64,000 bases of DNA, taken from assembly GCF_003260195.1 (NCBI RefSeq), contig NZ_QEIH01000006.1, positions 186,001 to 250,000 on the forward strand, written 5' to 3'. Of this stretch, positions 1-64,000 are shown piece by piece. This DNA comes from Lutibacter citreus. Its GTDB lineage: Bacteria > Bacteroidota > Bacteroidia > Flavobacteriales > Flavobacteriaceae. The notes below the pieces were generated by a model. The model did no database searches, was not told the DNA's origin, and was given only the letters and a program-made list of their open reading frames with translations. Both the position numbers and the translations under genes were made by a program. Numbering within the stretch: position 1 is the stretch's first letter; the number at the start of each line of letters is the position of its first letter.

Positions 1-2960
1 CTATTTAATTTAATTGGTACTTTTACTTTATTCCATCTACCTCCTTGGCTTCTTGTATTTCGTAAAAACAGTTTATCTTTTACTATTTCTCCATTAACAG
101 AAACTTTAATATAAGTTCCTCCTTCACCATCAATTTTACTACTATAACGAATATATAAATCTGCTTCTCCAGCGCCACCATCATTCTCTTGATACCATTC
201 AATTGAAGCTCCTATCTTTTTATCAAATTTCACATAACCTTTTCCATTATATTTTGATCCTCTTTTAGAAATTTCAGCATCTATTAATTTTGCGTCTTCG
301 GCTTGCTCACCTGCTATTACATATTCATTCTGAATTTCATTCCAAACAAAACCTTCATTTTTAGCAAATCTCTCTTCTAATTGCTGAACTTCTTTTCCGT
401 TTAAAACAACCAATGCTTTTACAGTAGTTCCTAATTCAACAGAAAATGATTCTGTATATTTTTTTGAATTCTTAGTTGGAATTGAACCATCAACCGTATA
501 AAACACTTCAATTTCAGCCTTCGGAAGATTTCCTCTTAAAGCTAATAATTGAGTATCAATACTTACCTTGTTTGATGTTATTTGTTTCTTTTCTCCAAGA
601 ATACAGCTTGCTAATAATGTAATAGGTTCACTACCTTCAAAAGACTCAACATAAGCACGTGTTAAACCATAAAACGCAATTCTGTTTTCAGCTTCAAAAT
701 GTTGCTCTACATCAATTGGACTTCCATTATCTAACGCTTTAATTTTTCCTGCACCAAGCACTTTAAAATAAGTTCTATTTTCTCCATAAGGATACATTTC
801 CCCATTTTCATCTGTACTTGTAACACGAACTTGAACAATGTCTTTTCCCTTTGAAGTTAATACATCACCATCAACAGATAATTTAATTTTTGAAGGTGCA
901 TTCGCAGTTCTAATTATTTTTTCTGAAACAGCTTTTCCATTATTGTAACCAATTGCTTTTAATTCTCCCGGTTTCCAAGGCACCATCCATTGGCATTGCA
1001 TTTTATCCCATTTTGCACCTGGCTTTATTTTACCTAAAGATTTTCCATTGAAAAATAATTCAATCTCATCACAATTTGAATACACCCAAACCGGTATTTC
1101 AATTCCTAGTTCAACTTTTGGATGTGTCCAATGCGGTAATATATGCACCATTGGTTTTGATGTCCACTGACTTTGGTATAAATAGAATAAATCTTTTTCA
1201 AAATTTGCCATATCTATTGCTCCTCCCATAAACGATTTAAATGGCCAACCACCGTGAACATAACTTGCTTCTCCAATATAATCATAACCAGTCCAACGAA
1301 ACGAACCAGCATATTTTGGAATATCTCTTAATTGCTCAATATTTAATCTAGATGAAACACGAACCATCGCATTATCATAACTAGAATTGAAAATTTGCTT
1401 AGGATTTAATCGCTCTAAATTAGAAGTCCAATCGTGAGAAAACACCTCTTTTTCAGTTAAATCTGGAAGCGGATATGGTTTTTGCTTTTTACTTGGGAAT
1501 CCATCTCTAAACCAAGTTTTGGTTCGATAAAAACCTCTCACTTGCCAAGTATGCGTATTTTCTGTACCAATAAAAAATTGGTCATCTTCTAATTCATCAA
1601 AGAATCCCATTTTTTCACTGTGGCCGTTAACTCCATACACATCCATATATTCTGAACTTGAATGTCCAGAAGTTACCAAACGTGTATTATCTAATTTGTG
1701 ACAAGTTTCAACTAAGTCTTTTCCAATTTCACCGTGAGTTTCATTCCCAACACTATAAATTACAATTGATGGATGATTTCTATCTCTTTTAATCCAATCT
1801 GTAACATCACGCTTCCACCATTCATTAAAACTATGTGCTCCATAATCATTGGCTGCTTTTTTTAACCAACCATCAAAAATTTCATCCATAACCATCATAC
1901 CAAGCTCATCACATAAATCGTAAAAAATTGGAGTTTGTGGGTTATGAGAAGTTCTAATTGTATTCACACCCATATCCTTCAATTGCTTAATTCTAAAACG
2001 AAGAATTTTATCTGGAACCGCAGCTCCCAAAGCTCCAGCATCTTGATGATTACAAACACCTTGTAACTTCACGTTTTTACCATTTAGCCACATTCCTGTT
2101 CCTGCTCTCCATTCAATATCTCGAACTCCAAATTTGGTTTTTTTAGAATGAAGAATTGTTTTTCCAACTTTAACTTCACTTAAAACCGTATACAAATTAG
2201 GAGCTTCAACAAACCATAATTTCGGATTATCAATTGTTAATTCTTGCGTTATAGAACCCGTATTTTTAAGTTTTATTTTTTCTAAAGTATTGGCTATTAC
2301 TTTTCCTTCATTATTTAAAATTGAAGTACATAACTGAACCTTTTTAGATTTTGAAAGTTCACTATTTAATTCGGTTTCAATAGTAACTTTATTTCCTGTT
2401 GTTTTAATATAAATCCCATCTTTTGGAATATAAATATCGTTTTTAACTTCAATCCATGTATGTGCGTAAATACCACTACCGGTGTACCAACGCGCTGATG
2501 GTTGCTTGTCATTATCTACACGAACGGCAAATGTTATTTTGTTTGAATTATTAACTTCTTCAGTAATATCATAGTTAAAAGAAATCCAACCATATGGTCG
2601 TGTTCCTATTTCCCTTCCGTTTGCCCAAACAGTACTATTCATAAAAACTCCATCAAATGAAATTTCTATGTGTTTGCCTTTCCATTCTTTAGGAACTTCA
2701 ATGGTTTTTCTGTACCAACCAAATCCGGCAGGTAAATAACCACATTGTCCACCCATTGGGTTTTCTTCATTGTATTCACCTTCAATACTCCAATCATGAG
2801 GCAAATCTAGCGTTCGCCAAGTAGTATCATCCCAACTTACTTGCTCAGCTCCTTTAACATCTTCTTGAATAAATTTCCAGTTTTCATCAAAATTAACACG
2901 TTGTTGCGCTATAAATGACATAGAAAAAAGTAACAGAAAAATAGTTGAATAAATCTTCAT
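1..2960 (-). CDS. GH2 beta-galactosidase-like enzyme, 3' end beyond window
   Basis: Open frame starting at ATG 2958-2960 and still open at base 1, so the C-terminus is missing; the CTA at bases 1-3 is out of frame. It begins with a signal peptide (MKIYSTIFLLLFSMSFIAQQ). The order is GH2 sugar-binding domain (LDLPHDWSIEGEY), immunoglobulin-like domain, and TIM barrel with acid/base Glu in YSVGNETHG; the Glu of FIGTENTHTW may be the nucleophile. C-terminal parts include a DUF4982-like domain (WVYSNCDEIELFFNGKSLG), an invasin-like beta domain, a chitobiase-type domain (VFYTVDGSIPTKNSKKY) and a CBM6/35-like segment. It would remove terminal beta-galactose from oligosaccharides in the periplasm or at the surface. 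It follows the sulfatase at 2963 by 2 bases, so the two are co-transcribed. GH2 membership is firm; the substrate is inferred from context. Confidence 0.9.
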   Translation of the reverse strand, partial: MKIYSTIFLLLFSMSFIAQQRVNFDENWKFIQEDVKGAEQVSWDDTTWRTLDLPHDWSIEGEYNEENPMGGQCGYLPAGFGWYRKTIEVPKEWKGKHIEISFDGVFMNSTVWANGREIGTRPYGWISFNYDITEEVNNSNKITFAVRVDNDKQPSARWYTGSGIYAHTWIEVKNDIYIPKDGIYIKTTGNKVTIETELNSELSKSKKVQLCTSILNNEGKVIANTLEKIKLKNTGSITQELTIDNPKLWFVEAPNLYTVLSEVKVGKTILHSKKTKFGVRDIEWRAGTGMWLNGKNVKLQGVCNHQDAGALGAAVPDKILRFRIKQLKDMGVNTIRTSHNPQTPIFYDLCDELGMMVMDEIFDGWLKKAANDYGAHSFNEWWKRDVTDWIKRDRNHPSIVIYSVGNETHGEIGKDLVETCHKLDNTRLVTSGHSSSEYMDVYGVNGHSEKMGFFDELEDDQFFIGTENTHTWQVRGFYRTKTWFRDGFPSKKQKPYPLPDLTEKEVFSHDWTSNLERLNPKQIFNSSYDNAMVRVSSRLNIEQLRDIPKYAGSFRWTGYDYIGEASYVHGGWPFKSFMGGAIDMANFEKDLFYLYQSQWTSKPMVHILPHWTHPKVELGIEIPVWVYSNCDEIELFFNGKSLGKIKPGAKWDKMQCQWMVPWKPGELKAIGYNNGKAVSEKIIRTANAPSKIKLSVDGDVLTSKGKDIVQVRVTSTDENGEMYPYGENRTYFKVLGAGKIKALDNGSPIDVEQHFEAENRIAFYGLTRAYVESFEGSEPITLLASCILGEKKQITSNKVSIDTQLLALRGNLPKAEIEVFYTVDGSIPTKNSKKYTESFSVELGTTVKALVVLNGKEVQQLEERFAKNEGFVWNEIQNEYVIAGEQAEDAKLIDAEISKRGSKYNGKGYVKFDKKIGASIEWYQENDGGAGEADLYIRYSSKIDGEGGTYIKVSVNGEIVKDKLFLRNTRSQGGRWNKVKVPIKLN

Positions 2961-2962
2961 AT

Positions 2963-4435
2963 TTATTTTTGTTTTGGTTTAAATGGAAACAATTCAGAAT
3001 CTACATGAGCAGTTTTCATAATTTGAGCAATTTCAGCTACAATTTCAGGATGTTTATCTGCTACATTATTACTTTCTGAAGGATCTTTAGCTAAGTTGTA
3101 CAATTCAATTTTTGCTTTTTCATTTTTTAAAACATTGTAAACAACACCTTTCCAATCACCTTTTCTAACAGCTTGTTTACCTCCTTTATGGTTAAATTCC
3201 CAATATAAATACTCATGTTCTTTTTGATTTGGTTGTTGTAATAGACTTGGTAAAAACGAAATACCATCCGTTGTTGAAGGAGTTTCTACACCAATAATTT
3301 CAGCAAAAGTTGGCATCATATCCCAAAATGCTGAAACGTGATCTGATACAGTTCCTGCTTTAACCTTAGTTGGCCAAGAAATAATAAAAGGAGCTCTTAC
3401 ACCACCTTCATATAAATCCCTTTTAATTCCTCTAAATCCTGCTGCACTATTAAAAAATTCAGGATTTGCTCCACCCGCATTATGCGGGCCATTATCACTT
3501 GTAAAAATTATAATTGTATTATCTTCAATACCTAATTCTTTCACTTTAGCAACAATTTGACCAACATAAACATCAGTTCTATAAACCATTGAAGCAAAAG
3601 CAGCAAAAGGTTCTTTTTGTGTACAATATTTATCTTTTACAATATCCGGACCATAATCCGAAGCATACGGCTCTGTATATGGAACTTCTTTAAACTTTCC
3701 TTGATACTTTTTAAAAATAGAATCTTGAGGAGAAATCAACTCTGCGTGTGGCAATACAAGTGGTACATAAGCAAAAAACGGCTTATTCTTATTGTCTTCT
3801 ATAAATTCTAACGTAGCATCTTGAATATTATCAGGAGCATAGGTTACTGTATTTGTCCAATCGTTTCCTTCTAAAATATCTTTTTCATCATTCTTCCAAA
3901 GGTATGGTGGGTAATATCTATGCGCCATTCGCTGGCAATTGTAGCCATAAAACTCATCAAATCCTTGATTTATAGCATCTCCTTCAGAACCAATATAACC
4001 TAATCCCCATTTTCCAAAAGCACCAGTTACATACCCTGCTTCTTTCATCATTTCAGCAATAGTATAAGAATTTGCAGGCATAGGAGTTTGTCCTTCTCTA
4101 CCTTTTAATTCTTTGTTTCCTCTAATTGGTGTATGCCCCGTATGTTGACCTGTCATTAACGAAGAACGAGATGGAGCACAAACAGTAGAGCCACTATAAT
4201 GCTGTGTAAATTTCATTCCGTTTGCTGCCAAACTATCAATGTTTGGTGTTTGAAATTTCTCTTGACCATAACAACTTAAATCTCCATACCCTAAATCATC
4301 TGCTAAAATGTATATGATATTAGGTTTTTTAACATCTTCTTTTTTGTTCTTTTTTGTTGAATTACAAGAAGCTAAACCAGCTACTAAAACAACCAAAAAG
4401 ATAAGGACTTGATTTCTGAAATACATACTTTTCAA
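2963..4435 (-). CDS. S1-family sulfatase, lipoprotein
   Basis: 490 aa. Lipoprotein signal with lipobox LASC (Cys24), so probably membrane-anchored. The S1 sulfatase (alkaline phosphatase fold) motifs are intact: ADDLGYGD metal ligands at 45-52, formylglycine motif CAPSR with Cys86, GKWGLG, and FTSDNGPH for the second metal site. It removes sulfate esters from a carbohydrate; the position attacked cannot be read from sequence. It is closely similar in the N-terminal half to the neighbour at 4693 (shared LSCYGQEKF and TPNID), so the two are paralogues with probably different specificities. The gap of 257 bases upstream contains the neighbour's terminator, so this gene likely starts its own transcript, continuing into the GH2 gene. 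Confidence 0.93.
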   Translation of the reverse strand: MKSMYFRNQVLIFLVVLVAGLASCNSTKKNKKEDVKKPNIIYILADDLGYGDLSCYGQEKFQTPNIDSLAANGMKFTQHYSGSTVCAPSRSSLMTGQHTGHTPIRGNKELKGREGQTPMPANSYTIAEMMKEAGYVTGAFGKWGLGYIGSEGDAINQGFDEFYGYNCQRMAHRYYPPYLWKNDEKDILEGNDWTNTVTYAPDNIQDATLEFIEDNKNKPFFAYVPLVLPHAELISPQDSIFKKYQGKFKEVPYTEPYASDYGPDIVKDKYCTQKEPFAAFASMVYRTDVYVGQIVAKVKELGIEDNTIIIFTSDNGPHNAGGANPEFFNSAAGFRGIKRDLYEGGVRAPFIISWPTKVKAGTVSDHVSAFWDMMPTFAEIIGVETPSTTDGISFLPSLLQQPNQKEHEYLYWEFNHKGGKQAVRKGDWKGVVYNVLKNEKAKIELYNLAKDPSESNNVADKHPEIVAEIAQIMKTAHVDSELFPFKPKQK

Positions 4436-4574
4436 TTTTACTTTATTTTAAAAAATAAAATTCGCCTTTTTACAATAAAAATATGTTGTTATTGATAAAT
4501 AATTTGTTCTTTTAAGTTTAATTGACATCTAAAACGAATATCGATAGATACAAATTGATTCTATTTTAGGCTTA

Positions 4575-4616
4575 AACAATAAAAAGAGTGTATTTGCTAG
4601 TACAAATACGCTCTTT
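4575..4616 (-). terminator. Rho-independent terminator after the sulfatase at 4693
   Basis: A 14-base stem, 4583-4596 against 4603-4616 (AAAGAGTGTATTTG and CAAATACGCTCTTT, one G-U pair), with a 6-base loop. Read on the minus strand it is followed by CTCTTTTTATTG, a T-rich tail. It separates the 10504-4693 unit from the next unit, whose start at 4435 implies a promoter between 4436 and 4575. Confidence 0.85.
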
Positions 4617-4692
4617 ATTCAATATTCTTTTACTATTAGACTTTTATCTACACTTCAATGGTCATTTAGTACATAGTTACTTATTAAAACAA

Positions 4693-6108
4693 CTAGTTAT
4701 ACTGCTTTATAACTTTCATCATTTTAGCAACCATTTTAGGGTTTTCAGACGCCATATTATTTTCTTCACCTAAATCTTTCGATAAATCATACAATTCAAA
4801 CGGAGTAACATGTTCTGGTGATTTACTTGTTTTATTATAATTTATTAAAACTCCTTTGTAATCTCCAATTCTTACAGCCACCTTCGTTGTTTGCCAATTT
4901 GTAAATTTCCAATACAAATAATCCGCTTTTTTTTGTTTTGATTTTTTTCCTAATAACGTTGGTAAAAATGAAATTCCATCACATTGCTCAGGAATTGGTT
5001 GATTTGTAAGTTCAGAAGCTGTAGCCATAACATCCCAAAATGCACTCGGATGATTAGTTACACTTCCTGCTTTTATTTTACCTGGCCAATAAGCTAGCAT
5101 TGGAGCTCTAATTCCTCCTTCATACACATCTCTTTTCCCTCCTTTTAAATTTCCATTTGAATTCCAAAAATTCGGATCGTGACCACCCTCATGATGTGCT
5201 CCATTGTCACTCGTAAAAATGATAATTGTATTATCATCAATACCTAAATCCTCAAGAATCGTCATAATTTCTCCTACCTGAGAATCTAAATGCTGTACCA
5301 TTGCAGGAAAAGCAGCTACTGGATTTATAACTTCTTTTACATATTGATTTTTCCCTATTGTATATTTCCCTATTTTTTCTTCAAATTGAGGTAATTTCTT
5401 TCTCCATTTATCATGCAACTTTTTAGGAGCGTGCATTGCAGCATGAGGTATTGCTGTAGGAATATAACAGAAAAAAGGCTTGTTTGCAGCTGCATTTGTT
5501 TTTATAAAGTTAAAAGCTTTATCCATAATTTTATCATGAACATAGGTTCCTTCTTCCATTACAACTTCTTCTCCATTATGCACCATTACTTTTGGATAAT
5601 AAGTATGAGCCTCAGATTGGGTTTTCCAACCATAAAACTCATCAAATCCATTATTTAAAGGATTTCTATCTCCTGCTTCATTAGTATAACCAAGTCCCCA
5701 TTTTCCATATGCTCCCGTAGCATAACCAGCATTTTTAAAAACCTCTGGTAACACTATCATTTCTGAATCTAATGGCGGTTCTTCTTTTGAATTCCCTGTT
5801 ATATATACATTTCCAGGATGCTGCCCAGTCATTAAAACAGCTCTTGAAGGACTACACACCGAATTACCAGAATAATGATCTGTAAATTTCATTCCTTTTT
5901 CAGCTAACTTATCAATATTTGGAGTTTTAAATTTCTCTTGTCCGTAACAACTTAAATCTCCATAACCCAAATCATCTGCTAAAATGTAAATAACATTAGG
6001 CTTTGATGTATTATTCTTATTTTGACTATTAATTTCAACAAACGAAAGCAGCATTAAGATAAGTACGGTAAGCAATCGAATTCCTTTTTTATTTTGTAAC
6101 ATTTTCAA
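4693..6108 (-). CDS. S1-family sulfatase
   Basis: 471 aa with a signal peptide ending near MLLSFVEINSQ. S1 motifs: ADDLGYGDLSCYG at 44-56, formylglycine motif CSPSR with Cys85, GKWGLG, and FTSDNGAHHEGGHD. No lipobox, so it is likely a soluble periplasmic enzyme. It is a paralogue of the product of 2963-4435: both share the GQEKF and TPNID blocks and the YEGGIRAP/YEGGVRAP block near residue 325. It is the last gene of a unit that also holds an alpha-glycosidase and two S1_7-like sulfatases, with only 3 bases to the upstream gene. Sulfatase identity is firm, regiospecificity unknown. Confidence 0.93.
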   Translation of the reverse strand: MKMLQNKKGIRLLTVLILMLLSFVEINSQNKNNTSKPNVIYILADDLGYGDLSCYGQEKFKTPNIDKLAEKGMKFTDHYSGNSVCSPSRAVLMTGQHPGNVYITGNSKEEPPLDSEMIVLPEVFKNAGYATGAYGKWGLGYTNEAGDRNPLNNGFDEFYGWKTQSEAHTYYPKVMVHNGEEVVMEEGTYVHDKIMDKAFNFIKTNAAANKPFFCYIPTAIPHAAMHAPKKLHDKWRKKLPQFEEKIGKYTIGKNQYVKEVINPVAAFPAMVQHLDSQVGEIMTILEDLGIDDNTIIIFTSDNGAHHEGGHDPNFWNSNGNLKGGKRDVYEGGIRAPMLAYWPGKIKAGSVTNHPSAFWDVMATASELTNQPIPEQCDGISFLPTLLGKKSKQKKADYLYWKFTNWQTTKVAVRIGDYKGVLINYNKTSKSPEHVTPFELYDLSKDLGEENNMASENPKMVAKMMKVIKQYN

Positions 6109-6111
6109 TCT

Positions 6112-7578
6112 TTATTTCTTATAAAATTCTGATATTATTTTTCGTTCACCTTTTGCATAATCCCATAAGTAATCACCTGTTTCATCTACACATTTTTGAC
6201 TAATATGATGCGGTAAAACAGAAACTAGCGGATAACCCGTTTTACCTTTAAACATTGCTAAATGCTTTAAATATTTTTCTTCAGTTAAAGCTTTTTCAGA
6301 AGAATCGTTACCTCCAATATGATCTAAATTAATACACCTTCCTGGTGAAGATTTATACGTTACCTTATAATGCGTTTTTACACGTGCAGGCCAATTATAT
6401 TTATCGTTCAACCAAACATCATTAGTTCTAGTTACATCTGTAAATTTAGTAAAGAAAATATCTGGAACGTGAAACTCCATTTCAATTGTTGGGTCTATTG
6501 CTTTTGCTGCTCTATACAATTCTTTATGAATATGTAACATATCAGATTTTGTATTATATGACATGTCAATTTTAAATTTTCGTACACCAATTGAATAAAA
6601 TCTGTTTATTACTTCGGAAGCATACTCAAAAATATCTGCCTTTGGATTTAACCAACGTTCATCTTTTTCTTTATCTATCTTTTTATTTACTCTCCAATCA
6701 CCTAACATATCGGGATATTTCTGAGCAATTGAACTTGCATGATGAATTTTAGGAAATGCAATCCATAAACCAGGAGTAAATCCTTTGTTTTGAATCATAT
6801 CCATTGTTTTTCTAAAATCTGGAAACTTTTTAGTATCTGCATGCCAAGTACCAAAACCTGAGTTTAAGCTTCCATCAGGAAATTGTCCCCAACCGTGATC
6901 GAGTGTCATTTTTCCTTTTGGATACCCAAATTCTATAATTTTATCTAAATACTTCTCTACAAAATCATGTGTTAATAAATTAAAATGTCCTCGTCTAACT
7001 TTAGATGCTATTTTTTGTTCAACCCAAGTGCAATACTCAACTTCTCCCCAAAATTTTGGTGTAGAAGTGTACGGTTTAAAATTTAACCGTTTCATCATTA
7101 TTGAATTATATTGCATCCATGCTTCATCTCCATTTTCTTTTTCATCAATAAACAATTCTTGACCTTCAGGTACTGAAATTGTTAATGTTTCAACACCATC
7201 AAAACTAAAGGTTGAATTTTCAAACCCTAAAGATGTCATAAAACCAACAAACTTTCCTTTAGCATCAATAATTACTGGAGAACCAGACATTCCTGACGCA
7301 GGAATTGTAAACGGATTGTGTTCAAAAGATTCACTTTTATAATAATGTGCTCCACCACCTTTTTCTGCTGCAGTAGATAAACTATGATAAGGTAAAAACA
7401 ACGGTGTAGTTACTTTTAAGGTAACCTTTTCAATAGTTCTTCCTCCTTTTACAACAGCACCTGAAGTATAACCGTCTTCAGATTTTTCAACATTTATTGA
7501 AGGAGCTCCACAACCAACTAATCCAACACCTGCAATTCCTAAACCAGCCTTTTTTATAAAGTCTCTTCTGTTTTTCAT
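6112..7578 (-). CDS. Alpha-galactosidase-like glycoside hydrolase (GH36/GH31-type barrel), Tat lipoprotein
   Basis: 488 aa. The N-terminus has a twin-arginine motif (RRDF) and a lipobox LVGC (Cys23), so it is probably exported folded and lipid-anchored. An N-terminal beta domain is followed from about residue 175 by a barrel with features of clan GH-D/GH31 alpha-glycosidases: DHGWGQFPDG near 227-236, GLWIAFPK, the probable nucleophile Asp338 in KFKIDMSY, and TRTNDVW with Asp387 as a candidate acid/base. The family would hydrolyse terminal alpha-galactosides. Carrageenans carry alternating alpha-1,3 and beta-1,4 galactose linkages, so such an activity fits the locus. The exact CAZy family (GH36, GH27, GH31 or unassigned) could not be fixed. 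It lies 3 and 6 bases from its neighbours, both sulfatases. Confidence 0.7.
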   Translation of the reverse strand: MKNRRDFIKKAGLGIAGVGLVGCGAPSINVEKSEDGYTSGAVVKGGRTIEKVTLKVTTPLFLPYHSLSTAAEKGGGAHYYKSESFEHNPFTIPASGMSGSPVIIDAKGKFVGFMTSLGFENSTFSFDGVETLTISVPEGQELFIDEKENGDEAWMQYNSIMMKRLNFKPYTSTPKFWGEVEYCTWVEQKIASKVRRGHFNLLTHDFVEKYLDKIIEFGYPKGKMTLDHGWGQFPDGSLNSGFGTWHADTKKFPDFRKTMDMIQNKGFTPGLWIAFPKIHHASSIAQKYPDMLGDWRVNKKIDKEKDERWLNPKADIFEYASEVINRFYSIGVRKFKIDMSYNTKSDMLHIHKELYRAAKAIDPTIEMEFHVPDIFFTKFTDVTRTNDVWLNDKYNWPARVKTHYKVTYKSSPGRCINLDHIGGNDSSEKALTEEKYLKHLAMFKGKTGYPLVSVLPHHISQKCVDETGDYLWDYAKGERKIISEFYKK

Positions 7579-7584
7579 AGTCTA

Positions 7585-9090
7585 TTATTTCAGTTTGCTT
7601 AAATCTCTTGTTTTTTTAATTGATGGATCAGCATCTGCATCTACATAATTTTTCATTTTATCGAAATGAATTTTACTTGGAACTTGACGCTTTTTAGGAA
7701 CTGATTTTTTTAATTCATTTGCAATAGATCTATATTTAGAGTTTGAAATTAAGTTTGTCCATTCCATTGGATCTTCTTCAACATTGTATAATTGCTCTGT
7801 ACCGTTTAATTCTAACAAATAATGCCATTTTCCTTTTAATACTGAAGCTCCACTTGTTGTTATGGTAACTCCTGAATATTCCCATTTTGATTTTGAATTT
7901 TTCAATATTTTAGAAAAATCATGTCCATCAATGTTCGCCTTTTCGGGCAATCCACACAATGAAACCAATGTTGGATATAAATCTATTAAACTAACATTAT
8001 GATCTACAACCTCAGCTTTTTTCATTCCTGGAAGTCTAACAAACAAAGGTGTTTTAACAGCTTCTAACCAAGTAGTATTTTTAAGGTAACGCTGTTTTTC
8101 ACCTAAATGCCAACCGTGATCTCCCCAAATAACGACTATGGTATTATCCGCATGTCCACTTTTTTCTAGCGCATCCATTACAACACCCAAACAAGCATCT
8201 ACATATGAAATACTAGCCAAATAAGCTCTTGTCGCCTCCTTTTCTAATCCGTTTTTTTTAATCCAATTATACTCTCCTGAAGGTTGAAATGCTTTTTCTC
8301 CATTTGGTTTTAAAATATCATCCAAATCATTTTCAGGAACAATTGGTGCTTTAATTTTATCAACATCATACATATCAAAAAATTCTTGAGGAACAATCCA
8401 AGGTAAATGCGGTTTTATAAACCCAACACCCATAAAAAATGGTTTATCAAAATCTTTTTTCAATTGCGTTTTTGCCCAATCGGCTACTTTATAATCTACC
8501 GTTTCTTCAAAAGAATCAATAGTTGGACCCCAACTTAATTTACTTTTCTTCCCTTTAAATTCAGGCTTTTTAACTCCGTTTATAATTCCTGCTTTGGAAG
8601 CTGTGTATCTTTTTTTATCTATAGGATCTTTTTCATATCTACGAGCACGTGCAAATTCATCCCAAGCCCAATGTCCAAAATCAGTACCAAATTCAGCACC
8701 GTGTTTATGGAATATTTTTCCATTAGCCATTGTATGATAGCCGTTTTTTGAAAAATATTCTGGAAGTGTAGCATTCTTTTTAACCAATTCAGAATAAATC
8801 ATATTTTGAGCATTCCCGTAAACACCGCTTCTATTTGGCATAAAACCAGAAAGAATTGCAGAACGTGATGGGCCACATATAGGTGCTGCACAAACTGCAT
8901 TTTTAAACACCATTGCTCCTTGTTTGGTGAACTTATCCATATTTGGAGTTATAGCTTGCTGATTTCCATTTAAAGGCCCAACCCAATCGTTAATATCATC
9001 AATGGCTATAAATAATACATTCGGTTGTTTTTGTGCTGATACATGGAATATTCCAAGTGTTAAGATTGCTAAAAGAATTATTTTTTTCAT
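7585..9090 (-). CDS. S1-family sulfatase, iduronate-2-sulfatase-like (S1_7 type)
   Basis: 501 aa with signal peptide MKKIILLAILTLGIFHVSAQ. Motifs: IDDINDWVG at 30-38, formylglycine motif CGPSR with Cys72, and WGDHGWHLGEKQ near residue 324. The DDxNDWVG plus GDHGWHLGEK combination is typical of iduronate-2-sulfatase-like enzymes, classed as S1_7, a subfamily often found in marine galactan and ulvan loci. The next gene upstream (9110) is a paralogue with the same motifs, giving a tandem duplicate 19 bases apart. The substrate here is inferred to be a sulfated galactose unit, not iduronate. No lipobox; periplasmic location likely. Confidence 0.92.
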   Translation of the reverse strand: MKKIILLAILTLGIFHVSAQKQPNVLFIAIDDINDWVGPLNGNQQAITPNMDKFTKQGAMVFKNAVCAAPICGPSRSAILSGFMPNRSGVYGNAQNMIYSELVKKNATLPEYFSKNGYHTMANGKIFHKHGAEFGTDFGHWAWDEFARARRYEKDPIDKKRYTASKAGIINGVKKPEFKGKKSKLSWGPTIDSFEETVDYKVADWAKTQLKKDFDKPFFMGVGFIKPHLPWIVPQEFFDMYDVDKIKAPIVPENDLDDILKPNGEKAFQPSGEYNWIKKNGLEKEATRAYLASISYVDACLGVVMDALEKSGHADNTIVVIWGDHGWHLGEKQRYLKNTTWLEAVKTPLFVRLPGMKKAEVVDHNVSLIDLYPTLVSLCGLPEKANIDGHDFSKILKNSKSKWEYSGVTITTSGASVLKGKWHYLLELNGTEQLYNVEEDPMEWTNLISNSKYRSIANELKKSVPKKRQVPSKIHFDKMKNYVDADADPSIKKTRDLSKLK

Positions 9091-9109
9091 TGTTATTTAT
9101 TTAGTGCTA

Positions 9110-10504
9110 TTACTTAACTAGTTCATTCAATTCTTTTCTAAACTTTTTTAAAATCTCCTTATTTTTTGGATCCTTAGCTATATTATTCCACTCCATTGGA
9201 TCTTCTTTTTCATTGTATAATTCTTCAAAACCATCGGTATAAACAATATATCTATAGCTTTCATCTCTTAACGTATGATTTCCTAAGCCTTTAGTTGTTA
9301 AAGCGGAATGATTCCATTTACCTTTTGGGTTTTCTACTAGGTGTTCAAAACTGTTTCCATCTAAATCTTTCTTCTTTGGTAAACCACATAAATCAATTAA
9401 TGTTGGATATACATCTATTAATGAAACCGTTCTTAAGCTCACTCCACTTTCACCTTTTCTTGGATCGAAAATAATTAACGGCGTTTTTGCTGATTCTTCC
9501 CATAAAGTTTGTTTAGACCAATGTTCTTTTTCACCTAAGTGCCAACCGTGATCTCCCATTAGAACAACAATTGTATTTTCTTTGTAATTACTTTTACCAA
9601 GATTATCCAACACATGACCAACACAAGCATCTGCAAAAGCTAAACTTGCCAAATAACCTCTTACAGCCGATTTCCATTTATTATTTCTTAATATTTCAGC
9701 ATGTAACTTTTCACTAGCCCAATTTTCCCCAACTTTACCAACATCTTTTAAGTCGTTCTCTAATACTGTCGGAAGTTGAATATCTTCTTCATTAAACATA
9801 TCAAAATATTTTTTAGGCGCATATAATGGTAAATGAGGTCTAAAAATTCCGCAGGCTAAAAAGAATGGTTTATCGTGTTCTTTTTCAAGAAATTTCACTG
9901 TATAATCTGCAGTTTTCCAATCATTTGTTTCTTCATCCTCAACATCAACAGCTCCCCAATCAAATGATCTAGTTTTACTACCTTTTACTCCGGCTCTTTT
10001 AAAATCTATTCCGTGAGTAAATCTTTTTTCAGGATATGGAGTTCCTAACCCTACTTTATTTTCTATTTGAAATGAGCCTGGATCACTTCCTTCTTTTGGC
10101 TCTTTTGCTGTTCCTCTAGGGCTATGAAATATTTTACCAGAAGCAACTGTTTTATATCCATTTTTTGCAAAATACTGCGGTAAGGTAACCGTATTTTCAA
10201 AGCCTTTCATGTCTCTAAAAACTTCTTTATTACCATAAACTCCTGTTTTAAAAGGCTGGTAACCGGTAAGCATACTTGTTCTAGAAGGATTACATAAAGC
10301 CGCTGAACAAAATGCATTTTTAAACACGGTACTTTTTTTTGCTAACTTGTCCATATTTGGAGTTATTGCTTGAGGATGACCTCCAAATGCACCAACCCAA
10401 TCGTTCATGTCATCAACCATTATCAACAGTACATTTGGCTGTTGTTGAGCATACATGAAAATTACATTTAACACTACTAATGCAGTTATAATTCTTTTTA
10501 TCAT
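9110..10504 (-). CDS. S1-family sulfatase, iduronate-2-sulfatase-like (S1_7 type)
   Basis: The open frame reaches 10531, but the start at 10504 gives a normal signal peptide (MIKRIITALVVLNVIFMYAQQ), so the 9 extra residues are probably not translated. Motifs, numbered from 10531: VDDMNDWVG at 39-47, formylglycine motif CNPSR with Cys80, and MGDHGWHLGEKEHW. It is a tandem paralogue of 7585-9090. Its C-terminal block LRDESYRY...DPMEWNN is also preserved in a decayed fragment at 46848-47013, so a third copy once existed in this locus. It is the first gene of the unit running to the terminator at 4575. Confidence 0.92.
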   Translation of the reverse strand: MIKRIITALVVLNVIFMYAQQQPNVLLIMVDDMNDWVGAFGGHPQAITPNMDKLAKKSTVFKNAFCSAALCNPSRTSMLTGYQPFKTGVYGNKEVFRDMKGFENTVTLPQYFAKNGYKTVASGKIFHSPRGTAKEPKEGSDPGSFQIENKVGLGTPYPEKRFTHGIDFKRAGVKGSKTRSFDWGAVDVEDEETNDWKTADYTVKFLEKEHDKPFFLACGIFRPHLPLYAPKKYFDMFNEEDIQLPTVLENDLKDVGKVGENWASEKLHAEILRNNKWKSAVRGYLASLAFADACVGHVLDNLGKSNYKENTIVVLMGDHGWHLGEKEHWSKQTLWEESAKTPLIIFDPRKGESGVSLRTVSLIDVYPTLIDLCGLPKKKDLDGNSFEHLVENPKGKWNHSALTTKGLGNHTLRDESYRYIVYTDGFEELYNEKEDPMEWNNIAKDPKNKEILKKFRKELNELVK

Positions 10505-10623
10505 TTGAACCATTTTAAGTTTACTAAACAAATATCTACAATCAATATAAAAACGTGTATTAATTGGTAAATGAATTGTAGCTAAGGGTATATTGTGTTA
10601 AATTACTCTGAAATACATAAAGA

Positions 10624-10657
10624 AAAAGACCTTGTTTAATAACAAACAAGGTCTTTT
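10624..10657 (-). terminator. Rho-independent terminator after the sulfatase at 10717
   Basis: A perfect 14-base inverted repeat, 10624-10637 (AAAAGACCTTGTTT) and 10644-10657, with a 6-base loop. On the minus strand it is followed by TTTCTTTATG. It closes the unit of FAD oxidoreductase and sulfatase (14397-10717). The remaining gap to 10504 must contain the promoter of the next unit. Confidence 0.9.
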
Positions 10658-10716
10658 CACAATCAATTAAAATAAAACTCAATAATTTAATAAATACTTT
10701 TTTGTGAGCTTTATTA

Positions 10717-12399
10717 TTAATGTTTAGACTTGACTTTAATTTTTACCTTTTTTTGAGGGTTATTCACGTACATATTGGATTGAACAGTTTTTAAATACTC
10801 ATGAGAAATCTCAATAGCTCGCTGCTTATGCTTTTCATCATAATCCCAATATTCATCTATTACTTTGTTAAAAGAGAATTTAGGATCATCTTCACCATAA
10901 TCTTTTCTAAGTTGTTTAAGTTGTATTTTTAAATCTGCTATTACATCTTTGTATTTTGGATTATCATAAATATTATAATCTTCTGAAGGGTCATTTTTTA
11001 AATCATACAGCTCCCAACCTGGAGGTGTTTGTGGTTGATCTCCGTTAATTTTAGTTCCGTAGAATTGAATTAATTTAAATTGTTTAGTTCTAATAGCAAT
11101 ATGCCCTGGATTGTCATGACTTGTCATATGCATCCAATAATGGTAGTAAGCTGCTTTTTTTGAATCCTTAGCTTCTTTTCCTGTTTCTAAAATTGACTTA
11201 AAACTTTTACCATGCATGTATTTAGGTGTTGAAACTCCTGCAAAATCTAACATTGTAGGTGCATAATCTATATTTTCTACAATAGCATCAATTTCTCCTG
11301 GTTTAATAGTTTTAGGATAACGAATAATAAAAGGCATTCTCATAGATTCTTCATATGCCCATCGCTTATCCATATAATCGTGTTCACCTAAATAAAACCC
11401 TTGATCTCCAGTATAAATAATTACCGTATTGTCATAAAGATCATTTTCTTTTAAATAATCAATTACTCGTTTTAGGTTATCATCTACTCCTTTTACACAA
11501 CGTAAATAAGCTTTCATATAACCTTGGTATGCATCTCCGTGAATTTCTTCGTCGCTTTTAGTAAAATCTAACTTTTTAGACCAAGCTCCAGAATTTGTAT
11601 AGTTTCTTCTTGGATTTCTTTTCCCTATTGAAGTTCCTATATACTGCTCCAACTCATTATTATAACCTCTAGTTGCAATAGAACCATTTTCTTTTCTATC
11701 TCGCATATTTGAAGGTTCAGGAATTTTAACATCAGCTAAATAATTTTCATAGCGCGGTGCGTACTCGAACAAATCATGTGGTGCCTTAAAATGAAGTTTC
11801 AAAAAGAAGGGTTCGTTTGGATCTCTTTTTTCCTTAAACCATTCAATTGCAGAATCACCAACACAATCTGAAGAATGGCCTTTCATTCTTGAACCTTTTT
11901 CAATATTATATTTTTTCCATTGAATTTTCTCCTTACCATCTATATCATAAAATACAGGGTTAAAATAAGAACCTTGCCCTGGAAACACTTTATAATAATC
12001 GAAAGATTCAGGAATTTCATGTAAATGCCATTTTCCTATAACTGCTGTTTGATATCCAGCTTTTTTCATTTCAATGGCTAAATATTGTTTATCCTTTGGT
12101 AGGTGATCTGCCAACGTTGGACAACCATTTACGGCACTACTTTGCCCAGTCATAATTGAAGCTCTACTTGGTGTACAAATAGCATTTTGGCAAGAAGCAT
12201 TGGTCATTACAACACCTTCAGCAGCAATAGCATCAATAGTTGGAGTTGGGTTTAGTTTTGCCAACCTACTTCCATAAGCTCCAATTGCTTGTGATGTATG
12301 ATCATCAGACATGATAAACAAAATATTTGGTTTTTTCTTTTGTGCATGTAAATTAACTATTGTTAAAACAGTAATACATATTACAATAAACTTTTTCAT
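10717..12399 (-). CDS. S1-family sulfatase, N-acetylglucosamine-6-sulfatase-like layout
   Basis: 560 aa, the longest sulfatase here, with signal peptide MKKFIVICITVLTIVNLHAQ. Motifs: IMSDDHTSQAIGAYG at 29-43, formylglycine motif CTPSR with Cys75, GKWHLHEIP, and TGDQGFYLGEHD at the second metal site (Gln where His or Asn is commoner). The SDDHTSQAI...ICTPSR pattern resembles N-acetylglucosamine-6-sulfatase-type S1 enzymes (possibly S1_11), but that subfamily call is from memory. The C-terminal extension beyond residue 500 is rich in Lys and Asp/Glu. It follows the FAD oxidoreductase at 12466 with a 66-base gap and ends before a strong terminator, so the two probably form one transcript. Confidence 0.92.
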   Translation of the reverse strand: MKKFIVICITVLTIVNLHAQKKKPNILFIMSDDHTSQAIGAYGSRLAKLNPTPTIDAIAAEGVVMTNASCQNAICTPSRASIMTGQSSAVNGCPTLADHLPKDKQYLAIEMKKAGYQTAVIGKWHLHEIPESFDYYKVFPGQGSYFNPVFYDIDGKEKIQWKKYNIEKGSRMKGHSSDCVGDSAIEWFKEKRDPNEPFFLKLHFKAPHDLFEYAPRYENYLADVKIPEPSNMRDRKENGSIATRGYNNELEQYIGTSIGKRNPRRNYTNSGAWSKKLDFTKSDEEIHGDAYQGYMKAYLRCVKGVDDNLKRVIDYLKENDLYDNTVIIYTGDQGFYLGEHDYMDKRWAYEESMRMPFIIRYPKTIKPGEIDAIVENIDYAPTMLDFAGVSTPKYMHGKSFKSILETGKEAKDSKKAAYYHYWMHMTSHDNPGHIAIRTKQFKLIQFYGTKINGDQPQTPPGWELYDLKNDPSEDYNIYDNPKYKDVIADLKIQLKQLRKDYGEDDPKFSFNKVIDEYWDYDEKHKQRAIEISHEYLKTVQSNMYVNNPQKKVKIKVKSKH

Positions 12400-12465
12400 T
12401 TTAATTCTATTTATTTTTAATTTTTAAACTTAATTCTCGTTTAATACCAATTCTATTACCTGTAA

Positions 12466-14397
12466 TTAGTAGCACCTTATTTCATAGAGTCTACCAACCT
12501 TTTTACCATATGTATTTTTCAATATAACTTTTACCGCTGTTGCTTTAATTGAATCAAAACTAAATTTGATTAATCTGCGCTTGTTTTTCTTTATGTCTCC
12601 TACTTGAATCCATTCACCTTTAACTCTAGCTTCAACAGATAACGACTCCATTAGTTCTGGAGGAACAGTATTTATATTTTTATCACCAACTTTTGAATCA
12701 TGCCTCATCATTATATTCTTCCTTGTATTGGTATCACATTTAATTTCTATTTTCGAAATATTTTGTGGTTTTATCCATTCTAAAACAACGTCAGCTGGTA
12801 ACATTTCTGATTGCCAATGGTTTAATTCTTCTCTTTCCTGAACATCTCTAGAGTACCCATTTAATAATAATTTAGGATCACCTGAACTTGTTGAACTAGC
12901 AACTATTAAAGAAGCTTTTTTTGCTAAATCTTTAGTGTCTTTTGCCGGCCGATTTGGAATATAAGCATCATCTCTCAACAATTGCTCTTGTAATTCATTA
13001 ATATGCTTTTCTCTTAATGTGCGAGCATCTATACCTTTTTCAACACAAAGTACAGCTGCCGTACCTACTGCTTGCCCCATAGTAGCGCAGGTTCCTTGAA
13101 GACGTGTTGATGAAAGTGCAATATGGCTAACACTTACATTTCTACCAGCAAACATTAAATTTGGTACATTTTTAGAATACAAACTGCCAAATGGTATTTC
13201 ATAAACTTTATTAAATCTATGATGAAAAAAGCTTGGAGGATCACTTAAGTTTTCAATTCCTCCAGGATTATGTTCATCTAAAGACCAACCTCCATAACCA
13301 ACTGCATCATCAAAATGACGAAAATTTAAAAGATCACCTTCTGTAAGAATATGATCTCCCATAAACCTTCTAGATTCTCTTCTACCAGGAAATGAGCCCA
13401 CCCAATCAAGGGCTATATTTTCAGATTCTAGATGATTTCCAGAGTTCTTAATATAGTCCCAAACACCATACATATGTCCCATTATTCTTTGTCTAATATC
13501 ATCCGCCTCTGCAATAATATCGTCATCACTACCCACTTCAACCCACCAATATCCTTGCTTAAACTGCTTAATTTTCCTATCTTCTTTTGCAGCTTCCTCA
13601 GCTTTAAAAGGAATGGTATAATGTGGTGCTTCAAATGGCATTGGTTTTCCCATGTCTTTGGTACTAAACATAAGTGTTGATCCCATTTGCCAACCATCTG
13701 GTTGGTCTGGAGCAAATTTTTCATTAAACTCTTCTTTTCCTTCTCTACCAGTCCTATACAAAGCACCAGAAGTAGCAGCCATTAAACCATCTCCAGAACA
13801 ATCTATAAACTGTTTGGCATAAATTGTAAATGTCATTTCAGTTGTAGACTGCCAGCATTTTACTGATTCTATGCGTTCCCCTTTCATTTTAGCCTCTATA
13901 GCTTGAGTGTTCATCAAAACCTTTAAATTTGGTTCTTCTGTAACATAATTGTACACAACATGATCCCAAACATGCCATGATTCTTGAGGATTATGAAAAC
14001 GATTGGCTAATAATAATTCTTCAACAACTCCTGTTTCCCTCTCTGGATGTGCTCCCTTTAAATGCGTAACACCATTTAAATGTACTCTTATTTCACTTGA
14101 AGCATTTCCTCCTAAAACTGGTCTGTCTTGAACTAACATTGTTTTAGCTCCATTTCGAGCTGCGGAAACTGCAGCACAACAACCAGCAACTCCACCACCA
14201 GCAACCAATACATCAACATATATGTCTTTATTTCTTTTAGGAGTTCCCGTTTTTTCGGACTCCATATGTTTCCACTTATCATATTTACGATTGTCTGAAT
14301 TTGAAACTTCAGAAGACGCAGCAATTACACTCATTGGAATTATAGATGCAGCTACTGCCCCTGTTACTCCTTTTTTAAAAAAATCTCTTCTTTTCAT
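12466..14397 (-). CDS. Tat-exported FAD-dependent oxidoreductase (FAD_oxidored family)
   Basis: 643 aa. Tat-type signal MKRRDFFKKGVTGAVAASII, then an FAD-binding Rossmann motif GGGVAGCCAAVSAARNG at 67-83, followed by QDRPVLGGNASSE, a hallmark of the PF12831 FAD-dependent oxidoreductases. The last 150 residues look like a beta-sandwich, possibly carbohydrate-binding. It should oxidise or reduce a small substrate, perhaps a sugar, in the periplasm; the substrate is unknown. A paralogue of the same length and layout is at 35073-37001. Both genes have a similar upstream sequence including TTTGGACT and TACATT. The downstream sulfatase is probably co-transcribed. Family firm, role inferred. Confidence 0.88.
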   Translation of the reverse strand: MKRRDFFKKGVTGAVAASIIPMSVIAASSEVSNSDNRKYDKWKHMESEKTGTPKRNKDIYVDVLVAGGGVAGCCAAVSAARNGAKTMLVQDRPVLGGNASSEIRVHLNGVTHLKGAHPERETGVVEELLLANRFHNPQESWHVWDHVVYNYVTEEPNLKVLMNTQAIEAKMKGERIESVKCWQSTTEMTFTIYAKQFIDCSGDGLMAATSGALYRTGREGKEEFNEKFAPDQPDGWQMGSTLMFSTKDMGKPMPFEAPHYTIPFKAEEAAKEDRKIKQFKQGYWWVEVGSDDDIIAEADDIRQRIMGHMYGVWDYIKNSGNHLESENIALDWVGSFPGRRESRRFMGDHILTEGDLLNFRHFDDAVGYGGWSLDEHNPGGIENLSDPPSFFHHRFNKVYEIPFGSLYSKNVPNLMFAGRNVSVSHIALSSTRLQGTCATMGQAVGTAAVLCVEKGIDARTLREKHINELQEQLLRDDAYIPNRPAKDTKDLAKKASLIVASSTSSGDPKLLLNGYSRDVQEREELNHWQSEMLPADVVLEWIKPQNISKIEIKCDTNTRKNIMMRHDSKVGDKNINTVPPELMESLSVEARVKGEWIQVGDIKKNKRRLIKFSFDSIKATAVKVILKNTYGKKVGRLYEIRCY

Positions 14398-14514
14398 TTT
14401 TGTAATTATAATTAGTGAAAATCAATAAAAACTATTTTTTCTTTTTCTTTTAAGAAACTTCATCCCTCAAATTAAGGTTTTATAACCGCAATAAATGTTG
14501 TTTAAAATTTATAC

Positions 14515-14529
14515 AATGTATCTCTAAGT
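14515..14529 (-). promoter_or_regulatory. Candidate regulatory element, copy upstream of the FAD oxidoreductase at 14397
   Basis: Minus-strand ACTTAGAGATACATT, lying 118 bases upstream of the start at 14397 and preceded by TTTGG. It matches the 15-base consensus ACTNANARNNACATT found in several other intergenic gaps. Function unproven. Confidence 0.35.
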
Positions 14530-14536
14530 CCAAAAC

Positions 14537-16024
14537 CTAGTATACAGTTACTTTTCCACTAGCACGCACATCAACATATGCTTCAAACATTTGTTTTATT
14601 TTATCAGAGTATTTAGGATTATTTATTTCATTTTCCTCTTCCTTTTCAGTTAAATTTTCATCTAAATTAAAAAGAGCTATCGGTTTCAAGTTCTCCATTT
14701 TATTAGGCTTAATCCCTTTAATTATCAACTTCCATTTACCATCTCTTATAGCGTACGTTGGGCCACCCTTAGATTGATGTATTAAATATTTATGAATTGG
14801 TTTATTAGTTTCCCCTAAAAACACAGGTAACAAGTTAGCTGAATCAAAAACTTTTGTTTTATCCAATTCTTGATTAGACAACTCTGCAATTGTAGCAACC
14901 ATATCTTGCCCAACAATTGGTACATTTGAAACAATATTAGATTTAATTTTCCCTGGCCAAATTGCAAAGAAAGGAATTCGATGTCCTCCTTCATATATTG
15001 AACCTTTACTACCATTTAATCCATTACTTGTAACATGACCCGCTTTGGTCATATCTCTATCAAATGAAAGTCCACCGTTATCTGACGTAAACACTAATAA
15101 AGTGTTTTTATACAAACCAGCATCTTTTAAAGCTTTTACAATTAAACCAACCTGAATATCAAGCTCATAAATCATATCTCCATGTTTACCTGGCGTAGCT
15201 CCTTTTATTTTCTTCCCGTTAAATTCTGCAGGTGGTTCGTGTGGAATATGTACAGCCTGACTACAGTAATACATATAAAATGGTTTTTTAGATTTAGCTT
15301 GATTTTTAATATAATCAACTGCCTTACCCACTAAAACTGGGCCTGCTTGTTTTGGATCCCAATTAGAATCTCCAACACCTCCACGAGTTTTATGTTTTTT
15401 TGAAGTTGAATATCCTGTTTGATCTGCATCTAATTCTTTTAAAACTGAATCTTCTTTCAATTTCATCCAAACTTGATTTTCATAAAACGCATATGGTTTA
15501 TTTTGGATACCTTCTGGAAGTTCAACCGCATAATCAAAACCATACGTTAACGCACCACCGTCTTCTTTTTCCCAGTTAACTTTATTTTTTATTTTCCAAG
15601 AACCTCCTAATCCCCATTTTCCAAAAAAGGCAGTTGCATATCCTCCTTTTTGGGCTATGCGAGCAATAGTTGTAAAATTGTTTGAATCTATTAAAGCATC
15701 CGCATCTGGAGACCACACTCCATACGGACGTTGATTTCTGAATGAATAATTACCCGTTAACATTGAAAAACGAGTAGGCGCACATAAAGATGCTGGTGAA
15801 TGTGCATCTGAAAATCGCATTCCAGCCTGAGCTAATTCATCAATATTAGGTGTTGGCACAACTCCATTATTACCTGTTCTTTCTTTATGATAAAAATTAA
15901 TATCTCCTAAACCAATATCATCAGCCATTATTACCACAACATTTGGTTGTTTTTGAGCTTGAATTGGAACTATTAAGAGACTTAATAATAAACTTGTTAT
16001 AACTATTTTTACACTAAATTTCAT
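14537..16024 (-). CDS. S1-family sulfatase
   Basis: 495 aa with signal peptide ending IVPIQAQ. Motifs: IMADDIGLGDINFY at 32-45, a PTPNID block, the formylglycine motif CAPTR with Cys81 (Thr in place of the usual Ser, still within CxPxR), GKWGLGGS, and FTSDNGGLSFD. ADDIGLGD and HSPASLCAPTR mark a subgroup different from the other sulfatases here. It is the last gene of the unit 24927-14537, 75 bases downstream of the unknown hydrolase at 16100. No lipobox. Sulfatase identity is firm; the sulfate position is not known. Confidence 0.92.
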   Translation of the reverse strand: MKFSVKIVITSLLLSLLIVPIQAQKQPNVVVIMADDIGLGDINFYHKERTGNNGVVPTPNIDELAQAGMRFSDAHSPASLCAPTRFSMLTGNYSFRNQRPYGVWSPDADALIDSNNFTTIARIAQKGGYATAFFGKWGLGGSWKIKNKVNWEKEDGGALTYGFDYAVELPEGIQNKPYAFYENQVWMKLKEDSVLKELDADQTGYSTSKKHKTRGGVGDSNWDPKQAGPVLVGKAVDYIKNQAKSKKPFYMYYCSQAVHIPHEPPAEFNGKKIKGATPGKHGDMIYELDIQVGLIVKALKDAGLYKNTLLVFTSDNGGLSFDRDMTKAGHVTSNGLNGSKGSIYEGGHRIPFFAIWPGKIKSNIVSNVPIVGQDMVATIAELSNQELDKTKVFDSANLLPVFLGETNKPIHKYLIHQSKGGPTYAIRDGKWKLIIKGIKPNKMENLKPIALFNLDENLTEKEEENEINNPKYSDKIKQMFEAYVDVRASGKVTVY

Positions 16025-16099
16025 ATTGATATATTTTGTTTTTTCTTGTTTTTTCTAAGCTCGTAAAATAGGATCTGGCTCTATAAAAATTAGATTTAA

Positions 16100-18139
16100 T
16101 TAATTCATTTTCTCAAGAAAAATACCATCTAAAGAGTTTAAAATAATTTTATCTCCTATTATTTCACCTGTATTATATCTTGGGTTAAAAAAGCCTTTTA
16201 TTTTTTTAAATGATTGGTTCGGGTATTCTTTCTCTAAATCAAATTCAAAAGATTCTAAGGATGGATTCCCTATAACAATTCCATTTTCAAATTCTCTATG
16301 AATAATGTCTGGAGTATTATATAATCTCACCCATTCTATATTCGCCGATTCAATTCCTTCAATAGTGAATTTTAATTTCACTTTACTATCAGATATCCAT
16401 CTAAAATAAGCTCCATATTCCTGTCCTTTTTTATCTACATAAAATTCTTGACGGTACGGTGTTAAAGATTTAATACCTTTTTCGGGTAATTTATTTTTAA
16501 ATGAAGATGAGTTTTCTGGAAAGACTTCAACACTGCATACTCTAGGAATATTCTCTGGATAATTCTCTAATGGTTCTCCTTTAATTTTAAATCTAACATA
16601 AAACTGTTTTCCCTTTATTTCAATATTATTTAATATGATTTCTGAAGCAGGCATTTCCGTCTCGGTTAATTCATTTATTTCTTTAAACTCTAAGTTATTT
16701 ACTTCTTTAAAACTAGTTTCCTCTGTTGCTAATGTCTTTATACTACTTAAAGGTTCCCCTAACCAACCGCTAAAATCATTTTCTATTCCTTTGGACATTT
16801 CATCAGTAAAACCAACAACTTTCCCTGTATTATTATCTAGCACATATTTTGCAGTATGCGCCGCACTTTCGCAAGCAGCTGCAACTTGAATAAGTCGCTG
16901 TTGACCACTATTTAATGAGCCTACATTTACATTAAACTGAATAAGTTTGTTCGAGGTGTCATCAAACAAACGGTCATTAATAAACTCATGTCTTGCCAAT
17001 CCTGTAGACCATTGTAGCAGAAATTCACCATCCTTCTTTTGCGGCCACCCTTCGGACTCTGTCCCATTAAGATATGTAAAACTTCTATTGTGAAAAGCAG
17101 TTCTTGAATCTGCCATAACAATAAAATCTGGTCCCATTTTTGTTCTAATTGTCTTGAAAAAATCATCGTAACCAATCATCATTTGATTTACTCCATTTTT
17201 AAACCCAAATTTTTCAGGAACTCCATCAATATTCAAATCAACATTACCATCAAAATATTTGAATGGGGCTGTAAATGATGCTGCATCAAAAATAACTCCA
17301 TCAATCGCTTTTAATTTTCCGTTTTTTAATGATTTTATTTCATCAGCTAAAGCTTCATTAGAAGTTCTTCCATATTTATCTTTTGGAGAAAGCTTAGAGA
17401 AGTTATAATAAAGACGATAATTTCCTTTACGCTCAAAAACGGCTAATTCAGCAATTCCGAAATCATCTTTGTATTCTTTTGAAATAGATTTAAAATAGCC
17501 TCTATCTACTATAATTTTATTATTCTTAAAGTCAACATCTGTAACTTTTACATATTCGCTGTGGTAAAAATCCTTAACTTTATTCTTAACTGCATATAAA
17601 CAAAAAACAATATTCTTTTTCTTAAAGTTCACTCCTTTAAACATAGAAACATCTTTAAGTACAAATGATTTTTGTTCTTTAGAAATAGCTCCCCTTTGTA
17701 TAATTTCATTTGGCACTCTATATAACCAATGCCCAGGATAAAAAGGTTCATTCTTATTTGTCAGAAATTCAGGTCTCCTATTTCTACCATTAAAATGAAG
17801 AATCACTTTACTTTCAGGGTTCTCTTTTTTAGAAAACGAATAACCCTTTAACACCTTATTTGTACCACCTGTTCTCTCTTCGTCTACCATTTTCCCCATT
17901 ATTACAGGAAAACGAGACATATCTCGAGCAAATTGAACCTGAGTTATTTTTTTTCCATCAACTTTGTTAAAAGCAGAATCCACTACAAATATTTTTTTTC
18001 TAAGAGCATATTCCGTACTTCTAAAAGCTACTGTTTTAGGATACCTATCCTCTGCAATAGAGGAAAAACTCTTCTGTGAAAAACTATTACTACAAACTAA
18101 CGCGAGTAATATTAGACAAATACAATTCTTACTATTCAT
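16100..18139 (-). CDS. Secreted protein of unknown family, probable glycoside hydrolase
   Basis: 679 aa with signal peptide MNSKNCICLILLALVCSNSFSQ. I do not recognise the family. The central part (about 280-450) looks like the late strands of a TIM barrel: DGVIFDAASFTAP, FIVMADSRTAF, LNGTESEGWP and LLQWSTGLARHEF. Acidic residues at strand ends (Asp in VIFDA, Asp in MADSR, Glu in GTESEGW) are candidate catalytic groups. The N-terminal 200 residues contain a beta-rich region with HFNGRNRRPEF; the C-terminal 180 residues appear beta-sandwich-like. It sits between a GH2 enzyme and a sulfatase in the unit with GH82-like and GH150-like enzymes, which supports a role in galactan breakdown. It is a good candidate for an uncharacterised hydrolase family. 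Confidence 0.6.
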   Translation of the reverse strand: MNSKNCICLILLALVCSNSFSQKSFSSIAEDRYPKTVAFRSTEYALRKKIFVVDSAFNKVDGKKITQVQFARDMSRFPVIMGKMVDEERTGGTNKVLKGYSFSKKENPESKVILHFNGRNRRPEFLTNKNEPFYPGHWLYRVPNEIIQRGAISKEQKSFVLKDVSMFKGVNFKKKNIVFCLYAVKNKVKDFYHSEYVKVTDVDFKNNKIIVDRGYFKSISKEYKDDFGIAELAVFERKGNYRLYYNFSKLSPKDKYGRTSNEALADEIKSLKNGKLKAIDGVIFDAASFTAPFKYFDGNVDLNIDGVPEKFGFKNGVNQMMIGYDDFFKTIRTKMGPDFIVMADSRTAFHNRSFTYLNGTESEGWPQKKDGEFLLQWSTGLARHEFINDRLFDDTSNKLIQFNVNVGSLNSGQQRLIQVAAACESAAHTAKYVLDNNTGKVVGFTDEMSKGIENDFSGWLGEPLSSIKTLATEETSFKEVNNLEFKEINELTETEMPASEIILNNIEIKGKQFYVRFKIKGEPLENYPENIPRVCSVEVFPENSSSFKNKLPEKGIKSLTPYRQEFYVDKKGQEYGAYFRWISDSKVKLKFTIEGIESANIEWVRLYNTPDIIHREFENGIVIGNPSLESFEFDLEKEYPNQSFKKIKGFFNPRYNTGEIIGDKIILNSLDGIFLEKMN

Positions 18140-18185
18140 TAACTTATTAATTGATCAAACACAATGCACATATTCCAAATGACAT

Positions 18186-20810
18186 TTATAAAATTTTATC
18201 CACTAAACCTATATCTAGAATTCCACCTTTTAAAGGAGTATTCGCTATCACTGAAATTTTATGTTTCCCAGCTTTCAGATTTCCTAAACGTTCTAGTATT
18301 GGAATCAAACGATAATCTTCATACCCTTCTTCTAATGTTAAAACTCCTTTTCCATCAATTGCAATTGAAATTCTACCTGCATTTTCTGTAGAAAGTTTAG
18401 CCGTTTGTTTTAGATAAATATGTGGATTCATTAAACCTTCCTTTGGAACTTCAAACTCTTTTGTTAGGTATACCATTTTACCTTCCCAATTACCCGTAGC
18501 AGTTTGTGTGGTTGTAAACAAAGGTAGTTTTGTAGACTGCCATTGGTCACTACTTTTCCAATTATCTGACAACACATTGAAAGAAGCATTAACCTCTTCC
18601 CCTGGTACACCACTTCCTCTTTTTTTCTTAGTCTGTGCAATTTCTTCCTTAAACAAGGTTTTCCATTCAGCACCACATTGAACCAGCTCCTTTAATTTTG
18701 AGTTATTATGAATATCTTTTATATAATACCATTCCGCTTTTTCCTCGTATATTTTCCCATTCTTTGATGAACTAACAATAATTTTATTTTCTCCAACTTT
18801 CAACGGTACTTCATTCCAACGGTAAATTCCATAAGAAGCATTTTTTAGCGTTCCGTAATCAACACCATTTATTTTAAGTGTTGCATTATCAAGATTAGAG
18901 TATACGGTTACTTCTGCATTGTCTTTTAATCGGATATCAAATTGTTTGTATGCTAAATGAAAAACTGGTTCTTTTTTCCAATTAGCCTTGTAGAAATAAT
19001 ACACATCTTTTTTCTGAATACGATTCTCACCAACTAATCCTTTATCGTGAAGATAAGATGCTCTACCTTGATCATATTTTGGAACCAAAAACTCAGTTAA
19101 TGTCCAAATGAAATTCCCCCACAACCAAGGTCTTTTCTTCATTTCTTTCCAATGTTCTTCGTGACTATAATTATAAAAGTCTACAGGATGAAACTGATCT
19201 TGATTATACGGTGCTGATTTTCTATTTTCATCAAAATGGTTGATTGCGCCACCTCCACCATATTCTGTAATACCCAATTTACGATTTGGAAATTGTTCAT
19301 GCATTTGATCCAACCATGTAAAATCGTTTGGACCACCCGGATAAGCATTCCAATACCAACCTTGGTAGCGGTTCCACCCAGAGATATCCGCAACATCATT
19401 TCGTTTACCTGCTTTCCAACTTACTCCACAAGTTGGGCGGGAGGCATCAATTTCTTTAGCCAACTTATTCAATCCTTCTACAATTGGCACCCCATCAACT
19501 CCTTTAAATGTATCGTAACGTATTTCATTAAACAATCCCCAAATAGCAATTGAAGGATGATTATATAACTGATAAATCATCTCCTTTACTTGTTGTTGAC
19601 AATTCCCTACAAATGCTTCTGTTCCAAAAAACTCTTTAATAAAAGCCATTTCAGAAAAAGCTACAATTCCATATTTATCGCAAAGATCTAAACGGTATTC
19701 ACTATGTGGATAATGAGAAAGACGCACTGCATTAACACCCAAATCAAGCATTAACTCTAAATCTTCATCAAAGTGTTCCTTATGCATTGCCGATCCAACA
19801 CCAGGATAATACTGATGGATTGCAATTCCATACAAAGGGAATGATTTTCCATTTAAGAAAAAGCCCTTATTCTCATCAACTGAAACATAACGAAATCCTG
19901 TTGTTTCAGTAACCGTATCCACTAATTTATTATCTTGATATAAATCTACCTGTATAATATATAATGCTGGATTTTCTTTTGCATTCCATAAAACTGGATT
20001 TTTTACTGATATTGGTATGTTTACATTCCATTGCCCAGCTTTTGTAGATTTGCCTTTGTAAGTTTCTTTTGCTACAACTTTTTTGTTAGCATCAATAACT
20101 TGACATACAATCTTATAATTTCCTTTTGAAGTTACAGAAGAATTTAATACTGTTTCAATTTCCAATTCCGCTTTTTCTTCTGAAATATTTAATTGCTTAC
20201 AATAAACTCCACTTGAAGCATAGTGTAACGGACTAATACAAAATTCATCCTTAACTATTAAAGAAACAGGCCTAGTGATTCCTCCAAACTTGATATATCC
20301 ACCTCCCAAAGGTGTAATGTCTGGACTATACTCGTTTGATACTCTAACTGAGATAAGGTTATCCTGACCATATTTCACCTTGTTTGTTACCTCAAAAACA
20401 AAAGCGGAATACCCTCCTTTATGGTTTCCAATCTTTTCACCATTAATGTATACGTCAGTATCTATGTATGCTCCATCAAAATGTAGAAACAGCCTTTTCC
20501 CTTTTAATTCCTGCGGAATATAAAGATCTTTACGATACCACGCAGGGCCTTGATATCCTACTTCTTCTTTTTGATCTCGGTAAATTTCTGCAGTTCCTGA
20601 AGGATTAAACGTATGTGGAATTTCAACCTTCTGCCATTTACTCTGATTTATATTTTTGGACAAAGCATCAGACACCTCACCCTTCTGAAAAAACCAATTA
20701 GCATTAATATTTTCTTTTATTTGCGCCAACATTTCTGTTTGCTGAAAACACATTATGAATACTGTTAATAATACTAGTTTCTTTAAATGTTTGAATGCTT
20801 TTATTTCCAT
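18186..20810 (-). CDS. GH2 beta-galactosidase-like enzyme
   Basis: The frame is open to 20852 (888 aa), but the Met at 20810 starts a better signal peptide (MEIKAFKHLKKLVLLTVFIM...), so that start is preferred. Numbered from 20852: sugar-binding domain with PHTFNP at 79-84, RKDLYIP, immunoglobulin-like domain, then the barrel with LSHYPHSEYRLDLCDKYG at 378-395, acid/base Glu443 in WGLFNEIRYD and nucleophile Glu530 in LGITEYGGGG. A C-terminal beta domain carries ATLKINGVDYG. It would release terminal beta-galactose or a derivative. It sits between the GH82-like gene and the unknown hydrolase in one transcript. GH2 is firm, substrate inferred. Confidence 0.92.
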   Translation of the reverse strand: MEIKAFKHLKKLVLLTVFIMCFQQTEMLAQIKENINANWFFQKGEVSDALSKNINQSKWQKVEIPHTFNPSGTAEIYRDQKEEVGYQGPAWYRKDLYIPQELKGKRLFLHFDGAYIDTDVYINGEKIGNHKGGYSAFVFEVTNKVKYGQDNLISVRVSNEYSPDITPLGGGYIKFGGITRPVSLIVKDEFCISPLHYASSGVYCKQLNISEEKAELEIETVLNSSVTSKGNYKIVCQVIDANKKVVAKETYKGKSTKAGQWNVNIPISVKNPVLWNAKENPALYIIQVDLYQDNKLVDTVTETTGFRYVSVDENKGFFLNGKSFPLYGIAIHQYYPGVGSAMHKEHFDEDLELMLDLGVNAVRLSHYPHSEYRLDLCDKYGIVAFSEMAFIKEFFGTEAFVGNCQQQVKEMIYQLYNHPSIAIWGLFNEIRYDTFKGVDGVPIVEGLNKLAKEIDASRPTCGVSWKAGKRNDVADISGWNRYQGWYWNAYPGGPNDFTWLDQMHEQFPNRKLGITEYGGGGAINHFDENRKSAPYNQDQFHPVDFYNYSHEEHWKEMKKRPWLWGNFIWTLTEFLVPKYDQGRASYLHDKGLVGENRIQKKDVYYFYKANWKKEPVFHLAYKQFDIRLKDNAEVTVYSNLDNATLKINGVDYGTLKNASYGIYRWNEVPLKVGENKIIVSSSKNGKIYEEKAEWYYIKDIHNNSKLKELVQCGAEWKTLFKEEIAQTKKKRGSGVPGEEVNASFNVLSDNWKSSDQWQSTKLPLFTTTQTATGNWEGKMVYLTKEFEVPKEGLMNPHIYLKQTAKLSTENAGRISIAIDGKGVLTLEEGYEDYRLIPILERLGNLKAGKHKISVIANTPLKGGILDIGLVDKIL

Positions 20811-20889
20811 TTGATGAATTCTTAATATGCTATATAAATTAAACACAACCAACCTGTTGCAAAATTTTTAACGTTTCTCTTTTGGCTTT

Positions 20890-22269
20890 TTAGTTAGAAC
20901 AATCTGTATTCACAAACTCTTCAGGTATAATATTTTCTTGATATAAAAAACCAGTTACTTCAATTGGCTCTTGCACAAAAACTGTTTGTTCTCCTGCTTT
21001 ACAAGTATAATTTGCATCTGCTAAAATTGCAGCTATAGATGGTCCAATTGTTATAGCATCATCATACGAACTTGAAGTACTTGGATCAGCAATCTCCGAT
21101 GGATACCAACCAAAATGCTTAGACTTTAACTCTGCATTTTCACCATAGGTAGCTTTTACATCTTTTACGTAAACAAACTCAAAAGTACCCTGAGTTAAAC
21201 CAATAGTTTGATCGTATTTGTTTGAAATAAAACCAGATTCTATTCTTACTGCAAATCCTGCACTACTTGTTGTAACTCCTTCAATATCTACAACTCCGTT
21301 ATGCATTGCATGTGGAGATATCATTACTGCTGAATTTCCATTTGTACACGAAATATTTCGACCTACAATTTTATCTAAACCACCAACTCTTGGTTGCCCT
21401 ACTACTTGTAAATCATTTAATCCTGTAAAACCTGTTTCTAATCTTAAAGTTGCTCCTCCAACACCTGATAAATCTTTAAATAAAATGTTAGTTGCAGATT
21501 GAGTTTGTACCGTTCCGTAACCATAATGTGCATTTTCAACATGAATATTTTTTACAATTCCATTTTCAGGAATTTGATAAGAATTATTATAATCATCACC
21601 TCCCATAGTAACTACAGAAAACTTTGTATAAACATCGTCAACCATAATATCTGATATCAAAAAATTGGTAACTTTATTGCAATTAACTACTTGTACATTT
21701 GGGTTATTAACTTGTGTAAAATCAACTTTAAACTTATTTCCGTTTGTACTAGTTATTGAAATGTTTTCAATTGGTAATTGATTTTTTACTCCTAAATGAA
21801 AAATAGAATAGTTCTTTGTATCATTTCTATCTGTTGGTCTAATTACAGCATTTTCGTCAATTTTAAGATGAACATTGGATTTTAAATGAATATCATCAAA
21901 AGAAAAATTTCCTTCAGGAATAGTTAAAATCCCACCTCCGTTTGCTGACACATCATCTATTGCTTCTTGCAGTATAACACTATCATCTGTTGAAAAAATA
22001 ATATCAGCGTTATAATCTGTCACCAGATTTTTATTATAGTTTGAATTTGATACAATTGTATAAAAAAGATCTTCATCATCTAAAAGTCTAGGAACATCCA
22101 CAACTTCTACCTCCTTCTCTTCTTCAACCTCTTCAATCTCTTCAACCTGTTTCTCTTCTTCAATTAAATCTACATCTTTCATATCATCTGAAGAACATGA
22201 TGGTATTGCAAAAAATAATGTAAAACAAAACCAGATTGATATTGTTACTAAATTACGTGTGTTTTTCAT
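20890..22269 (-). CDS. GH82-like iota-carrageenase, lipoprotein
   Basis: 459 aa. The lipoprotein signal ends in IPSCSSDD (Cys25), followed by a strongly acidic linker at 36-57. A right-handed beta-helix follows, with AIDDVSANGGGILTIPEG at 103-120. The block HYGYGTVQTQSATNILF and GGATLRLET, then VMISPHAMHNG and FAVRIESGF, matches what I recall of the Alteromonas fortis iota-carrageenase (GALRMETD, VMFGPHFMKNG, SAVRSDSGF). Gln255 and Glu278 align with its Gln222 and acid Glu245; the base Asp247 is replaced by Gly280. GH82 enzymes cut beta-1,4 linkages in iota-carrageenan. A paralogue with a T9SS tail is at 59621. It lies 15 bases after the GH150-like gene, as in the other pair. Confidence 0.72.
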   Translation of the reverse strand: MKNTRNLVTISIWFCFTLFFAIPSCSSDDMKDVDLIEEEKQVEEIEEVEEEKEVEVVDVPRLLDDEDLFYTIVSNSNYNKNLVTDYNADIIFSTDDSVILQEAIDDVSANGGGILTIPEGNFSFDDIHLKSNVHLKIDENAVIRPTDRNDTKNYSIFHLGVKNQLPIENISITSTNGNKFKVDFTQVNNPNVQVVNCNKVTNFLISDIMVDDVYTKFSVVTMGGDDYNNSYQIPENGIVKNIHVENAHYGYGTVQTQSATNILFKDLSGVGGATLRLETGFTGLNDLQVVGQPRVGGLDKIVGRNISCTNGNSAVMISPHAMHNGVVDIEGVTTSSAGFAVRIESGFISNKYDQTIGLTQGTFEFVYVKDVKATYGENAELKSKHFGWYPSEIADPSTSSSYDDAITIGPSIAAILADANYTCKAGEQTVFVQEPIEVTGFLYQENIIPEEFVNTDCSN

Positions 22270-22284
22270 TTTAAAAAATTTAAA

Positions 22285-24927
22285 TTAATAAGCAATATCA
22301 ATAAACCTAATTGAACCTGCAGGTACCAAAAATTTAGATGTATTATTAATTATTTCTACAGTTTCATTACTTAAAATATCCGTAGCTGATTTCGGTTTTC
22401 TATGTTGAAATATTACAACTACTTTTCTTTCTTGAGGATTGATATAACCAGGATCAACTAAAATTAATCTAGTATGATTATCATCTATTTTAACAGCACT
22501 CCAAGATGCTCCCTCTACAATAATTGGTAATTTATCAGCGCCTTCTTTTACTGTTTTAGTTATGGTTGACCCAAATTGTTTTGCCTCAATTTTTTCTCCG
22601 TTCACAAACCCAACTTTGGCATTAGACACAAAATATGGTTTGTTCTGCCCTTCAACCAATTTCTCACTTTCAATTGGAGCAACAGGCACCATTCCGTAAG
22701 GCATTATTGGCATATAATTTAGCCAACGGTATTTAACACCTAAAGCAGCATTTGAAAAATCATATTCTGGTACACTTGCACCAGCCCAATGCATTTGTCC
22801 TACTGAGAAAACTGCATTGTCATCATCCTTCTTATAATGTTTTAAATTATGGTGATCATCTACTGAATGAATTAAATGTGCATCAACTTCTTTTATTAAA
22901 TGCCAAGATCCTATTGATTGAATGTTTTCTTTTTCAACAACAGGAAGCACTCCAGATTTCATTAATGCAAATAACACATTTAGCCCTGGTCCTTTTGTGA
23001 AGTTATTATCTATAATAATTCCATAACGAGCACCATATGCTGCCATAACAACACCTTGACGTAAATAAGGAGAAATTGAATTTTGCCCTCCAGGAGTTAA
23101 CGGTCTCCAACTAGTTGGATTATCATCAACCAAACGCATTGCAAAATCATTTACATAACCACCAGACATCATTCCTACTCTTCCTGCTAAATTTAAATCT
23201 TGAATACGGTTACTTGTATCTTCTGATGCTGGAATAAGAATATCACTATATTTTCCTGAGAAAAACATTTCTTTCCACAATGGTAAATGTGATGTTGCCG
23301 CCCAAAACATATTTTTATATCTAAAATATAATTTGGCTCTATTATTTTTTCGAATTGCTTTTGCCAAGCGAGGTAAATATTCTTTTACAAAATGAACAAC
23401 TCTTGGATCGTCAACATTTGCCATTTCAGCATATACAAAGCCATAACAAGTTGTTGGTGCTACTTCTAATATTTTTTCTAAAGTTTCAATTTGAATATAA
23501 AAAGGATCGTTTCCGTGTCCTGCCCAAAAAGTAAAAGGTTGTCCTTGCGCTTCATAATCTCTTGCCATTTGAACAATTTCTTCTCTGGTTTCTTGATATT
23601 TACCACGCTTATCTTTCTTCAAAGCAGTTTTCCCGATTTTCGCAACTAAATGTGAGCGATCAGTTCCTTCTTTTGGTGCTTTTTGAATTACAAATTTAAT
23701 ATCTTGCCCCTTTAATTTTTTAACTTTTGAATCAATTTCTTTTGAAGTAATCATCACCCAATCCTCATCAGATTTTTTTTGATAACTTGGAGGTGTAAAC
23801 ATTAATGTTTGCTGATAAAGCTTATCAATATTTTTTTCAACCTCTAACATTCTACCTTGCATTTTGTGAGTTGTATTCCACCAATTATTTTTACTTACAT
23901 CGTAAAAATATAATGTGTTTCCTCCATCAACTTCACCTGCAGCAATTAACTGATTAGACTTTGGTTCAAATACAAAATCGTTGTAAACCATAGCTCCGTA
24001 TCGTTCCCCAGATTTAGCAATTAATTTTCCTTTTGAATCTAGCACAAATAAAATCCCTCCATTTTGAAACATTATTTCATTTCGCTTTGGTAAAAATGTT
24101 CCTTGAGAATGTGCATAACGCTGTGTATCTTTATTAGAAGCTTGAAATTGAACAATTACATTAAAATCTGAATCTAATCCAACAACTAATGCCTTAAAAG
24201 AAACATCTCCAAAAAACAAAATATCATCTTTACTATCTCCATTAATATCCGCAATTTCAACATCTGTAACCATTGCTTTTCTTAATTCTTTTAGTCTTTT
24301 ATCATTAAGAGAAACACTTTTAATAACTTCTTTAGTTTCAGCATCTATAAAACCCATAAATTCCCAACGAAATTTATCATGATTATAAGTGTATACAAAT
24401 AAAGATTGCTTTCCATCTCCAGTAAACCTACCTGCTTCAATTTTTCTAACAACACCTTTAATTGGAGTTGTTGAAACTAATTTTCCTTTGGAATCTAATT
24501 CGTACAATTTATTATTATTTCCACCTGCAAAAATTTGAATTGTTCTATTATTTACAACAGCAACTTCTGAAAAACGAACTTTAACCTCAGGTGTAAATTT
24601 CCACAGTAATGATCCATTACTATCCCAACAATAAATATTTCCGTCTCCACTTGCTGCAATTAAATCATCGTTTCCATCTTCATTTACATCTACAGCATTA
24701 ATTTCAAACAACACAGCCTCTTCATCTGTGGCATTCCTCCATAGGTTTTTCCCTTCTAATGTGTATGAAGAAACACCTCCACTTAACTCAGATAAATAAA
24801 ATACATTATTACCCTTTACATTTGCTATAATACAGTTTCTAATTCCGTTTTCTTTTGTTGAAAAATTTTGAGCACTACAACTAACTGAAAATAAAATAAT
24901 TACTAGTATTATAAATTTGTTTCTCAT
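22285..24927 (-). CDS. GH150-like (lambda-carrageenase-type) protein, divergent copy
   Basis: 880 aa. Signal MRNKFIILVIILFSVSCSAQ may be a lipoprotein signal (Cys17). The first 330 residues form a beta-propeller with FG-GAP/PQQ-like repeats: DVNEDGNDDLIAASGDGNIYCWD, ADINGDSKDDILFFG. The C-terminal half has FWAGHGNDPF, LAGRVGMMSGG and DFSNAALGVKYRWL. Propeller plus unrelated C-terminal domain at about 900 aa is the known layout of the lambda-carrageenase founding GH150. Two closer paralogues occur at 27089 and 61141; this copy differs at several shared blocks (MMSGGYVNDFAMR for WAAGSMNQWGTR). It heads a unit with the GH82-like gene. The GH150 label rests on architecture and context, not on a search. 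Confidence 0.6.
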   Translation of the reverse strand: MRNKFIILVIILFSVSCSAQNFSTKENGIRNCIIANVKGNNVFYLSELSGGVSSYTLEGKNLWRNATDEEAVLFEINAVDVNEDGNDDLIAASGDGNIYCWDSNGSLLWKFTPEVKVRFSEVAVVNNRTIQIFAGGNNNKLYELDSKGKLVSTTPIKGVVRKIEAGRFTGDGKQSLFVYTYNHDKFRWEFMGFIDAETKEVIKSVSLNDKRLKELRKAMVTDVEIADINGDSKDDILFFGDVSFKALVVGLDSDFNVIVQFQASNKDTQRYAHSQGTFLPKRNEIMFQNGGILFVLDSKGKLIAKSGERYGAMVYNDFVFEPKSNQLIAAGEVDGGNTLYFYDVSKNNWWNTTHKMQGRMLEVEKNIDKLYQQTLMFTPPSYQKKSDEDWVMITSKEIDSKVKKLKGQDIKFVIQKAPKEGTDRSHLVAKIGKTALKKDKRGKYQETREEIVQMARDYEAQGQPFTFWAGHGNDPFYIQIETLEKILEVAPTTCYGFVYAEMANVDDPRVVHFVKEYLPRLAKAIRKNNRAKLYFRYKNMFWAATSHLPLWKEMFFSGKYSDILIPASEDTSNRIQDLNLAGRVGMMSGGYVNDFAMRLVDDNPTSWRPLTPGGQNSISPYLRQGVVMAAYGARYGIIIDNNFTKGPGLNVLFALMKSGVLPVVEKENIQSIGSWHLIKEVDAHLIHSVDDHHNLKHYKKDDDNAVFSVGQMHWAGASVPEYDFSNAALGVKYRWLNYMPIMPYGMVPVAPIESEKLVEGQNKPYFVSNAKVGFVNGEKIEAKQFGSTITKTVKEGADKLPIIVEGASWSAVKIDDNHTRLILVDPGYINPQERKVVVIFQHRKPKSATDILSNETVEIINNTSKFLVPAGSIRFIDIAY

Positions 24928-25032
24928 CTTTCTTTTGGTTTGATAATTATAAAGTTAAAATTCATCCTTTTAAACATTCTTGTTATATGTATGCGTAAAT
25001 TATTTGTATTTTTAAGTCAATCTTCTCTTTTT

Positions 25033-25047
25033 ACTGAAAGATACATT
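25033..25047 (+). promoter_or_regulatory. Candidate regulatory element upstream of the GH150-like gene at 24927
   Basis: Plus-strand ACTGAAAGATACATT, 106 bases upstream of the start at 24927. It matches the recurrent consensus but in the orientation opposite to the genes. A near-identical copy (ACTGAAAGAAACATT) is at 47141-47155. Function unproven. Confidence 0.3.
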
Positions 25048-25087
25048 TCTTAATAACTACCTTATAAATCTGGCTTACAAAGCATAA

Positions 25088-25121
25088 AAAAAAGGAAAAC
25101 CTAAATGGCTCCCCCTTTTTT
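25088..25121 (-). terminator. Probable terminator after the sulfatase at 25144
   Basis: On the minus strand AAAAAAGGGGGAGCC pairs with GGTTTTCCTTTTTT, including several G-U pairs and one mismatch, around the loop ATTTA, and ends in a run of T. It lies 23 bases past the stop of the sulfatase at 25144. Confidence 0.6.
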
Positions 25122-25143
25122 ATTTAATATTTGAAATGAAAAT

Positions 25144-26667
25144 TTATTTTTTAAACTGATCGTATTCAGGATTTATTTTTGCATCTCTAAAACGAGGTCT
25201 GTCTTTCCACATATCATATGTGGCTTTTAATTGTGCTGAAGCTTCAGGATATTGACCTTGATCATCTGTTTCTTTTATCCAATTTTCTAAATAATCTCTG
25301 TGATCTTTTGCAACAGTTGCATATTTAGGGTCATTTACCAAATTATTCATTTGGTTTGGATCAGCTTTAAGATCATATAATTCTTCTGTTGGTCTAATTC
25401 CAAACCAGTGTTTATCTTGATAAGGTGATAATTTTCCTTCTTTATGTAATTTTTTTAAATCAGTAACAATAGGTTTTAAATCTCTATAACCTGCTTGCAT
25501 CATTGGTCTATCTGGAAAGAAATTTCTAATATATCTGTAATCTTCAGAAACTACTGTTCTAATTCTATCAATAGTATAATCACAACGATCTCTTGCTCCA
25601 ACAACATATTTTGGTTCTTTGTAATTTTCAGCAAATAAATCTTGACCGTCTAAATAATCTGGCATTTTTGCACCCCCTAATGATAGTGTTGTTGCAGATA
25701 CATCTAGTAGTGAAACTAAATCGTTTCTTACAGTTCCAGCTTTTAAAGCCTTATTATTTCCTTTTATCATTAATGGCACTAACATTCCACCTTCATAACA
25801 AAATTGTTTATGACGTAAAGATGATGGACTTCCGTGATCGGAAAAGAAAAATATAATAGTATTTTCTAATTCGCCATCGGCTTTTAATTGATCTAAAATA
25901 TGTTCAACAGTAACATCAGAACCTCTATTTGCATTGTAATGCTCTGTCCAAGCTTTGCGTTGTGATGGAATATTTGGAAAATAAGGAGGCAAAGGAACAT
26001 CATTAACAGCTAACCTTTCACCTTCACGAACATATTTAGCGTCTTTTTTCCCTCCCATTATTTGAACTTGCCCAAACCAAGGTTGGTTTTTATCTGGTCT
26101 AGAGCTCCAAACATAGTCTTTTACCGTCATATAATCAATTGCCATATTCCCTTGCCAACCGTTCATACCAGCAACATAATCTTCTTTTGTACCAACATCA
26201 TACAAAGCTCTCCTATCGTAATTAAAGTTGTAGTCATCCTTACCACTATTAAATGTAAAATAACCAGCTTCTTTCATTAACACAGGAATTGTTTTCATCC
26301 CTTCAGGTAGCTTAATTTGTAATTCTTCCGGAACAATTTCCCCATCCGTAAATCTACTAGACCTATGATTATGCGTACCTATAGTTGTTGCCATTTTCCC
26401 AGTAATAAATGCTGACCTTGCGGCTGAACAAACCGGCGCAGTTGAATAAGCTCTATTAAACAAAACTCCTTCTGAAGCAAATTTATCAATTACAGGTGTA
26501 TGACCTTTGTTAATCGAATCGCCATAACAGCCCATAAAAGGTGAAAGATCTTCAGCCACAATCCAAAGAATATTTGGTTTTTTTACAATTTTTTCTTTTG
26601 TTGAATTATTACCTCCACACGACAATAATAAACAACTTACAATAACAATATAGAAATTTTTATACAT
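25144..26667 (-). CDS. S1-family sulfatase with CxAxR motif, lipoprotein
   Basis: 507 aa. Lipobox LLSC (Cys17). The S1 fold is clear: WIVAEDLSPFMGCYGD at 35-50 (Glu-Asp where most have Asp-Asp), HTPVID, and FFSDHGSPSS at the second metal site. The modification motif is CSAAR with Cys80, so Ala replaces the Pro of CxPxR. Anaerobic-type sulfatase maturases accept (C/S)x(A/P)xR, so the enzyme may still be active. It seems to form a single-gene unit: a terminator follows, and 421 bases separate it from the next gene upstream, containing a decayed sulfatase. Substrate unknown. Confidence 0.9.
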   Translation of the reverse strand: MYKNFYIVIVSCLLLSCGGNNSTKEKIVKKPNILWIVAEDLSPFMGCYGDSINKGHTPVIDKFASEGVLFNRAYSTAPVCSAARSAFITGKMATTIGTHNHRSSRFTDGEIVPEELQIKLPEGMKTIPVLMKEAGYFTFNSGKDDYNFNYDRRALYDVGTKEDYVAGMNGWQGNMAIDYMTVKDYVWSSRPDKNQPWFGQVQIMGGKKDAKYVREGERLAVNDVPLPPYFPNIPSQRKAWTEHYNANRGSDVTVEHILDQLKADGELENTIIFFFSDHGSPSSLRHKQFCYEGGMLVPLMIKGNNKALKAGTVRNDLVSLLDVSATTLSLGGAKMPDYLDGQDLFAENYKEPKYVVGARDRCDYTIDRIRTVVSEDYRYIRNFFPDRPMMQAGYRDLKPIVTDLKKLHKEGKLSPYQDKHWFGIRPTEELYDLKADPNQMNNLVNDPKYATVAKDHRDYLENWIKETDDQGQYPEASAQLKATYDMWKDRPRFRDAKINPEYDQFKK

Positions 26668-26854
26668 CTTTAATTTATTAATACACTAACAAAAATACCT
26701 TTCCTACAACTTGATTTGTTGTTATAGATAAAAAACTTGTCCTTTATAGTTTAAAGCCCCTTTTAATTTGCAATTTATAACTGTTTTTTAATCTTAGATT
26801 ACTCATTTTATTCTTTCACTTACACAATTAATTCATAAAAAACTACGTATTATT
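26668..26854. other. Intergenic segment upstream of the sulfatase at 26667
   Basis: No open frame of note. It should contain the promoter for the sulfatase. A block at 26731-26757 reads on the minus strand GCTTTAA, 12 bases, AAGTTTTTT, and resembles blocks at 37136-37161 and 40033-40057. The sequence just before it weakly resembles the 3' end of the GH150-like genes. Confidence 0.4.
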
Positions 26855-27040
26855 TTAAATGTAGGGTCTATTCATTTTTAAACCAACTCTTTAAATTTTT
26901 CATTTGAACGAATAAGGCTTCTCCTTTTTATCAAGAACTAATTTACACCTGTTACTTACAGCAGAAACCCACCAGGTTTTTAAAAAGTGTATATAACAAC
27001 ATAACTTCTATACATTAATAAAATCAAAGTAACTAGTAGG
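26855..27040 (-). pseudogene. Decayed 3' end of a sulfatase similar to 38438-39922
   Basis: On the minus strand from about 26975 the sequence encodes WWVSAVSNRCKLVLDKKEKPY and, after stops, RVGLKMNRPYI and a stop at 26855. The intact sulfatase at 38438 has WWVSAVSDRYKLVLDKKEMPY and KEPGLTSNRPYIIK at its end. The roughly 40 residues between these blocks are deleted, and two stop codons interrupt the frame. Similarity fades upstream of about 27010. It is therefore a fragment of a lost paralogue with no plausible function. Confidence 0.85.
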
Positions 27041-27088
27041 AGTACTATTTTTCTTATAACTACTGCTATACTTTATGTTTAAAACACT

Positions 27089-29839
27089 TTAAAGCGCTTC
27101 TTTCAATTCAATATCTAAAAACACAAACAAACCGCAAGGAACAGCTACTGTAGCATTTTCCTTGTTAAATTTCAACTCTTCATTTGTTATTAAATTGGTG
27201 ATTTTTTTCACTTTTGCCGTATGAAAATTAATTATTGCAATTCTATCATTTGGGTTCACATAACCACCATCAACTAAGGTTAATCTTAAGTGTTTTGGTG
27301 CTGTTTGCGCCGTAACCCACGCTACACGTCCATTAACTGTTAAAGGTAATTTTTTAGCACCTTCTTCAATGGCTTTTTTAACTGTAGTGTAATAAGTATC
27401 TGCTCTGTAAGTTGTAGTCTTATTTTTATCAGAATAGTAATTTTTTCCATCCATAAAAATTTCAGTTGTATTGTTTTTATAAATTGGATTTAAATGACTT
27501 TCTAATGTTCCTCTCAATGATTTTTCATCTACTGGCGGTGTAGTTAATACCAATCCGTTTGGATAGGTTGGTAAAAACTCTAATCTACGCTCTTTAACTC
27601 CAGCTGCATATTTAGAAAAATCCCACTCAGTTACCGGTCCACCTGCATAAACACCTTGAGTACGTCCAACAACCATTGGGTTTTCTTTTTCAAACTTTTC
27701 ATCATAAAGAGTTACATCTTTTACTTCCTCCCCCTTAAGAAATAAAGGATGTGGATCTAACATACTTAAATGAACAGGATTAATACTTAATATTTCTTTT
27801 CTTGTTGGCACATATAATATACCAGAAGAAATCATATCCCATAATACTTTTTGATACTTAATATTTACTGTTGTGTGGTGAACAACAGAAGCTCCGCTTG
27901 CTATTTGATGCACAAGCATTCTCAATGCATGATTTGGTACTTTTTGATATGATAATTGGCGTAACCGATCATAACATGGATTGTCTCTTGTAAAACGAGT
28001 TCCCCACTGATTCATTGAGCCAGCAGCCCAAAGTCCTATTCTGCCAGAAATACTCATATCCATTACCTTACTATTTGATTCTTCCATTGATGACACAAAA
28101 GAATCGGCAAATTCGCCTGAAACAAGTCGTTTCCACATTGGAGTATAAACTACAGATTGCCAAAAAGTAAATTTATTTCTTATAGAAATAAAACTATTTG
28201 TTCCTTTCATATGAGCTGCCAATGGATATATAAAATCTTCAACCATCCACTCAGCATCTTTATCATGAGCTCCTAATTCCGCCAAAATTGGAATCACAAT
28301 TTTATCGCCTGCTGCATCAATTACTTTTTTAGCTGTAGGTAAAGAATAAAAATAAACATCCCTACCATGTCCCTGCCAATATTGAATTCCTGATGGAGCA
28401 GCTTCCAATCCTTTTTTGAATCTAGCTAAAGCCTCACCACCTGTTAAATCATATTTTTTACGATGGTCGCGAGTTTCTCTTGACACTTTATTTTCCATAC
28501 CTGAACGATCCCAGTTTTCAACATGTGGATATAACTTTTTTACACCATCTATGTTAATAAAATTTTTAGTATTTCCACCTGATAAAGCTGCCACCTCTTC
28601 ACTACTTATACCCGACGACATTACTTTTACAGCTACTTTATGATTTTCCCATTTAGGGATTTTGAATTTTTTTAACTTTTTACTGAACTCTTTTGTATTT
28701 TCTAAAATCTTTGCCATTTTCCCTGAAGGCTCCAATTTTTGAAATTCCTTTTTCCAAGAGTCGTTTGTGTAATCAATTATATGAATACAACTACCACCAC
28801 TTTGTACACTTCCTAAAATTAATTTTCCATTATCTCCATCTTTACACATATCATTAAAAGCATAGTTACTTTCAATAATTTCAGTTTCTTCTCCATTTTT
28901 TTCTGCGGAAACCAAAAACATTCTATTTCCAAAAAGCACATAATATTTGAATCCATTTTTATAGGGAATTGCTTCAACAGAAGCTAATCTATATCCTGGC
29001 TTCCCTAAACTATTTCTTTCATTTTTAAATTTAAAATCCATTTTTTCAGCCGAGCATTTTTCAGCAGAAGCAACAGACACTTGCATTTTAGCCAAGCCAT
29101 TTCCTCCTAATAACACTTCAGTATTTCCAGTAATAATATCATTTACAGAAAAAGTCCCTGGGCAAGAACCTCCGCCTCCTTTACCTTTCATTTTCGCAGA
29201 TTGGTACGGTTTATCAGCAAAAGGTTTAAAGTAATACAATACACCTTGATCGTAATTTGTATTAAAAGCACTTAATACTACCAAAACATCTTTTCCGTTT
29301 TGTTCAATTTTCCTAAGGTAATTTATAGCGTGATTTGGATGCTTTTTATCAATACTATAAGATGCTGACGGAATAGATTTTAACAAGGTTCCTTTTGTAG
29401 ATAAATAATGAATATTTTTATCATAACCCCCACAAACTACATAATTGGTTTTATGTGCACTTACCATAGTTGCCGTTAATATTGGTGCTGAGTTTTTTTT
29501 GAACTTCCATAATAATTCACCATTATCATCTAAACAATATAAAGTTCCATCTGCATTTGCAGCTAACACCTCATCCTTACCATCATTGTCTATGTCTGCA
29601 CAATAAATATCGTTGTTCATAAAACCAGAAAGTTCATTTTTCCACTGTAATTTTCCAGAATAATCATAACATACTACGGTACCTTCATAGCTAGTTCCAA
29701 TAATTCTAGTTTTGCTTTTATACTTCATGATTCTAACTTTCATGATGGTATAATCTGTTTCTTCACTTTGAATTCCTCCAAATGCCAATACACTTTGTAA
29801 ACTAAAAAGTATTACAAAAAAACATGCAATTTTTCTCAT
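27089..29839 (-). CDS. GH150-like (lambda-carrageenase-type) protein
   Basis: 916 aa with signal peptide MRKIACFFVILFSLQSVLAFG. The N-terminal beta-propeller (to about 360) has repeats such as DIDNDGKDEVLAANADGTLYCLD. The C-terminal region has YWQGHGRDVYFYSL, SGRIGLWAAGSMNQWGTR, VPNHALRMLVHQIASGA and WDFSKYAAGVKERRLEFLP, and ends CGLFVFLDIELKEAL. Length and layout match lambda-carrageenase (GH150, about 940 aa), which cuts beta-1,4 linkages in lambda-carrageenan. It is closely similar to the product of 61141-63972. It is the last gene of a unit with the FAD oxidoreductase, FMN-motif protein, CstA and GH2. Its C-terminal sequence recurs as fossils at 40051 and 44919. Confidence 0.62.
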   Translation of the reverse strand: MRKIACFFVILFSLQSVLAFGGIQSEETDYTIMKVRIMKYKSKTRIIGTSYEGTVVCYDYSGKLQWKNELSGFMNNDIYCADIDNDGKDEVLAANADGTLYCLDDNGELLWKFKKNSAPILTATMVSAHKTNYVVCGGYDKNIHYLSTKGTLLKSIPSASYSIDKKHPNHAINYLRKIEQNGKDVLVVLSAFNTNYDQGVLYYFKPFADKPYQSAKMKGKGGGGSCPGTFSVNDIITGNTEVLLGGNGLAKMQVSVASAEKCSAEKMDFKFKNERNSLGKPGYRLASVEAIPYKNGFKYYVLFGNRMFLVSAEKNGEETEIIESNYAFNDMCKDGDNGKLILGSVQSGGSCIHIIDYTNDSWKKEFQKLEPSGKMAKILENTKEFSKKLKKFKIPKWENHKVAVKVMSSGISSEEVAALSGGNTKNFINIDGVKKLYPHVENWDRSGMENKVSRETRDHRKKYDLTGGEALARFKKGLEAAPSGIQYWQGHGRDVYFYSLPTAKKVIDAAGDKIVIPILAELGAHDKDAEWMVEDFIYPLAAHMKGTNSFISIRNKFTFWQSVVYTPMWKRLVSGEFADSFVSSMEESNSKVMDMSISGRIGLWAAGSMNQWGTRFTRDNPCYDRLRQLSYQKVPNHALRMLVHQIASGASVVHHTTVNIKYQKVLWDMISSGILYVPTRKEILSINPVHLSMLDPHPLFLKGEEVKDVTLYDEKFEKENPMVVGRTQGVYAGGPVTEWDFSKYAAGVKERRLEFLPTYPNGLVLTTPPVDEKSLRGTLESHLNPIYKNNTTEIFMDGKNYYSDKNKTTTYRADTYYTTVKKAIEEGAKKLPLTVNGRVAWVTAQTAPKHLRLTLVDGGYVNPNDRIAIINFHTAKVKKITNLITNEELKFNKENATVAVPCGLFVFLDIELKEAL

Positions 29840-29843
29840 TTGT

Positions 29844-32477
29844 TTAATTTTTATTTCCTTCTGGATTACTTCTTAATTCCATTAATTGCTGATCTTTACC
29901 AACTAATTGCAGTTTTAACATTTTAACTTCTTCTTGAAGTTTTTTAATATTTGTAGGTAATTTTTCTTCTTTAACTTGTTCTATTGTTACTTTATCTTTG
30001 TTAACCTTTTTAGAATTTGAAACATAATTTTCATCAAAAAGCATTTTCTGTTTTGAAGGTTTTGATTCTAAAGTAATTTCATCTGATTTTAACCCTTTTA
30101 CATAGGCACGAACCTTAATAACACCAGGCTTATTAGTAGCTCTTATTAATGTAGTTGCAATACCAAAAGAAGATTTAGCTGGGTTACTCATATTTTGAAT
30201 TCCTCCAATAACTTCTGCAGGGCCTTCAACTTCAAAGTAAACAAATTCTTCTGCCAATACTTTCTTTGTTCCATTTAAATCTGCAATGGTAGCTCTAATA
30301 GGAATAAAATCAGATCCATCTGCTATTAATTCTAATCCTTCATCTGCTATGCTTAATTCTATTTTTTCAGATCTCATGGCATAGGGTTTTACATTTTCCA
30401 CAACCAATTCACCGTTAATAAGACCTTCAGCAATCATATATCTAACTGCACCTCTCTGATCTTCTTTTCTATGACGAATTTTATCTAAATAGAAAACATC
30501 CTTAAACACAAAAGGCGGATGCGGTAAACCATCATATTTTGGGTCTGTAGATGGTTTTTGAGTTCCAAAATTTTCTCCCATCCAAGTCAATTTTATTTCA
30601 TCACAATTACTATAAATAATAACATCACTACCTGATAATTGCGTTAATTCATTTGTATTATAAATCATAGCACCAGTTTTAATACCTTTCAATTTATAAT
30701 CTGCTGAATTTTGACTTTGATACAAATAGTACGTATAACGAGGCAATCTTAACACATTTAAATGCCCTCCCAAAAACGGATCTGGGTGGTATCCCCTTTG
30801 GTGGTCAATTCCTGCCCACATTGCACCACCAATACGAACCTTATCTGTTTTAAATCTTTGTGATAATTGTTGAGCTTGTCTTAATGACTGATCAAGCATT
30901 GCTTTTTCTCCCCATTCACGTTTTACTCGTACAATTGAATTTTGCGAATACCAATCGTCAACTTCATTACCATCTCCAAATTCTCTATTAAACGAATTCA
31001 CCGTTTTAGAATTCCCATGATAATACACATCTAACCCTCCTTTTTCAGCCTCTTCATAGTCTGTTACTGTGTACATTCCTGGAAAAGGATATTCTGAATG
31101 TGCAGCCTTGTGCATATTATTCATTGCGTGATCTGGCTGAGAAGGTGTTTCATTAATAGCTGTTTCCCACAATAAAATTGAGGGTCTATTTCTATCTTTT
31201 CTAACTAAATTATGAGAATCTTCATATAAACGTTCTTCAAATATCTTTTCTTTAAAATTGAAAAAGTGCCAACCCGGATTTGCTGTTGTTGTTAACATTC
31301 CTAATTCATCACAAGCATCATAAAAAGCATCGTCTTGAGGGTAATGACCAACTCTAATAATGTGACTACCTCCTTCGCGTAATAGTTTTACATCTCTATA
31401 ATGACTTGAATTTGGAACGGCATTACCAACATACGCATAATCTTGATGACGATTTACACCTACCAGTTTTTTGCCTATATATTTATTGTTTACAAACAAT
31501 CCTTCCGCTCCTTTCATTTCGAACAATCTAATTCCAAAACGAGTTCTTGTTTGATCTACAATTTTTCCATTTACAATAATATCAGTTCTAATAAAATGCA
31601 AATAAGGATCATCTGGATGCCATAAATGAACATTTTCTACCTTTAAATCTTTTGATAATTGTTTGGATTTTCCCGCTTGTAATCTAACCGATTGTTGCGT
31701 TGATTTAATTTCTTTAAAATCTGAATTTTCTAAAACAGATTTAACAATTATAGTTTGTGTTTTATTCGAATTATTAGCAATTTCTGTTCTAATTCCAATT
31801 TTAGCATCATTCCCTTTAATTTCTTTTGTTCCAACAAAAACACCACCGCCAGCAACTGTTTTACTAAGCTCTGTAAGTGTAATATGAATTGGTTTTGTTT
31901 GAATTAAATAGGTATCTCTATAAATTCCGCCTAAATAACTAAAATCCAACCCACCTTGTTGTTTCCCCGGAGGATATAGTTTACTATCGCTATTATCAGC
32001 CAATACAGCAACAACATTTTTTCCTTTTTTCAATACTTCTGAAATGTCAGCAGTAAAAGGCAAATAACCTCCGTAATGTTCTGCTACCAATGATCCATTT
32101 ACCCATACTTTACCGACTCCCATTACAGCCTCAAAATATAAAAATGTATTTGAGGAAGTTGAACTCTCTTCAACTGAAAATTCTTTTCTATACCAAGCCT
32201 TCCCTTGGTAATTTCTACCTCCACTGGCATTTTCTGGTAAAATTTCTAATCCGTGAGGTAAATTTGCAGCTTCCCAATTTGAATCGTTAAAATCTATTGT
32301 TTCTGCACCTTTAACATCTCCTTTATAAAAACGCCAGCCAATATTAAAATTAAACACCTTTCGTGGACTATTTTCTACTTCGTAAAAACCTGCTGTAGAA
32401 AATTTTTGTTGTGCTTCTGTTCTATTTGAAATTACTATTAATAATAATACAAATAATCCTAATTTTAAAAACTTCAT
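29844..32477 (-). CDS. GH2 beta-galactosidase-like enzyme with C-terminal coiled coil
   Basis: 877 aa with signal peptide MKFLKLGLFVLLLIVISNRTEAQ. Order: sugar-binding domain (LPHGLEILPENASGG), immunoglobulin-like domain, barrel with VGHYPQDDAFYDACDELG at 376-393, acid/base Glu443 in WETAINETP and nucleophile Glu499 in SFNREFGDG, then a DUF4982-like domain (DVIIYSNCDEIKLTWMG). The last 45 residues form a likely coiled coil (KKLQEEVKMLKLQLVGKD), unusual for GH2 and suggesting oligomerisation or docking. Gaps are 4 bases to the GH150-like gene and 5 bases to CstA, so translation is tightly linked. Substrate inferred to be a beta-linked galactose unit. Confidence 0.9.
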   Translation of the reverse strand: MKFLKLGLFVLLLIVISNRTEAQQKFSTAGFYEVENSPRKVFNFNIGWRFYKGDVKGAETIDFNDSNWEAANLPHGLEILPENASGGRNYQGKAWYRKEFSVEESSTSSNTFLYFEAVMGVGKVWVNGSLVAEHYGGYLPFTADISEVLKKGKNVVAVLADNSDSKLYPPGKQQGGLDFSYLGGIYRDTYLIQTKPIHITLTELSKTVAGGGVFVGTKEIKGNDAKIGIRTEIANNSNKTQTIIVKSVLENSDFKEIKSTQQSVRLQAGKSKQLSKDLKVENVHLWHPDDPYLHFIRTDIIVNGKIVDQTRTRFGIRLFEMKGAEGLFVNNKYIGKKLVGVNRHQDYAYVGNAVPNSSHYRDVKLLREGGSHIIRVGHYPQDDAFYDACDELGMLTTTANPGWHFFNFKEKIFEERLYEDSHNLVRKDRNRPSILLWETAINETPSQPDHAMNNMHKAAHSEYPFPGMYTVTDYEEAEKGGLDVYYHGNSKTVNSFNREFGDGNEVDDWYSQNSIVRVKREWGEKAMLDQSLRQAQQLSQRFKTDKVRIGGAMWAGIDHQRGYHPDPFLGGHLNVLRLPRYTYYLYQSQNSADYKLKGIKTGAMIYNTNELTQLSGSDVIIYSNCDEIKLTWMGENFGTQKPSTDPKYDGLPHPPFVFKDVFYLDKIRHRKEDQRGAVRYMIAEGLINGELVVENVKPYAMRSEKIELSIADEGLELIADGSDFIPIRATIADLNGTKKVLAEEFVYFEVEGPAEVIGGIQNMSNPAKSSFGIATTLIRATNKPGVIKVRAYVKGLKSDEITLESKPSKQKMLFDENYVSNSKKVNKDKVTIEQVKEEKLPTNIKKLQEEVKMLKLQLVGKDQQLMELRSNPEGNKN

Positions 32478-32482
32478 ATCTT

Positions 32483-33913
32483 TTAGTTCTCTTCTTTTAT
32501 TTTAGAAATTGATTTGGAAAATAAAAACCACATTCCTAATAATATTGAAACTGTAATTCCTATAGAATAAGACAATCTATAATTTAATTTAAATCCTTCT
32601 GGAGCCACTAAAATATATGTTGTTACAACTGCTGTCATAAACATTGCTGGAATTAAAATAAACCCTGATTTCTTACCTTGAGTTTTCATATAAACGGCAG
32701 CTGCCCATAATACTACTGTCGCTAACATTTGATTGGACCATCCAAAATATCTCCAAATAATAGCAAAGTTAATTTGAGTTAACCCTATAGCTATTATAAA
32801 AATTGGGATAGTTACCATTAATCGTTTCACTAAATTACTCTGATTGATATTAAATGAATCTGCAATGGTAAGTCGTGCACTTCTAAAAGCTGTATCTCCA
32901 GAAGTAATTGGAGCTGCAACCACACCAAATATTGCTAGAATTCCACCTATTTTACCAAGCATTGTATTACAAATAATATTTACAACCCAAGCTGCATTAT
33001 GTCCCTCTTGTGCCATAGTTTCTCCCAACTCACGAACACCTCCAAAAAACGCCATAGCAACAGCAGCCCAAATAAGAGCTACAATACCCTCTGTAATCAT
33101 TGCTCCAAAAAATATTTTTTTCCCGTGAGATTCATTTGAAATACAACGTGCCATTAATGGCGATTGTGTTGCATGAAATCCGGAAATCGCCCCACAAGCA
33201 ATGGTTATAAATAACATAGGAAATATGGGATATTTATCTGGTGAGCTATGCATATTAATTAAATTTTCAGGGGTTAATTCAGGAATTGTATACCCTTGAG
33301 TTAACAATGCAATAAACAATCCTACCGCCATTATTAATAACGACAACCCAAAAATTGGATAAATTTTCCCAATTAATTTATCAATAGGAATCATAGTTGC
33401 TAATAGATAATAAACAAATATTATCACAACTAGAATTGAAGCATTTATTCCTGTTAATTCTTGTAAAATTGTTGCGGGCCCTTTTACAAAAACAACTCCA
33501 ACTAAAATAAGCAGTACAACCGCAAAAACTCTCATAAAGTGTTTTACACCGTTTCCTAGGTATTTACCAACAATTTCGGGAATACTTTCTCCATCGTGAC
33601 GAATAGATAACATACCCGAAAAATAATCGTGGACTGAACCTGCAAATATACATCCAAAAACAATCCAAATAAATGCTACTGGTCCCCAAAGCGCTCCTGC
33701 AATAGCTCCAAATATTGGACCTAATCCTGCAATATTTAAAAACTGAATTAAAAATATTTTTCGCAATTTTAAAGGTACATAATCAACACCGTCTTGTTTT
33801 GTTATTGCAGGTGTTTTACGATTTACATCTATTCCAAATTTCCTTTCTACATAAGTTCCATAAATAAAATATCCGGCAATTAATACGGCAATGCAGATTA
33901 AAAATGTAATCAT
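32483..33913 (-). CDS. CstA-family carbon starvation transporter
   Basis: 476 aa, a polytopic inner-membrane protein with about 12 hydrophobic segments. The N-terminal region carries the CstA signature: FLNIAGLGPIFGAIAGALWGP and GSVHDYFSGMLSIRHDGESIP. CstA-family proteins import pyruvate or peptides; this is the shorter form compared with the roughly 700-residue E. coli protein. It lies between a GH2 gene (5 bases) and the FMN-motif protein (18 bases) and so belongs to the five-gene unit. It could import a small oxidised product, but this is inference. A 33-base piece of its 3' end recurs, 30 of 33 identical, at 47221-47253. Confidence 0.9.
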   Translation of the reverse strand: MITFLICIAVLIAGYFIYGTYVERKFGIDVNRKTPAITKQDGVDYVPLKLRKIFLIQFLNIAGLGPIFGAIAGALWGPVAFIWIVFGCIFAGSVHDYFSGMLSIRHDGESIPEIVGKYLGNGVKHFMRVFAVVLLILVGVVFVKGPATILQELTGINASILVVIIFVYYLLATMIPIDKLIGKIYPIFGLSLLIMAVGLFIALLTQGYTIPELTPENLINMHSSPDKYPIFPMLFITIACGAISGFHATQSPLMARCISNESHGKKIFFGAMITEGIVALIWAAVAMAFFGGVRELGETMAQEGHNAAWVVNIICNTMLGKIGGILAIFGVVAAPITSGDTAFRSARLTIADSFNINQSNLVKRLMVTIPIFIIAIGLTQINFAIIWRYFGWSNQMLATVVLWAAAVYMKTQGKKSGFILIPAMFMTAVVTTYILVAPEGFKLNYRLSYSIGITVSILLGMWFLFSKSISKIKEEN

Positions 33914-33931
33914 AATACGTTGGTTTTTTGG

Positions 33932-35065
33932 TTAAAGTTGATCTTGGTATTCTTTATAAAAAATATTTAATTGTTGTTCTTGGTTTTTGTTTAATTGTTG
34001 TTTTTTTAAAAACCAATACACATTTCTAGAAATTAACAAATCACTTTTTAATAATGGTATTAATTGCGATACTACTTCTAAAGAGTTTGGGTTTTTACTT
34101 TTCATTAATCTTAAAAACAATGAAATTTCTTGGTATGATTTTAAATTTGAAATAAGCAAACTCAATTCATTATAATATCCTTTTGGAGGAACTAATTCTG
34201 ACTTCAATAAGGAATTCAATGAAACTATTTTTTGTGATTCATTTCCTTTTTGAAGTAGTTTTTTTATTGCCGAAAAATATATTTTAGAATCTGAATTTTC
34301 AAAATAATTTACAGCAGTTTTTAATAATTTATTGTTGCTTGTAGTCTGTTTAATAACTTCTTCAATAAGAATTTTTTTATAAATTTTTCGTTCATCTAAC
34401 TGTTCTACAGCAAACAATTGTTTGTCTACATTTTTACTATTTAACAGCTTTAAAAAATTTTGTTTTTTTAATGATTCGCCTGCAAAATTTCTAATAATAG
34501 TTTCAATATCTCCGTGTGCCCAATGCCAAAGTGTAAAACAAGTTAAAGCCGCACCAGGTACAGTATCTTCTTCATCTAATTCCAACGCAGTAGCTCCGGA
34601 AACTGCATCAGCATCGTTATGCGTTTCATCTACAACTGTTAAAATTTCATCAATTCTTACATTTTTAAATGGGGAATCTAAATCCGAAAGTATACTTTGT
34701 AATTTTACATAATCTTCTTTTTCAAAAAGGTCGGCTTCATATTTTTCTAATGTTACACCTTTATCTAGTTCATATTTTTGATACCCCCCTAAATTGTTCC
34801 AATAAATACGAACAGGTACAACTTTACAAACACTTTTTACACAAATAACCGATTCTACGTTCATATAGAATTCAACGGCCAATCCTTTTTTATTTCTAAC
34901 CTCAACAAGTATTGACTGTTCCAATCCATTATCCTCATTTCCAGGATGCCCAACTGTTATTTGGTGTTCAATTTTTTTTATTTTTGAAAAAGAACTATCC
35001 TCTCCATTTTGGAAAAAAAACCAAATTGGAAAGAATAGCAAAATAAGAATTTTATTGAAATTCAT
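33932..35065 (-). CDS. Exported protein with FMN-binding (flavinylation) motif and helical repeats
   Basis: 377 aa with a hydrophobic N-terminus (KILILLFFPIWFFF) acting as signal or anchor. Residues 152-159 read ADAVSGAT, matching the D-x-x-S-G-A-T site where ApbE attaches FMN to Thr in NqrC/RnfG-type domains; Thr159 would be the site. A Cys pair (Cys75, Cys80) lies in VICVKSVCKV. After TVPGAALTCFTLWHWAHGD the C-terminal 180 residues are helical and HEAT-like. The family is otherwise not recognised. It sits 7 bases after the FAD oxidoreductase gene and 18 bases before CstA. A role as electron carrier for the oxidoreductase is plausible but inferred. Confidence 0.6.
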   Translation of the reverse strand: MNFNKILILLFFPIWFFFQNGEDSSFSKIKKIEHQITVGHPGNEDNGLEQSILVEVRNKKGLAVEFYMNVESVICVKSVCKVVPVRIYWNNLGGYQKYELDKGVTLEKYEADLFEKEDYVKLQSILSDLDSPFKNVRIDEILTVVDETHNDADAVSGATALELDEEDTVPGAALTCFTLWHWAHGDIETIIRNFAGESLKKQNFLKLLNSKNVDKQLFAVEQLDERKIYKKILIEEVIKQTTSNNKLLKTAVNYFENSDSKIYFSAIKKLLQKGNESQKIVSLNSLLKSELVPPKGYYNELSLLISNLKSYQEISLFLRLMKSKNPNSLEVVSQLIPLLKSDLLISRNVYWFLKKQQLNKNQEQQLNIFYKEYQDQL

Positions 35066-35072
35066 ATATTAA

Positions 35073-37001
35073 TTAATAACAACGTATTTCAAACATTTTT
35101 ATACTTTCTGCTCCGTGAGTTTCTTTCAATTTAACACGAATGGCGGTAGTTTTAACTTCATTGAAATTAACTTTTACCAATCGCGTTTTATTATATTCTA
35201 CTTTTCCTACTTCAACCCAATCACCTTTAATTCGAGCTTCAACACTTAAATTTTTAATTAACTCTGGAGGAATTCCAATAATTTGTCCTTTGTTTTTTTC
35301 AGGGTCTTTATGCATCATCATTTTACGTTGCAAGTTTGTATCAAACTTCATTTCAACGCTTGTTAAATTTTGAGGTTTACTCCATTCTAACTGTAACTCT
35401 TCATTTAAACCTTCAGATTGCCAATGGTGAATTTTATCGACTTCATCACGTGACACACCATCTAACAATAATTTAGCCTCTCCAGAAGATGTAGAAGACG
35501 CAAAAATAGTTGCCACTTTTTTAGCTTTATCTTTTGGATCATTAGCTGGTCGGTATGGAAAATAAGAATCATCACGCAATAATTGCTCTTGCAATTCATT
35601 CATATGCTTTTGATATAAACCTCTTGGATTTACACCTTTTTCTGCACACATTGCAGCTGCAGTTCCTGCTGCTTGTCCCATCATAGAACAAGTTCCAATA
35701 ATTCTAGTTGAAGATAGTGCCATATGAGTAACACTTACATTTCTACCTGCAAATAATAAATTAGATATGTTTCTAGAATATAAACATCTAAAAGGTACTT
35801 GATATACTTCGTTAAATCTAGAGTGAAAATAACTAGCAGGTTCTTTAAGATTTTCAATTCCACCTGGGCAATGTTCATCTAAACTCCACCCTCCAAAAGC
35901 AATAGCATCGTTAAATTGAGTATTACCTAACAGATCTCCTTCTTTTAAAATATAATCTCCCATAAATCTGCGAGATTCTCTTCTTCCAGGAATAGAGCCA
36001 ATCCAATCCAACGCAATATTTTCTGCTTCAGGAAAATCTCCCGAATTTTTAATATGGTCCCAAACTCCATAAAAATGCGCCATTAATCTATGACGAATTT
36101 CATCTCTTTCACCAATAATATCAACTTTACTACTTAATTCAACCCACCAAAATCCTTCTTTTACTTGCTTTACTTTTCTATGCTTGTCTTTAAAAGCTGT
36201 TTCAGCATCAAAAGGAATAGCATAATCTGGCGCATAAAAAGGTACAGGTTTTCCCATGTCTTTGGTAATCATCATAAAACAATCTCCCATTACCCATCCA
36301 TCTGGCTCATCAGGTGCAAATTTCTCATTAAATTCTGCCTTACCTTCACGTCCCATTCTAAATTCAGCACCTGCTGATGCGGCCATAAATCCGTCACCTG
36401 AACAATCGCAAAACATAGCTGCATTTATGGTAAAATCTGTTTCTGTAGTTAATTGTCTACAAACAACTGATTTAATTTTATCGTCATTCATTTCAACACT
36501 TAATGCTGAAGTATTCAATAATAATGTTAAATTCTTTTCACGGATAACATAGTTATATAAAACGTGATCCCAAACAGGATAAGATTCTTGTGGATTGTAA
36601 TGCCAATTTTCAATTAAAAGTTCTTCTACGATACCTGTTTCTCGTTCAACTTTATGTTTGTTTTGCAAGCTAGAAACTCCATTAACAGTAACCCTCATTT
36701 CACTGGAAGCATTACCACCCAAAACGGGTCTATCCTGCACTAAAACTACTTTAGCTCCATTTCTAGCTGCGGAAACGGCTGCAGAAATACCAGACATTCC
36801 ACCACCAATAACTGCAACATCAACATTTAGTGTTTTTCTTCTAATTGGATCTCCTTTAATTCCTTCCACTCCTTCATTCCAATTAAATAATCTTTTATCT
36901 GAACTACTTGAAGTTTGTGCAGTAATATCTCCCATAATTGGAAATAATCCTGCGGCTAATGCTCCTTTTGCTCCTGTTTTAAAAAAGTTTCTACGTTTCA
37001 T
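35073..37001 (-). CDS. Tat-exported FAD-dependent oxidoreductase (FAD_oxidored family)
   Basis: 642 aa. Tat-type signal MKRRNFFKTGAKGALAAGLF, then GGGMSGISAAVSAARNG at 66-82 and QDRPVLGGNASSEMRV, the FAD-binding features of PF12831 enzymes. The C-terminal 150 residues look like a beta-sandwich. It is a close paralogue of 12466-14397 (shared WDHVLYNYV/WDHVVYNYV, PGRRESRRFMGD and GWSLDEH blocks). As first gene of a five-gene unit, it is followed directly by a protein with a flavinylation motif. It probably oxidises or reduces a sugar-derived substrate in the periplasm. Family firm, substrate unknown. Confidence 0.88.
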   Translation of the reverse strand: MKRRNFFKTGAKGALAAGLFPIMGDITAQTSSSSDKRLFNWNEGVEGIKGDPIRRKTLNVDVAVIGGGMSGISAAVSAARNGAKVVLVQDRPVLGGNASSEMRVTVNGVSSLQNKHKVERETGIVEELLIENWHYNPQESYPVWDHVLYNYVIREKNLTLLLNTSALSVEMNDDKIKSVVCRQLTTETDFTINAAMFCDCSGDGFMAASAGAEFRMGREGKAEFNEKFAPDEPDGWVMGDCFMMITKDMGKPVPFYAPDYAIPFDAETAFKDKHRKVKQVKEGFWWVELSSKVDIIGERDEIRHRLMAHFYGVWDHIKNSGDFPEAENIALDWIGSIPGRRESRRFMGDYILKEGDLLGNTQFNDAIAFGGWSLDEHCPGGIENLKEPASYFHSRFNEVYQVPFRCLYSRNISNLLFAGRNVSVTHMALSSTRIIGTCSMMGQAAGTAAAMCAEKGVNPRGLYQKHMNELQEQLLRDDSYFPYRPANDPKDKAKKVATIFASSTSSGEAKLLLDGVSRDEVDKIHHWQSEGLNEELQLEWSKPQNLTSVEMKFDTNLQRKMMMHKDPEKNKGQIIGIPPELIKNLSVEARIKGDWVEVGKVEYNKTRLVKVNFNEVKTTAIRVKLKETHGAESIKMFEIRCY

Positions 37002-37073
37002 TTTTAGGTTTTATGTTTCAATTATATAAAAATCATCAATTATTTTATTACAATGTAATGTTTAAGTAAAATA

Positions 37074-37088
37074 AATGTACTTCTCAGT
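37074..37088 (-). promoter_or_regulatory. Candidate regulatory element upstream of the FAD oxidoreductase at 37001
   Basis: Minus-strand ACTGAGAAGTACATT, 73 bases upstream of the start and preceded by TTTGG, exactly as at 14515-14529. A related sequence, GCTTTAAGCTACATT, is at 37147-37161. Function unproven; part of the likeness to the 14515 copy may come from duplication of the two FAD genes. Confidence 0.35.
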
Positions 37089-37271
37089 CCAAATATCGAA
37101 GATTTAATGGGTGAAAGCCTAAAAAGAAGCATTACAAAAACTTAACAATGTAGCTTAAAGCCTCTATTTTATAGATTATTGTTATTAAAGGCACTTAAAA
37201 ACAATAATGTAATCGATAGCTTATAATCTGCTATTAAACCATTAAATACAAAGAAAAAAATCTATTAACGC

Positions 37272-38426
37272 TTAGTTTTTTCTACGCTCAGCCTTAACAA
37301 TTTTATTCATGTGTTTATCAAATGCTTTACCGTTAAAAGGTACAACTACAATTTTACTTGCGTGATTATCATTACCTCTATCTTTACCTTTAAACACATC
37401 AATCACAGAAAAAATAAAATGAGTTACATGTCCATTTTCTACATATGCAGTTGGTCTCTCTATAAACTGCCAATCGTTAATAATACCATTGGTATATTTA
37501 AATATTTTAGATTCTTCTTTTTTAAAAGCGATTCCTCTATATTTCCAATCAGAAATTCCATCCATTGAAGAAAAATGATGAGATGTTTTTGTTGGCCAGT
37601 GATTATAAACAATATGATACATTCCTCCACTAAACCATATTGTTGGATCTTCATTTTTTGTTTGGGGCAATTCAGGGTAGTTTTTGTAAATACGATCTCC
37701 CATTATTTTATAAGGGCCTAATATTCCATTTTTACTTAACATTGGCGCGGTAGATCTTCCAATAATCATATAATCTCCATCCGGTCTCAGTAATATTTTA
37801 ACATTGGACATATGTCCATATGACGCCTGTTTTTTGTTTTGATACCTTGCTAAACCTTCATTAAAACCATTTGGATCAACCTTAATTTTACCTAATAACT
37901 TAAAAGGTCCATCAGGCGAATTAGAAACAAAGACTTCTCCTTCTGTAATTTCGCTCGTTACAACAGCATATCTTCCATCATGCATTCGTAATCCAATAAC
38001 ATTATGTCCCATGCCTTCTTTCCAATTAGGGTAAATTAAACCTTTATCAACATAAGGTCCCATAATATTATTACTAACTGCGTGCATTCCTTTTGACCCT
38101 AAATGCCAACCTTCACTATGCGACATTTTTTGATCCCAACGACTTGCATAAATATGATAGTTACCATCATCACTTTTTACTATTCTTCCATCCCAATAAC
38201 AATACTTTTTAAGTTTAGCATCTTCTAAACCATTAGCTGTATCACGTGGCATAACAACTTTATCTCCCCAAGTTCCTTTTAAAATAAGATCAGATTGAGG
38301 TTCCATAGGTAGAAAGAAATCTACTAATGATTTTTTAGATTGGGCAGTTATTCCAAAAGACGTGGCTAGAACCAAATAGATTCCTACTAATGAAATTCTT
38401 AAAATTTCATCTTTAAAATGTTTCAT
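37272..38426 (-). CDS. GH43-like five-bladed beta-propeller glycoside hydrolase
   Basis: 384 aa; signal peptide ends near TSFGITAQ. The sequence has repeated blades typical of GH43/GH117-type propellers: YWDGRIVKSDDGNYHIYASRW, MHAVSNNIMGPYVDKGLIYP, DGRYAVVTSEITEGEVFVS, and PTIWFSGGMYHIVYNHWP. Candidate catalytic acids are Asp in YWDGR, Glu in VTSEIT and Asp in NEDPTIWF. Relatives are common in Bacteroidota and Planctomycetes loci and are usually annotated only as glycoside hydrolase family protein. An exo-activity on galactose or 3,6-anhydrogalactose would fit the locus, but this is inferred. It lies 11 bases after the sulfatase gene at 38438. Confidence 0.7.
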   Translation of the reverse strand: MKHFKDEILRISLVGIYLVLATSFGITAQSKKSLVDFFLPMEPQSDLILKGTWGDKVVMPRDTANGLEDAKLKKYCYWDGRIVKSDDGNYHIYASRWDQKMSHSEGWHLGSKGMHAVSNNIMGPYVDKGLIYPNWKEGMGHNVIGLRMHDGRYAVVTSEITEGEVFVSNSPDGPFKLLGKIKVDPNGFNEGLARYQNKKQASYGHMSNVKILLRPDGDYMIIGRSTAPMLSKNGILGPYKIMGDRIYKNYPELPQTKNEDPTIWFSGGMYHIVYNHWPTKTSHHFSSMDGISDWKYRGIAFKKEESKIFKYTNGIINDWQFIERPTAYVENGHVTHFIFSVIDVFKGKDRGNDNHASKIVVVPFNGKAFDKHMNKIVKAERRKN

Positions 38427-38437
38427 TTTCCTTATAA

Positions 38438-39922
38438 TTATTTAATTATATATGGTCTATTTGATGTTAACCCAGGTTCTTTGAATTTTTTCATTTGAAG
38501 AAATAGTTCTTTTTGCATTTTTGAAGCAATTTCTTTGTATTGTGGATTATTATAAAAGTTAATCAACTCATTTGGATCTTTTTCTAAATCGAATAAATAA
38601 GGCATTTCTTTTTTGTCTAGCACTAGTTTATATCTATCACTAACAGCAGAAACCCACCATCCACCGTTTTTGGCAAAGTATGTTATTCTATCACTTGTAA
38701 TTTCTTTTTTTGAATTTAAAAAATCTTCAGAAGTATCAGTACCTTGAAAGTTAGCCGAATAATTTACACCCATTATATTTAAAATAGTTGGAGCAAAATC
38801 TACATTTGTATAGGCTGTATTTAATACTTTACCAGCTTTAATTTTATTTGGATAACGTATTACAAAAGGAATTTTAGCTGAAGCCTCATAAGGTACTCCT
38901 TTGTTTCTGCGATTATGCTCAAAAAACATATCTCCGTGATCCGAAGTAAAAATTATAATGGTATTTTCAACCAAATCATTATCTTCTAAAAACTTTAGTA
39001 TTCTACCAACACTATCATCAATATGTTTTACCATTCCAAAATATTGTTGCAATGCTTTACTATCAAAAGCTTGTTTACCAACTGCCTCATTTGAATCTGG
39101 TTTTGACCCTCCAGATTTTGCCCAAGCAGGTTTAATTGCTGTATATTTCGGATCCATTGTTAATGGTTCTTGAATATCCATATCCGCATACATTGTATTG
39201 TACGGTGGCTTTGCATAATCTGGAGTATGTGGATCAGGAATTGAAAGCATTAATGCAAACGGCTTGTTTTTATCACGCTCTAAAATTTCTAATGTTTTAT
39301 CAGTAAAAAAGTCAGTGGCATGGATAATTTCTTCCTTAGGTAATTTTGCTGCAACTTTATCATTAATACCTTTGAATTTTTCACCTTTTATATGAAAATA
39401 AGGAGCGTGTCCACCACGCATCATATAACGGTTATCATCAAAACCTGCTTTATACTCAATTCCAAATGTATATTTTTCGTGACCTGCTAAATGCCATTTA
39501 CCAACATATGAAGTTGAATATCCTTCATCTCTTAAAATAGTTGCAAATGTTGGGATATCTTCACGAATATGCATTCCATTTTTTGGCGCTCCAGTTGCTT
39601 GTGGATGCAATCCTGTAACTAAAGATGCTCTAGATGGTGTACACACCGGAGACGATGCATAATAACTTGTGCAAATTGCACCTTCCGTTGCAATTTTATC
39701 AATATTTGGCGTATTTACATTGTTTCCTTTTCCCCAAACAAAAGCTTGATCTTCACTCATTATTTTTTGATAACAACTTAGTGTTCTAAAGTTATGCTCA
39801 TCTGTATGAATAATAACCAAATTAGGTTTCTTAGCTGTTTTATCTGACTTTTTTTGAGCCACACAACTCGTATTTAATAACAAGCAACTTATTGCGATTA
39901 GATATAATACTTTTGTTTTCAT
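38438..39922 (-). CDS. S1-family sulfatase, probable lipoprotein
   Basis: 494 aa. Signal ends in LLLNTSC (Cys20), a plausible Bacteroidota lipobox. Motifs: IIHTDEHNFRTLSCYQ at 37-52 (Asp-Glu in place of Asp-Asp), NTPNIDKIA, formylglycine motif CTPSR with Cys94, GKWHLAGHE, and FTSDHGDMFFEHN. The TDEHN-type N-terminus sets it apart from the other sulfatases here. It is the first gene of a two-gene unit with the GH43-like enzyme. A degenerate copy of its 3' end lies at 26855-27040. Sulfate position unknown. Confidence 0.92.
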   Translation of the reverse strand: MKTKVLYLIAISCLLLNTSCVAQKKSDKTAKKPNLVIIHTDEHNFRTLSCYQKIMSEDQAFVWGKGNNVNTPNIDKIATEGAICTSYYASSPVCTPSRASLVTGLHPQATGAPKNGMHIREDIPTFATILRDEGYSTSYVGKWHLAGHEKYTFGIEYKAGFDDNRYMMRGGHAPYFHIKGEKFKGINDKVAAKLPKEEIIHATDFFTDKTLEILERDKNKPFALMLSIPDPHTPDYAKPPYNTMYADMDIQEPLTMDPKYTAIKPAWAKSGGSKPDSNEAVGKQAFDSKALQQYFGMVKHIDDSVGRILKFLEDNDLVENTIIIFTSDHGDMFFEHNRRNKGVPYEASAKIPFVIRYPNKIKAGKVLNTAYTNVDFAPTILNIMGVNYSANFQGTDTSEDFLNSKKEITSDRITYFAKNGGWWVSAVSDRYKLVLDKKEMPYLFDLEKDPNELINFYNNPQYKEIASKMQKELFLQMKKFKEPGLTSNRPYIIK

Positions 39923-40017
39923 CTGTTTTTTTTATAAAATAATATTTCACGAAGAAAATAAAGTTTCTTAACAATAGTGTCTCTTTTAGTTTATGAAATG
40001 TCTGTTAAGGCTCAATA

Positions 40018-40032
40018 AATGTCTTTATCAGT
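40018..40032 (-). promoter_or_regulatory. Candidate regulatory element upstream of the sulfatase at 39922
   Basis: Minus-strand ACTGATAAAGACATT, 95 bases upstream of the start, preceded by TTTTT and followed by TATTG. It matches the recurrent 15-base consensus. A second GACATTTCATAAACT follows 20 to 30 bases downstream. Function unproven. Confidence 0.35.
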
Positions 40033-40050
40033 AAAAACTTAGAATTCTTC

Positions 40051-40122
40051 TTAAAGCTCCTTTTTTAATTCTATATCTAAACAAACAACAGAATAACAAA
40101 TACTTAAACCTAAGTTACATGT
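40051..40122 (-). pseudogene. Remnant of a GH150-like C-terminus
   Basis: On the minus strand it encodes ICYSVVCLDIELKKEL and a stop at 40051-40053. The intact gene at 27089 ends CGLFVFLDIELKEAL. LDIELK is identical, the stop position is conserved within one codon, and upstream the likeness fades. It lies in the 314-base gap 39923-40236, which otherwise holds the candidate element at 40018 and no coding frame. Confidence 0.65.
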
Positions 40123-40236
40123 TCATTTTCGATGTATCCAATATTCTTAGTTCCCTCTCTAAATCCTGATTGAGTATGAAATTTTCGTTCTCAACATACT
40201 AGTCTGACAGCGATAAACATACTTTAGTAGGTAAAA

Positions 40237-42306
40237 CTATTTGTTAGTAGAAAGAACAAAATCAACAGCTCCTGCATTAGTATGATCTACTGTTACTGTC
40301 AATTCTTTTTTCCCTTTATTCCATGATTTAGTGATTGCAGACATTTCATTACTAGTTAAGTCAGGCTTAGTTAAACACTTAAATTTCATAACAGAAGGAT
40401 AACTAGGCAAGCTGTACAATCCTCCTTGCAATGATGGTATTGAAACATATCCATTCACTTGAAAAAATACTGATTTATCATCCGTTCTACATTTACCCAT
40501 AACATAGCTCATTAAATCGATATTACCCGATAATGATTGAATACCAGAACAATTAATATCTACGGTATACTTTTGTCTGATATCATGGTTTTCTGTAGTA
40601 TTAAAGACAAAAATAGATTTATCAATTTTCACAGCATAAGCTTCGTTATCACTTTCTGGATAATACTTATTGAGTTTTTCGTCTATATTTTTTTTAGATC
40701 GTAATTCTGAAAGCTTCACAACATCTAGTGTTCGTCCATTAACTACCGGTGCAGGTATTCCTGGTTTCGCAAGAAAAGGAACCCCAGAAGGGTATCGATC
40801 TGTATTAGGTATTACTTCTAAATATGCCGCTTGAATGATCTCTCCTGAACTTGTGTTCACAACATCATTATATCCTGGAATTTTAGAAATACCAAAGGTA
40901 TTAGTTAAGTAGTCGTTCCAAATAGTCCCTGGCATATAAGTAAGCCAAGGGCCATCATGCATCTTACCAGATTTTAGACTAGGGTCTACTACAATATTAA
41001 AATTATCATTAATTGATTGTACACTAGGTATAATGTTCTCTTTGACAACCGCTTTATAAAAAGGTAACAAGTATCTAGAATACAATTCATTTGGCTCACA
41101 GGTATTGTAATGAGCCCAGGTAGAAGGTTCAAGTGCAAAAACCGTACTTCCAAATGTCATTCCGTAGATATACCATTTAAGGTTTTGAATGTAAGGGAAA
41201 TTTTTCTGACCACCCGTACCATGCCTTTTCTCTAGGAAATCGCCAAGAGCAATAGTATCGACATCTCCAAATTTTTCCCAACACCATCCATCGCTCCAGA
41301 TTCCTATATTCTTAGTCATCCCTGATAATTTCATTCCCTGTAGCGTACTTATACAAGTATGCGCTCCCCATGGGCTAGTTGTCTTATATACGGGATGAAA
41401 ATAATCTCCGTAGCCTTCCTTTTCAAATTCATCATAAAAATTATAACTAAAAGTAGGCCATCTAGCTGTTCTCCAATTAATATCTGCCAATTGGAAAGAT
41501 TTTCCGTATTTTTTTGAAATAGCAAGAGCTCCATAAAATACAGAGTTGCTAGCTTCGTCTGACTGATAGTCATAAAACCTTTCGGTTATTGATGCTCCAA
41601 TACAATTTGGTAGTTCTCTAGCTATTTTTTCATATTCACCTAATAACCCAATTCTATCTGGTCGCAACTGACTTCCTAAATCATAATAGAATTTATATCC
41701 AGCATCATTAAAAAGTTTTGCGAATGCATATACAGATCTCTCACCTGGAATAGAGCTTAGCGTATTGCGAAGATCAAAAACAACATACTCTTTTAATTCC
41801 TCAGGTACTATTTTAGCCAACACTTCCTCAGGGTTATTAAAATCAAAAACCTTACATCTTAAACGCATATGGAAAAGAGGCTTGTTTGGACTCGTAAGTC
41901 TTTCTGGTTCTTTTCGCGTATGTTTATTATTTACAATTAGATTCCTTGTTGCACTAAATGTAGTTCCGTTATCTCCAGAAACTCTCCAATACCAGGTTCC
42001 AGGATCTAATAAAAATTTTTCATTCGAGTGTAATTTCCCTTGATACGTTAAGAAATACACTACATCCATTTTACTTTTAAACTGCTTCTTATGTCCTGTA
42101 GGTTTGTGTTCTAACACTCGACCAGAAAAGTCCTGTTGCTTACTTACTTGTAAAATATAAGGACCATCTTTAGTAATCTTAGCTTTAAATGCAACTGCTA
42201 CATCAGTAAGATTTTCGTTATTATCTGGAAAAAGTAACTCAACACCATTTTGAGCGTTTAAGTAAAAGCTCAGTATAAAGGTTAAAAGAAATACTATTTT
42301 TTTCAT
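40237..42306 (-). CDS. Secreted glycoside hydrolase-like protein, possibly GH98-like
   Basis: 689 aa with signal peptide MKKIVFLLTFILSFYLNAQ. Residues 20-130 form an Ig/fibronectin-like domain (GPYILQVSKQQDFSG, LDPGTWYWRVSGDNG) like those at the front of DUF4962/heparinase-type proteins. From about 145 a barrel begins: MRLRCKVFDFNNPEEVLAK, GASITERFYDYQSDEAS, ADINWRTARW, NIGIWSDGWCWEKFGDVD and VFALEPSTWAHYN; Glu in SITERF, Asp in ADINW and Glu in ALEPST are catalytic candidates. The C-terminal part is beta-sandwich. The layout recalls GH98 endo-beta-galactosidases, but I cannot confirm it. It is the last gene of a unit with a sulfatase and a clan GH-A enzyme. Confidence 0.5.
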   Translation of the reverse strand: MKKIVFLLTFILSFYLNAQNGVELLFPDNNENLTDVAVAFKAKITKDGPYILQVSKQQDFSGRVLEHKPTGHKKQFKSKMDVVYFLTYQGKLHSNEKFLLDPGTWYWRVSGDNGTTFSATRNLIVNNKHTRKEPERLTSPNKPLFHMRLRCKVFDFNNPEEVLAKIVPEELKEYVVFDLRNTLSSIPGERSVYAFAKLFNDAGYKFYYDLGSQLRPDRIGLLGEYEKIARELPNCIGASITERFYDYQSDEASNSVFYGALAISKKYGKSFQLADINWRTARWPTFSYNFYDEFEKEGYGDYFHPVYKTTSPWGAHTCISTLQGMKLSGMTKNIGIWSDGWCWEKFGDVDTIALGDFLEKRHGTGGQKNFPYIQNLKWYIYGMTFGSTVFALEPSTWAHYNTCEPNELYSRYLLPFYKAVVKENIIPSVQSINDNFNIVVDPSLKSGKMHDGPWLTYMPGTIWNDYLTNTFGISKIPGYNDVVNTSSGEIIQAAYLEVIPNTDRYPSGVPFLAKPGIPAPVVNGRTLDVVKLSELRSKKNIDEKLNKYYPESDNEAYAVKIDKSIFVFNTTENHDIRQKYTVDINCSGIQSLSGNIDLMSYVMGKCRTDDKSVFFQVNGYVSIPSLQGGLYSLPSYPSVMKFKCLTKPDLTSNEMSAITKSWNKGKKELTVTVDHTNAGAVDFVLSTNK

Positions 42307-42356
42307 ATTCTAAAATTCTAATTTTCCTTCTTGAAGTTTAACAAGTATAGGCGTAA

Positions 42357-44882
42357 CTATTCTAAACCAATTGTATAAATCTCTACCGTGTTTTCTATAG
42401 TTAAATTTTCTTTTTTGTGAAGCAATAACTGGACAGATTCTAATTCACCGATATTAAATGCTGTTCTCAAACTAGGTTTGAAATTATACACCTGAAACTT
42501 TGGATAAGCTCTTGGCAGCAAAGGATACTTATCAAAAACTAATTCATCTATTGAAATGGAATATTTCCTTAATTCCGTTCCAACCTGAATTTTCCCTGAA
42601 TAAGCGCTTCCATCTTTCATTAATAACTGAACAGTAACCGCATTATCTTTGCCTCCAATGGACTGACCATGAAATATAATTTTGTTTTTCGTAATTAAAT
42701 CCTTCTTTCTTCCAATTATCTTATCCGCACAGTAATATTTAAAACCGAATTCATCCCCATATTTATTTTTCTTAGGATAAGTAAATCGTAGTTTATATAG
42801 GTTCGGTATTCCAGATGGATAAACATTTATTTTATCAGACCTTCCCATCTTGGTAATGTTCTCCCAATCATCTGTTGCGTTAAATAAAGTTATCGGTGAA
42901 CTTGATTCCAATACACTGATAACATAAGGCTTTTCATCATCTAAGCTTAAATCATCACTATAAATACGTCTATCCAACAAATAAGTGTCTTTTTCACCTC
43001 CGGGATAACTATAGTAGTCCCCGTTTATTTTACAGCTGATATAATATCTTATCAACTGACTCGTTTTTAAATAATTTTTAGGAACTGCCAATTCATACTT
43101 AAATCCGTTGTCCAATTTATGCAGAGGAAAAACTTCTTGTTTTCTTTGATTTAAAATAATAACCTCAACCTGTTCAATGTTATTTTCAGTAATAACTTCA
43201 GCTTCTAAGACTAAATTCTCTCCAACAGAAACTGTTTTTGGCGCGTGATGTAACACATAATTTTGTTTGGGTTTATTAGCAGGAATATGGAACTCTTTTA
43301 ACTGCTCTTTAACCGAATAATTTATTTCTTTAGCTTGTAACAAATAAACTCCTGGGCTAACAAGAATTGAAAATTCATTAGCTGAAGTACTTGTTACATT
43401 TCCTTTGTTAATTCCATTTGACCTAAAATTGCTCCCTAGTTCTGGAATATTTATTTTCATTGAATGCTCTCTAGAAATTGTTACAGCAACTTCTCCATAG
43501 GTATAAGGCACAAAAAAAGGATCTTTTACCCAATGAGCATCTGGCATAACTTCTAGCCTCCAAACTCCTTTTTCTAACTTATCTAAAAAGTATGCACCTG
43601 TACCTAAATACTGAACTATTGGTGAATTACCAGTTCCAGCAATTTTCTCTAACTTTTTAACACTCTTTGGAAGTGTTTCTGTTGAATTACTATACAAGAA
43701 TTTTTTATCGCTATTCATTTCAGTCAGATCATTTTCATAACTCAAGCTGAAATCATCAAATTCATTGTTATCAGGGAAACGACCGAAACTTTTATTTAGC
43801 GCCACTTTATGAAAAACTTCAGAAGCTATCATTAAACCAATGGCTTTTTTTGGCGTATATGCCAAATTTAAAAAGTGGGTTTTATACGCAACATTTGTAT
43901 GAGCAGCATGCAAGGCGTCATAAGAGAAATGAGCCACAAATTGAAACCCTGCCTCTCTAAAACTTCTTGCCATTGCTGGGTACATATAAGCACCTTTAGT
44001 ATCTGAAGGACTAAATTCATAAACAAATTTTGGTCTTTTAGATTCTGTTAATTTATCTTGAAACGGAACAATATATTGATCTACATTTGGTAATAAATTA
44101 CCTTTTTGTTCGTGATTTGAAGTTAAACCTGTAGGGTACCATTGAAAACTTCCTCCATCAATTTTTGTATCCAAAACATCATCTATAAAATCTGAACAAG
44201 TTGTCATATTGTACATAAGAGGCTTATCACAACCTGTGCTTCTGATTGCTTTGTACATTTTACCAATGTACTTTTTAATCAACTTTGGTTCTTTCCAATG
44301 TTTAGGTTCATTTACAATTTCAAAAGCAATGATATCCGGATCGTCTTTGTAAGCAATTCCTGTTAATGGATTTATATGAGAAACAAATTGCTTTAGATAG
44401 TTTTCCTGAGCAGGAAAGGCTTTTTCATTAGATAAACATCCAACACCCATGCCGTATTTTGCAGTAAATGAATTTGTGTTACCTCCACCACCTAAATACA
44501 TTGGGGTAATATACATTTTTATCCCTCTTTCCTTTAATTTAAACAATAAATAATCAAATAATTCAAAATGTTGATTGTATATTAAGTTTCCTTTTTCATC
44601 AACTATAAAAGATTCCATTACATGAATTCTAAATCCATCAATTCCTAATCGAGCCATATGATAAACATCTTCATCAATTGCTTTTTTATGGTTATCACCA
44701 ATTAAAGGAGCACGTTGATTCCAATAGGCAAAAGGCACCGAATAATTAGTTCCAAAAACACAAACCTCTTCTTTGTTCTTTGACCAACGCATAATTCCAT
44801 TATCATCTATATAGGTTGAAGACTGACCAAATGATTCCATTGAAAAAATAAAAGCAAAAAGAATTAAAACTATTTTTCTCAT
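42357..44882 (-). CDS. Clan GH-A glycoside hydrolase (GH5-like barrel) with C-terminal beta domains
   Basis: 841 aa with signal peptide MRKIVLILFAFIFSMESFGQ. The barrel covers about 25-390: GFRIHVMES at 83-91, acid/base Glu192 in FEIVNEPKH and nucleophile Glu289 in KFVYEFSPSD, the Asn-Glu and Glu pattern of clan GH-A retaining enzymes. The remaining 450 residues are beta-rich (about four beta-sandwich domains) and may bind polysaccharide. The family (GH5, GH2-derived or other) could not be fixed. It probably cuts beta-linked galactans. It lies between the sulfatase at 45006 and the possible GH98-like enzyme, and just downstream of a GH150-like fossil. Confidence 0.7.
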   Translation of the reverse strand: MRKIVLILFAFIFSMESFGQSSTYIDDNGIMRWSKNKEEVCVFGTNYSVPFAYWNQRAPLIGDNHKKAIDEDVYHMARLGIDGFRIHVMESFIVDEKGNLIYNQHFELFDYLLFKLKERGIKMYITPMYLGGGGNTNSFTAKYGMGVGCLSNEKAFPAQENYLKQFVSHINPLTGIAYKDDPDIIAFEIVNEPKHWKEPKLIKKYIGKMYKAIRSTGCDKPLMYNMTTCSDFIDDVLDTKIDGGSFQWYPTGLTSNHEQKGNLLPNVDQYIVPFQDKLTESKRPKFVYEFSPSDTKGAYMYPAMARSFREAGFQFVAHFSYDALHAAHTNVAYKTHFLNLAYTPKKAIGLMIASEVFHKVALNKSFGRFPDNNEFDDFSLSYENDLTEMNSDKKFLYSNSTETLPKSVKKLEKIAGTGNSPIVQYLGTGAYFLDKLEKGVWRLEVMPDAHWVKDPFFVPYTYGEVAVTISREHSMKINIPELGSNFRSNGINKGNVTSTSANEFSILVSPGVYLLQAKEINYSVKEQLKEFHIPANKPKQNYVLHHAPKTVSVGENLVLEAEVITENNIEQVEVIILNQRKQEVFPLHKLDNGFKYELAVPKNYLKTSQLIRYYISCKINGDYYSYPGGEKDTYLLDRRIYSDDLSLDDEKPYVISVLESSSPITLFNATDDWENITKMGRSDKINVYPSGIPNLYKLRFTYPKKNKYGDEFGFKYYCADKIIGRKKDLITKNKIIFHGQSIGGKDNAVTVQLLMKDGSAYSGKIQVGTELRKYSISIDELVFDKYPLLPRAYPKFQVYNFKPSLRTAFNIGELESVQLLLHKKENLTIENTVEIYTIGLE

Positions 44883-44918
44883 AAGTGACTACATTAATCT
44901 AATATTATAGTGCTTCTT

Positions 44919-44954
44919 CTATTCAACATCTAAAAAGACAAACAAACCACATAC
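44919..44954 (-). pseudogene. Remnant of a GH150-like C-terminus
   Basis: On the minus strand, 11 codons encode VCGLFVFLDVE, followed by a stop, against VPCGLFVFLDIEL at the end of the intact product of 27089. CGLFVFLD is identical. It lies in the 123-base gap between the sulfatase at 45006 and the clan GH-A gene at 42357, with no coding frame around it. Confidence 0.75.
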
Positions 44955-45005
44955 TCATTTTGGATTAGACAAGGTTCTATACATCCCTTTTTTTTATGGT
45001 CTTTT

Positions 45006-46583
45006 CTAATTTTTGACCTGATTACCTTTCCCTTTTTTTATAATCAAATCTTTTCCCTTATTAAATTTTGGAGCTGGCAACCTTTTTCCTGTTTTATAAT
45101 CAAGGCCTTTACCATAATATGGATATTTATCAAAAATAGCTCCATTTCCTAATGTACGAGGATCCCCTTGCAATGTTAATTCGGCTTCCATCTGAGCTCT
45201 CATTTTTTCACTTATTCCTATAAAAATTGGTGAGTACGCTAAATTCACCATACAATGTGGGTCATCTTCAATATTGTACAATTCATCTTCTTGTCTTTTC
45301 CCAAAACTCATTATAAAATATTGATATTCTGCATTTTCAGGTTTTAAATCAGTTAAATATTTTTTAGTAGGTGATGCATCACAGTTTAAAAAGCCAAATT
45401 CTGGGTTCCCAACTGGCCATCTTTCTGGTTTTATATTATGAACATACAAATATTTACTTGTTCTAATAGCACGAACTGGGTAGGACAAATCTGTACCATC
45501 TTGATTGGAACGCCCTACATCATGTCTTTCTCTACCTAACAGTACATGGTCTCTTTTTTCATCTATTTGACCTGATTTATTTGAAAACAATAAGTCTTTA
45601 AAACTGTTCCCTGTCATTTGTTCGTGAGGTTTTAAACCAGCTAATTCCATAAATGTTGGAGCAAGGTCTGGAAAACTAATAAAATCTTCAACAACGCGAC
45701 CAGATTGTATTTTTCCTTTCCAATAAACAATCATAGGCACATGAAAACCTTCTTCATAAATTTGTCCCTTTACTCGTGGAAAAGGCATTCCGTGATCAGA
45801 AGTAATTACAATCATGGTATTTTCTAACAAGCCTTTTTCTTCTAAAATTTTAATAGCTTTTCCAACATGAGAATCAAACCATTCAACTTCCACAGCATAA
45901 TCTAAAATATCACCTCTAACCGTTACATTATCTGGATAAAAAGGAGGTACTTTAACATCTTTTAACTTTTTATGTTCCTTTTTCCATGAGTCTAATTCAT
46001 AAAAACGATGTGGCTCTTTAGTTCCTAACCAAAAACAAAAAGGAGTATTCTCTTTATCCTCTTTTAAAAATAATTCAAAATTTGAAGCGTAATCAATATT
46101 ACTTATTCCTTTATGTGGCGGATGTAATTTAATGGTATTATACTCTGGTCCTGCGGGATTGTATTTCCCTTCATATATTCCTGGGCCCCAACCTTTACCT
46201 GAAAAACCAACATGATACCCTTTTTGCATTAATAAGTGTGGGTAAAACTTAAATTCAGAAGGAAATTTTGGATTGTGATTTGTTGCTGCTTTTAGTTGCC
46301 AACTGTATTTCCCGGTCACTATACAAGCTCTTGCAGGCGCACATTTAGGATTACAGTTATAGGCATTTGTAAAAACTAAACCTTCTTTAGCTAATTCATC
46401 TATTGAAGGCGTGTTTATAAAAGTATCTCCATATGCACCAAAACTTTTCATTGAAGCATCATCGGCAATACAAAATAAAATATTAGGCCTTATATTATTT
46501 GAATTTTGTGCTTGAATTTTTACATTAAAAAAACTTGAAAAAAATACTAAAACAATGCTTGTAACTTTTAATTTAAACTTCAT
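45006..46583 (-). CDS. S1-family sulfatase
   Basis: 525 aa with signal peptide ending near NVKIQAQ. Motifs: FCIADDASMKSFGAYGD at 37-53, NTPSIDELA, formylglycine motif CAPAR with Cys81 (Ala in place of Ser, still CxPxR), GFSGKGWGPG and ITSDHGMPFP. The KCAPARACIVTGKYSWQ and SGKGWGPGIY blocks mark a subgroup unlike its neighbours. The C-terminus is Lys-rich. It heads the unit 46583-40237, with 753 bases of non-coding, fossil-bearing DNA upstream. Sulfate position unknown. Confidence 0.92.
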   Translation of the reverse strand: MKFKLKVTSIVLVFFSSFFNVKIQAQNSNNIRPNILFCIADDASMKSFGAYGDTFINTPSIDELAKEGLVFTNAYNCNPKCAPARACIVTGKYSWQLKAATNHNPKFPSEFKFYPHLLMQKGYHVGFSGKGWGPGIYEGKYNPAGPEYNTIKLHPPHKGISNIDYASNFELFLKEDKENTPFCFWLGTKEPHRFYELDSWKKEHKKLKDVKVPPFYPDNVTVRGDILDYAVEVEWFDSHVGKAIKILEEKGLLENTMIVITSDHGMPFPRVKGQIYEEGFHVPMIVYWKGKIQSGRVVEDFISFPDLAPTFMELAGLKPHEQMTGNSFKDLLFSNKSGQIDEKRDHVLLGRERHDVGRSNQDGTDLSYPVRAIRTSKYLYVHNIKPERWPVGNPEFGFLNCDASPTKKYLTDLKPENAEYQYFIMSFGKRQEDELYNIEDDPHCMVNLAYSPIFIGISEKMRAQMEAELTLQGDPRTLGNGAIFDKYPYYGKGLDYKTGKRLPAPKFNKGKDLIIKKGKGNQVKN

Positions 46584-46847
46584 TTATTATAATTATTAAA
46601 CTTAAACTCTTTGATTCCTAACAATTTATTTACCATAAATAAATCCAATATATATTTACATCATTTGACTAAAAGCACTCCAAAACAACTTTCTTCTTAA
46701 TATAAAATTTAGAACATTCAACAATACTAACCAGTTCTAAATTTTAAATAAACCGAAAATTAATTCCAGAAACAGCTACGCCTTATGATGATAATTTTAA
46801 CATCCCTAAAACTTGAAATAAAATTAGTAACATCTTTTTAATTTCTA
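46584..46847. other. Intergenic segment with a 12-base inverted repeat
   Basis: Upstream region of the sulfatase at 46583, probably including its promoter. AAAATTTAGAAC at 46704-46715 and its perfect reverse complement at 46734-46745 enclose 18 bases. It could be a terminator left over from the decayed sulfatase at 46848-47013, but it has little GC and no clear T tract. No other structure seen. Confidence 0.35.
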
Positions 46848-47013
46848 TCAATTTACTAGGGCTTTTAGTTGTTCTTTAATTTTTTTTAAAACTTCTTCAT
46901 TTTTTATTGTTCGATTATATTGTACCATTCCAACGGATTAACTCTATAATCATACAATTATCCAAAAACTTCTGTAAAAACAATATCTATAATCTTCATT
47001 TCTTAAGATATTA
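46848..47013 (-). pseudogene. Decayed 3' end of an S1_7-like sulfatase
   Basis: Read on the minus strand across frameshifts and stops: NNILRNEDYRYCFY, then LYDYRVNPLEWYNIIE, then RTIKNEEVLKKIKEQLKALVN and a stop at 46848-46850. The intact sulfatase at 9110 reads NHTLRDESYRYIVY, LYNEKEDPMEWNNIAK and KEILKKFRKELNELVK. Order and spacing are the same, so this is the remnant of a third S1_7-like copy. At least two frameshifts and several stops rule out function. Confidence 0.85.
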
Positions 47014-47101
47014 TTACTTCTCATCTTTTTAAGTTTTTCTAAAATAATTTTATACAAAAATGCCCTTTTAAACTAAAAATTATGTGAATTGGAGTAAATG
47101 A

Positions 47102-47155
47102 AATGTAGCTGTTAGTAATAATGAATAAACTAACTTTTCTACTGAAAGAAACATT
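47102..47155. promoter_or_regulatory. Two facing copies of the candidate regulatory element
   Basis: Minus-strand ACTAACAGCTACATT at 47102-47116 and plus-strand ACTGAAAGAAACATT at 47141-47155, 24 bases apart and in opposite orientation. Both match the consensus ACTNANARNNACATT. They lie just upstream of the decayed sulfatase, so they may be its orphaned promoter. Function unproven. Confidence 0.3.
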
Positions 47156-47202
47156 CTCCCAGCTTAAAAATATACTTATCTCACTAATTACAAATCCCTC
47201 AC

Positions 47203-47289
47203 CTAAGAAATTAATTTTAAAACTGTAATCTCTAAAGAATAAGACAATCTATATCTATTTTTATCTCTTTCACCAATAATATCTAAACA
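47203..47289 (-). pseudogene. Possible remnant of a CstA 3' end
   Basis: A 28-codon frame ends KNRYRLSYSLEITVLKLIS and a stop at 47203. The CstA gene encodes LNYRLSYSIGITVSI near its end. The DNA at 47221-47253 matches 32549-32581 at 30 of 33 bases, including 18 in a row. Upstream and downstream parts do not match, so the assignment is tentative. Confidence 0.4.
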
Positions 47290-47336
47290 TTAACCTATAA
47301 CACATTTTTTATTAAATAAAAAAATCTCTTAACAGT

Positions 47337-48878
47337 TTAAATCTCTAATACTGAATTTGGAGGTAATGGTACTTTGTTAGCTTTTCTCCATTGAACCAAT
47401 TCTGCCAACATCTTTTTTGTGATTTCCTCTTCTTTTTTAGCGATATTATCACTTTCAGTTACATCATTCACTAAATTATAAAGTTCTAATTTACCTGTAG
47501 CTAAAAACTGAATTAATTTATAATTTCCTTTTCTAATTACAGAACAAGTTCCGTGTTTCCATTGGCTATTTATTTGCCAAAACAATGGTCTTTCAATAAA
47601 CAACTTACTATCTTTCTCAAAAATTTCAGTTACAGAATTTCCATCTAAAATCCCATTATAATCTTTTATTCCAGCAACATCCATTAATGTAGGAAAAATA
47701 TCTAAGCATGTAACAGCTACATCACTTCGTCTTGGTGTAACTTTATTTGGCCAGTTAATTAACATTGGCACTTTTATTCCTCCTTCATAAATATATCCTT
47801 TTGAATCTCTCAATAACTTATTAGAACTTGTATTTCCATTCTGGCCATTATCTGAAGTAACAATAATTAATGTATTTTCACGAAGTCCATTTTTATTTAA
47901 ATAATCAACTACACGGCCAATATTATCATCAACAGATTCTACCATAGAAGCATAACCAGCCATTTTTTCTTTTATTTTTTCATTTGCAGCAATTCCTTGT
48001 CCCGTAACAGAATCTACAGGTTTTGTTAAGTACTTTTGAAGTAACTCTTCACTTCTTGCTCTTATTGGACGATGAACTGCATAAAAGTTTAAGTTAATTA
48101 AAAACGGTCCATCTTTATGTTCTCCTATAAACTCAATAGCATCATCAGTTAATCTATCTGTTAACCAATTATCATTTGGTTTTTTTTCAATAAATGGATT
48201 GCTAAATGGCGCCCAATATCCTCCTGAAACACTTTTATAACCATTTACTTCAAGCGCTGGATCTCCCCTATAAGTTCCACCAACATTTTTTATAAAACCT
48301 CTTCCTTTAGGATAATATTGTTGAACTTCTGGTAATTTATGAACCTCTGCCCAATCATAAACTCCGGGATCTGGCTGCGTTAATTTCTGCTTAATAGGAA
48401 AATGCATTTTCAATTCCTCTTTTGGATTTGGTCCAACTATATGCCATTTACCTAAATGAATAGATTTGTAACCAGCTTCAGCCAAAGGCTCTGCATAAAT
48501 AGGATGTTCTTTCCCAACCGTCCAACGCGAAAATATATTTTCTTTATCTGTACCTTTTTCTAAAACAGGCACCGTATAAACTCCAGTTCTAAAAGATTGT
48601 TTCCCTGTAAATATTGCTGTTCTAGAAGGCGAACAAGTTGGATACATATACGCATTATTTAACACTAAACTTTTTTTAGATAAAGCATCTAAATTTGGTG
48701 TTTCAAAAAACTTTGACCCATTAAAACCAACATCTGCATATCCTAAATCATCAACTAAAATGAAAACAATATTTGGTTTTCTAGCTTTCTCCTTTTTCAC
48801 TTCCTCTGAACTTTTACAAGACGAAAAAATTGACAGAATTAACACAAAACTTACTAACTTAAATTGATTCAAATTCAT
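47337..48878 (-). CDS. S1-family sulfatase, lipoprotein
   Basis: 513 aa. Lipobox FSSC (Cys21). Motifs: ILVDDLGYADVGFNGS at 40-55, ETPNLDALS, formylglycine motif CSPSR with Cys82, LGKWHIVGPN, and VTSDNGQNGNTSSN. The long segment between the active-site Cys and GKWH and the VHRPIRARSEE block separate it from the other sulfatases. It begins 2 bases after the GH42-like gene and is the last gene of that two-gene unit. Sulfate position unknown. Confidence 0.92.
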   Translation of the reverse strand: MNLNQFKLVSFVLILSIFSSCKSSEEVKKEKARKPNIVFILVDDLGYADVGFNGSKFFETPNLDALSKKSLVLNNAYMYPTCSPSRTAIFTGKQSFRTGVYTVPVLEKGTDKENIFSRWTVGKEHPIYAEPLAEAGYKSIHLGKWHIVGPNPKEELKMHFPIKQKLTQPDPGVYDWAEVHKLPEVQQYYPKGRGFIKNVGGTYRGDPALEVNGYKSVSGGYWAPFSNPFIEKKPNDNWLTDRLTDDAIEFIGEHKDGPFLINLNFYAVHRPIRARSEELLQKYLTKPVDSVTGQGIAANEKIKEKMAGYASMVESVDDNIGRVVDYLNKNGLRENTLIIVTSDNGQNGNTSSNKLLRDSKGYIYEGGIKVPMLINWPNKVTPRRSDVAVTCLDIFPTLMDVAGIKDYNGILDGNSVTEIFEKDSKLFIERPLFWQINSQWKHGTCSVIRKGNYKLIQFLATGKLELYNLVNDVTESDNIAKKEEEITKKMLAELVQWRKANKVPLPPNSVLEI

Positions 48879-48880
48879 AT

Positions 48881-51166
48881 TTATCTTAATTGAGTTACTT
48901 CAACAAAAAACACCTCATTAGGTTTTAATGTTGGGTTTGAACTTACCTCTATTCCTTTTATTAAATCTTTACAAATTATTTTACTTGTATTGTTTAATTC
49001 AATTTTTAACGTTGTTTCCTTTTTACCTAAGTTAACCGCAGAAATCACGTAGTTTCCTTTGCTATTTTTTACAGCTTTCCAAGTACACACTTTTACGCCT
49101 AACTCATTAGTTTCAGAAATAGTGATTTCTGGCAGTGAATTTTTATCTTTCAAAATTGAAAGTGCTTTCGTTTTTATTTCAGAAACACTATTTAATTTTA
49201 TCAATTTACCTTTACTTCCATTTAACTCAACCAACGGTTTTCCATATTCGCTTTTCTTTAAACTTATTTCATCAATAATTACAGTTCCGCCATTATCTAA
49301 ATAATTTTGAACCGCTTTTAATTCTGAAGTTGTTACAAACGGTGTTTTGTAAACCAATACGGCATCCCACTTATTATTATCTTGCTTATTAATAATATCT
49401 TTTGAAACAAAACCTAACGGAGTTCCTTCAAAATTTAAAGCCTCATACAAATGATAGATATCATCCATATGTTTTTCTTTATTTATTGCTGAAGTTTTTG
49501 AATAAAAAATTCGCAACGGTTTTCTTTGGCGCTGCATTGCCATAATTTCTTCAGAATAAGTATTTAAATCAATAATAGTAGTTGCAACTTCATTTGTAAC
49601 TCTAGGTTGTTGATTGTTTGAACCTGCATAACCCTTACCTGCTTTTTTAGGTACAGAACCATCTTCTTTTCTAGGCCAAAACCAAATCTGACTCGCAGTC
49701 ATACCATATGTATGAGCCAACCAAAATGTTGCTCTAGCATATGCTGGCTGTAAATCTAAGTTTCTTGATCTTCCTGTTGATAGGTAATGTAATTCTGAAT
49801 TAAAATTTATTTTATTTGGGCTTACCGATTTCATAAAATCGTATCCCATACATAACTCTCTCCATTCAAAACCGTAATGCTCTTCCCATTCATATTTTGG
49901 CCCCCACATTCTTGTATGTTCTGCTCCAGAATCGTTCCCAATAATACCACACATTTCTGTAAGTGTTTCTAAATCTATACCGTGAACACGTTGATTTTCG
50001 GTCCAAAGATTTGGCATTATTTTTAAATGAACTTTAGCTTCTGGATCGTACTTTACAATTTCAGATTTTAAAAACTTATACCACTCCGTAACTCGATACA
50101 TATTAAATAAAGTCCAATCGAACCATTTTGGAGTTCCACGTAAACTTGTATCTATTGGAATTTCAATAGATACATTATCAAAACTTGCAAAACTTGTTTC
50201 CCATAAGTTATTTAACTCGCCAATAGAACTATGCTTGTTTTTTAGCCAAACTCTAAATTTCTCAATTGTATATTTAGAAACTGGTCCAGATGCCCAAGCC
50301 AATTTTTCACCAGTTTTTTGGGTATAGAAATGTGGCTCGTTACACAACATATACCCTAATTGAGAATAATTTTTACCAGCCATATGAGGAACAACTCCAC
50401 TTAATAACTTTTGTTGAACATCTCTTGCTCCAGGATTATCAATATCATATGCCGTATATGTATCTTCTCTCATACTAAAATTTGGACCATATTTTTCTTT
50501 AGACCATTTTGGAACACCTTTATGATTCATAAAAATGAAACCCAAAGAACCATCTGGCTTAGAGGTTAGCTCTTTCATTCTTTTAGGATTGATAGTTCCA
50601 TCTTCTTTTACAACAAAAGAAGGGGTTAGAAAGAAACCATCTTGATTTCCATGATACTCAGTTAATTTTTTACTATTTGGTTTCCAAGTATAATCTGCCA
50701 AGAAAACTGGTTTGTTTTTATATGTAAGTTGATCCCCTTCTACTTTAACTTTTGTCCAATCTACATGAGGTGCAGATTTTCTAAATACTTTTTTACTCAA
50801 CAGTAATTTTAGATAATCTGTAGCTTCATTAAGCATAAGAATTACATCATTACGTTCAAAATTGGCTAAATTTCCAGCCATCTCTTTAGCTTCTTTTTGG
50901 TATCTTTTTACCTTTTTAAAATAATCTTCATTAACATCTAAATTTTTTTCATCCCAAGTTGCAAATTCTAAAAACATTTCAGCAGTTCTAATTGTTGTTT
51001 TTTCTTTTAAAACATCAATTCCTTTTTTCTCAGCCTTTTCAATAAGTTTTTCAAGTTCAGTTATTTTTGTTTTTGCTTGCTCGTCTAATGATTGCGCACT
51101 TGCAATTACTGATGCAAATAAAAAAGCTATTACAAATCCTCTTTTAAACGTTTTAAATAATATCAT
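48881..51166 (-). CDS. Clan GH-A hydrolase, GH42-like, with N-terminal helical extension
   Basis: 761 aa; signal peptide ends near SVIASAQ. Residues 27-125 are strongly helical with heptad character (ITELEKLIEKAEKKG, KKVKRYQKEAKEMAGNL), probably a coiled coil. The barrel follows from about 145: KNKPVFLADYTWKP, acid/base Glu277 in MLCNEPHFY, GNDSGAEHTRMWGPKYEW, and nucleophile Glu458 in INFNSELHYLS. The C-terminal part has a GATase-like domain as in GH42 (LDNGGTVIIDEISL). GH42 and its relatives are beta-galactosidases, and related families act on agar or carrageenan oligosaccharides. The exact family is not settled. Transcribed with the sulfatase at 47337; its own promoter lies in 51167-51264. 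Confidence 0.75.
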   Translation of the reverse strand: MILFKTFKRGFVIAFLFASVIASAQSLDEQAKTKITELEKLIEKAEKKGIDVLKEKTTIRTAEMFLEFATWDEKNLDVNEDYFKKVKRYQKEAKEMAGNLANFERNDVILMLNEATDYLKLLLSKKVFRKSAPHVDWTKVKVEGDQLTYKNKPVFLADYTWKPNSKKLTEYHGNQDGFFLTPSFVVKEDGTINPKRMKELTSKPDGSLGFIFMNHKGVPKWSKEKYGPNFSMREDTYTAYDIDNPGARDVQQKLLSGVVPHMAGKNYSQLGYMLCNEPHFYTQKTGEKLAWASGPVSKYTIEKFRVWLKNKHSSIGELNNLWETSFASFDNVSIEIPIDTSLRGTPKWFDWTLFNMYRVTEWYKFLKSEIVKYDPEAKVHLKIMPNLWTENQRVHGIDLETLTEMCGIIGNDSGAEHTRMWGPKYEWEEHYGFEWRELCMGYDFMKSVSPNKINFNSELHYLSTGRSRNLDLQPAYARATFWLAHTYGMTASQIWFWPRKEDGSVPKKAGKGYAGSNNQQPRVTNEVATTIIDLNTYSEEIMAMQRQRKPLRIFYSKTSAINKEKHMDDIYHLYEALNFEGTPLGFVSKDIINKQDNNKWDAVLVYKTPFVTTSELKAVQNYLDNGGTVIIDEISLKKSEYGKPLVELNGSKGKLIKLNSVSEIKTKALSILKDKNSLPEITISETNELGVKVCTWKAVKNSKGNYVISAVNLGKKETTLKIELNNTSKIICKDLIKGIEVSSNPTLKPNEVFFVEVTQLR

Positions 51167-51242
51167 AATTATATCGAAGTCTATTTATCAATAATCAAAT
51201 TAACAATTAAACATGAAAATGTATGTTATTACAAGTTCATAA

Positions 51243-51257
51243 AATGTATCTTGTAGT
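51243..51257 (-). promoter_or_regulatory. Candidate regulatory element upstream of the GH42-like gene
   Basis: Minus-strand ACTACAAGATACATT, 77 bases upstream of the start at 51166, followed by TTATGAACTT and a second ACATT. It matches the copies at 14515 and 37074 although the downstream genes are unrelated, which argues for a functional site. Unproven. Confidence 0.4.
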
Positions 51258-51264
51258 TTATTTC

Positions 51265-51303
51265 AAAACAAAAAATGAGGTAAACTTAGCGTTTACCTCA
51301 TTT
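51265..51303 (-). terminator. Strong rho-independent terminator after DUF1080
   Basis: A perfect 13-base inverted repeat, 51273-51285 (AAATGAGGTAAAC) and 51291-51303, with a 5-base loop. On the minus strand the stem is followed by TTTGTTTTG. It closes the unit that begins at or beyond 63972. Confidence 0.92.
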
Positions 51304-51337
51304 GAATGTATTTCTCAATACTATTTGGCTTAATTAT

Positions 51338-52210
51338 TTAAAATCCTGCAGCCTTTTTTATTTTCTTAGGAAATTTTTTAATTGGTCTAATATATATTCC
51401 TTTAGCATAACATGCCGCTCCTTCAGATTGAATTTGAATTTGACCAGAATCTAGTTTTTTACCTTCGTGAGTACGTGCATCTTTTAAAGCTAAAACTACT
51501 TTACCATTTATAACGTGAACTGCACTATCTTCAATCACATATAAATCAATACGAGTCCATTCCCCTTTTGGGCTTTCTGCGTCGACAGATCTTTTTGCAG
51601 TTTTTGAGATTTTAGTTCCTTTTGGATCCCAATGATTAGTTTTATCTGCTGTAACATTAGATTTCGTTCCTGCCAAACAATATAAATCTCCCATATCACC
51701 TTCTTGAATTTGCAATTCTAAACAACGTTTCCAAACATTCCAAAATGCTCCGTGATCTCCATAGCAATGGTATAATAAACCGTTATCCCTTTTTGCTTCT
51801 AAACGAGGTGCCCACTTTTTTTCTCCCCATTTAAATAACATTGTTAAATGATAGTTTCCATATTCTTTTTTTGAAGTTAACCCAGCGTACACTTCTCCTG
51901 AAATATTTAAAACAGGTGCTCCTTTTTCATCTAAAGTAACTTTATAAACTCCCATTTCATTACTTAAACCAATAGCTTCAACTGGTTTTCCATCTTTAGG
52001 AATTACATAACCAGCAGGAAAATTTTTAACCGTTTTATCTGGAACACCAGTCCAAACATCCCAATTAGATAATTCTTTATCTAAAAGAGGTTTCCAATTT
52101 TTTGAAGATTTTCTTTTTGTAGGAACCTTTGATTTTGTTTGTGAAAGCATAGGTAAACTAATTGCAAGGCAAAAAGCAACTATTCCTATTTTTAAGTAAC
52201 TATTTTTCAT
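51338..52210 (-). CDS. DUF1080 (3-keto-disaccharide hydrolase family) protein
   Basis: 290 aa with signal peptide MKNSYLKIGIVAFCLAISLPMLSQ. A concanavalin-like fold is indicated by the DUF1080 signature: RLEAKRDNGLLYHCYGDHG at 136-154 and CLELQIQEGDMGDLY at 163-177. Pfam now names this domain 3-keto-disaccharide hydrolase, since members cleave glycosides after oxidation at C3. It is the last gene before the terminator, 12 bases after the ThuA-like gene. Such an enzyme needs an oxidase to make the 3-keto sugar; the FAD oxidoreductases elsewhere in the locus are candidates. Family call firm, activity inferred. Confidence 0.85.
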   Translation of the reverse strand: MKNSYLKIGIVAFCLAISLPMLSQTKSKVPTKRKSSKNWKPLLDKELSNWDVWTGVPDKTVKNFPAGYVIPKDGKPVEAIGLSNEMGVYKVTLDEKGAPVLNISGEVYAGLTSKKEYGNYHLTMLFKWGEKKWAPRLEAKRDNGLLYHCYGDHGAFWNVWKRCLELQIQEGDMGDLYCLAGTKSNVTADKTNHWDPKGTKISKTAKRSVDAESPKGEWTRIDLYVIEDSAVHVINGKVVLALKDARTHEGKKLDSGQIQIQSEGAACYAKGIYIRPIKKFPKKIKKAAGF

Positions 52211-52222
52211 TGTTCAAATTTA

Positions 52223-53215
52223 TTATTTAAGTTCAAATTTTCTACCCATAGCTTTTTCCTCTGTAGGGAAATCATTAGGGATAGGTAAGGTAACTTTTCC
52301 TGTGGCAACCCACTCAACCCCTCTTTTAAATGTTGTTATAAAACCTACCCCCTCAAAAGAATAATCATCGTGCCCTAAAGTTGTATGAAATACGTGTCCC
52401 TTTCCGTAATCTAAAACCATTAATATAGGTTCGTTTCTATCAGATTTAACTGAAGGATCTTTCCCTGTTGCAAGAATTGTCATATTTTCTGCCGGGCCAC
52501 GTAATTTTGCATAACACTCATCTTTTGATGTTAACCATACTTTTGGCATTCCTTTAGTAATTGGGTGTGGTTCTCTTAATGTTAAAGGAAACTCTACTTT
52601 TTGACCATGTGAGCCACATTTCCCTGGTGAATTATCAATCACCCTTTTACCATTTTCGGTATAATAAACATATGGGCCGTGCTTTTCACTTCTGTCCCAA
52701 CCACCAAGTCCTGTCATTTTATTATATTCTTCCCAAGCTGGAAAACAATTATCTGCTGCATGAACCGAGACAAAACCACCTCCATTTTGAATATATTTTT
52801 CAAATGCTAATTCAGTTTCTTTTGGCCAATTAGCTGCTCTCCATCCAAAATTAGAAACTACAACTGCATATTTCTCAAAATCTGGTTTAAAATTAGGATC
52901 TGTTTTAGCTTTATCTACAGCCTCTTTTTCTCCAACACCTGCTAAAGGTAAAAATGCCGCTTCTCTTTTTGATTTCCAAATAAAATTAGAACGAGCAACA
53001 TCAACAGTAAACATTCCCGTTTCTTCTAAATATTGTTTCATCATTATTGTTGATTTTGGCCAAACATCGTGGTTATTCTGACCATCAATAATTAAAACTT
53101 TTATTTTTTCTTTTACCGAAGTGGTGCTTTTCGAATTATTACAACCTAAAAAAGCTACTGACAAAAATAATATCACAGTAGCTCTATTTATTTTTTTTAA
53201 TAAAAACATATTCAT
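52223..53215 (-). CDS. ThuA-like domain lipoprotein
   Basis: 330 aa. Lipobox FLGC (Cys25); Met3 could also be the start. The ThuA fold (GATase-like) is seen in KVLIIDGQNNHDVWPKS, NGGGFVSVHAADNCFPAW, KVEFPLTLREPHPITKGMP and GHVFHTTLGHDDYS. ThuA was named from trehalose utilisation in rhizobia, where it acts on 3-keto sugars. Here it is probably a periplasmic enzyme acting on an oxidised sugar, next to DUF1080 (12 bases). The pairing of ThuA-like and DUF1080 proteins is common in Bacteroidota and Planctomycetes. Role in this locus inferred. Confidence 0.85.
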   Translation of the reverse strand: MNMFLLKKINRATVILFLSVAFLGCNNSKSTTSVKEKIKVLIIDGQNNHDVWPKSTIMMKQYLEETGMFTVDVARSNFIWKSKREAAFLPLAGVGEKEAVDKAKTDPNFKPDFEKYAVVVSNFGWRAANWPKETELAFEKYIQNGGGFVSVHAADNCFPAWEEYNKMTGLGGWDRSEKHGPYVYYTENGKRVIDNSPGKCGSHGQKVEFPLTLREPHPITKGMPKVWLTSKDECYAKLRGPAENMTILATGKDPSVKSDRNEPILMVLDYGKGHVFHTTLGHDDYSFEGVGFITTFKRGVEWVATGKVTLPIPNDFPTEEKAMGRKFELK

Positions 53216-53295
53216 TTTAAAATTTTGTTACCGCAAGATAAAACACTTTAATTATACTTGCTACTTCAAAACTTAATATTTCTTAATTAGGAAAA

Positions 53296-54678
53296 CTAAT
53301 TTCCCCAATTATCTGTTCTAAAAGACGATGCTGGCAAACCTGCAGTGTTAAATAAAGAGCCGTTAATCCAAGCATCCCAACCGTAACGCACTGCAATAGG
53401 GTTTGGCACATTTTTACTCCATACTTCCAATTTACCTTTAGTTATTTTAGCCTCGGCTGTATGAAAAATTTTATTTGCTCCTGCAACTTGGAAACCAGAC
53501 ATTTCTTTTCCAAAATTCACAATGCCATTTGGGGCATAATCAAACTCAACAGTCACTTTATCCTTATTAACTTTTATAGATTTATAAACAGGCCCACTAA
53601 ATTGAATATCTTTAAAACCATAATCCTTTGCCAAAGCCCATAACCCCAAACGTTCTCCTACTTTTTGTTTTTCAGCAGGATGGATACAAAATTCCTCTCC
53701 AATATCTAATGTAACGGCCATTCCAGTATTTGGTACGGTTAACATTGTTTTTAACTGTTTTTCACGTAAAAAGGCTTGATCAACACCACCCCAAGCTAAT
53801 GGAGCAATTTGCACAAAATAAAATGGAAAATCTCCTTGATTCCAATTAGTTCTCCAACTATTTATCCTAGATGAAAATAACTTAGTATATGATTGATGAT
53901 ATGTTTTATTAGCCTCACCCTGATACCAAATAACTCCTTTAATTGTGTATGGTTCCAATGGATGAATCATAGCATTGTACAATTGTGAAGGCAATTTCTG
54001 AGGAATTGAAGTGTCTGTTTTCCAATGAGTAAACTCTTTTAATTCTGTTTCTAAAACTTCTTTTGGTGTCCAAGCTTCTGCTGGAGTTCCTCCCCAACTA
54101 CTAGAAATCAATCCAATCGGCACACCTAATGTTTCTTGTAATAGTCTTCCATAAAAATAAGCTGTAGCACTAAAATTTTTAACTGTTGATGGTGTTGCCA
54201 AACTCCATTCACCTTTACAAGATTCTAAAGGTCTCAAAGCTGTTTCTTTTCCCACTTCAAAAAATCGAATTTGTGAATTTTCACTTTTCAAAATAGCTAA
54301 GTTACTACCATTTATTGGCTGTCCTTTATTTCCTTTTACGGGCATTTCCATATTAGATTGTCCAGAACATAACCAAACTTCACCAACTAAAATATTTTCA
54401 ATAACAATTTCGTTTTGCCCTTTAATTATCAACCTAAACGGACCTCCTGCTTCCGATTTATCTAAAAATACCTTCCAATATCCATCTTTAACTTTAGCTG
54501 TATATAATTTTTCCTTAAAAACAATTTCAACTGTTTTTTCTGACACTGCCTTACCAAAAACTGCAATTGGCTGATTCCGTTGCAGTACCATATTATTTTG
54601 AAATAATGAATTTGGTGTTACCTGCGCTATTGCTAATTCAGCAATTAACATAGCTATTAAAAGATGACATACTCTCAT
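53296..54678 (-). CDS. SASA-type carbohydrate esterase (sialate O-acetylesterase-like)
   Basis: 460 aa with signal peptide MRVCHLLIAMLIAELAIAQ. SGNH-hydrolase features: nucleophile Ser108 in LCSGQSNMEMPV, GLISSSWGGTPAEAW, VIWYQGEANKTY, and the late DIGEEFCIHPAEKQ holding the Asp/His pair. An N-terminal beta domain (LQRNQPIAVFGKA) is usual for this family. It removes O-acetyl or other ester groups from sugars. It follows the double esterase gene by 16 bases, so the locus carries two kinds of deacylase. The natural ester is not known; red-algal galactans can carry methyl or pyruvyl groups, and acetyl groups more rarely. Confidence 0.85.
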   Translation of the reverse strand: MRVCHLLIAMLIAELAIAQVTPNSLFQNNMVLQRNQPIAVFGKAVSEKTVEIVFKEKLYTAKVKDGYWKVFLDKSEAGGPFRLIIKGQNEIVIENILVGEVWLCSGQSNMEMPVKGNKGQPINGSNLAILKSENSQIRFFEVGKETALRPLESCKGEWSLATPSTVKNFSATAYFYGRLLQETLGVPIGLISSSWGGTPAEAWTPKEVLETELKEFTHWKTDTSIPQKLPSQLYNAMIHPLEPYTIKGVIWYQGEANKTYHQSYTKLFSSRINSWRTNWNQGDFPFYFVQIAPLAWGGVDQAFLREKQLKTMLTVPNTGMAVTLDIGEEFCIHPAEKQKVGERLGLWALAKDYGFKDIQFSGPVYKSIKVNKDKVTVEFDYAPNGIVNFGKEMSGFQVAGANKIFHTAEAKITKGKLEVWSKNVPNPIAVRYGWDAWINGSLFNTAGLPASSFRTDNWGN

Positions 54679-54694
54679 AATGATAAATGAATTT

Positions 54695-56242
54695 TTATTT
54701 GTTATTAAACCAACTTAAAACTTCAGAAGTAATTTTGCTCGGCGCAATTTTATGACCGCCAGAGTGAGAAAAATGCTTTACTATACAGTTGTTTTTCAAA
54801 AGTGTTTTTGTATCAATATCTTTCCAATTATTTGCTCCCTTATCTTTTTCTCCATTAATTATAGCTACAAACATCCCTTCTTGATACTGTTTATCCCGAT
54901 AGTCTTTTCCTCCTAACCAGCCTCCATATGCAACAATCCCTGCATACTTTTCAGGTCTCCGAGTTGCCAATCCATAAGCTCTCATAGCACCACCAGAAAA
55001 ACCTGCTAAATAAATCCTATTGGAATCATGTGGGATATTCTTTAAAATATCATTCATAACTTCATCTTCCATTTTTTCCTCCAACGCAACATCTTTCATT
55101 CCATTTTTAAGTTTATCACATCCTACCAAAATCCAACCAAATTTCTCAGCACTTTCTTTCATTTGATTTAAAATTCCTGTTCCATTTCCTGCTGGACTAA
55201 AAGCAATAATTATTGGTGATAATTTTGATTTTGTATAAGTAGTTGGAGTATAAACATTGTAAATCATATTGGTTTCACCCAGCGCCTTTACTCTTGTTAT
55301 TGAGCCTGGCTTTAATGACTTTAAGCCTTGAAATAACTTAACATCTAATTTCTTCTGAATTTCAAAAAATGAATTTGCGAAAGCAACTCCCAATCGTTTT
55401 TGACCTTCAGTATTATAATGAACATTATCTGAATGTTTTGGAAAATCTACCCAAGAAGTATCCGTTGAAGTTTTTATAAGTGCTGCATAATAATCCTGAT
55501 AAACAGCATTAGCCATACCTTTTCTCACTATTTCAGCACCGCCTTCAATCCCATATCTCGAATTTATTTGGCCAACAACAAAAGGCAATTCAGGAACATT
55601 AAATTCTGTTCTATAAGCCTTTATTAAACTCTTTAAATTATTACGATAACTTTTTGCAGAAGCTTCTAATAGTGCATCATTTTCACCTTGCATCCAAGCC
55701 AAACCAAAAATCTTATATTCCTTATGATTTGAGTTTAAACTATCAATATTATTACAAATATCTTCTACATGTAAGCTATAAAGTTTCAGATTTTGTTTTT
55801 TGTCCCCTTTTTCAATCTCTTTTGCTTTTTCAGCTGACCATTTCGGATTCCAGGCGCCATATAAAGCAGTTCCTCCCTGGGATCTTTTTATCAACAAATA
55901 TTCATTTGAAGGATTCTTTTCGGCTAAGGTTAAACCTAATAATAGTTCTGGCCCAAAGCGTTTTGTAAAATTATATTTTTCTGATGGTTTATTGCTATAA
56001 AACGATAAAGGCTTTGCTGGAGCTCCGTTAAAACTTAACGAAACTCTATTAGAAACTTTTTCAATCCTTTTAACAAGTCTTTCATCTAATTTATCATAAT
56101 TTCCTGCTCCAGCCATATTTGATTGACCCGCCAATAAAACTATTTGAACTTTTGAATTTAAATGAATTGCTTTTTGAAGTTTTGATTTACATCCAACCAA
56201 AAACAAGACAACAATTAAAACTATAAACTTTGTGATTTTCAT
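54695..56242 (-). CDS. Two-domain carbohydrate esterase: SGNH plus alpha/beta-hydrolase, lipoprotein
   Basis: 515 aa. Lipobox LVGC (Cys18). Domain 1 (about 30-295) is an SASA-like SGNH hydrolase: Ser41 in LLAGQSNMAGAG, AWMQGENDA, and DNVHYNTEG with Asp272 and His275. Domain 2 (about 320-515) is an alpha/beta-hydrolase of feruloyl-esterase/depolymerase type: IIAFSPAGNG for the oxyanion hole, nucleophile Ser416 in LAGFSGGAMRAYG, and a late His in HSGGHKIAP. Both active sites look complete, so the protein may be bifunctional. The start codon overlaps the stop of the GH110 gene by one base (TAATG), indicating translational coupling. Confidence 0.85.
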   Translation of the reverse strand: MKITKFIVLIVVLFLVGCKSKLQKAIHLNSKVQIVLLAGQSNMAGAGNYDKLDERLVKRIEKVSNRVSLSFNGAPAKPLSFYSNKPSEKYNFTKRFGPELLLGLTLAEKNPSNEYLLIKRSQGGTALYGAWNPKWSAEKAKEIEKGDKKQNLKLYSLHVEDICNNIDSLNSNHKEYKIFGLAWMQGENDALLEASAKSYRNNLKSLIKAYRTEFNVPELPFVVGQINSRYGIEGGAEIVRKGMANAVYQDYYAALIKTSTDTSWVDFPKHSDNVHYNTEGQKRLGVAFANSFFEIQKKLDVKLFQGLKSLKPGSITRVKALGETNMIYNVYTPTTYTKSKLSPIIIAFSPAGNGTGILNQMKESAEKFGWILVGCDKLKNGMKDVALEEKMEDEVMNDILKNIPHDSNRIYLAGFSGGAMRAYGLATRRPEKYAGIVAYGGWLGGKDYRDKQYQEGMFVAIINGEKDKGANNWKDIDTKTLLKNNCIVKHFSHSGGHKIAPSKITSEVLSWFNNK

Positions 56243-58062
56243 TATTTAAGTTTTGGCTTAAATCCTTTATTCTTTTTAAGTTTTAAATTTTTTCTTGAAG
56301 CTTTATCTGCTTTTAAAACATTTGAACAAGTTCCGTTGTATGTATTTTTACTTATTTCAACATTATCACAATTTTCTAAATCAAACATAAAAGCATTAGG
56401 ATATTGCTGTTTTTCAGTTGTTGTTTGTTTAATTTTATTTCCTCTTATAATTAAACCGTCAACTCTATCTGCCCAAATAATTCTATTATCAAACGTTTCA
56501 ATTGTATTGTTCTCAAATAGAATATTACGATCATATGTTGCAGTTTGGTTGAATGTCTTTCCCAAACGAGGTGACACTTTTAAAACGGCGTGTTCTGCTC
56601 CTCCATAAGCACAATGTACAAAGCGATTATTTCGAATTATTACATCTTCAACATTTCCAGATTCAAACCAATAAAATGTTTCTCCACGTAACATTATTGA
56701 TGACATCATTGATGATAAATCATTATTTTCAATAATAATTTTCTTTGGTGTTTTTATAATAATATTTCTAGCTCTGTGATCACGAATAGTATTTCCACGC
56801 ATTGTAAATACAGGGTTCCAAGTTTTATTTTCTAAAATATCTCCCGGTTTTAAATCTGTTGGCACATTCTTTTTAAATGTAATATCTGAATAATAATCAT
56901 TTATAACTTTTACTGATTTTACAGTGTTTACTCCATCTCTTTTAGGGTTTGGATTTTTAATAAACCAAATTTCATCTCCTTTTCCTGCAAATTGGAAACC
57001 CATTTGTTGATCGTGTTTTAAAGCAACACGCACTGTATTTGCATTTAATACCTTTTCTACTTCAACATAAGTTCCGTGTACATTTGTACCATCGTCATAC
57101 ATCCCTTCTAACCTACAATTTTCTATTAAAATATTCCCTTTACAATTTGCAAAATGAGTAGCATCGGCAATAATAGAAATAACTCTATCTGAACCTTCAC
57201 GAATATAAATACCACTATTTAAAATCTTAATATCTTCAGAACGTTCAAACAAAAACCCCATTCCTAATGCATGATGAATAACTACCTTATCAAATATAAT
57301 ATTTTTAGAATTTCTAACTAAAAAAGCAGGTGCATAACGATTATTCTTTTTATCTCCTTTAGATTGTAAAACAGAACCAACTCTTGGAAATTTTTTCATG
57401 TTCTCATCATAAAAACGTAAATTTCCATTCTTTAATTTCTCTACATAATTTGGACGTAAAGACATATCAAATGCGCCGTAATCAACTGCTTTTGTTTCTT
57501 TATTATGTGATAACGTACTTCCTAAAGATTCAAAATCGAAATGATTGATTCCTGGAAATAAAATACGTCCTTTAGATAATTTCCAAGAAAAACCGTCAGT
57601 ATATGGTTTTAAATCGTAATAACCTTCAGCCTTATTTACAGCAATTACATCTCCTTGAAAACTGAATGGGATATCCCAATCTATAGTTAAATTTTTAACT
57701 GATATTTTTTTACATCCCTCAAACACCATTGGCGCCGCCTGACCTCTAAAAATAAATTCAGCTCCATTTCCCTCTATTTCAACAGAATTAAAACCTTCAA
57801 AATTGAAAATAATTTTTTTAAACCCATTTCCATGATTTGTTATATATAAATATTTTCCTATAGCATAATCTGTATGAAATATATAGTTTTCCTTTTCGAA
57901 AATAAGTTTAATATCTTTATCTTTTGCGTTCTCAATTGCATTTCGAACCGTTAAAGTCATATCTCCAGGTACGTGATTTATGCGAATAATTTCAGTAGCA
58001 AAAGTTTGAAAAGAAATGCTTAAAAAAAGTATTGAAATTATAGTAATAAGTTTATTTTTCAT
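56242..58062 (-). CDS. GH110 alpha-1,3-galactosidase
   Basis: 606 aa with signal peptide MKNKLITIISILFLSISFQTFA. A parallel beta-helix with GH110 features: IEGNGAEFIFRGQAAPMVF at 96-114, NLTIDWDIPFSFQGDV at 124-139, HHALGMGFLFERSEDI, IIADATHFANCKGN and MYDDGTNVHGTY at 321-332. Asp323 and Asp324 are the expected catalytic pair of this inverting family. GH110 enzymes remove terminal alpha-1,3-galactose, and a marine Pseudoalteromonas member has been linked to lambda-carrageenan breakdown. This supports the substrate proposed for the locus. It lies between a sulfatase (24 bases) and the double esterase (1-base overlap). Confidence 0.85.
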   Translation of the reverse strand: MKNKLITIISILFLSISFQTFATEIIRINHVPGDMTLTVRNAIENAKDKDIKLIFEKENYIFHTDYAIGKYLYITNHGNGFKKIIFNFEGFNSVEIEGNGAEFIFRGQAAPMVFEGCKKISVKNLTIDWDIPFSFQGDVIAVNKAEGYYDLKPYTDGFSWKLSKGRILFPGINHFDFESLGSTLSHNKETKAVDYGAFDMSLRPNYVEKLKNGNLRFYDENMKKFPRVGSVLQSKGDKKNNRYAPAFLVRNSKNIIFDKVVIHHALGMGFLFERSEDIKILNSGIYIREGSDRVISIIADATHFANCKGNILIENCRLEGMYDDGTNVHGTYVEVEKVLNANTVRVALKHDQQMGFQFAGKGDEIWFIKNPNPKRDGVNTVKSVKVINDYYSDITFKKNVPTDLKPGDILENKTWNPVFTMRGNTIRDHRARNIIIKTPKKIIIENNDLSSMMSSIMLRGETFYWFESGNVEDVIIRNNRFVHCAYGGAEHAVLKVSPRLGKTFNQTATYDRNILFENNTIETFDNRIIWADRVDGLIIRGNKIKQTTTEKQQYPNAFMFDLENCDNVEISKNTYNGTCSNVLKADKASRKNLKLKKNKGFKPKLK

Positions 58063-58086
58063 TTTAAAAATTTTAATTTATATTTT

Positions 58087-59568
58087 TTATAAGTTTACAC
58101 CTGTTCCTTGCATAGAGGAATCGTGGCTCCACATAATTTGCCAAGGATCACGCGTTTTAATTTGAAAATCTTTTAATTTAATTTTCATTGTTTCTAACTT
58201 TTCTCCAAATTCTTTTTGATTTGCCAAATTATTTAATTCATTTGGATCTTTAGCTAAATCATACAATTCAAATTCTGGTCTAAATAAATAATCATCCACT
58301 TTTTTAGGTCCATAATATTCATTGTTATTTCTATAAATACTTTGCCAAGTTGAAGACGCCCATAAATCTGATGCAAATGGATATTCTAAACGCCAAGCAA
58401 TGTTCCAAATTAATTTGTAATTATCTTTTCTTACAACTCGCATTGGGTAATACATAGTAATTTCGTGAAAAGTATGTGAAGCATAAATTTCATTCCACCC
58501 TTTAGGATTTTGTTCAGGAATAATAGTTTTAAAAGATTTACCATGAAAATCTTTTGGTTCATAATTAACCTTTGCCATATCTAAAATAGTTGGCGTTAAA
58601 TCAACCCAAGAAATCATAGCATTATTTACGTTCCCTTTTGCTGAATTTGTAGGATCTTTTATGATACAAGGTAGTTTTATACCTGGTTCATTAACGGTAG
58701 TTTTTGCTCCTGGAAACGCCATTCCATTATCTGAAATATACATCACAATAGTGTTATCCGCTTTTCCTGTTTCCTGTAACATTTTCATTAGCTTCCCAAA
58801 ACCTTGATCAATTCTTGAAATACTTTGATAATATTGTGCAATTTCCTCTCTACTTTGTTTGGTGTCTGGCAAAAAACTTGGCACCAACACATCTTTAGGG
58901 TCATATACTACAGTTTCAACTCCTTCATACCCTTCAACTTTGTTTCCAAAGCTATTTGGTAAGTCCCATTTTTCTGGAGTAAAAGGATGCCCTCTATGAG
59001 GATCATCTGTACAGAAATATAAAAAGAATGGTTTGTCTGAATTTAAAACATTTCCACATTTTCCAGCCATTTCAACCGTATTTCTAGGATCTGCTTTTAA
59101 AACTGTATTAAAATGATAAACCGATTCTGGAGCAACGTGATATTTACCAATTCTTGCAGTTTCATAGCCGTCTGCTTCTAACAAAACAGGTAATGATTTT
59201 ACATTATCAAACGTACTAAAATGATGATAATCATGCACGTGACCATAAGAACCTGTGGCGTGTCCAAATTTTCCTGAAAGAATTACGGACCTACTTGCTG
59301 CACAACTGGCACTAGTACAATATGCATTTGTAAATAATGTACCTTCAGCTGCAAGCTCATCAAGATTTGGGGTCTTTATAATATTATTACCATAACATCC
59401 TAAAGCATCAGTACCGTGATCATCTGCCACAAAAAGAATTATGTTTGGTTTATCTTGTTTTAGATTTTCTTCTTTTGGAGCAGATTTTTCCGCACAACTG
59501 GTGAGTAATAGTACTGCAACAACAAATAAAGTTTGTATTATTTTTAACATTTTTATATTTATTTTCAT
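58087..59568 (-). CDS. S1-family sulfatase with CxAxR motif, lipoprotein
   Basis: The frame is open to 59595; starts at 59568 (MKINIKMLK) or 59550 (MLKIIQTLF) give a better lipoprotein signal ending LLLTSC. Numbered from 59595: FVADDHGTDALGCYGN at 55-70, formylglycine motif CAASR with Cys98 (Ala in place of Pro), GKYHVAPE, and YISDNGMAFPGAK. As with 25144-26667, CxAxR is a motif of anaerobic-type maturases rather than a sign of inactivity. It lies between the GH82-like gene (upstream) and GH110 (24 bases downstream), so it probably acts on the same oligosaccharides. Sulfate position unknown. Confidence 0.9.
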   Translation of the reverse strand: MKINIKMLKIIQTLFVVAVLLLTSCAEKSAPKEENLKQDKPNIILFVADDHGTDALGCYGNNIIKTPNLDELAAEGTLFTNAYCTSASCAASRSVILSGKFGHATGSYGHVHDYHHFSTFDNVKSLPVLLEADGYETARIGKYHVAPESVYHFNTVLKADPRNTVEMAGKCGNVLNSDKPFFLYFCTDDPHRGHPFTPEKWDLPNSFGNKVEGYEGVETVVYDPKDVLVPSFLPDTKQSREEIAQYYQSISRIDQGFGKLMKMLQETGKADNTIVMYISDNGMAFPGAKTTVNEPGIKLPCIIKDPTNSAKGNVNNAMISWVDLTPTILDMAKVNYEPKDFHGKSFKTIIPEQNPKGWNEIYASHTFHEITMYYPMRVVRKDNYKLIWNIAWRLEYPFASDLWASSTWQSIYRNNNEYYGPKKVDDYLFRPEFELYDLAKDPNELNNLANQKEFGEKLETMKIKLKDFQIKTRDPWQIMWSHDSSMQGTGVNL

Positions 59569-59620
59569 TATTAATTTATCTATATTTCTATTCAAAATTA
59601 AATAAACCTTTGGCTAAATA

Positions 59621-61138
59621 TTATTTAATTAGAATTTTTTTAGTGAAAAAATTACGACCTACAAACACTTGCACAAAGTACACCCCTTTTGATAGGTTAG
59701 AAACATCAATATTACCTTCAAATTCACCTAGTTTATCTATTTTATTCAGCATAATACCGCCTGAAGCATTAAAAACTATAACTGCTTCTAAAGGTCTTAA
59801 AGATTTAATTCTTAAAACTTCAGAAGTTGGATTTGGAAACAATTCGAAAAATCCTTCTTCAACCGAATCACCTATACCCAGTGTTGAGCAATTTAAATTA
59901 ACATATTCTTCAGGAATAACTGGCTCTTGATAATCAAAACCATTTGCAACTATAGGCGCTTCAATAACCACCGTTTGTATTCCATTGGTACAAGCATAAT
60001 CTGTTTCTGCTAAAACAGCCGCAACAGATTCACCTATATACACTCTTTTTTCTCCAGCCTCAAGATACGAAGCCTCCGTAGTTGAACCTGTAATTTCTGG
60101 TGGGTAATATTTATAATGTTTAGTTTTTAATTCAGCTATAACTCCATAAGTAGCCGTAACATCTTTTATACGCACACTTTCAAAAGTTCCATCTGTTAAA
60201 CCAATTGTTTGGTCATAATCATTAGAAATAAATCCACCTTCAACTCTAACAGCAAAACCACTACTTACCATAGTTACACCTTCAACATCTACTGTACCAT
60301 TGTGTATAGCGTGTGGCGAAATCATTACAGCGCTATTTCCATTAGTATTAGAAATATTTCGAGCCACAATTTCATCTAAACCTCCAACTCTTGGCTCCCC
60401 AACAACTTGTAAATCATTTAAGGCTGTAGCTCCTGTTTCTAAACGTAAAGTTGCTCCTCCTGTACCAGATAAATTTTTAAATAATATATTTTTAGCAGAT
60501 TGTGTTTGAACAGTTCCATATCCATAATGAGCATTATTTATATTAAAGTCTTTTACAATACCATTTGTAGGAAAAGCATAAACATTATTGTAAAAATCAC
60601 CGCCCATTGTGACTGATGAAAATTTAGTATAACTATCTTCAACATTAAAATTTGCCACTAAAAAATTGGTAACCTTAATACAATTTACAACAGCAACATT
60701 TGGATTAATATTGTGTGTTAAATCTACTTGAAATTTTAATCCACTAGGATTAATAATACTAACATTTTCAATAGGGTTTGTATTTGAACCCAACTTAAAA
60801 ATCGCATAATTTTTAAGCTTCCCACTTGCTGGAATTTCATAAAAAGGACGAATTACGGCATTCTCATTAATTTCTATATGAACATTAGATTTTAGATTTA
60901 CATTACCAAAAGAATAATTACCTGCTGGTATAGTTAAAACTCCTCCTCCATTGGTTTCAATTTCATCAATATCATCCTGTAAATCATCACTATCATCTGT
61001 CGCAAAATTATTATCTGATACAAGAGTTAAATTATAATCTGCATTTCCCACGACTGTATAAAAATTAGCCTCATTATCTATTTGTGCAGAAATACTTAAA
61101 GTAAACAATGTAAATACTAAAATACTAAACTTATTCAT
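59621..61138 (-). CDS. GH82-like iota-carrageenase with T9SS sorting domain
   Basis: 505 aa with signal peptide MNKFSILVFTLFTLSISAQ. The beta-helix matches the product of 20890-22269 throughout: HYGYGTVQTQSAKNILF, GGATLRLETG with Glu234, VMISPHAIHNG and FAVRVEGGF. Residues from about 430 form a type IX secretion sorting domain (ELFPNPTSEVLRI, LSKGVYFVQVFVGRNF, FTKKILIK), so it is secreted or fixed on the cell surface. As in the paralogue, the Asp aligned with the catalytic base of the Alteromonas enzyme is Gly (Gly236). It would start depolymerisation outside the cell. It follows the GH150-like gene by 2 bases. Confidence 0.75.
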   Translation of the reverse strand: MNKFSILVFTLFTLSISAQIDNEANFYTVVGNADYNLTLVSDNNFATDDSDDLQDDIDEIETNGGGVLTIPAGNYSFGNVNLKSNVHIEINENAVIRPFYEIPASGKLKNYAIFKLGSNTNPIENVSIINPSGLKFQVDLTHNINPNVAVVNCIKVTNFLVANFNVEDSYTKFSSVTMGGDFYNNVYAFPTNGIVKDFNINNAHYGYGTVQTQSAKNILFKNLSGTGGATLRLETGATALNDLQVVGEPRVGGLDEIVARNISNTNGNSAVMISPHAIHNGTVDVEGVTMVSSGFAVRVEGGFISNDYDQTIGLTDGTFESVRIKDVTATYGVIAELKTKHYKYYPPEITGSTTEASYLEAGEKRVYIGESVAAVLAETDYACTNGIQTVVIEAPIVANGFDYQEPVIPEEYVNLNCSTLGIGDSVEEGFFELFPNPTSEVLRIKSLRPLEAVIVFNASGGIMLNKIDKLGEFEGNIDVSNLSKGVYFVQVFVGRNFFTKKILIK

Positions 61139-61140
61139 TT

Positions 61141-63972
61141 TTATAATTTCTCTTTTAACTCAACATCAATAAATCTAAAACCTCCTAAAGGAATATTTAT
61201 AGTAGTTGATGCATTTGTTTGTTGAAATTCTTCGCCACTTAAAACATCTTTTATTTTAATAGGTTTTATTGTATTGAATTTAACAAATGCCTTACTCTTT
61301 TTAGGATTTACATAACCATTATCAATAATTGTTAATCGTAAATTTTTTGGTGAGGTTTGCGCAACAACCCAAGCAACATCACCTGAAACCGTAATTGGTA
61401 ATTTTTTTGCTGATTCCTTAATATCTTTTTCAACTACTTTATAATATTCATCGGCTTTAAATGTTTGTTTTCCATCTGCTGAAAAATAATTACGACCATC
61501 GGTAATATATTCTTTCGCTATATCTTTATATAATGGATGTAAATGATTTACTAATTTTCCTCTTGGAACATCATTTTTAGCAAATACACCATTTTGAGGT
61601 GGTGTAATTAAAACCAATCCGTTTTGGTAAGGCGCTAAAAAGTTCAATCTTCTTTCTTTAACTCCCGCAGCATATCTCGAAAAATCCCATTCAGTAACTG
61701 GTGCACCAGGCCAAGTCCCATTTAATCTACTCATTACAAATGGATTGTTATTTTCAAATTCCTCATTATAAAAAACTGTCCATTTAACATTTGCACCATC
61801 ATTTAAAAAGTGATGATCTGGATCTTTCATACCTAAATGAACCGGAGATATACTTACTATTTCATTACGTTTTGGAACGTATAAAGCTCCTTTAGCAATC
61901 AACTCCCAATAAACACTCATATATTCTTGATTAACAGGAAAATTATTAATGAATTGCGCTCCATTTGAAGTATGAAATATTAACATACGCAAAAAGTGAT
62001 TTGGCAATCTTTGGTAACCTAATTGCCTTGATCTATCAAATGAAGTATTATCGGGCACCGATCTGGTTCCCCAACCATTTACTGCTCCACTAGTCCACAT
62101 TCCCATACGACCTGCAAAACTTAATTCCATAGATTTATCCGTTGTTTCTTCCATTGAAGGCACAAAAACATCGGCAAATTGACCTGACATTAAACCTGAC
62201 CAAGATTCTAGATAGTTTGAACCTAACCAAAACACATTTTTAGAACGTAGAAACACATTTGTATTTTTACCTTGCGCATATTTAGCTAACGGATACAATA
62301 AATCATTCACTAAAAAGTCTAAATTTTCTTTATGATGATCTTCAACCTCTGGATAAATTAATACTGTTTTTTTACCTTTTGCCTCATCAATAACTTTTTT
62401 AGTAGTGTTTAAGCTAAACATAAACGGGTCGTTTCCGTGTCCCGCCCAATAAGCAATTCCAGGCTCATTTTCATATTCTTTTGTAATAGTTTCAATAGCT
62501 TCGTTTTGCGTTAGAGTATATTTTTTTCTTCTATCTCTGGCTTTTCTGTATTTTTCATTTGCTAAAGATGATCGATCAAATTTCTCTACATTTCTTAAAA
62601 ATATTGAGTTTAAAAAAATAGGATTTTTATACTTTCTATCTATTTCATTTTTTAATGCCAATTCACTATTTGGCACACTTTCTGTCATTAAATAAACAGG
62701 TTGTGAGTTATTTTGAGTTGATGGCTTTTTAAACTTTTTTAAATTTTCTCTAACTGAATTTGTATTGGAAATAATTTCAGCAATTTTACCTTTTGGCTTT
62801 AAATTTTCAAATTCCTTTTTCCAGTTTTTGTTATCCGTATTTATAATATGAATACAGCTTCCTCCACTTTGTGAACTAGCTAAAATTATACGACCTGTTA
62901 TTTCATCTTTAACCATATCGTTATAAGAATAGGTACTCATTAATCGCTCAACTTCTTTTTGTGTTGAATTTGCAGTATACAAATGAATTTGACTTCCTGC
63001 TCTTGTTAAATAAGTGTTTTTACCATTTTGATTAATAATTGCATTATGCGCTATATCATATCCAAACTTTACTTTTGTAATTTGGTTAAAACTAAATTTA
63101 TCTTGAGTTAAATTATATGTTGAAACCAACAAATCATTAGCGTGAGCAGAAGCCCCTAAAATTATTTCTTCATTACCATCATTATCAACATCTGCAACTT
63201 TAAAATCGCCCAAAGGTCTAATTCTAATTTTCTTTTTCAGTTCTTTTGTTGCTTCAATCTTTACTTTTTTAAATGGTAAATCTTCAAAAACATTGAAAAA
63301 GTACAATGTCCCAGGCACATTCATATGGTTATTTGTACCTAAAACAACCAAAACCTCGGTTCCATCAGATTTTTTAATAGATCTTATAAAATTAGACGTT
63401 GAAACATTACTTTCTGGCATTTCCTTTTTATACTTACTCCAAGGTTTTTCAATAGAAAATGTTTTAGATTTTATTTCCTTTATCATTTTTCCTTTTGAAG
63501 ACAGATAATAAATACTTTTATCAAAACCTCCAGCTACCACATAGGTTTCTTTTCCTTTTGAAATTCCATAAACAGCATACATTGGAGCATCATTTTTTTT
63601 GAAACTCCACAAGGTTTTTCCATTAGAATCTAAACAATAAATAGTACCGTTAGCATTGGCTACTAAAATTTCATCCTTACCATTACCTGTAATATCTTTA
63701 CACCAAATATCGTGATTCATAAAACCCGACAACTCATTCTTCCATAGAACTTCACCCTTATAATCTACGCCTAAAACTGTTCCTTCAAAACTTGAAGCAA
63801 CTATATATGATTTTCCTTTATTTTGAGCTGCTCTTACTTTTAAAATTGTTAATCCTGTTTCTATGCTTACAATTGCTGGATCTCCTTTTATTTCACTATT
63901 AAAGCTAATTGTATTTGCATGAATTATTGATGTAAACAACACTAATATAACTGCGTAAAAATTTTTTCTCAT
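61141..63972 (-). CDS. GH150-like (lambda-carrageenase-type) protein
   Basis: 943 aa, almost the length of the known lambda-carrageenase, with signal peptide MRKNFYAVILVLFTSIIHA. Propeller repeats in the first 370 residues include VANANGTIYCLDSNGKTLWSF and DVDNDGNEEIILGAS. The C-terminal part has YWAGHGNDPFMFSL, AGRMGMWTSGAVNGWGTR, LPNHFLRMLIFHTSNGAQ and WDFSRYAAGVKERRLNFL, and ends GGFRFIDVELKEKL. It is closest to the product of 27089. It is the first gene seen in the unit ending at 51265; only 28 bases lie upstream, so the promoter or an upstream gene is outside the window. GH150 call from layout and context. Confidence 0.62.
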   Translation of the reverse strand: MRKNFYAVILVLFTSIIHANTISFNSEIKGDPAIVSIETGLTILKVRAAQNKGKSYIVASSFEGTVLGVDYKGEVLWKNELSGFMNHDIWCKDITGNGKDEILVANANGTIYCLDSNGKTLWSFKKNDAPMYAVYGISKGKETYVVAGGFDKSIYYLSSKGKMIKEIKSKTFSIEKPWSKYKKEMPESNVSTSNFIRSIKKSDGTEVLVVLGTNNHMNVPGTLYFFNVFEDLPFKKVKIEATKELKKKIRIRPLGDFKVADVDNDGNEEIILGASAHANDLLVSTYNLTQDKFSFNQITKVKFGYDIAHNAIINQNGKNTYLTRAGSQIHLYTANSTQKEVERLMSTYSYNDMVKDEITGRIILASSQSGGSCIHIINTDNKNWKKEFENLKPKGKIAEIISNTNSVRENLKKFKKPSTQNNSQPVYLMTESVPNSELALKNEIDRKYKNPIFLNSIFLRNVEKFDRSSLANEKYRKARDRRKKYTLTQNEAIETITKEYENEPGIAYWAGHGNDPFMFSLNTTKKVIDEAKGKKTVLIYPEVEDHHKENLDFLVNDLLYPLAKYAQGKNTNVFLRSKNVFWLGSNYLESWSGLMSGQFADVFVPSMEETTDKSMELSFAGRMGMWTSGAVNGWGTRSVPDNTSFDRSRQLGYQRLPNHFLRMLIFHTSNGAQFINNFPVNQEYMSVYWELIAKGALYVPKRNEIVSISPVHLGMKDPDHHFLNDGANVKWTVFYNEEFENNNPFVMSRLNGTWPGAPVTEWDFSRYAAGVKERRLNFLAPYQNGLVLITPPQNGVFAKNDVPRGKLVNHLHPLYKDIAKEYITDGRNYFSADGKQTFKADEYYKVVEKDIKESAKKLPITVSGDVAWVVAQTSPKNLRLTIIDNGYVNPKKSKAFVKFNTIKPIKIKDVLSGEEFQQTNASTTINIPLGGFRFIDVELKEKL

Positions 63973-64000
63973 ATGTTAATTATTGAAGAGGTTTTTCTAA

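Follow-up and report, generated by a model that had tools for sequence, protein, structure and literature searches.

The locus considered here raises the question of what an exported FAD oxidoreductase, a protein with a candidate FMN-attachment motif and a CstA-family transporter may do together beside enzymes of carrageenan breakdown. In the window, the whole analyzed stretch of 64,000 nucleotides from Lutibacter citreus from whose first letter all positions are counted, the genes lie consecutively on the minus strand: a PF12831 FAD oxidoreductase (FADox1, 35073..37001, 642 aa, with the Tat-like N-terminus MKRRNFFK), a 377-aa protein with the motif DAVSGAT (hereafter GAT, 33932..35065), the transporter (32483..33913, 476 aa, PF02554), a GH2 glycoside hydrolase (29844..32477, GH2 domains by Pfam), and a GH150 lambda-carrageenase-like enzyme (27089..29839), with gaps of 7, 18, 5, and 4 bases, respectively. 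This order had been described in the initial annotation, and both ORF coordinates and Pfam agree with it. The last enzyme exceeded the Pfam cut-off in all three CGLA domains (PF25290, PF25291, and PF25292; E 5.7e-136 for the middle one), which we take to define GH150. A Bacteroidota-type promoter was searched for upstream of FADox1 (36990-37320) and none was found. The window encodes a further PF12831 enzyme (FADox2, 12466..14397, minus strand), which is 59% identical to FADox1 and likewise of the GAT-associated type but has no GAT neighbor of its own.

GAT has a hydrophobic N-terminus (a helix of residues 2-19 in the predicted model), a motif domain at approximately residues 28-200 and C-terminal helical (HEAT/ARM-like) repeats, and it is predicted to be exported. 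It reached the cut-off of no model in Pfam or NCBIfam, and it is labeled "hypothetical protein" in the sole annotated record examined (Flammeovirga kamogawensis). ApbE attaches FMN to threonines of DxxSGAT-type motifs, and the motif of GAT (residues 153-159, 34589..34609, minus strand) ends in Thr159 (codon 34589-34591), the putative attachment site. D153, G157, A158, and T159 were invariant in an alignment of 23 rows, and the Asp and Thr, together with a Cys pair, were invariant in all 124 distinct homologs; this conservation exceeds chance, and the window protein thus carries the Dxx[S/T]GA[S/T] motif with an invariant acceptor by which ApbE substrates are recognized. SGAT or TGAT was present in 89 of these homologs and AGAT in 25, and the GA was altered in the other ten with retention of the Thr (SGST in one, TSAT in four, SSAT in two, and SSPT in three), motifs that ApbE might not accept. 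Judged from its sequences, GAT is a real protein family: among genomes sampled from the family of the window's organism, 40 of 397 carry it, as do 52 of 390 from a second order, and a plasmid search yielded two records (Flammeovirga and Persicobacter). The search was made within one phylum, and surroundings were viewed for 56 of the 74 places in one set of GAT matches.

The initial annotation had proposed to check the 377-aa protein for an FMN_bind fold (PF04205); the comparisons with Pfam, profiles and folds gave likeness in the motif region only. The window GAT had no PF04205 match (curated cut-off, 22 bits), and 5 of the 23 rows matched at E-values up to 1, all below the cut-off (L016, 19.3 bits; L022, 16.5; L023, 14.5; L019 and L021, 13.9 each) and over 15-41 residues around the motif. 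In profile-profile comparison, whose FMN_bind side was thin (12 segments that, out of 32 loci, passed a motif-and-position filter), the scores of 38.6 and 37.2 lay above column-shuffled maxima of 18.7 (60 shuffles) and 19.9 (100 shuffles), the likeness covered 12-15 motif columns, and masking the motif columns lowered the hhalign probability from 80 to 0.19. A PDB profile search gave no significant FMN_bind chain (FMN4 domain 8p2b, E 0.44 over the motif region). With an AlphaFold model of the N-domain that had a pLDDT of 81.9, yet below 50 in the motif loop, none of the 50 Foldseek matches listed out of 231 was significant (NqrC 4xhf, E 2.1 and 2.5, TMq 0.30 and 0.35). GAT shares Dxx[S/T]GAT with RnfG/NqrC and other FMN_bind proteins but has no significant fold match to them, and the next helix of its model begins at residue 173, 13 residues past Thr159, whereas in FMN_bind a helix follows directly after the motif. 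Since the likeness is confined to the motif region, FMN_bind membership is not claimed for GAT.

ApbE-type motifs outside the FMN_bind domain model are also found in DUF2271 and DUF3570, which, according to the flavinylation survey (Meheust et al. 2021, PMC8238504), carry [S/T]GA[S/T], co-localize with apbE and were flavinylated upon co-expression in E. coli, the modification being lost on replacement of motif residues. Unlike these two, GAT belongs to another family (no such Pfam match), has a PF12831 partner, resides in polysaccharide loci and usually has no adjacent ApbE gene, and its flavinylation is a prediction.

The pairing of GAT with a PF12831 gene is near-universal. A same-strand PF12831 gene was located within 300 bases of GAT in 119 of the 124 homologous places, and the two reading frames often overlap (median gap of -4 bases for 57 enzymes of 500-1000 aa without RR signal); many of the adjacent enzymes are nearer to FADox2 than to FADox1 (58-69% identical). 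A supposed class of GAT without FADox (18 of 124) was discarded, as 11 of its members have a short PF12831-type enzyme of about 455 aa (eight Pfam-confirmed) and three a long one of about 1054 aa (L246 Pfam-confirmed, L253 and L254 assigned by length and position only). The four places that remained without a FAD enzyme are L244 and L202, which are at contig ends, and L242 and L203, which are not; the genome of L203 (G440) had no PF12831 gene at E 1e-50. At locus L048, an ApbE gene lies between GAT and the FAD enzyme, and the latter is more than 300 bases away. Furthermore, a strong PF12831 gene was present in 23 of 24 GAT-positive genomes vs. 4 of 20 GAT-negative relatives (Fisher p 1.7e-7).

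The Lutibacter citreus genome contains three ApbE genes, as the initial annotation had proposed to look for, and ApbE was encoded in all 80 GAT-positive genomes tested; because ApbE is common, this presence means only that the reading of GAT as a substrate is not refuted. Same-strand ApbE genes occurred within 3 kb of GAT in 21 of 124 cases (19 loci, two Pfam-confirmed), an adjacency restricted to about two lineages. The conserved motif, the PF12831 pairing and the co-occurrence with ApbE together make it probable that GAT is a substrate of ApbE not described before, which serves its partner FAD oxidoreductase. It is unlikely, by our estimate, that GAT carries no flavin and acts as a structural or chaperone-like partner of FADox through its helical repeats and Cys pair, the DxxSGAT motif being kept for another reason. 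Such a role would fit the lack of a significant FMN_bind fold match, the loss of profile likeness after masking, the ten deviating motifs, and the absence of ApbE from the 3 kb around GAT in 103 of 124 cases (the window included) and from the window's contig, but it is at odds with the invariant Asp and Thr, with ApbE genes in the same unit at 19 loci and with their presence in every GAT-positive genome tested; moreover, one ApbE can serve several substrates.

To our knowledge, the function of PF12831 enzymes is largely unknown. FADox1 covers the entire profile (positions 1-416 of 416, E 3.5e-90), and its RR signal suggests that it would leave the cytoplasm through Tat, folded and with FAD bound. 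In the preferred mechanism, ApbE would attach FMN to Thr159, the helical-repeat tail of GAT would dock the partner enzyme, and periplasmic FADox1 would oxidize a hydroxyl of a glycan fragment, with electrons passing to the FMN on GAT and on to the respiratory chain; FADox2 may share the same GAT. Electrons might also flow in reverse, from the quinol pool via GAT to FADox, which would then reduce a sugar-derived substrate as periplasmic fumarate and urocanate reductases do theirs, a direction that we judge improbable. Among solved structures, flavocytochrome c fumarate reductases come nearest in sequence and urocanate reductase is also among the matches; FMN segments that feed reductases of this kind are described in the flavinylation survey (PMC8238504). 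These PDB alignments cover mainly the FAD-binding Rossmann segment, however, with the best match spanning about 45 residues of that fold, and no acceptor substrate is apparent. In flavobacteria that live aerobically, moreover, a reductive sugar step would be less expected. As proposed for GAT and FADox, the flavinylated reductases have an FMN part that feeds an exported FAD oxidoreductase; GAT and FADox differ from them in being separate proteins, in the FAD family (PF12831) and in their glycan context.

With regard to the substrate, the carrageenan-specific role initially assigned to the unit is too narrow, as elsewhere the pair lies near GH31, GH43, CelD_N (GH9-like) or GH88-like genes (the last below cut-off); because the flanking enzymes vary, the substrate cannot be read from the neighbors. 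The window also encodes PF06439 (3-keto-disaccharide hydrolase, E 7.8e-20) and ThuA-type (E 3.9e-29) proteins at 51338-53215, and a gene near the second GAT-FAD pair of this genome (L046) is 36% identical to the former. FADox might thus be a glycoside 3-dehydrogenase whose 3-keto product is cut by elimination through these proteins, which we consider quite unlikely: single-sequence queries, which distant members can escape, gave only two best matches for each type (KDH and THUA) among the ORFs of 131 loci. In addition, the FAD-dependent glycoside 3-oxidases found in the literature (PMC10646112) perform FAD-dependent sugar oxidation, the type of chemistry proposed for FADox1, but are O2-using oxidases of a different superfamily (GMC, not PF12831).

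The transporter is a clear CstA protein (PF02554, E 7.8e-58, 197 bits over three stretches, cut-off 27) and the single CstA of its genome, although it did not reach the NCBIfam equivalog for the pyruvate/proton symporter CstA (NF011590, 95.3 bits, cut-off 1188). CstA was found within 5 kb of GAT in 19 of 124 cases, at loci with three FAD-enzyme sizes, and no more than 60 bases downstream in 15, so the three-gene order first noticed in the window recurs outside it. At locus L007, FADox1, GAT, and CstA are 95%, 71%, and 91% identical to those of the window amid different flanks, and the unit behaves as a cassette. Known CstA proteins import pyruvate or peptides, and CstA, or the sodium:solute symporter found at 20 GAT loci, may import a small product. 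Alternatively, CstA could export flavin for the maturation of ApbE and FADox, as flavinylation of GAT would require FAD outside the cytoplasm and CstA directly follows GAT in those 15 cases. This is highly improbable given the importer function of known CstA proteins, the lack of CstA within 5 kb in 105 of 124 cases, the symporter in its stead, and a genome that has four other FMN_bind proteins and no other CstA.

Zobellia galactanivorans, likewise a marine member of the Bacteroidota, has a published carrageenan locus (Ficko-Blean et al. 2017, PMC5698469) that also combines sulfatases with glycoside hydrolases but represents the kappa/iota pathway; the legend of Fig. 9 in that paper includes fumarate reductase/succinate dehydrogenase (FR/SR) and other redox enzymes among the compared genes, and its main text contains no flavin, FAD or CstA term. 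A FAD-dependent oxidoreductase beside a SusC/D pair is mentioned in a paper on laminarin loci (PMC11345257). Searches of the open-access literature turned up no paper in which flavinylation or CstA is connected to polysaccharide loci, and none on PF12831 together with "polysaccharide".

Taken as a whole, the best explanation is a two-protein flavin dehydrogenase, made up of FADox1 and GAT, that works on glycans outside the cytoplasm, in the periplasm, a reading to which we give about equal weight for and against. It is favored by the invariant motif and Cys pair, the gene pairing, the ApbE co-localization, the recurrent CstA, the flavinylation of DUF2271 and DUF3570 outside FMN_bind, the DUF7133-HEAT-cytochrome c proteins at loci L051 and L173, and the L007 cassette; it is weakened by the missing fold match, the low-confidence motif loop, the altered GA motifs and the distance of most ApbE genes. 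The earlier interpretation is retained in part: Thr159 is conserved, ApbE is encoded in the genome and the gene order recurs. Two of the three findings that it had named as refuting thus did not arise (a variable Thr159 and a gene order confined to the window), while an FMN_bind fold lacks support and carrageenan specificity is too narrow a reading. More tentatively, and with doubt prevailing, these proteins may represent a widespread, undescribed redox branch of Bacteroidota, in which covalently flavinylated helical-repeat carriers dedicated to PF12831 sugar dehydrogenases link the oxidation of sulfated and other glycans in the periplasm, perhaps with bond cleavage, to the respiratory chain, and CstA or sodium symporters import the oxidized product.

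The recurrence of the FADox-GAT pair in many Bacteroidota suggests that a redox step in the breakdown of complex sugars has been overlooked. If this is true, GAT, which lacks a family model, would be an ApbE substrate family and would give PF12831 enzymes an assay partner, and polysaccharide loci would hold a respiratory redox step that is absent from hydrolase- and sulfatase-centered models.

The five adjoining genes of the initial annotation were recovered as it described them: all are on the minus strand, separated by 7, 18, 5, and 4 bases, and encode an exported PF12831 (Pfam) FAD oxidoreductase (the FAD enzyme, 35073-37001), the 377-aa DAVSGAT protein (GAT, 33932-35065), a transporter assigned by Pfam to CstA (32483-33913), a Pfam GH2 enzyme (29844-32477), and a GH150 protein with three Pfam lambda-carrageenase domains (27089-29839). 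The next gene upstream of the unit is 270 bases from the FAD enzyme. The window as a whole forms a lambda-carrageenan locus, in which 33 reading frames of at least 150 aa include 11 sulfatases and three GH150-type lambda-carrageenase proteins (22285-24927, 27089-29839, and 61141-63972), one of them divergent. Two further large proteins of this locus, of 679 aa (16100-18139) and 459 aa (20890-22269), have no Pfam family at E 0.01 and are possible new enzymes. In addition, adjoining genes for a PF06439 3-keto-disaccharide hydrolase (51338-52210) and a ThuA-type protein (52223-53215) are parts of a 3-keto-glycoside route inside the carrageenan locus.

GAT matched no family in Pfam (above cut-off) or NCBIfam (E 0.01). 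A related-locus search with GAT returned 22 loci, whose alignment with the window protein revealed invariant D153, G157, A158, T159 (the putative FMN attachment site), C75, C80, C176, W180, and H181. The distribution of GAT was patchy, within the genus too: it occurred in 8/395 genomes phylum-wide (first profile, E 1e-5), 5/38 of the genus (E 1e-5), and 40/397 of the family (wider profile, E 1e-8), each count including the own genome, and in 52/390 genomes from the order of genome G190 (wider profile, E 1e-8). The locus sample, from which 18 of the 74 places found in the latter search were left out, comprised 131 loci (L006-L027, L046-L054, and L157-L256) with 134 GAT reading frames; removal of copies sharing identical last 150 residues gave 124 distinct homologues, a set that excludes the window's own copy. 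The motif Asp, the motif Thr, and the Cys pair were kept in all 124, whose last four motif letters were SGAT (72), AGAT (25), TGAT (17), TSAT (4), SSPT (3), SSAT (2), and SGST (1). Flavinylation has possibly been lost or changed in the ten homologues with the last four variants (L191, L245, L247, L248, L250, L251, L252, L255, L212, and L047), eight of which adjoin short PF12831 enzymes.

The full GAT model (pLDDT 85.0) comprised a five-stranded region at the N terminus and a helical solenoid at the C terminus. Most of the 50 Foldseek matches listed for the solenoid were proteins with armadillo-type repeats, and none of the 50 reached E 0.001. The motif domain modelled alone (pLDDT 81.9, with a loop under 50) had no significant Foldseek match; among the 50 listed, NqrC, an FMN_bind protein, appeared at ranks 26 and 31 (E 2.1 and 2.5), the latter with the highest TMq of those 50. 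Because likeness to FMN_bind was confined to the motif region and no fold match was significant, GAT is regarded as a likely ApbE substrate, and FMN_bind membership is not claimed for it. DUF2271 and DUF3570 provide a precedent in which this motif, together with an apbE link, predicts flavinylation (PMC8238504).

All three ApbE genes found in the window's genome, where the initial annotation had suggested looking, lie outside the window's contig, one of them behind an Nqr-like cluster (read from sequence starts only). Across the sample, 21/124 GAT genes (19 loci) had ApbE no more than 3 kb away on their own strand, and Pfam confirmed two of these neighbours (L048, E 1.8e-77; L049, E 1.6e-78). 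In a tree built from the 124 motif domains, almost all of the ApbE-adjacent GATs belonged to a single group, from the order of G190; L048 stood apart. Parsimony required 6 changes, two of which were second GATs in counted loci, so adjacency was treated as about two independent events. Moreover, all 80 GAT-positive genomes tested (of 90 others from the family and order searches) hold ApbE, a result that could have contradicted the ApbE-substrate reading and did not; ApbE is common anyway.

In 119/124 cases, an FAD enzyme was encoded no more than 300 bases from GAT and on its strand; in L048 ApbE stands between the two, and in four (L242, L244, L202, and L203) no FAD enzyme was near. These enzymes were called by long- and short-enzyme profiles; three further long ones (L246, L253, and L254) were assigned manually, and one of the three, L246, was confirmed by Pfam. 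Among 120 cases the enzyme was upstream of GAT in 86 and downstream in 34; 43 enzymes of 500-1000 aa carried an RR motif within residues 1-45 and 57 did not, the remainder being 13 short (~455 aa), 4 long (~1055 aa), and 3 cut. At genome level, a PF12831 gene (E 1e-50) was present in 23/24 GAT-positive vs 4/20 GAT-negative genomes (Fisher p 1.7e-7, uncorrected for kinship), these 44 being the first listed in the family search, not a random draw. At E 1e-10, five PF12831 genes were counted in the window's genome. Two directly adjoin a GAT, another two lie ~20 kb away from a GAT, and the fifth is located on a different contig. The window encodes a second PF12831 enzyme (12466-14397), which belongs to the GAT-associated type and lacks a GAT neighbour. 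The second pair of this genome (L046, G000:C30:499850-501934) has a short GAT of 281 aa, with sulfatase-like and PF06439-like genes nearby. The GAT relatives without a nearby FAD enzyme in L202 and L203 are ~290 aa; a DUF5777 beta-barrel adjoins the former, and Porin_O_P is in the neighbourhood of the latter.

CstA, present once in the window's genome, was within 5 kb on the same strand of 19/124 GAT genes, and at most 60 bases downstream in 15/124, so the three-gene order, whose conservation the initial annotation had proposed to check, does recur. The accompanying enzymes were ~640, 600, and 452 aa. The 11 parsimony changes indicate that the CstA link was gained or lost repeatedly, and the CstA proteins of L051 and L053 (62 and 56% identical to the window's) indicate that the gene order extends beyond close relatives. 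A sodium:solute symporter cluster (one member confirmed by Pfam) occurred in 20 loci, and L051 has both transporters. In L007, identity to the window's proteins is 95% for the FAD enzyme, 71% for GAT, and 91% for CstA, and the flanks differ: the unit behaves as a cassette. Among these relatives, the GAT motif domain is 91-92% and the tail 51-53% identical. Two loci also encode DUF7133-HEAT-cytochrome c proteins (L051, 15494-17752; L173, 12640-14499), which are candidate electron acceptors.

SusC-like and SusD-like clusters (named from sequence starts, not Pfam) were in the pair's units at 44 and 42 loci, respectively, and a sulfatase lay within 6 kb on the same strand of 48/124 GAT genes. Other neighbours included GH2, GH31, GH43, a GH42-like protein, and, in 20 loci, an 855-aa protein whose GH88/GH127 match was below cut-off. 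The variety of these neighbours shows that carrageenan is not the only context of the unit, and a carrageenan-specific reading is too narrow. The words "carbohydrate" and "polysaccharide" are absent from the main text of PMC11334425. The motif, the gene pairing, and the ApbE and CstA links are computational observations. The original observation was sound, and its interpretation was right in part. In the favoured mechanism, which is inferred, the FAD enzyme would oxidise a sugar, a flavinylated GAT would pass the electrons on, and CstA would import the product.
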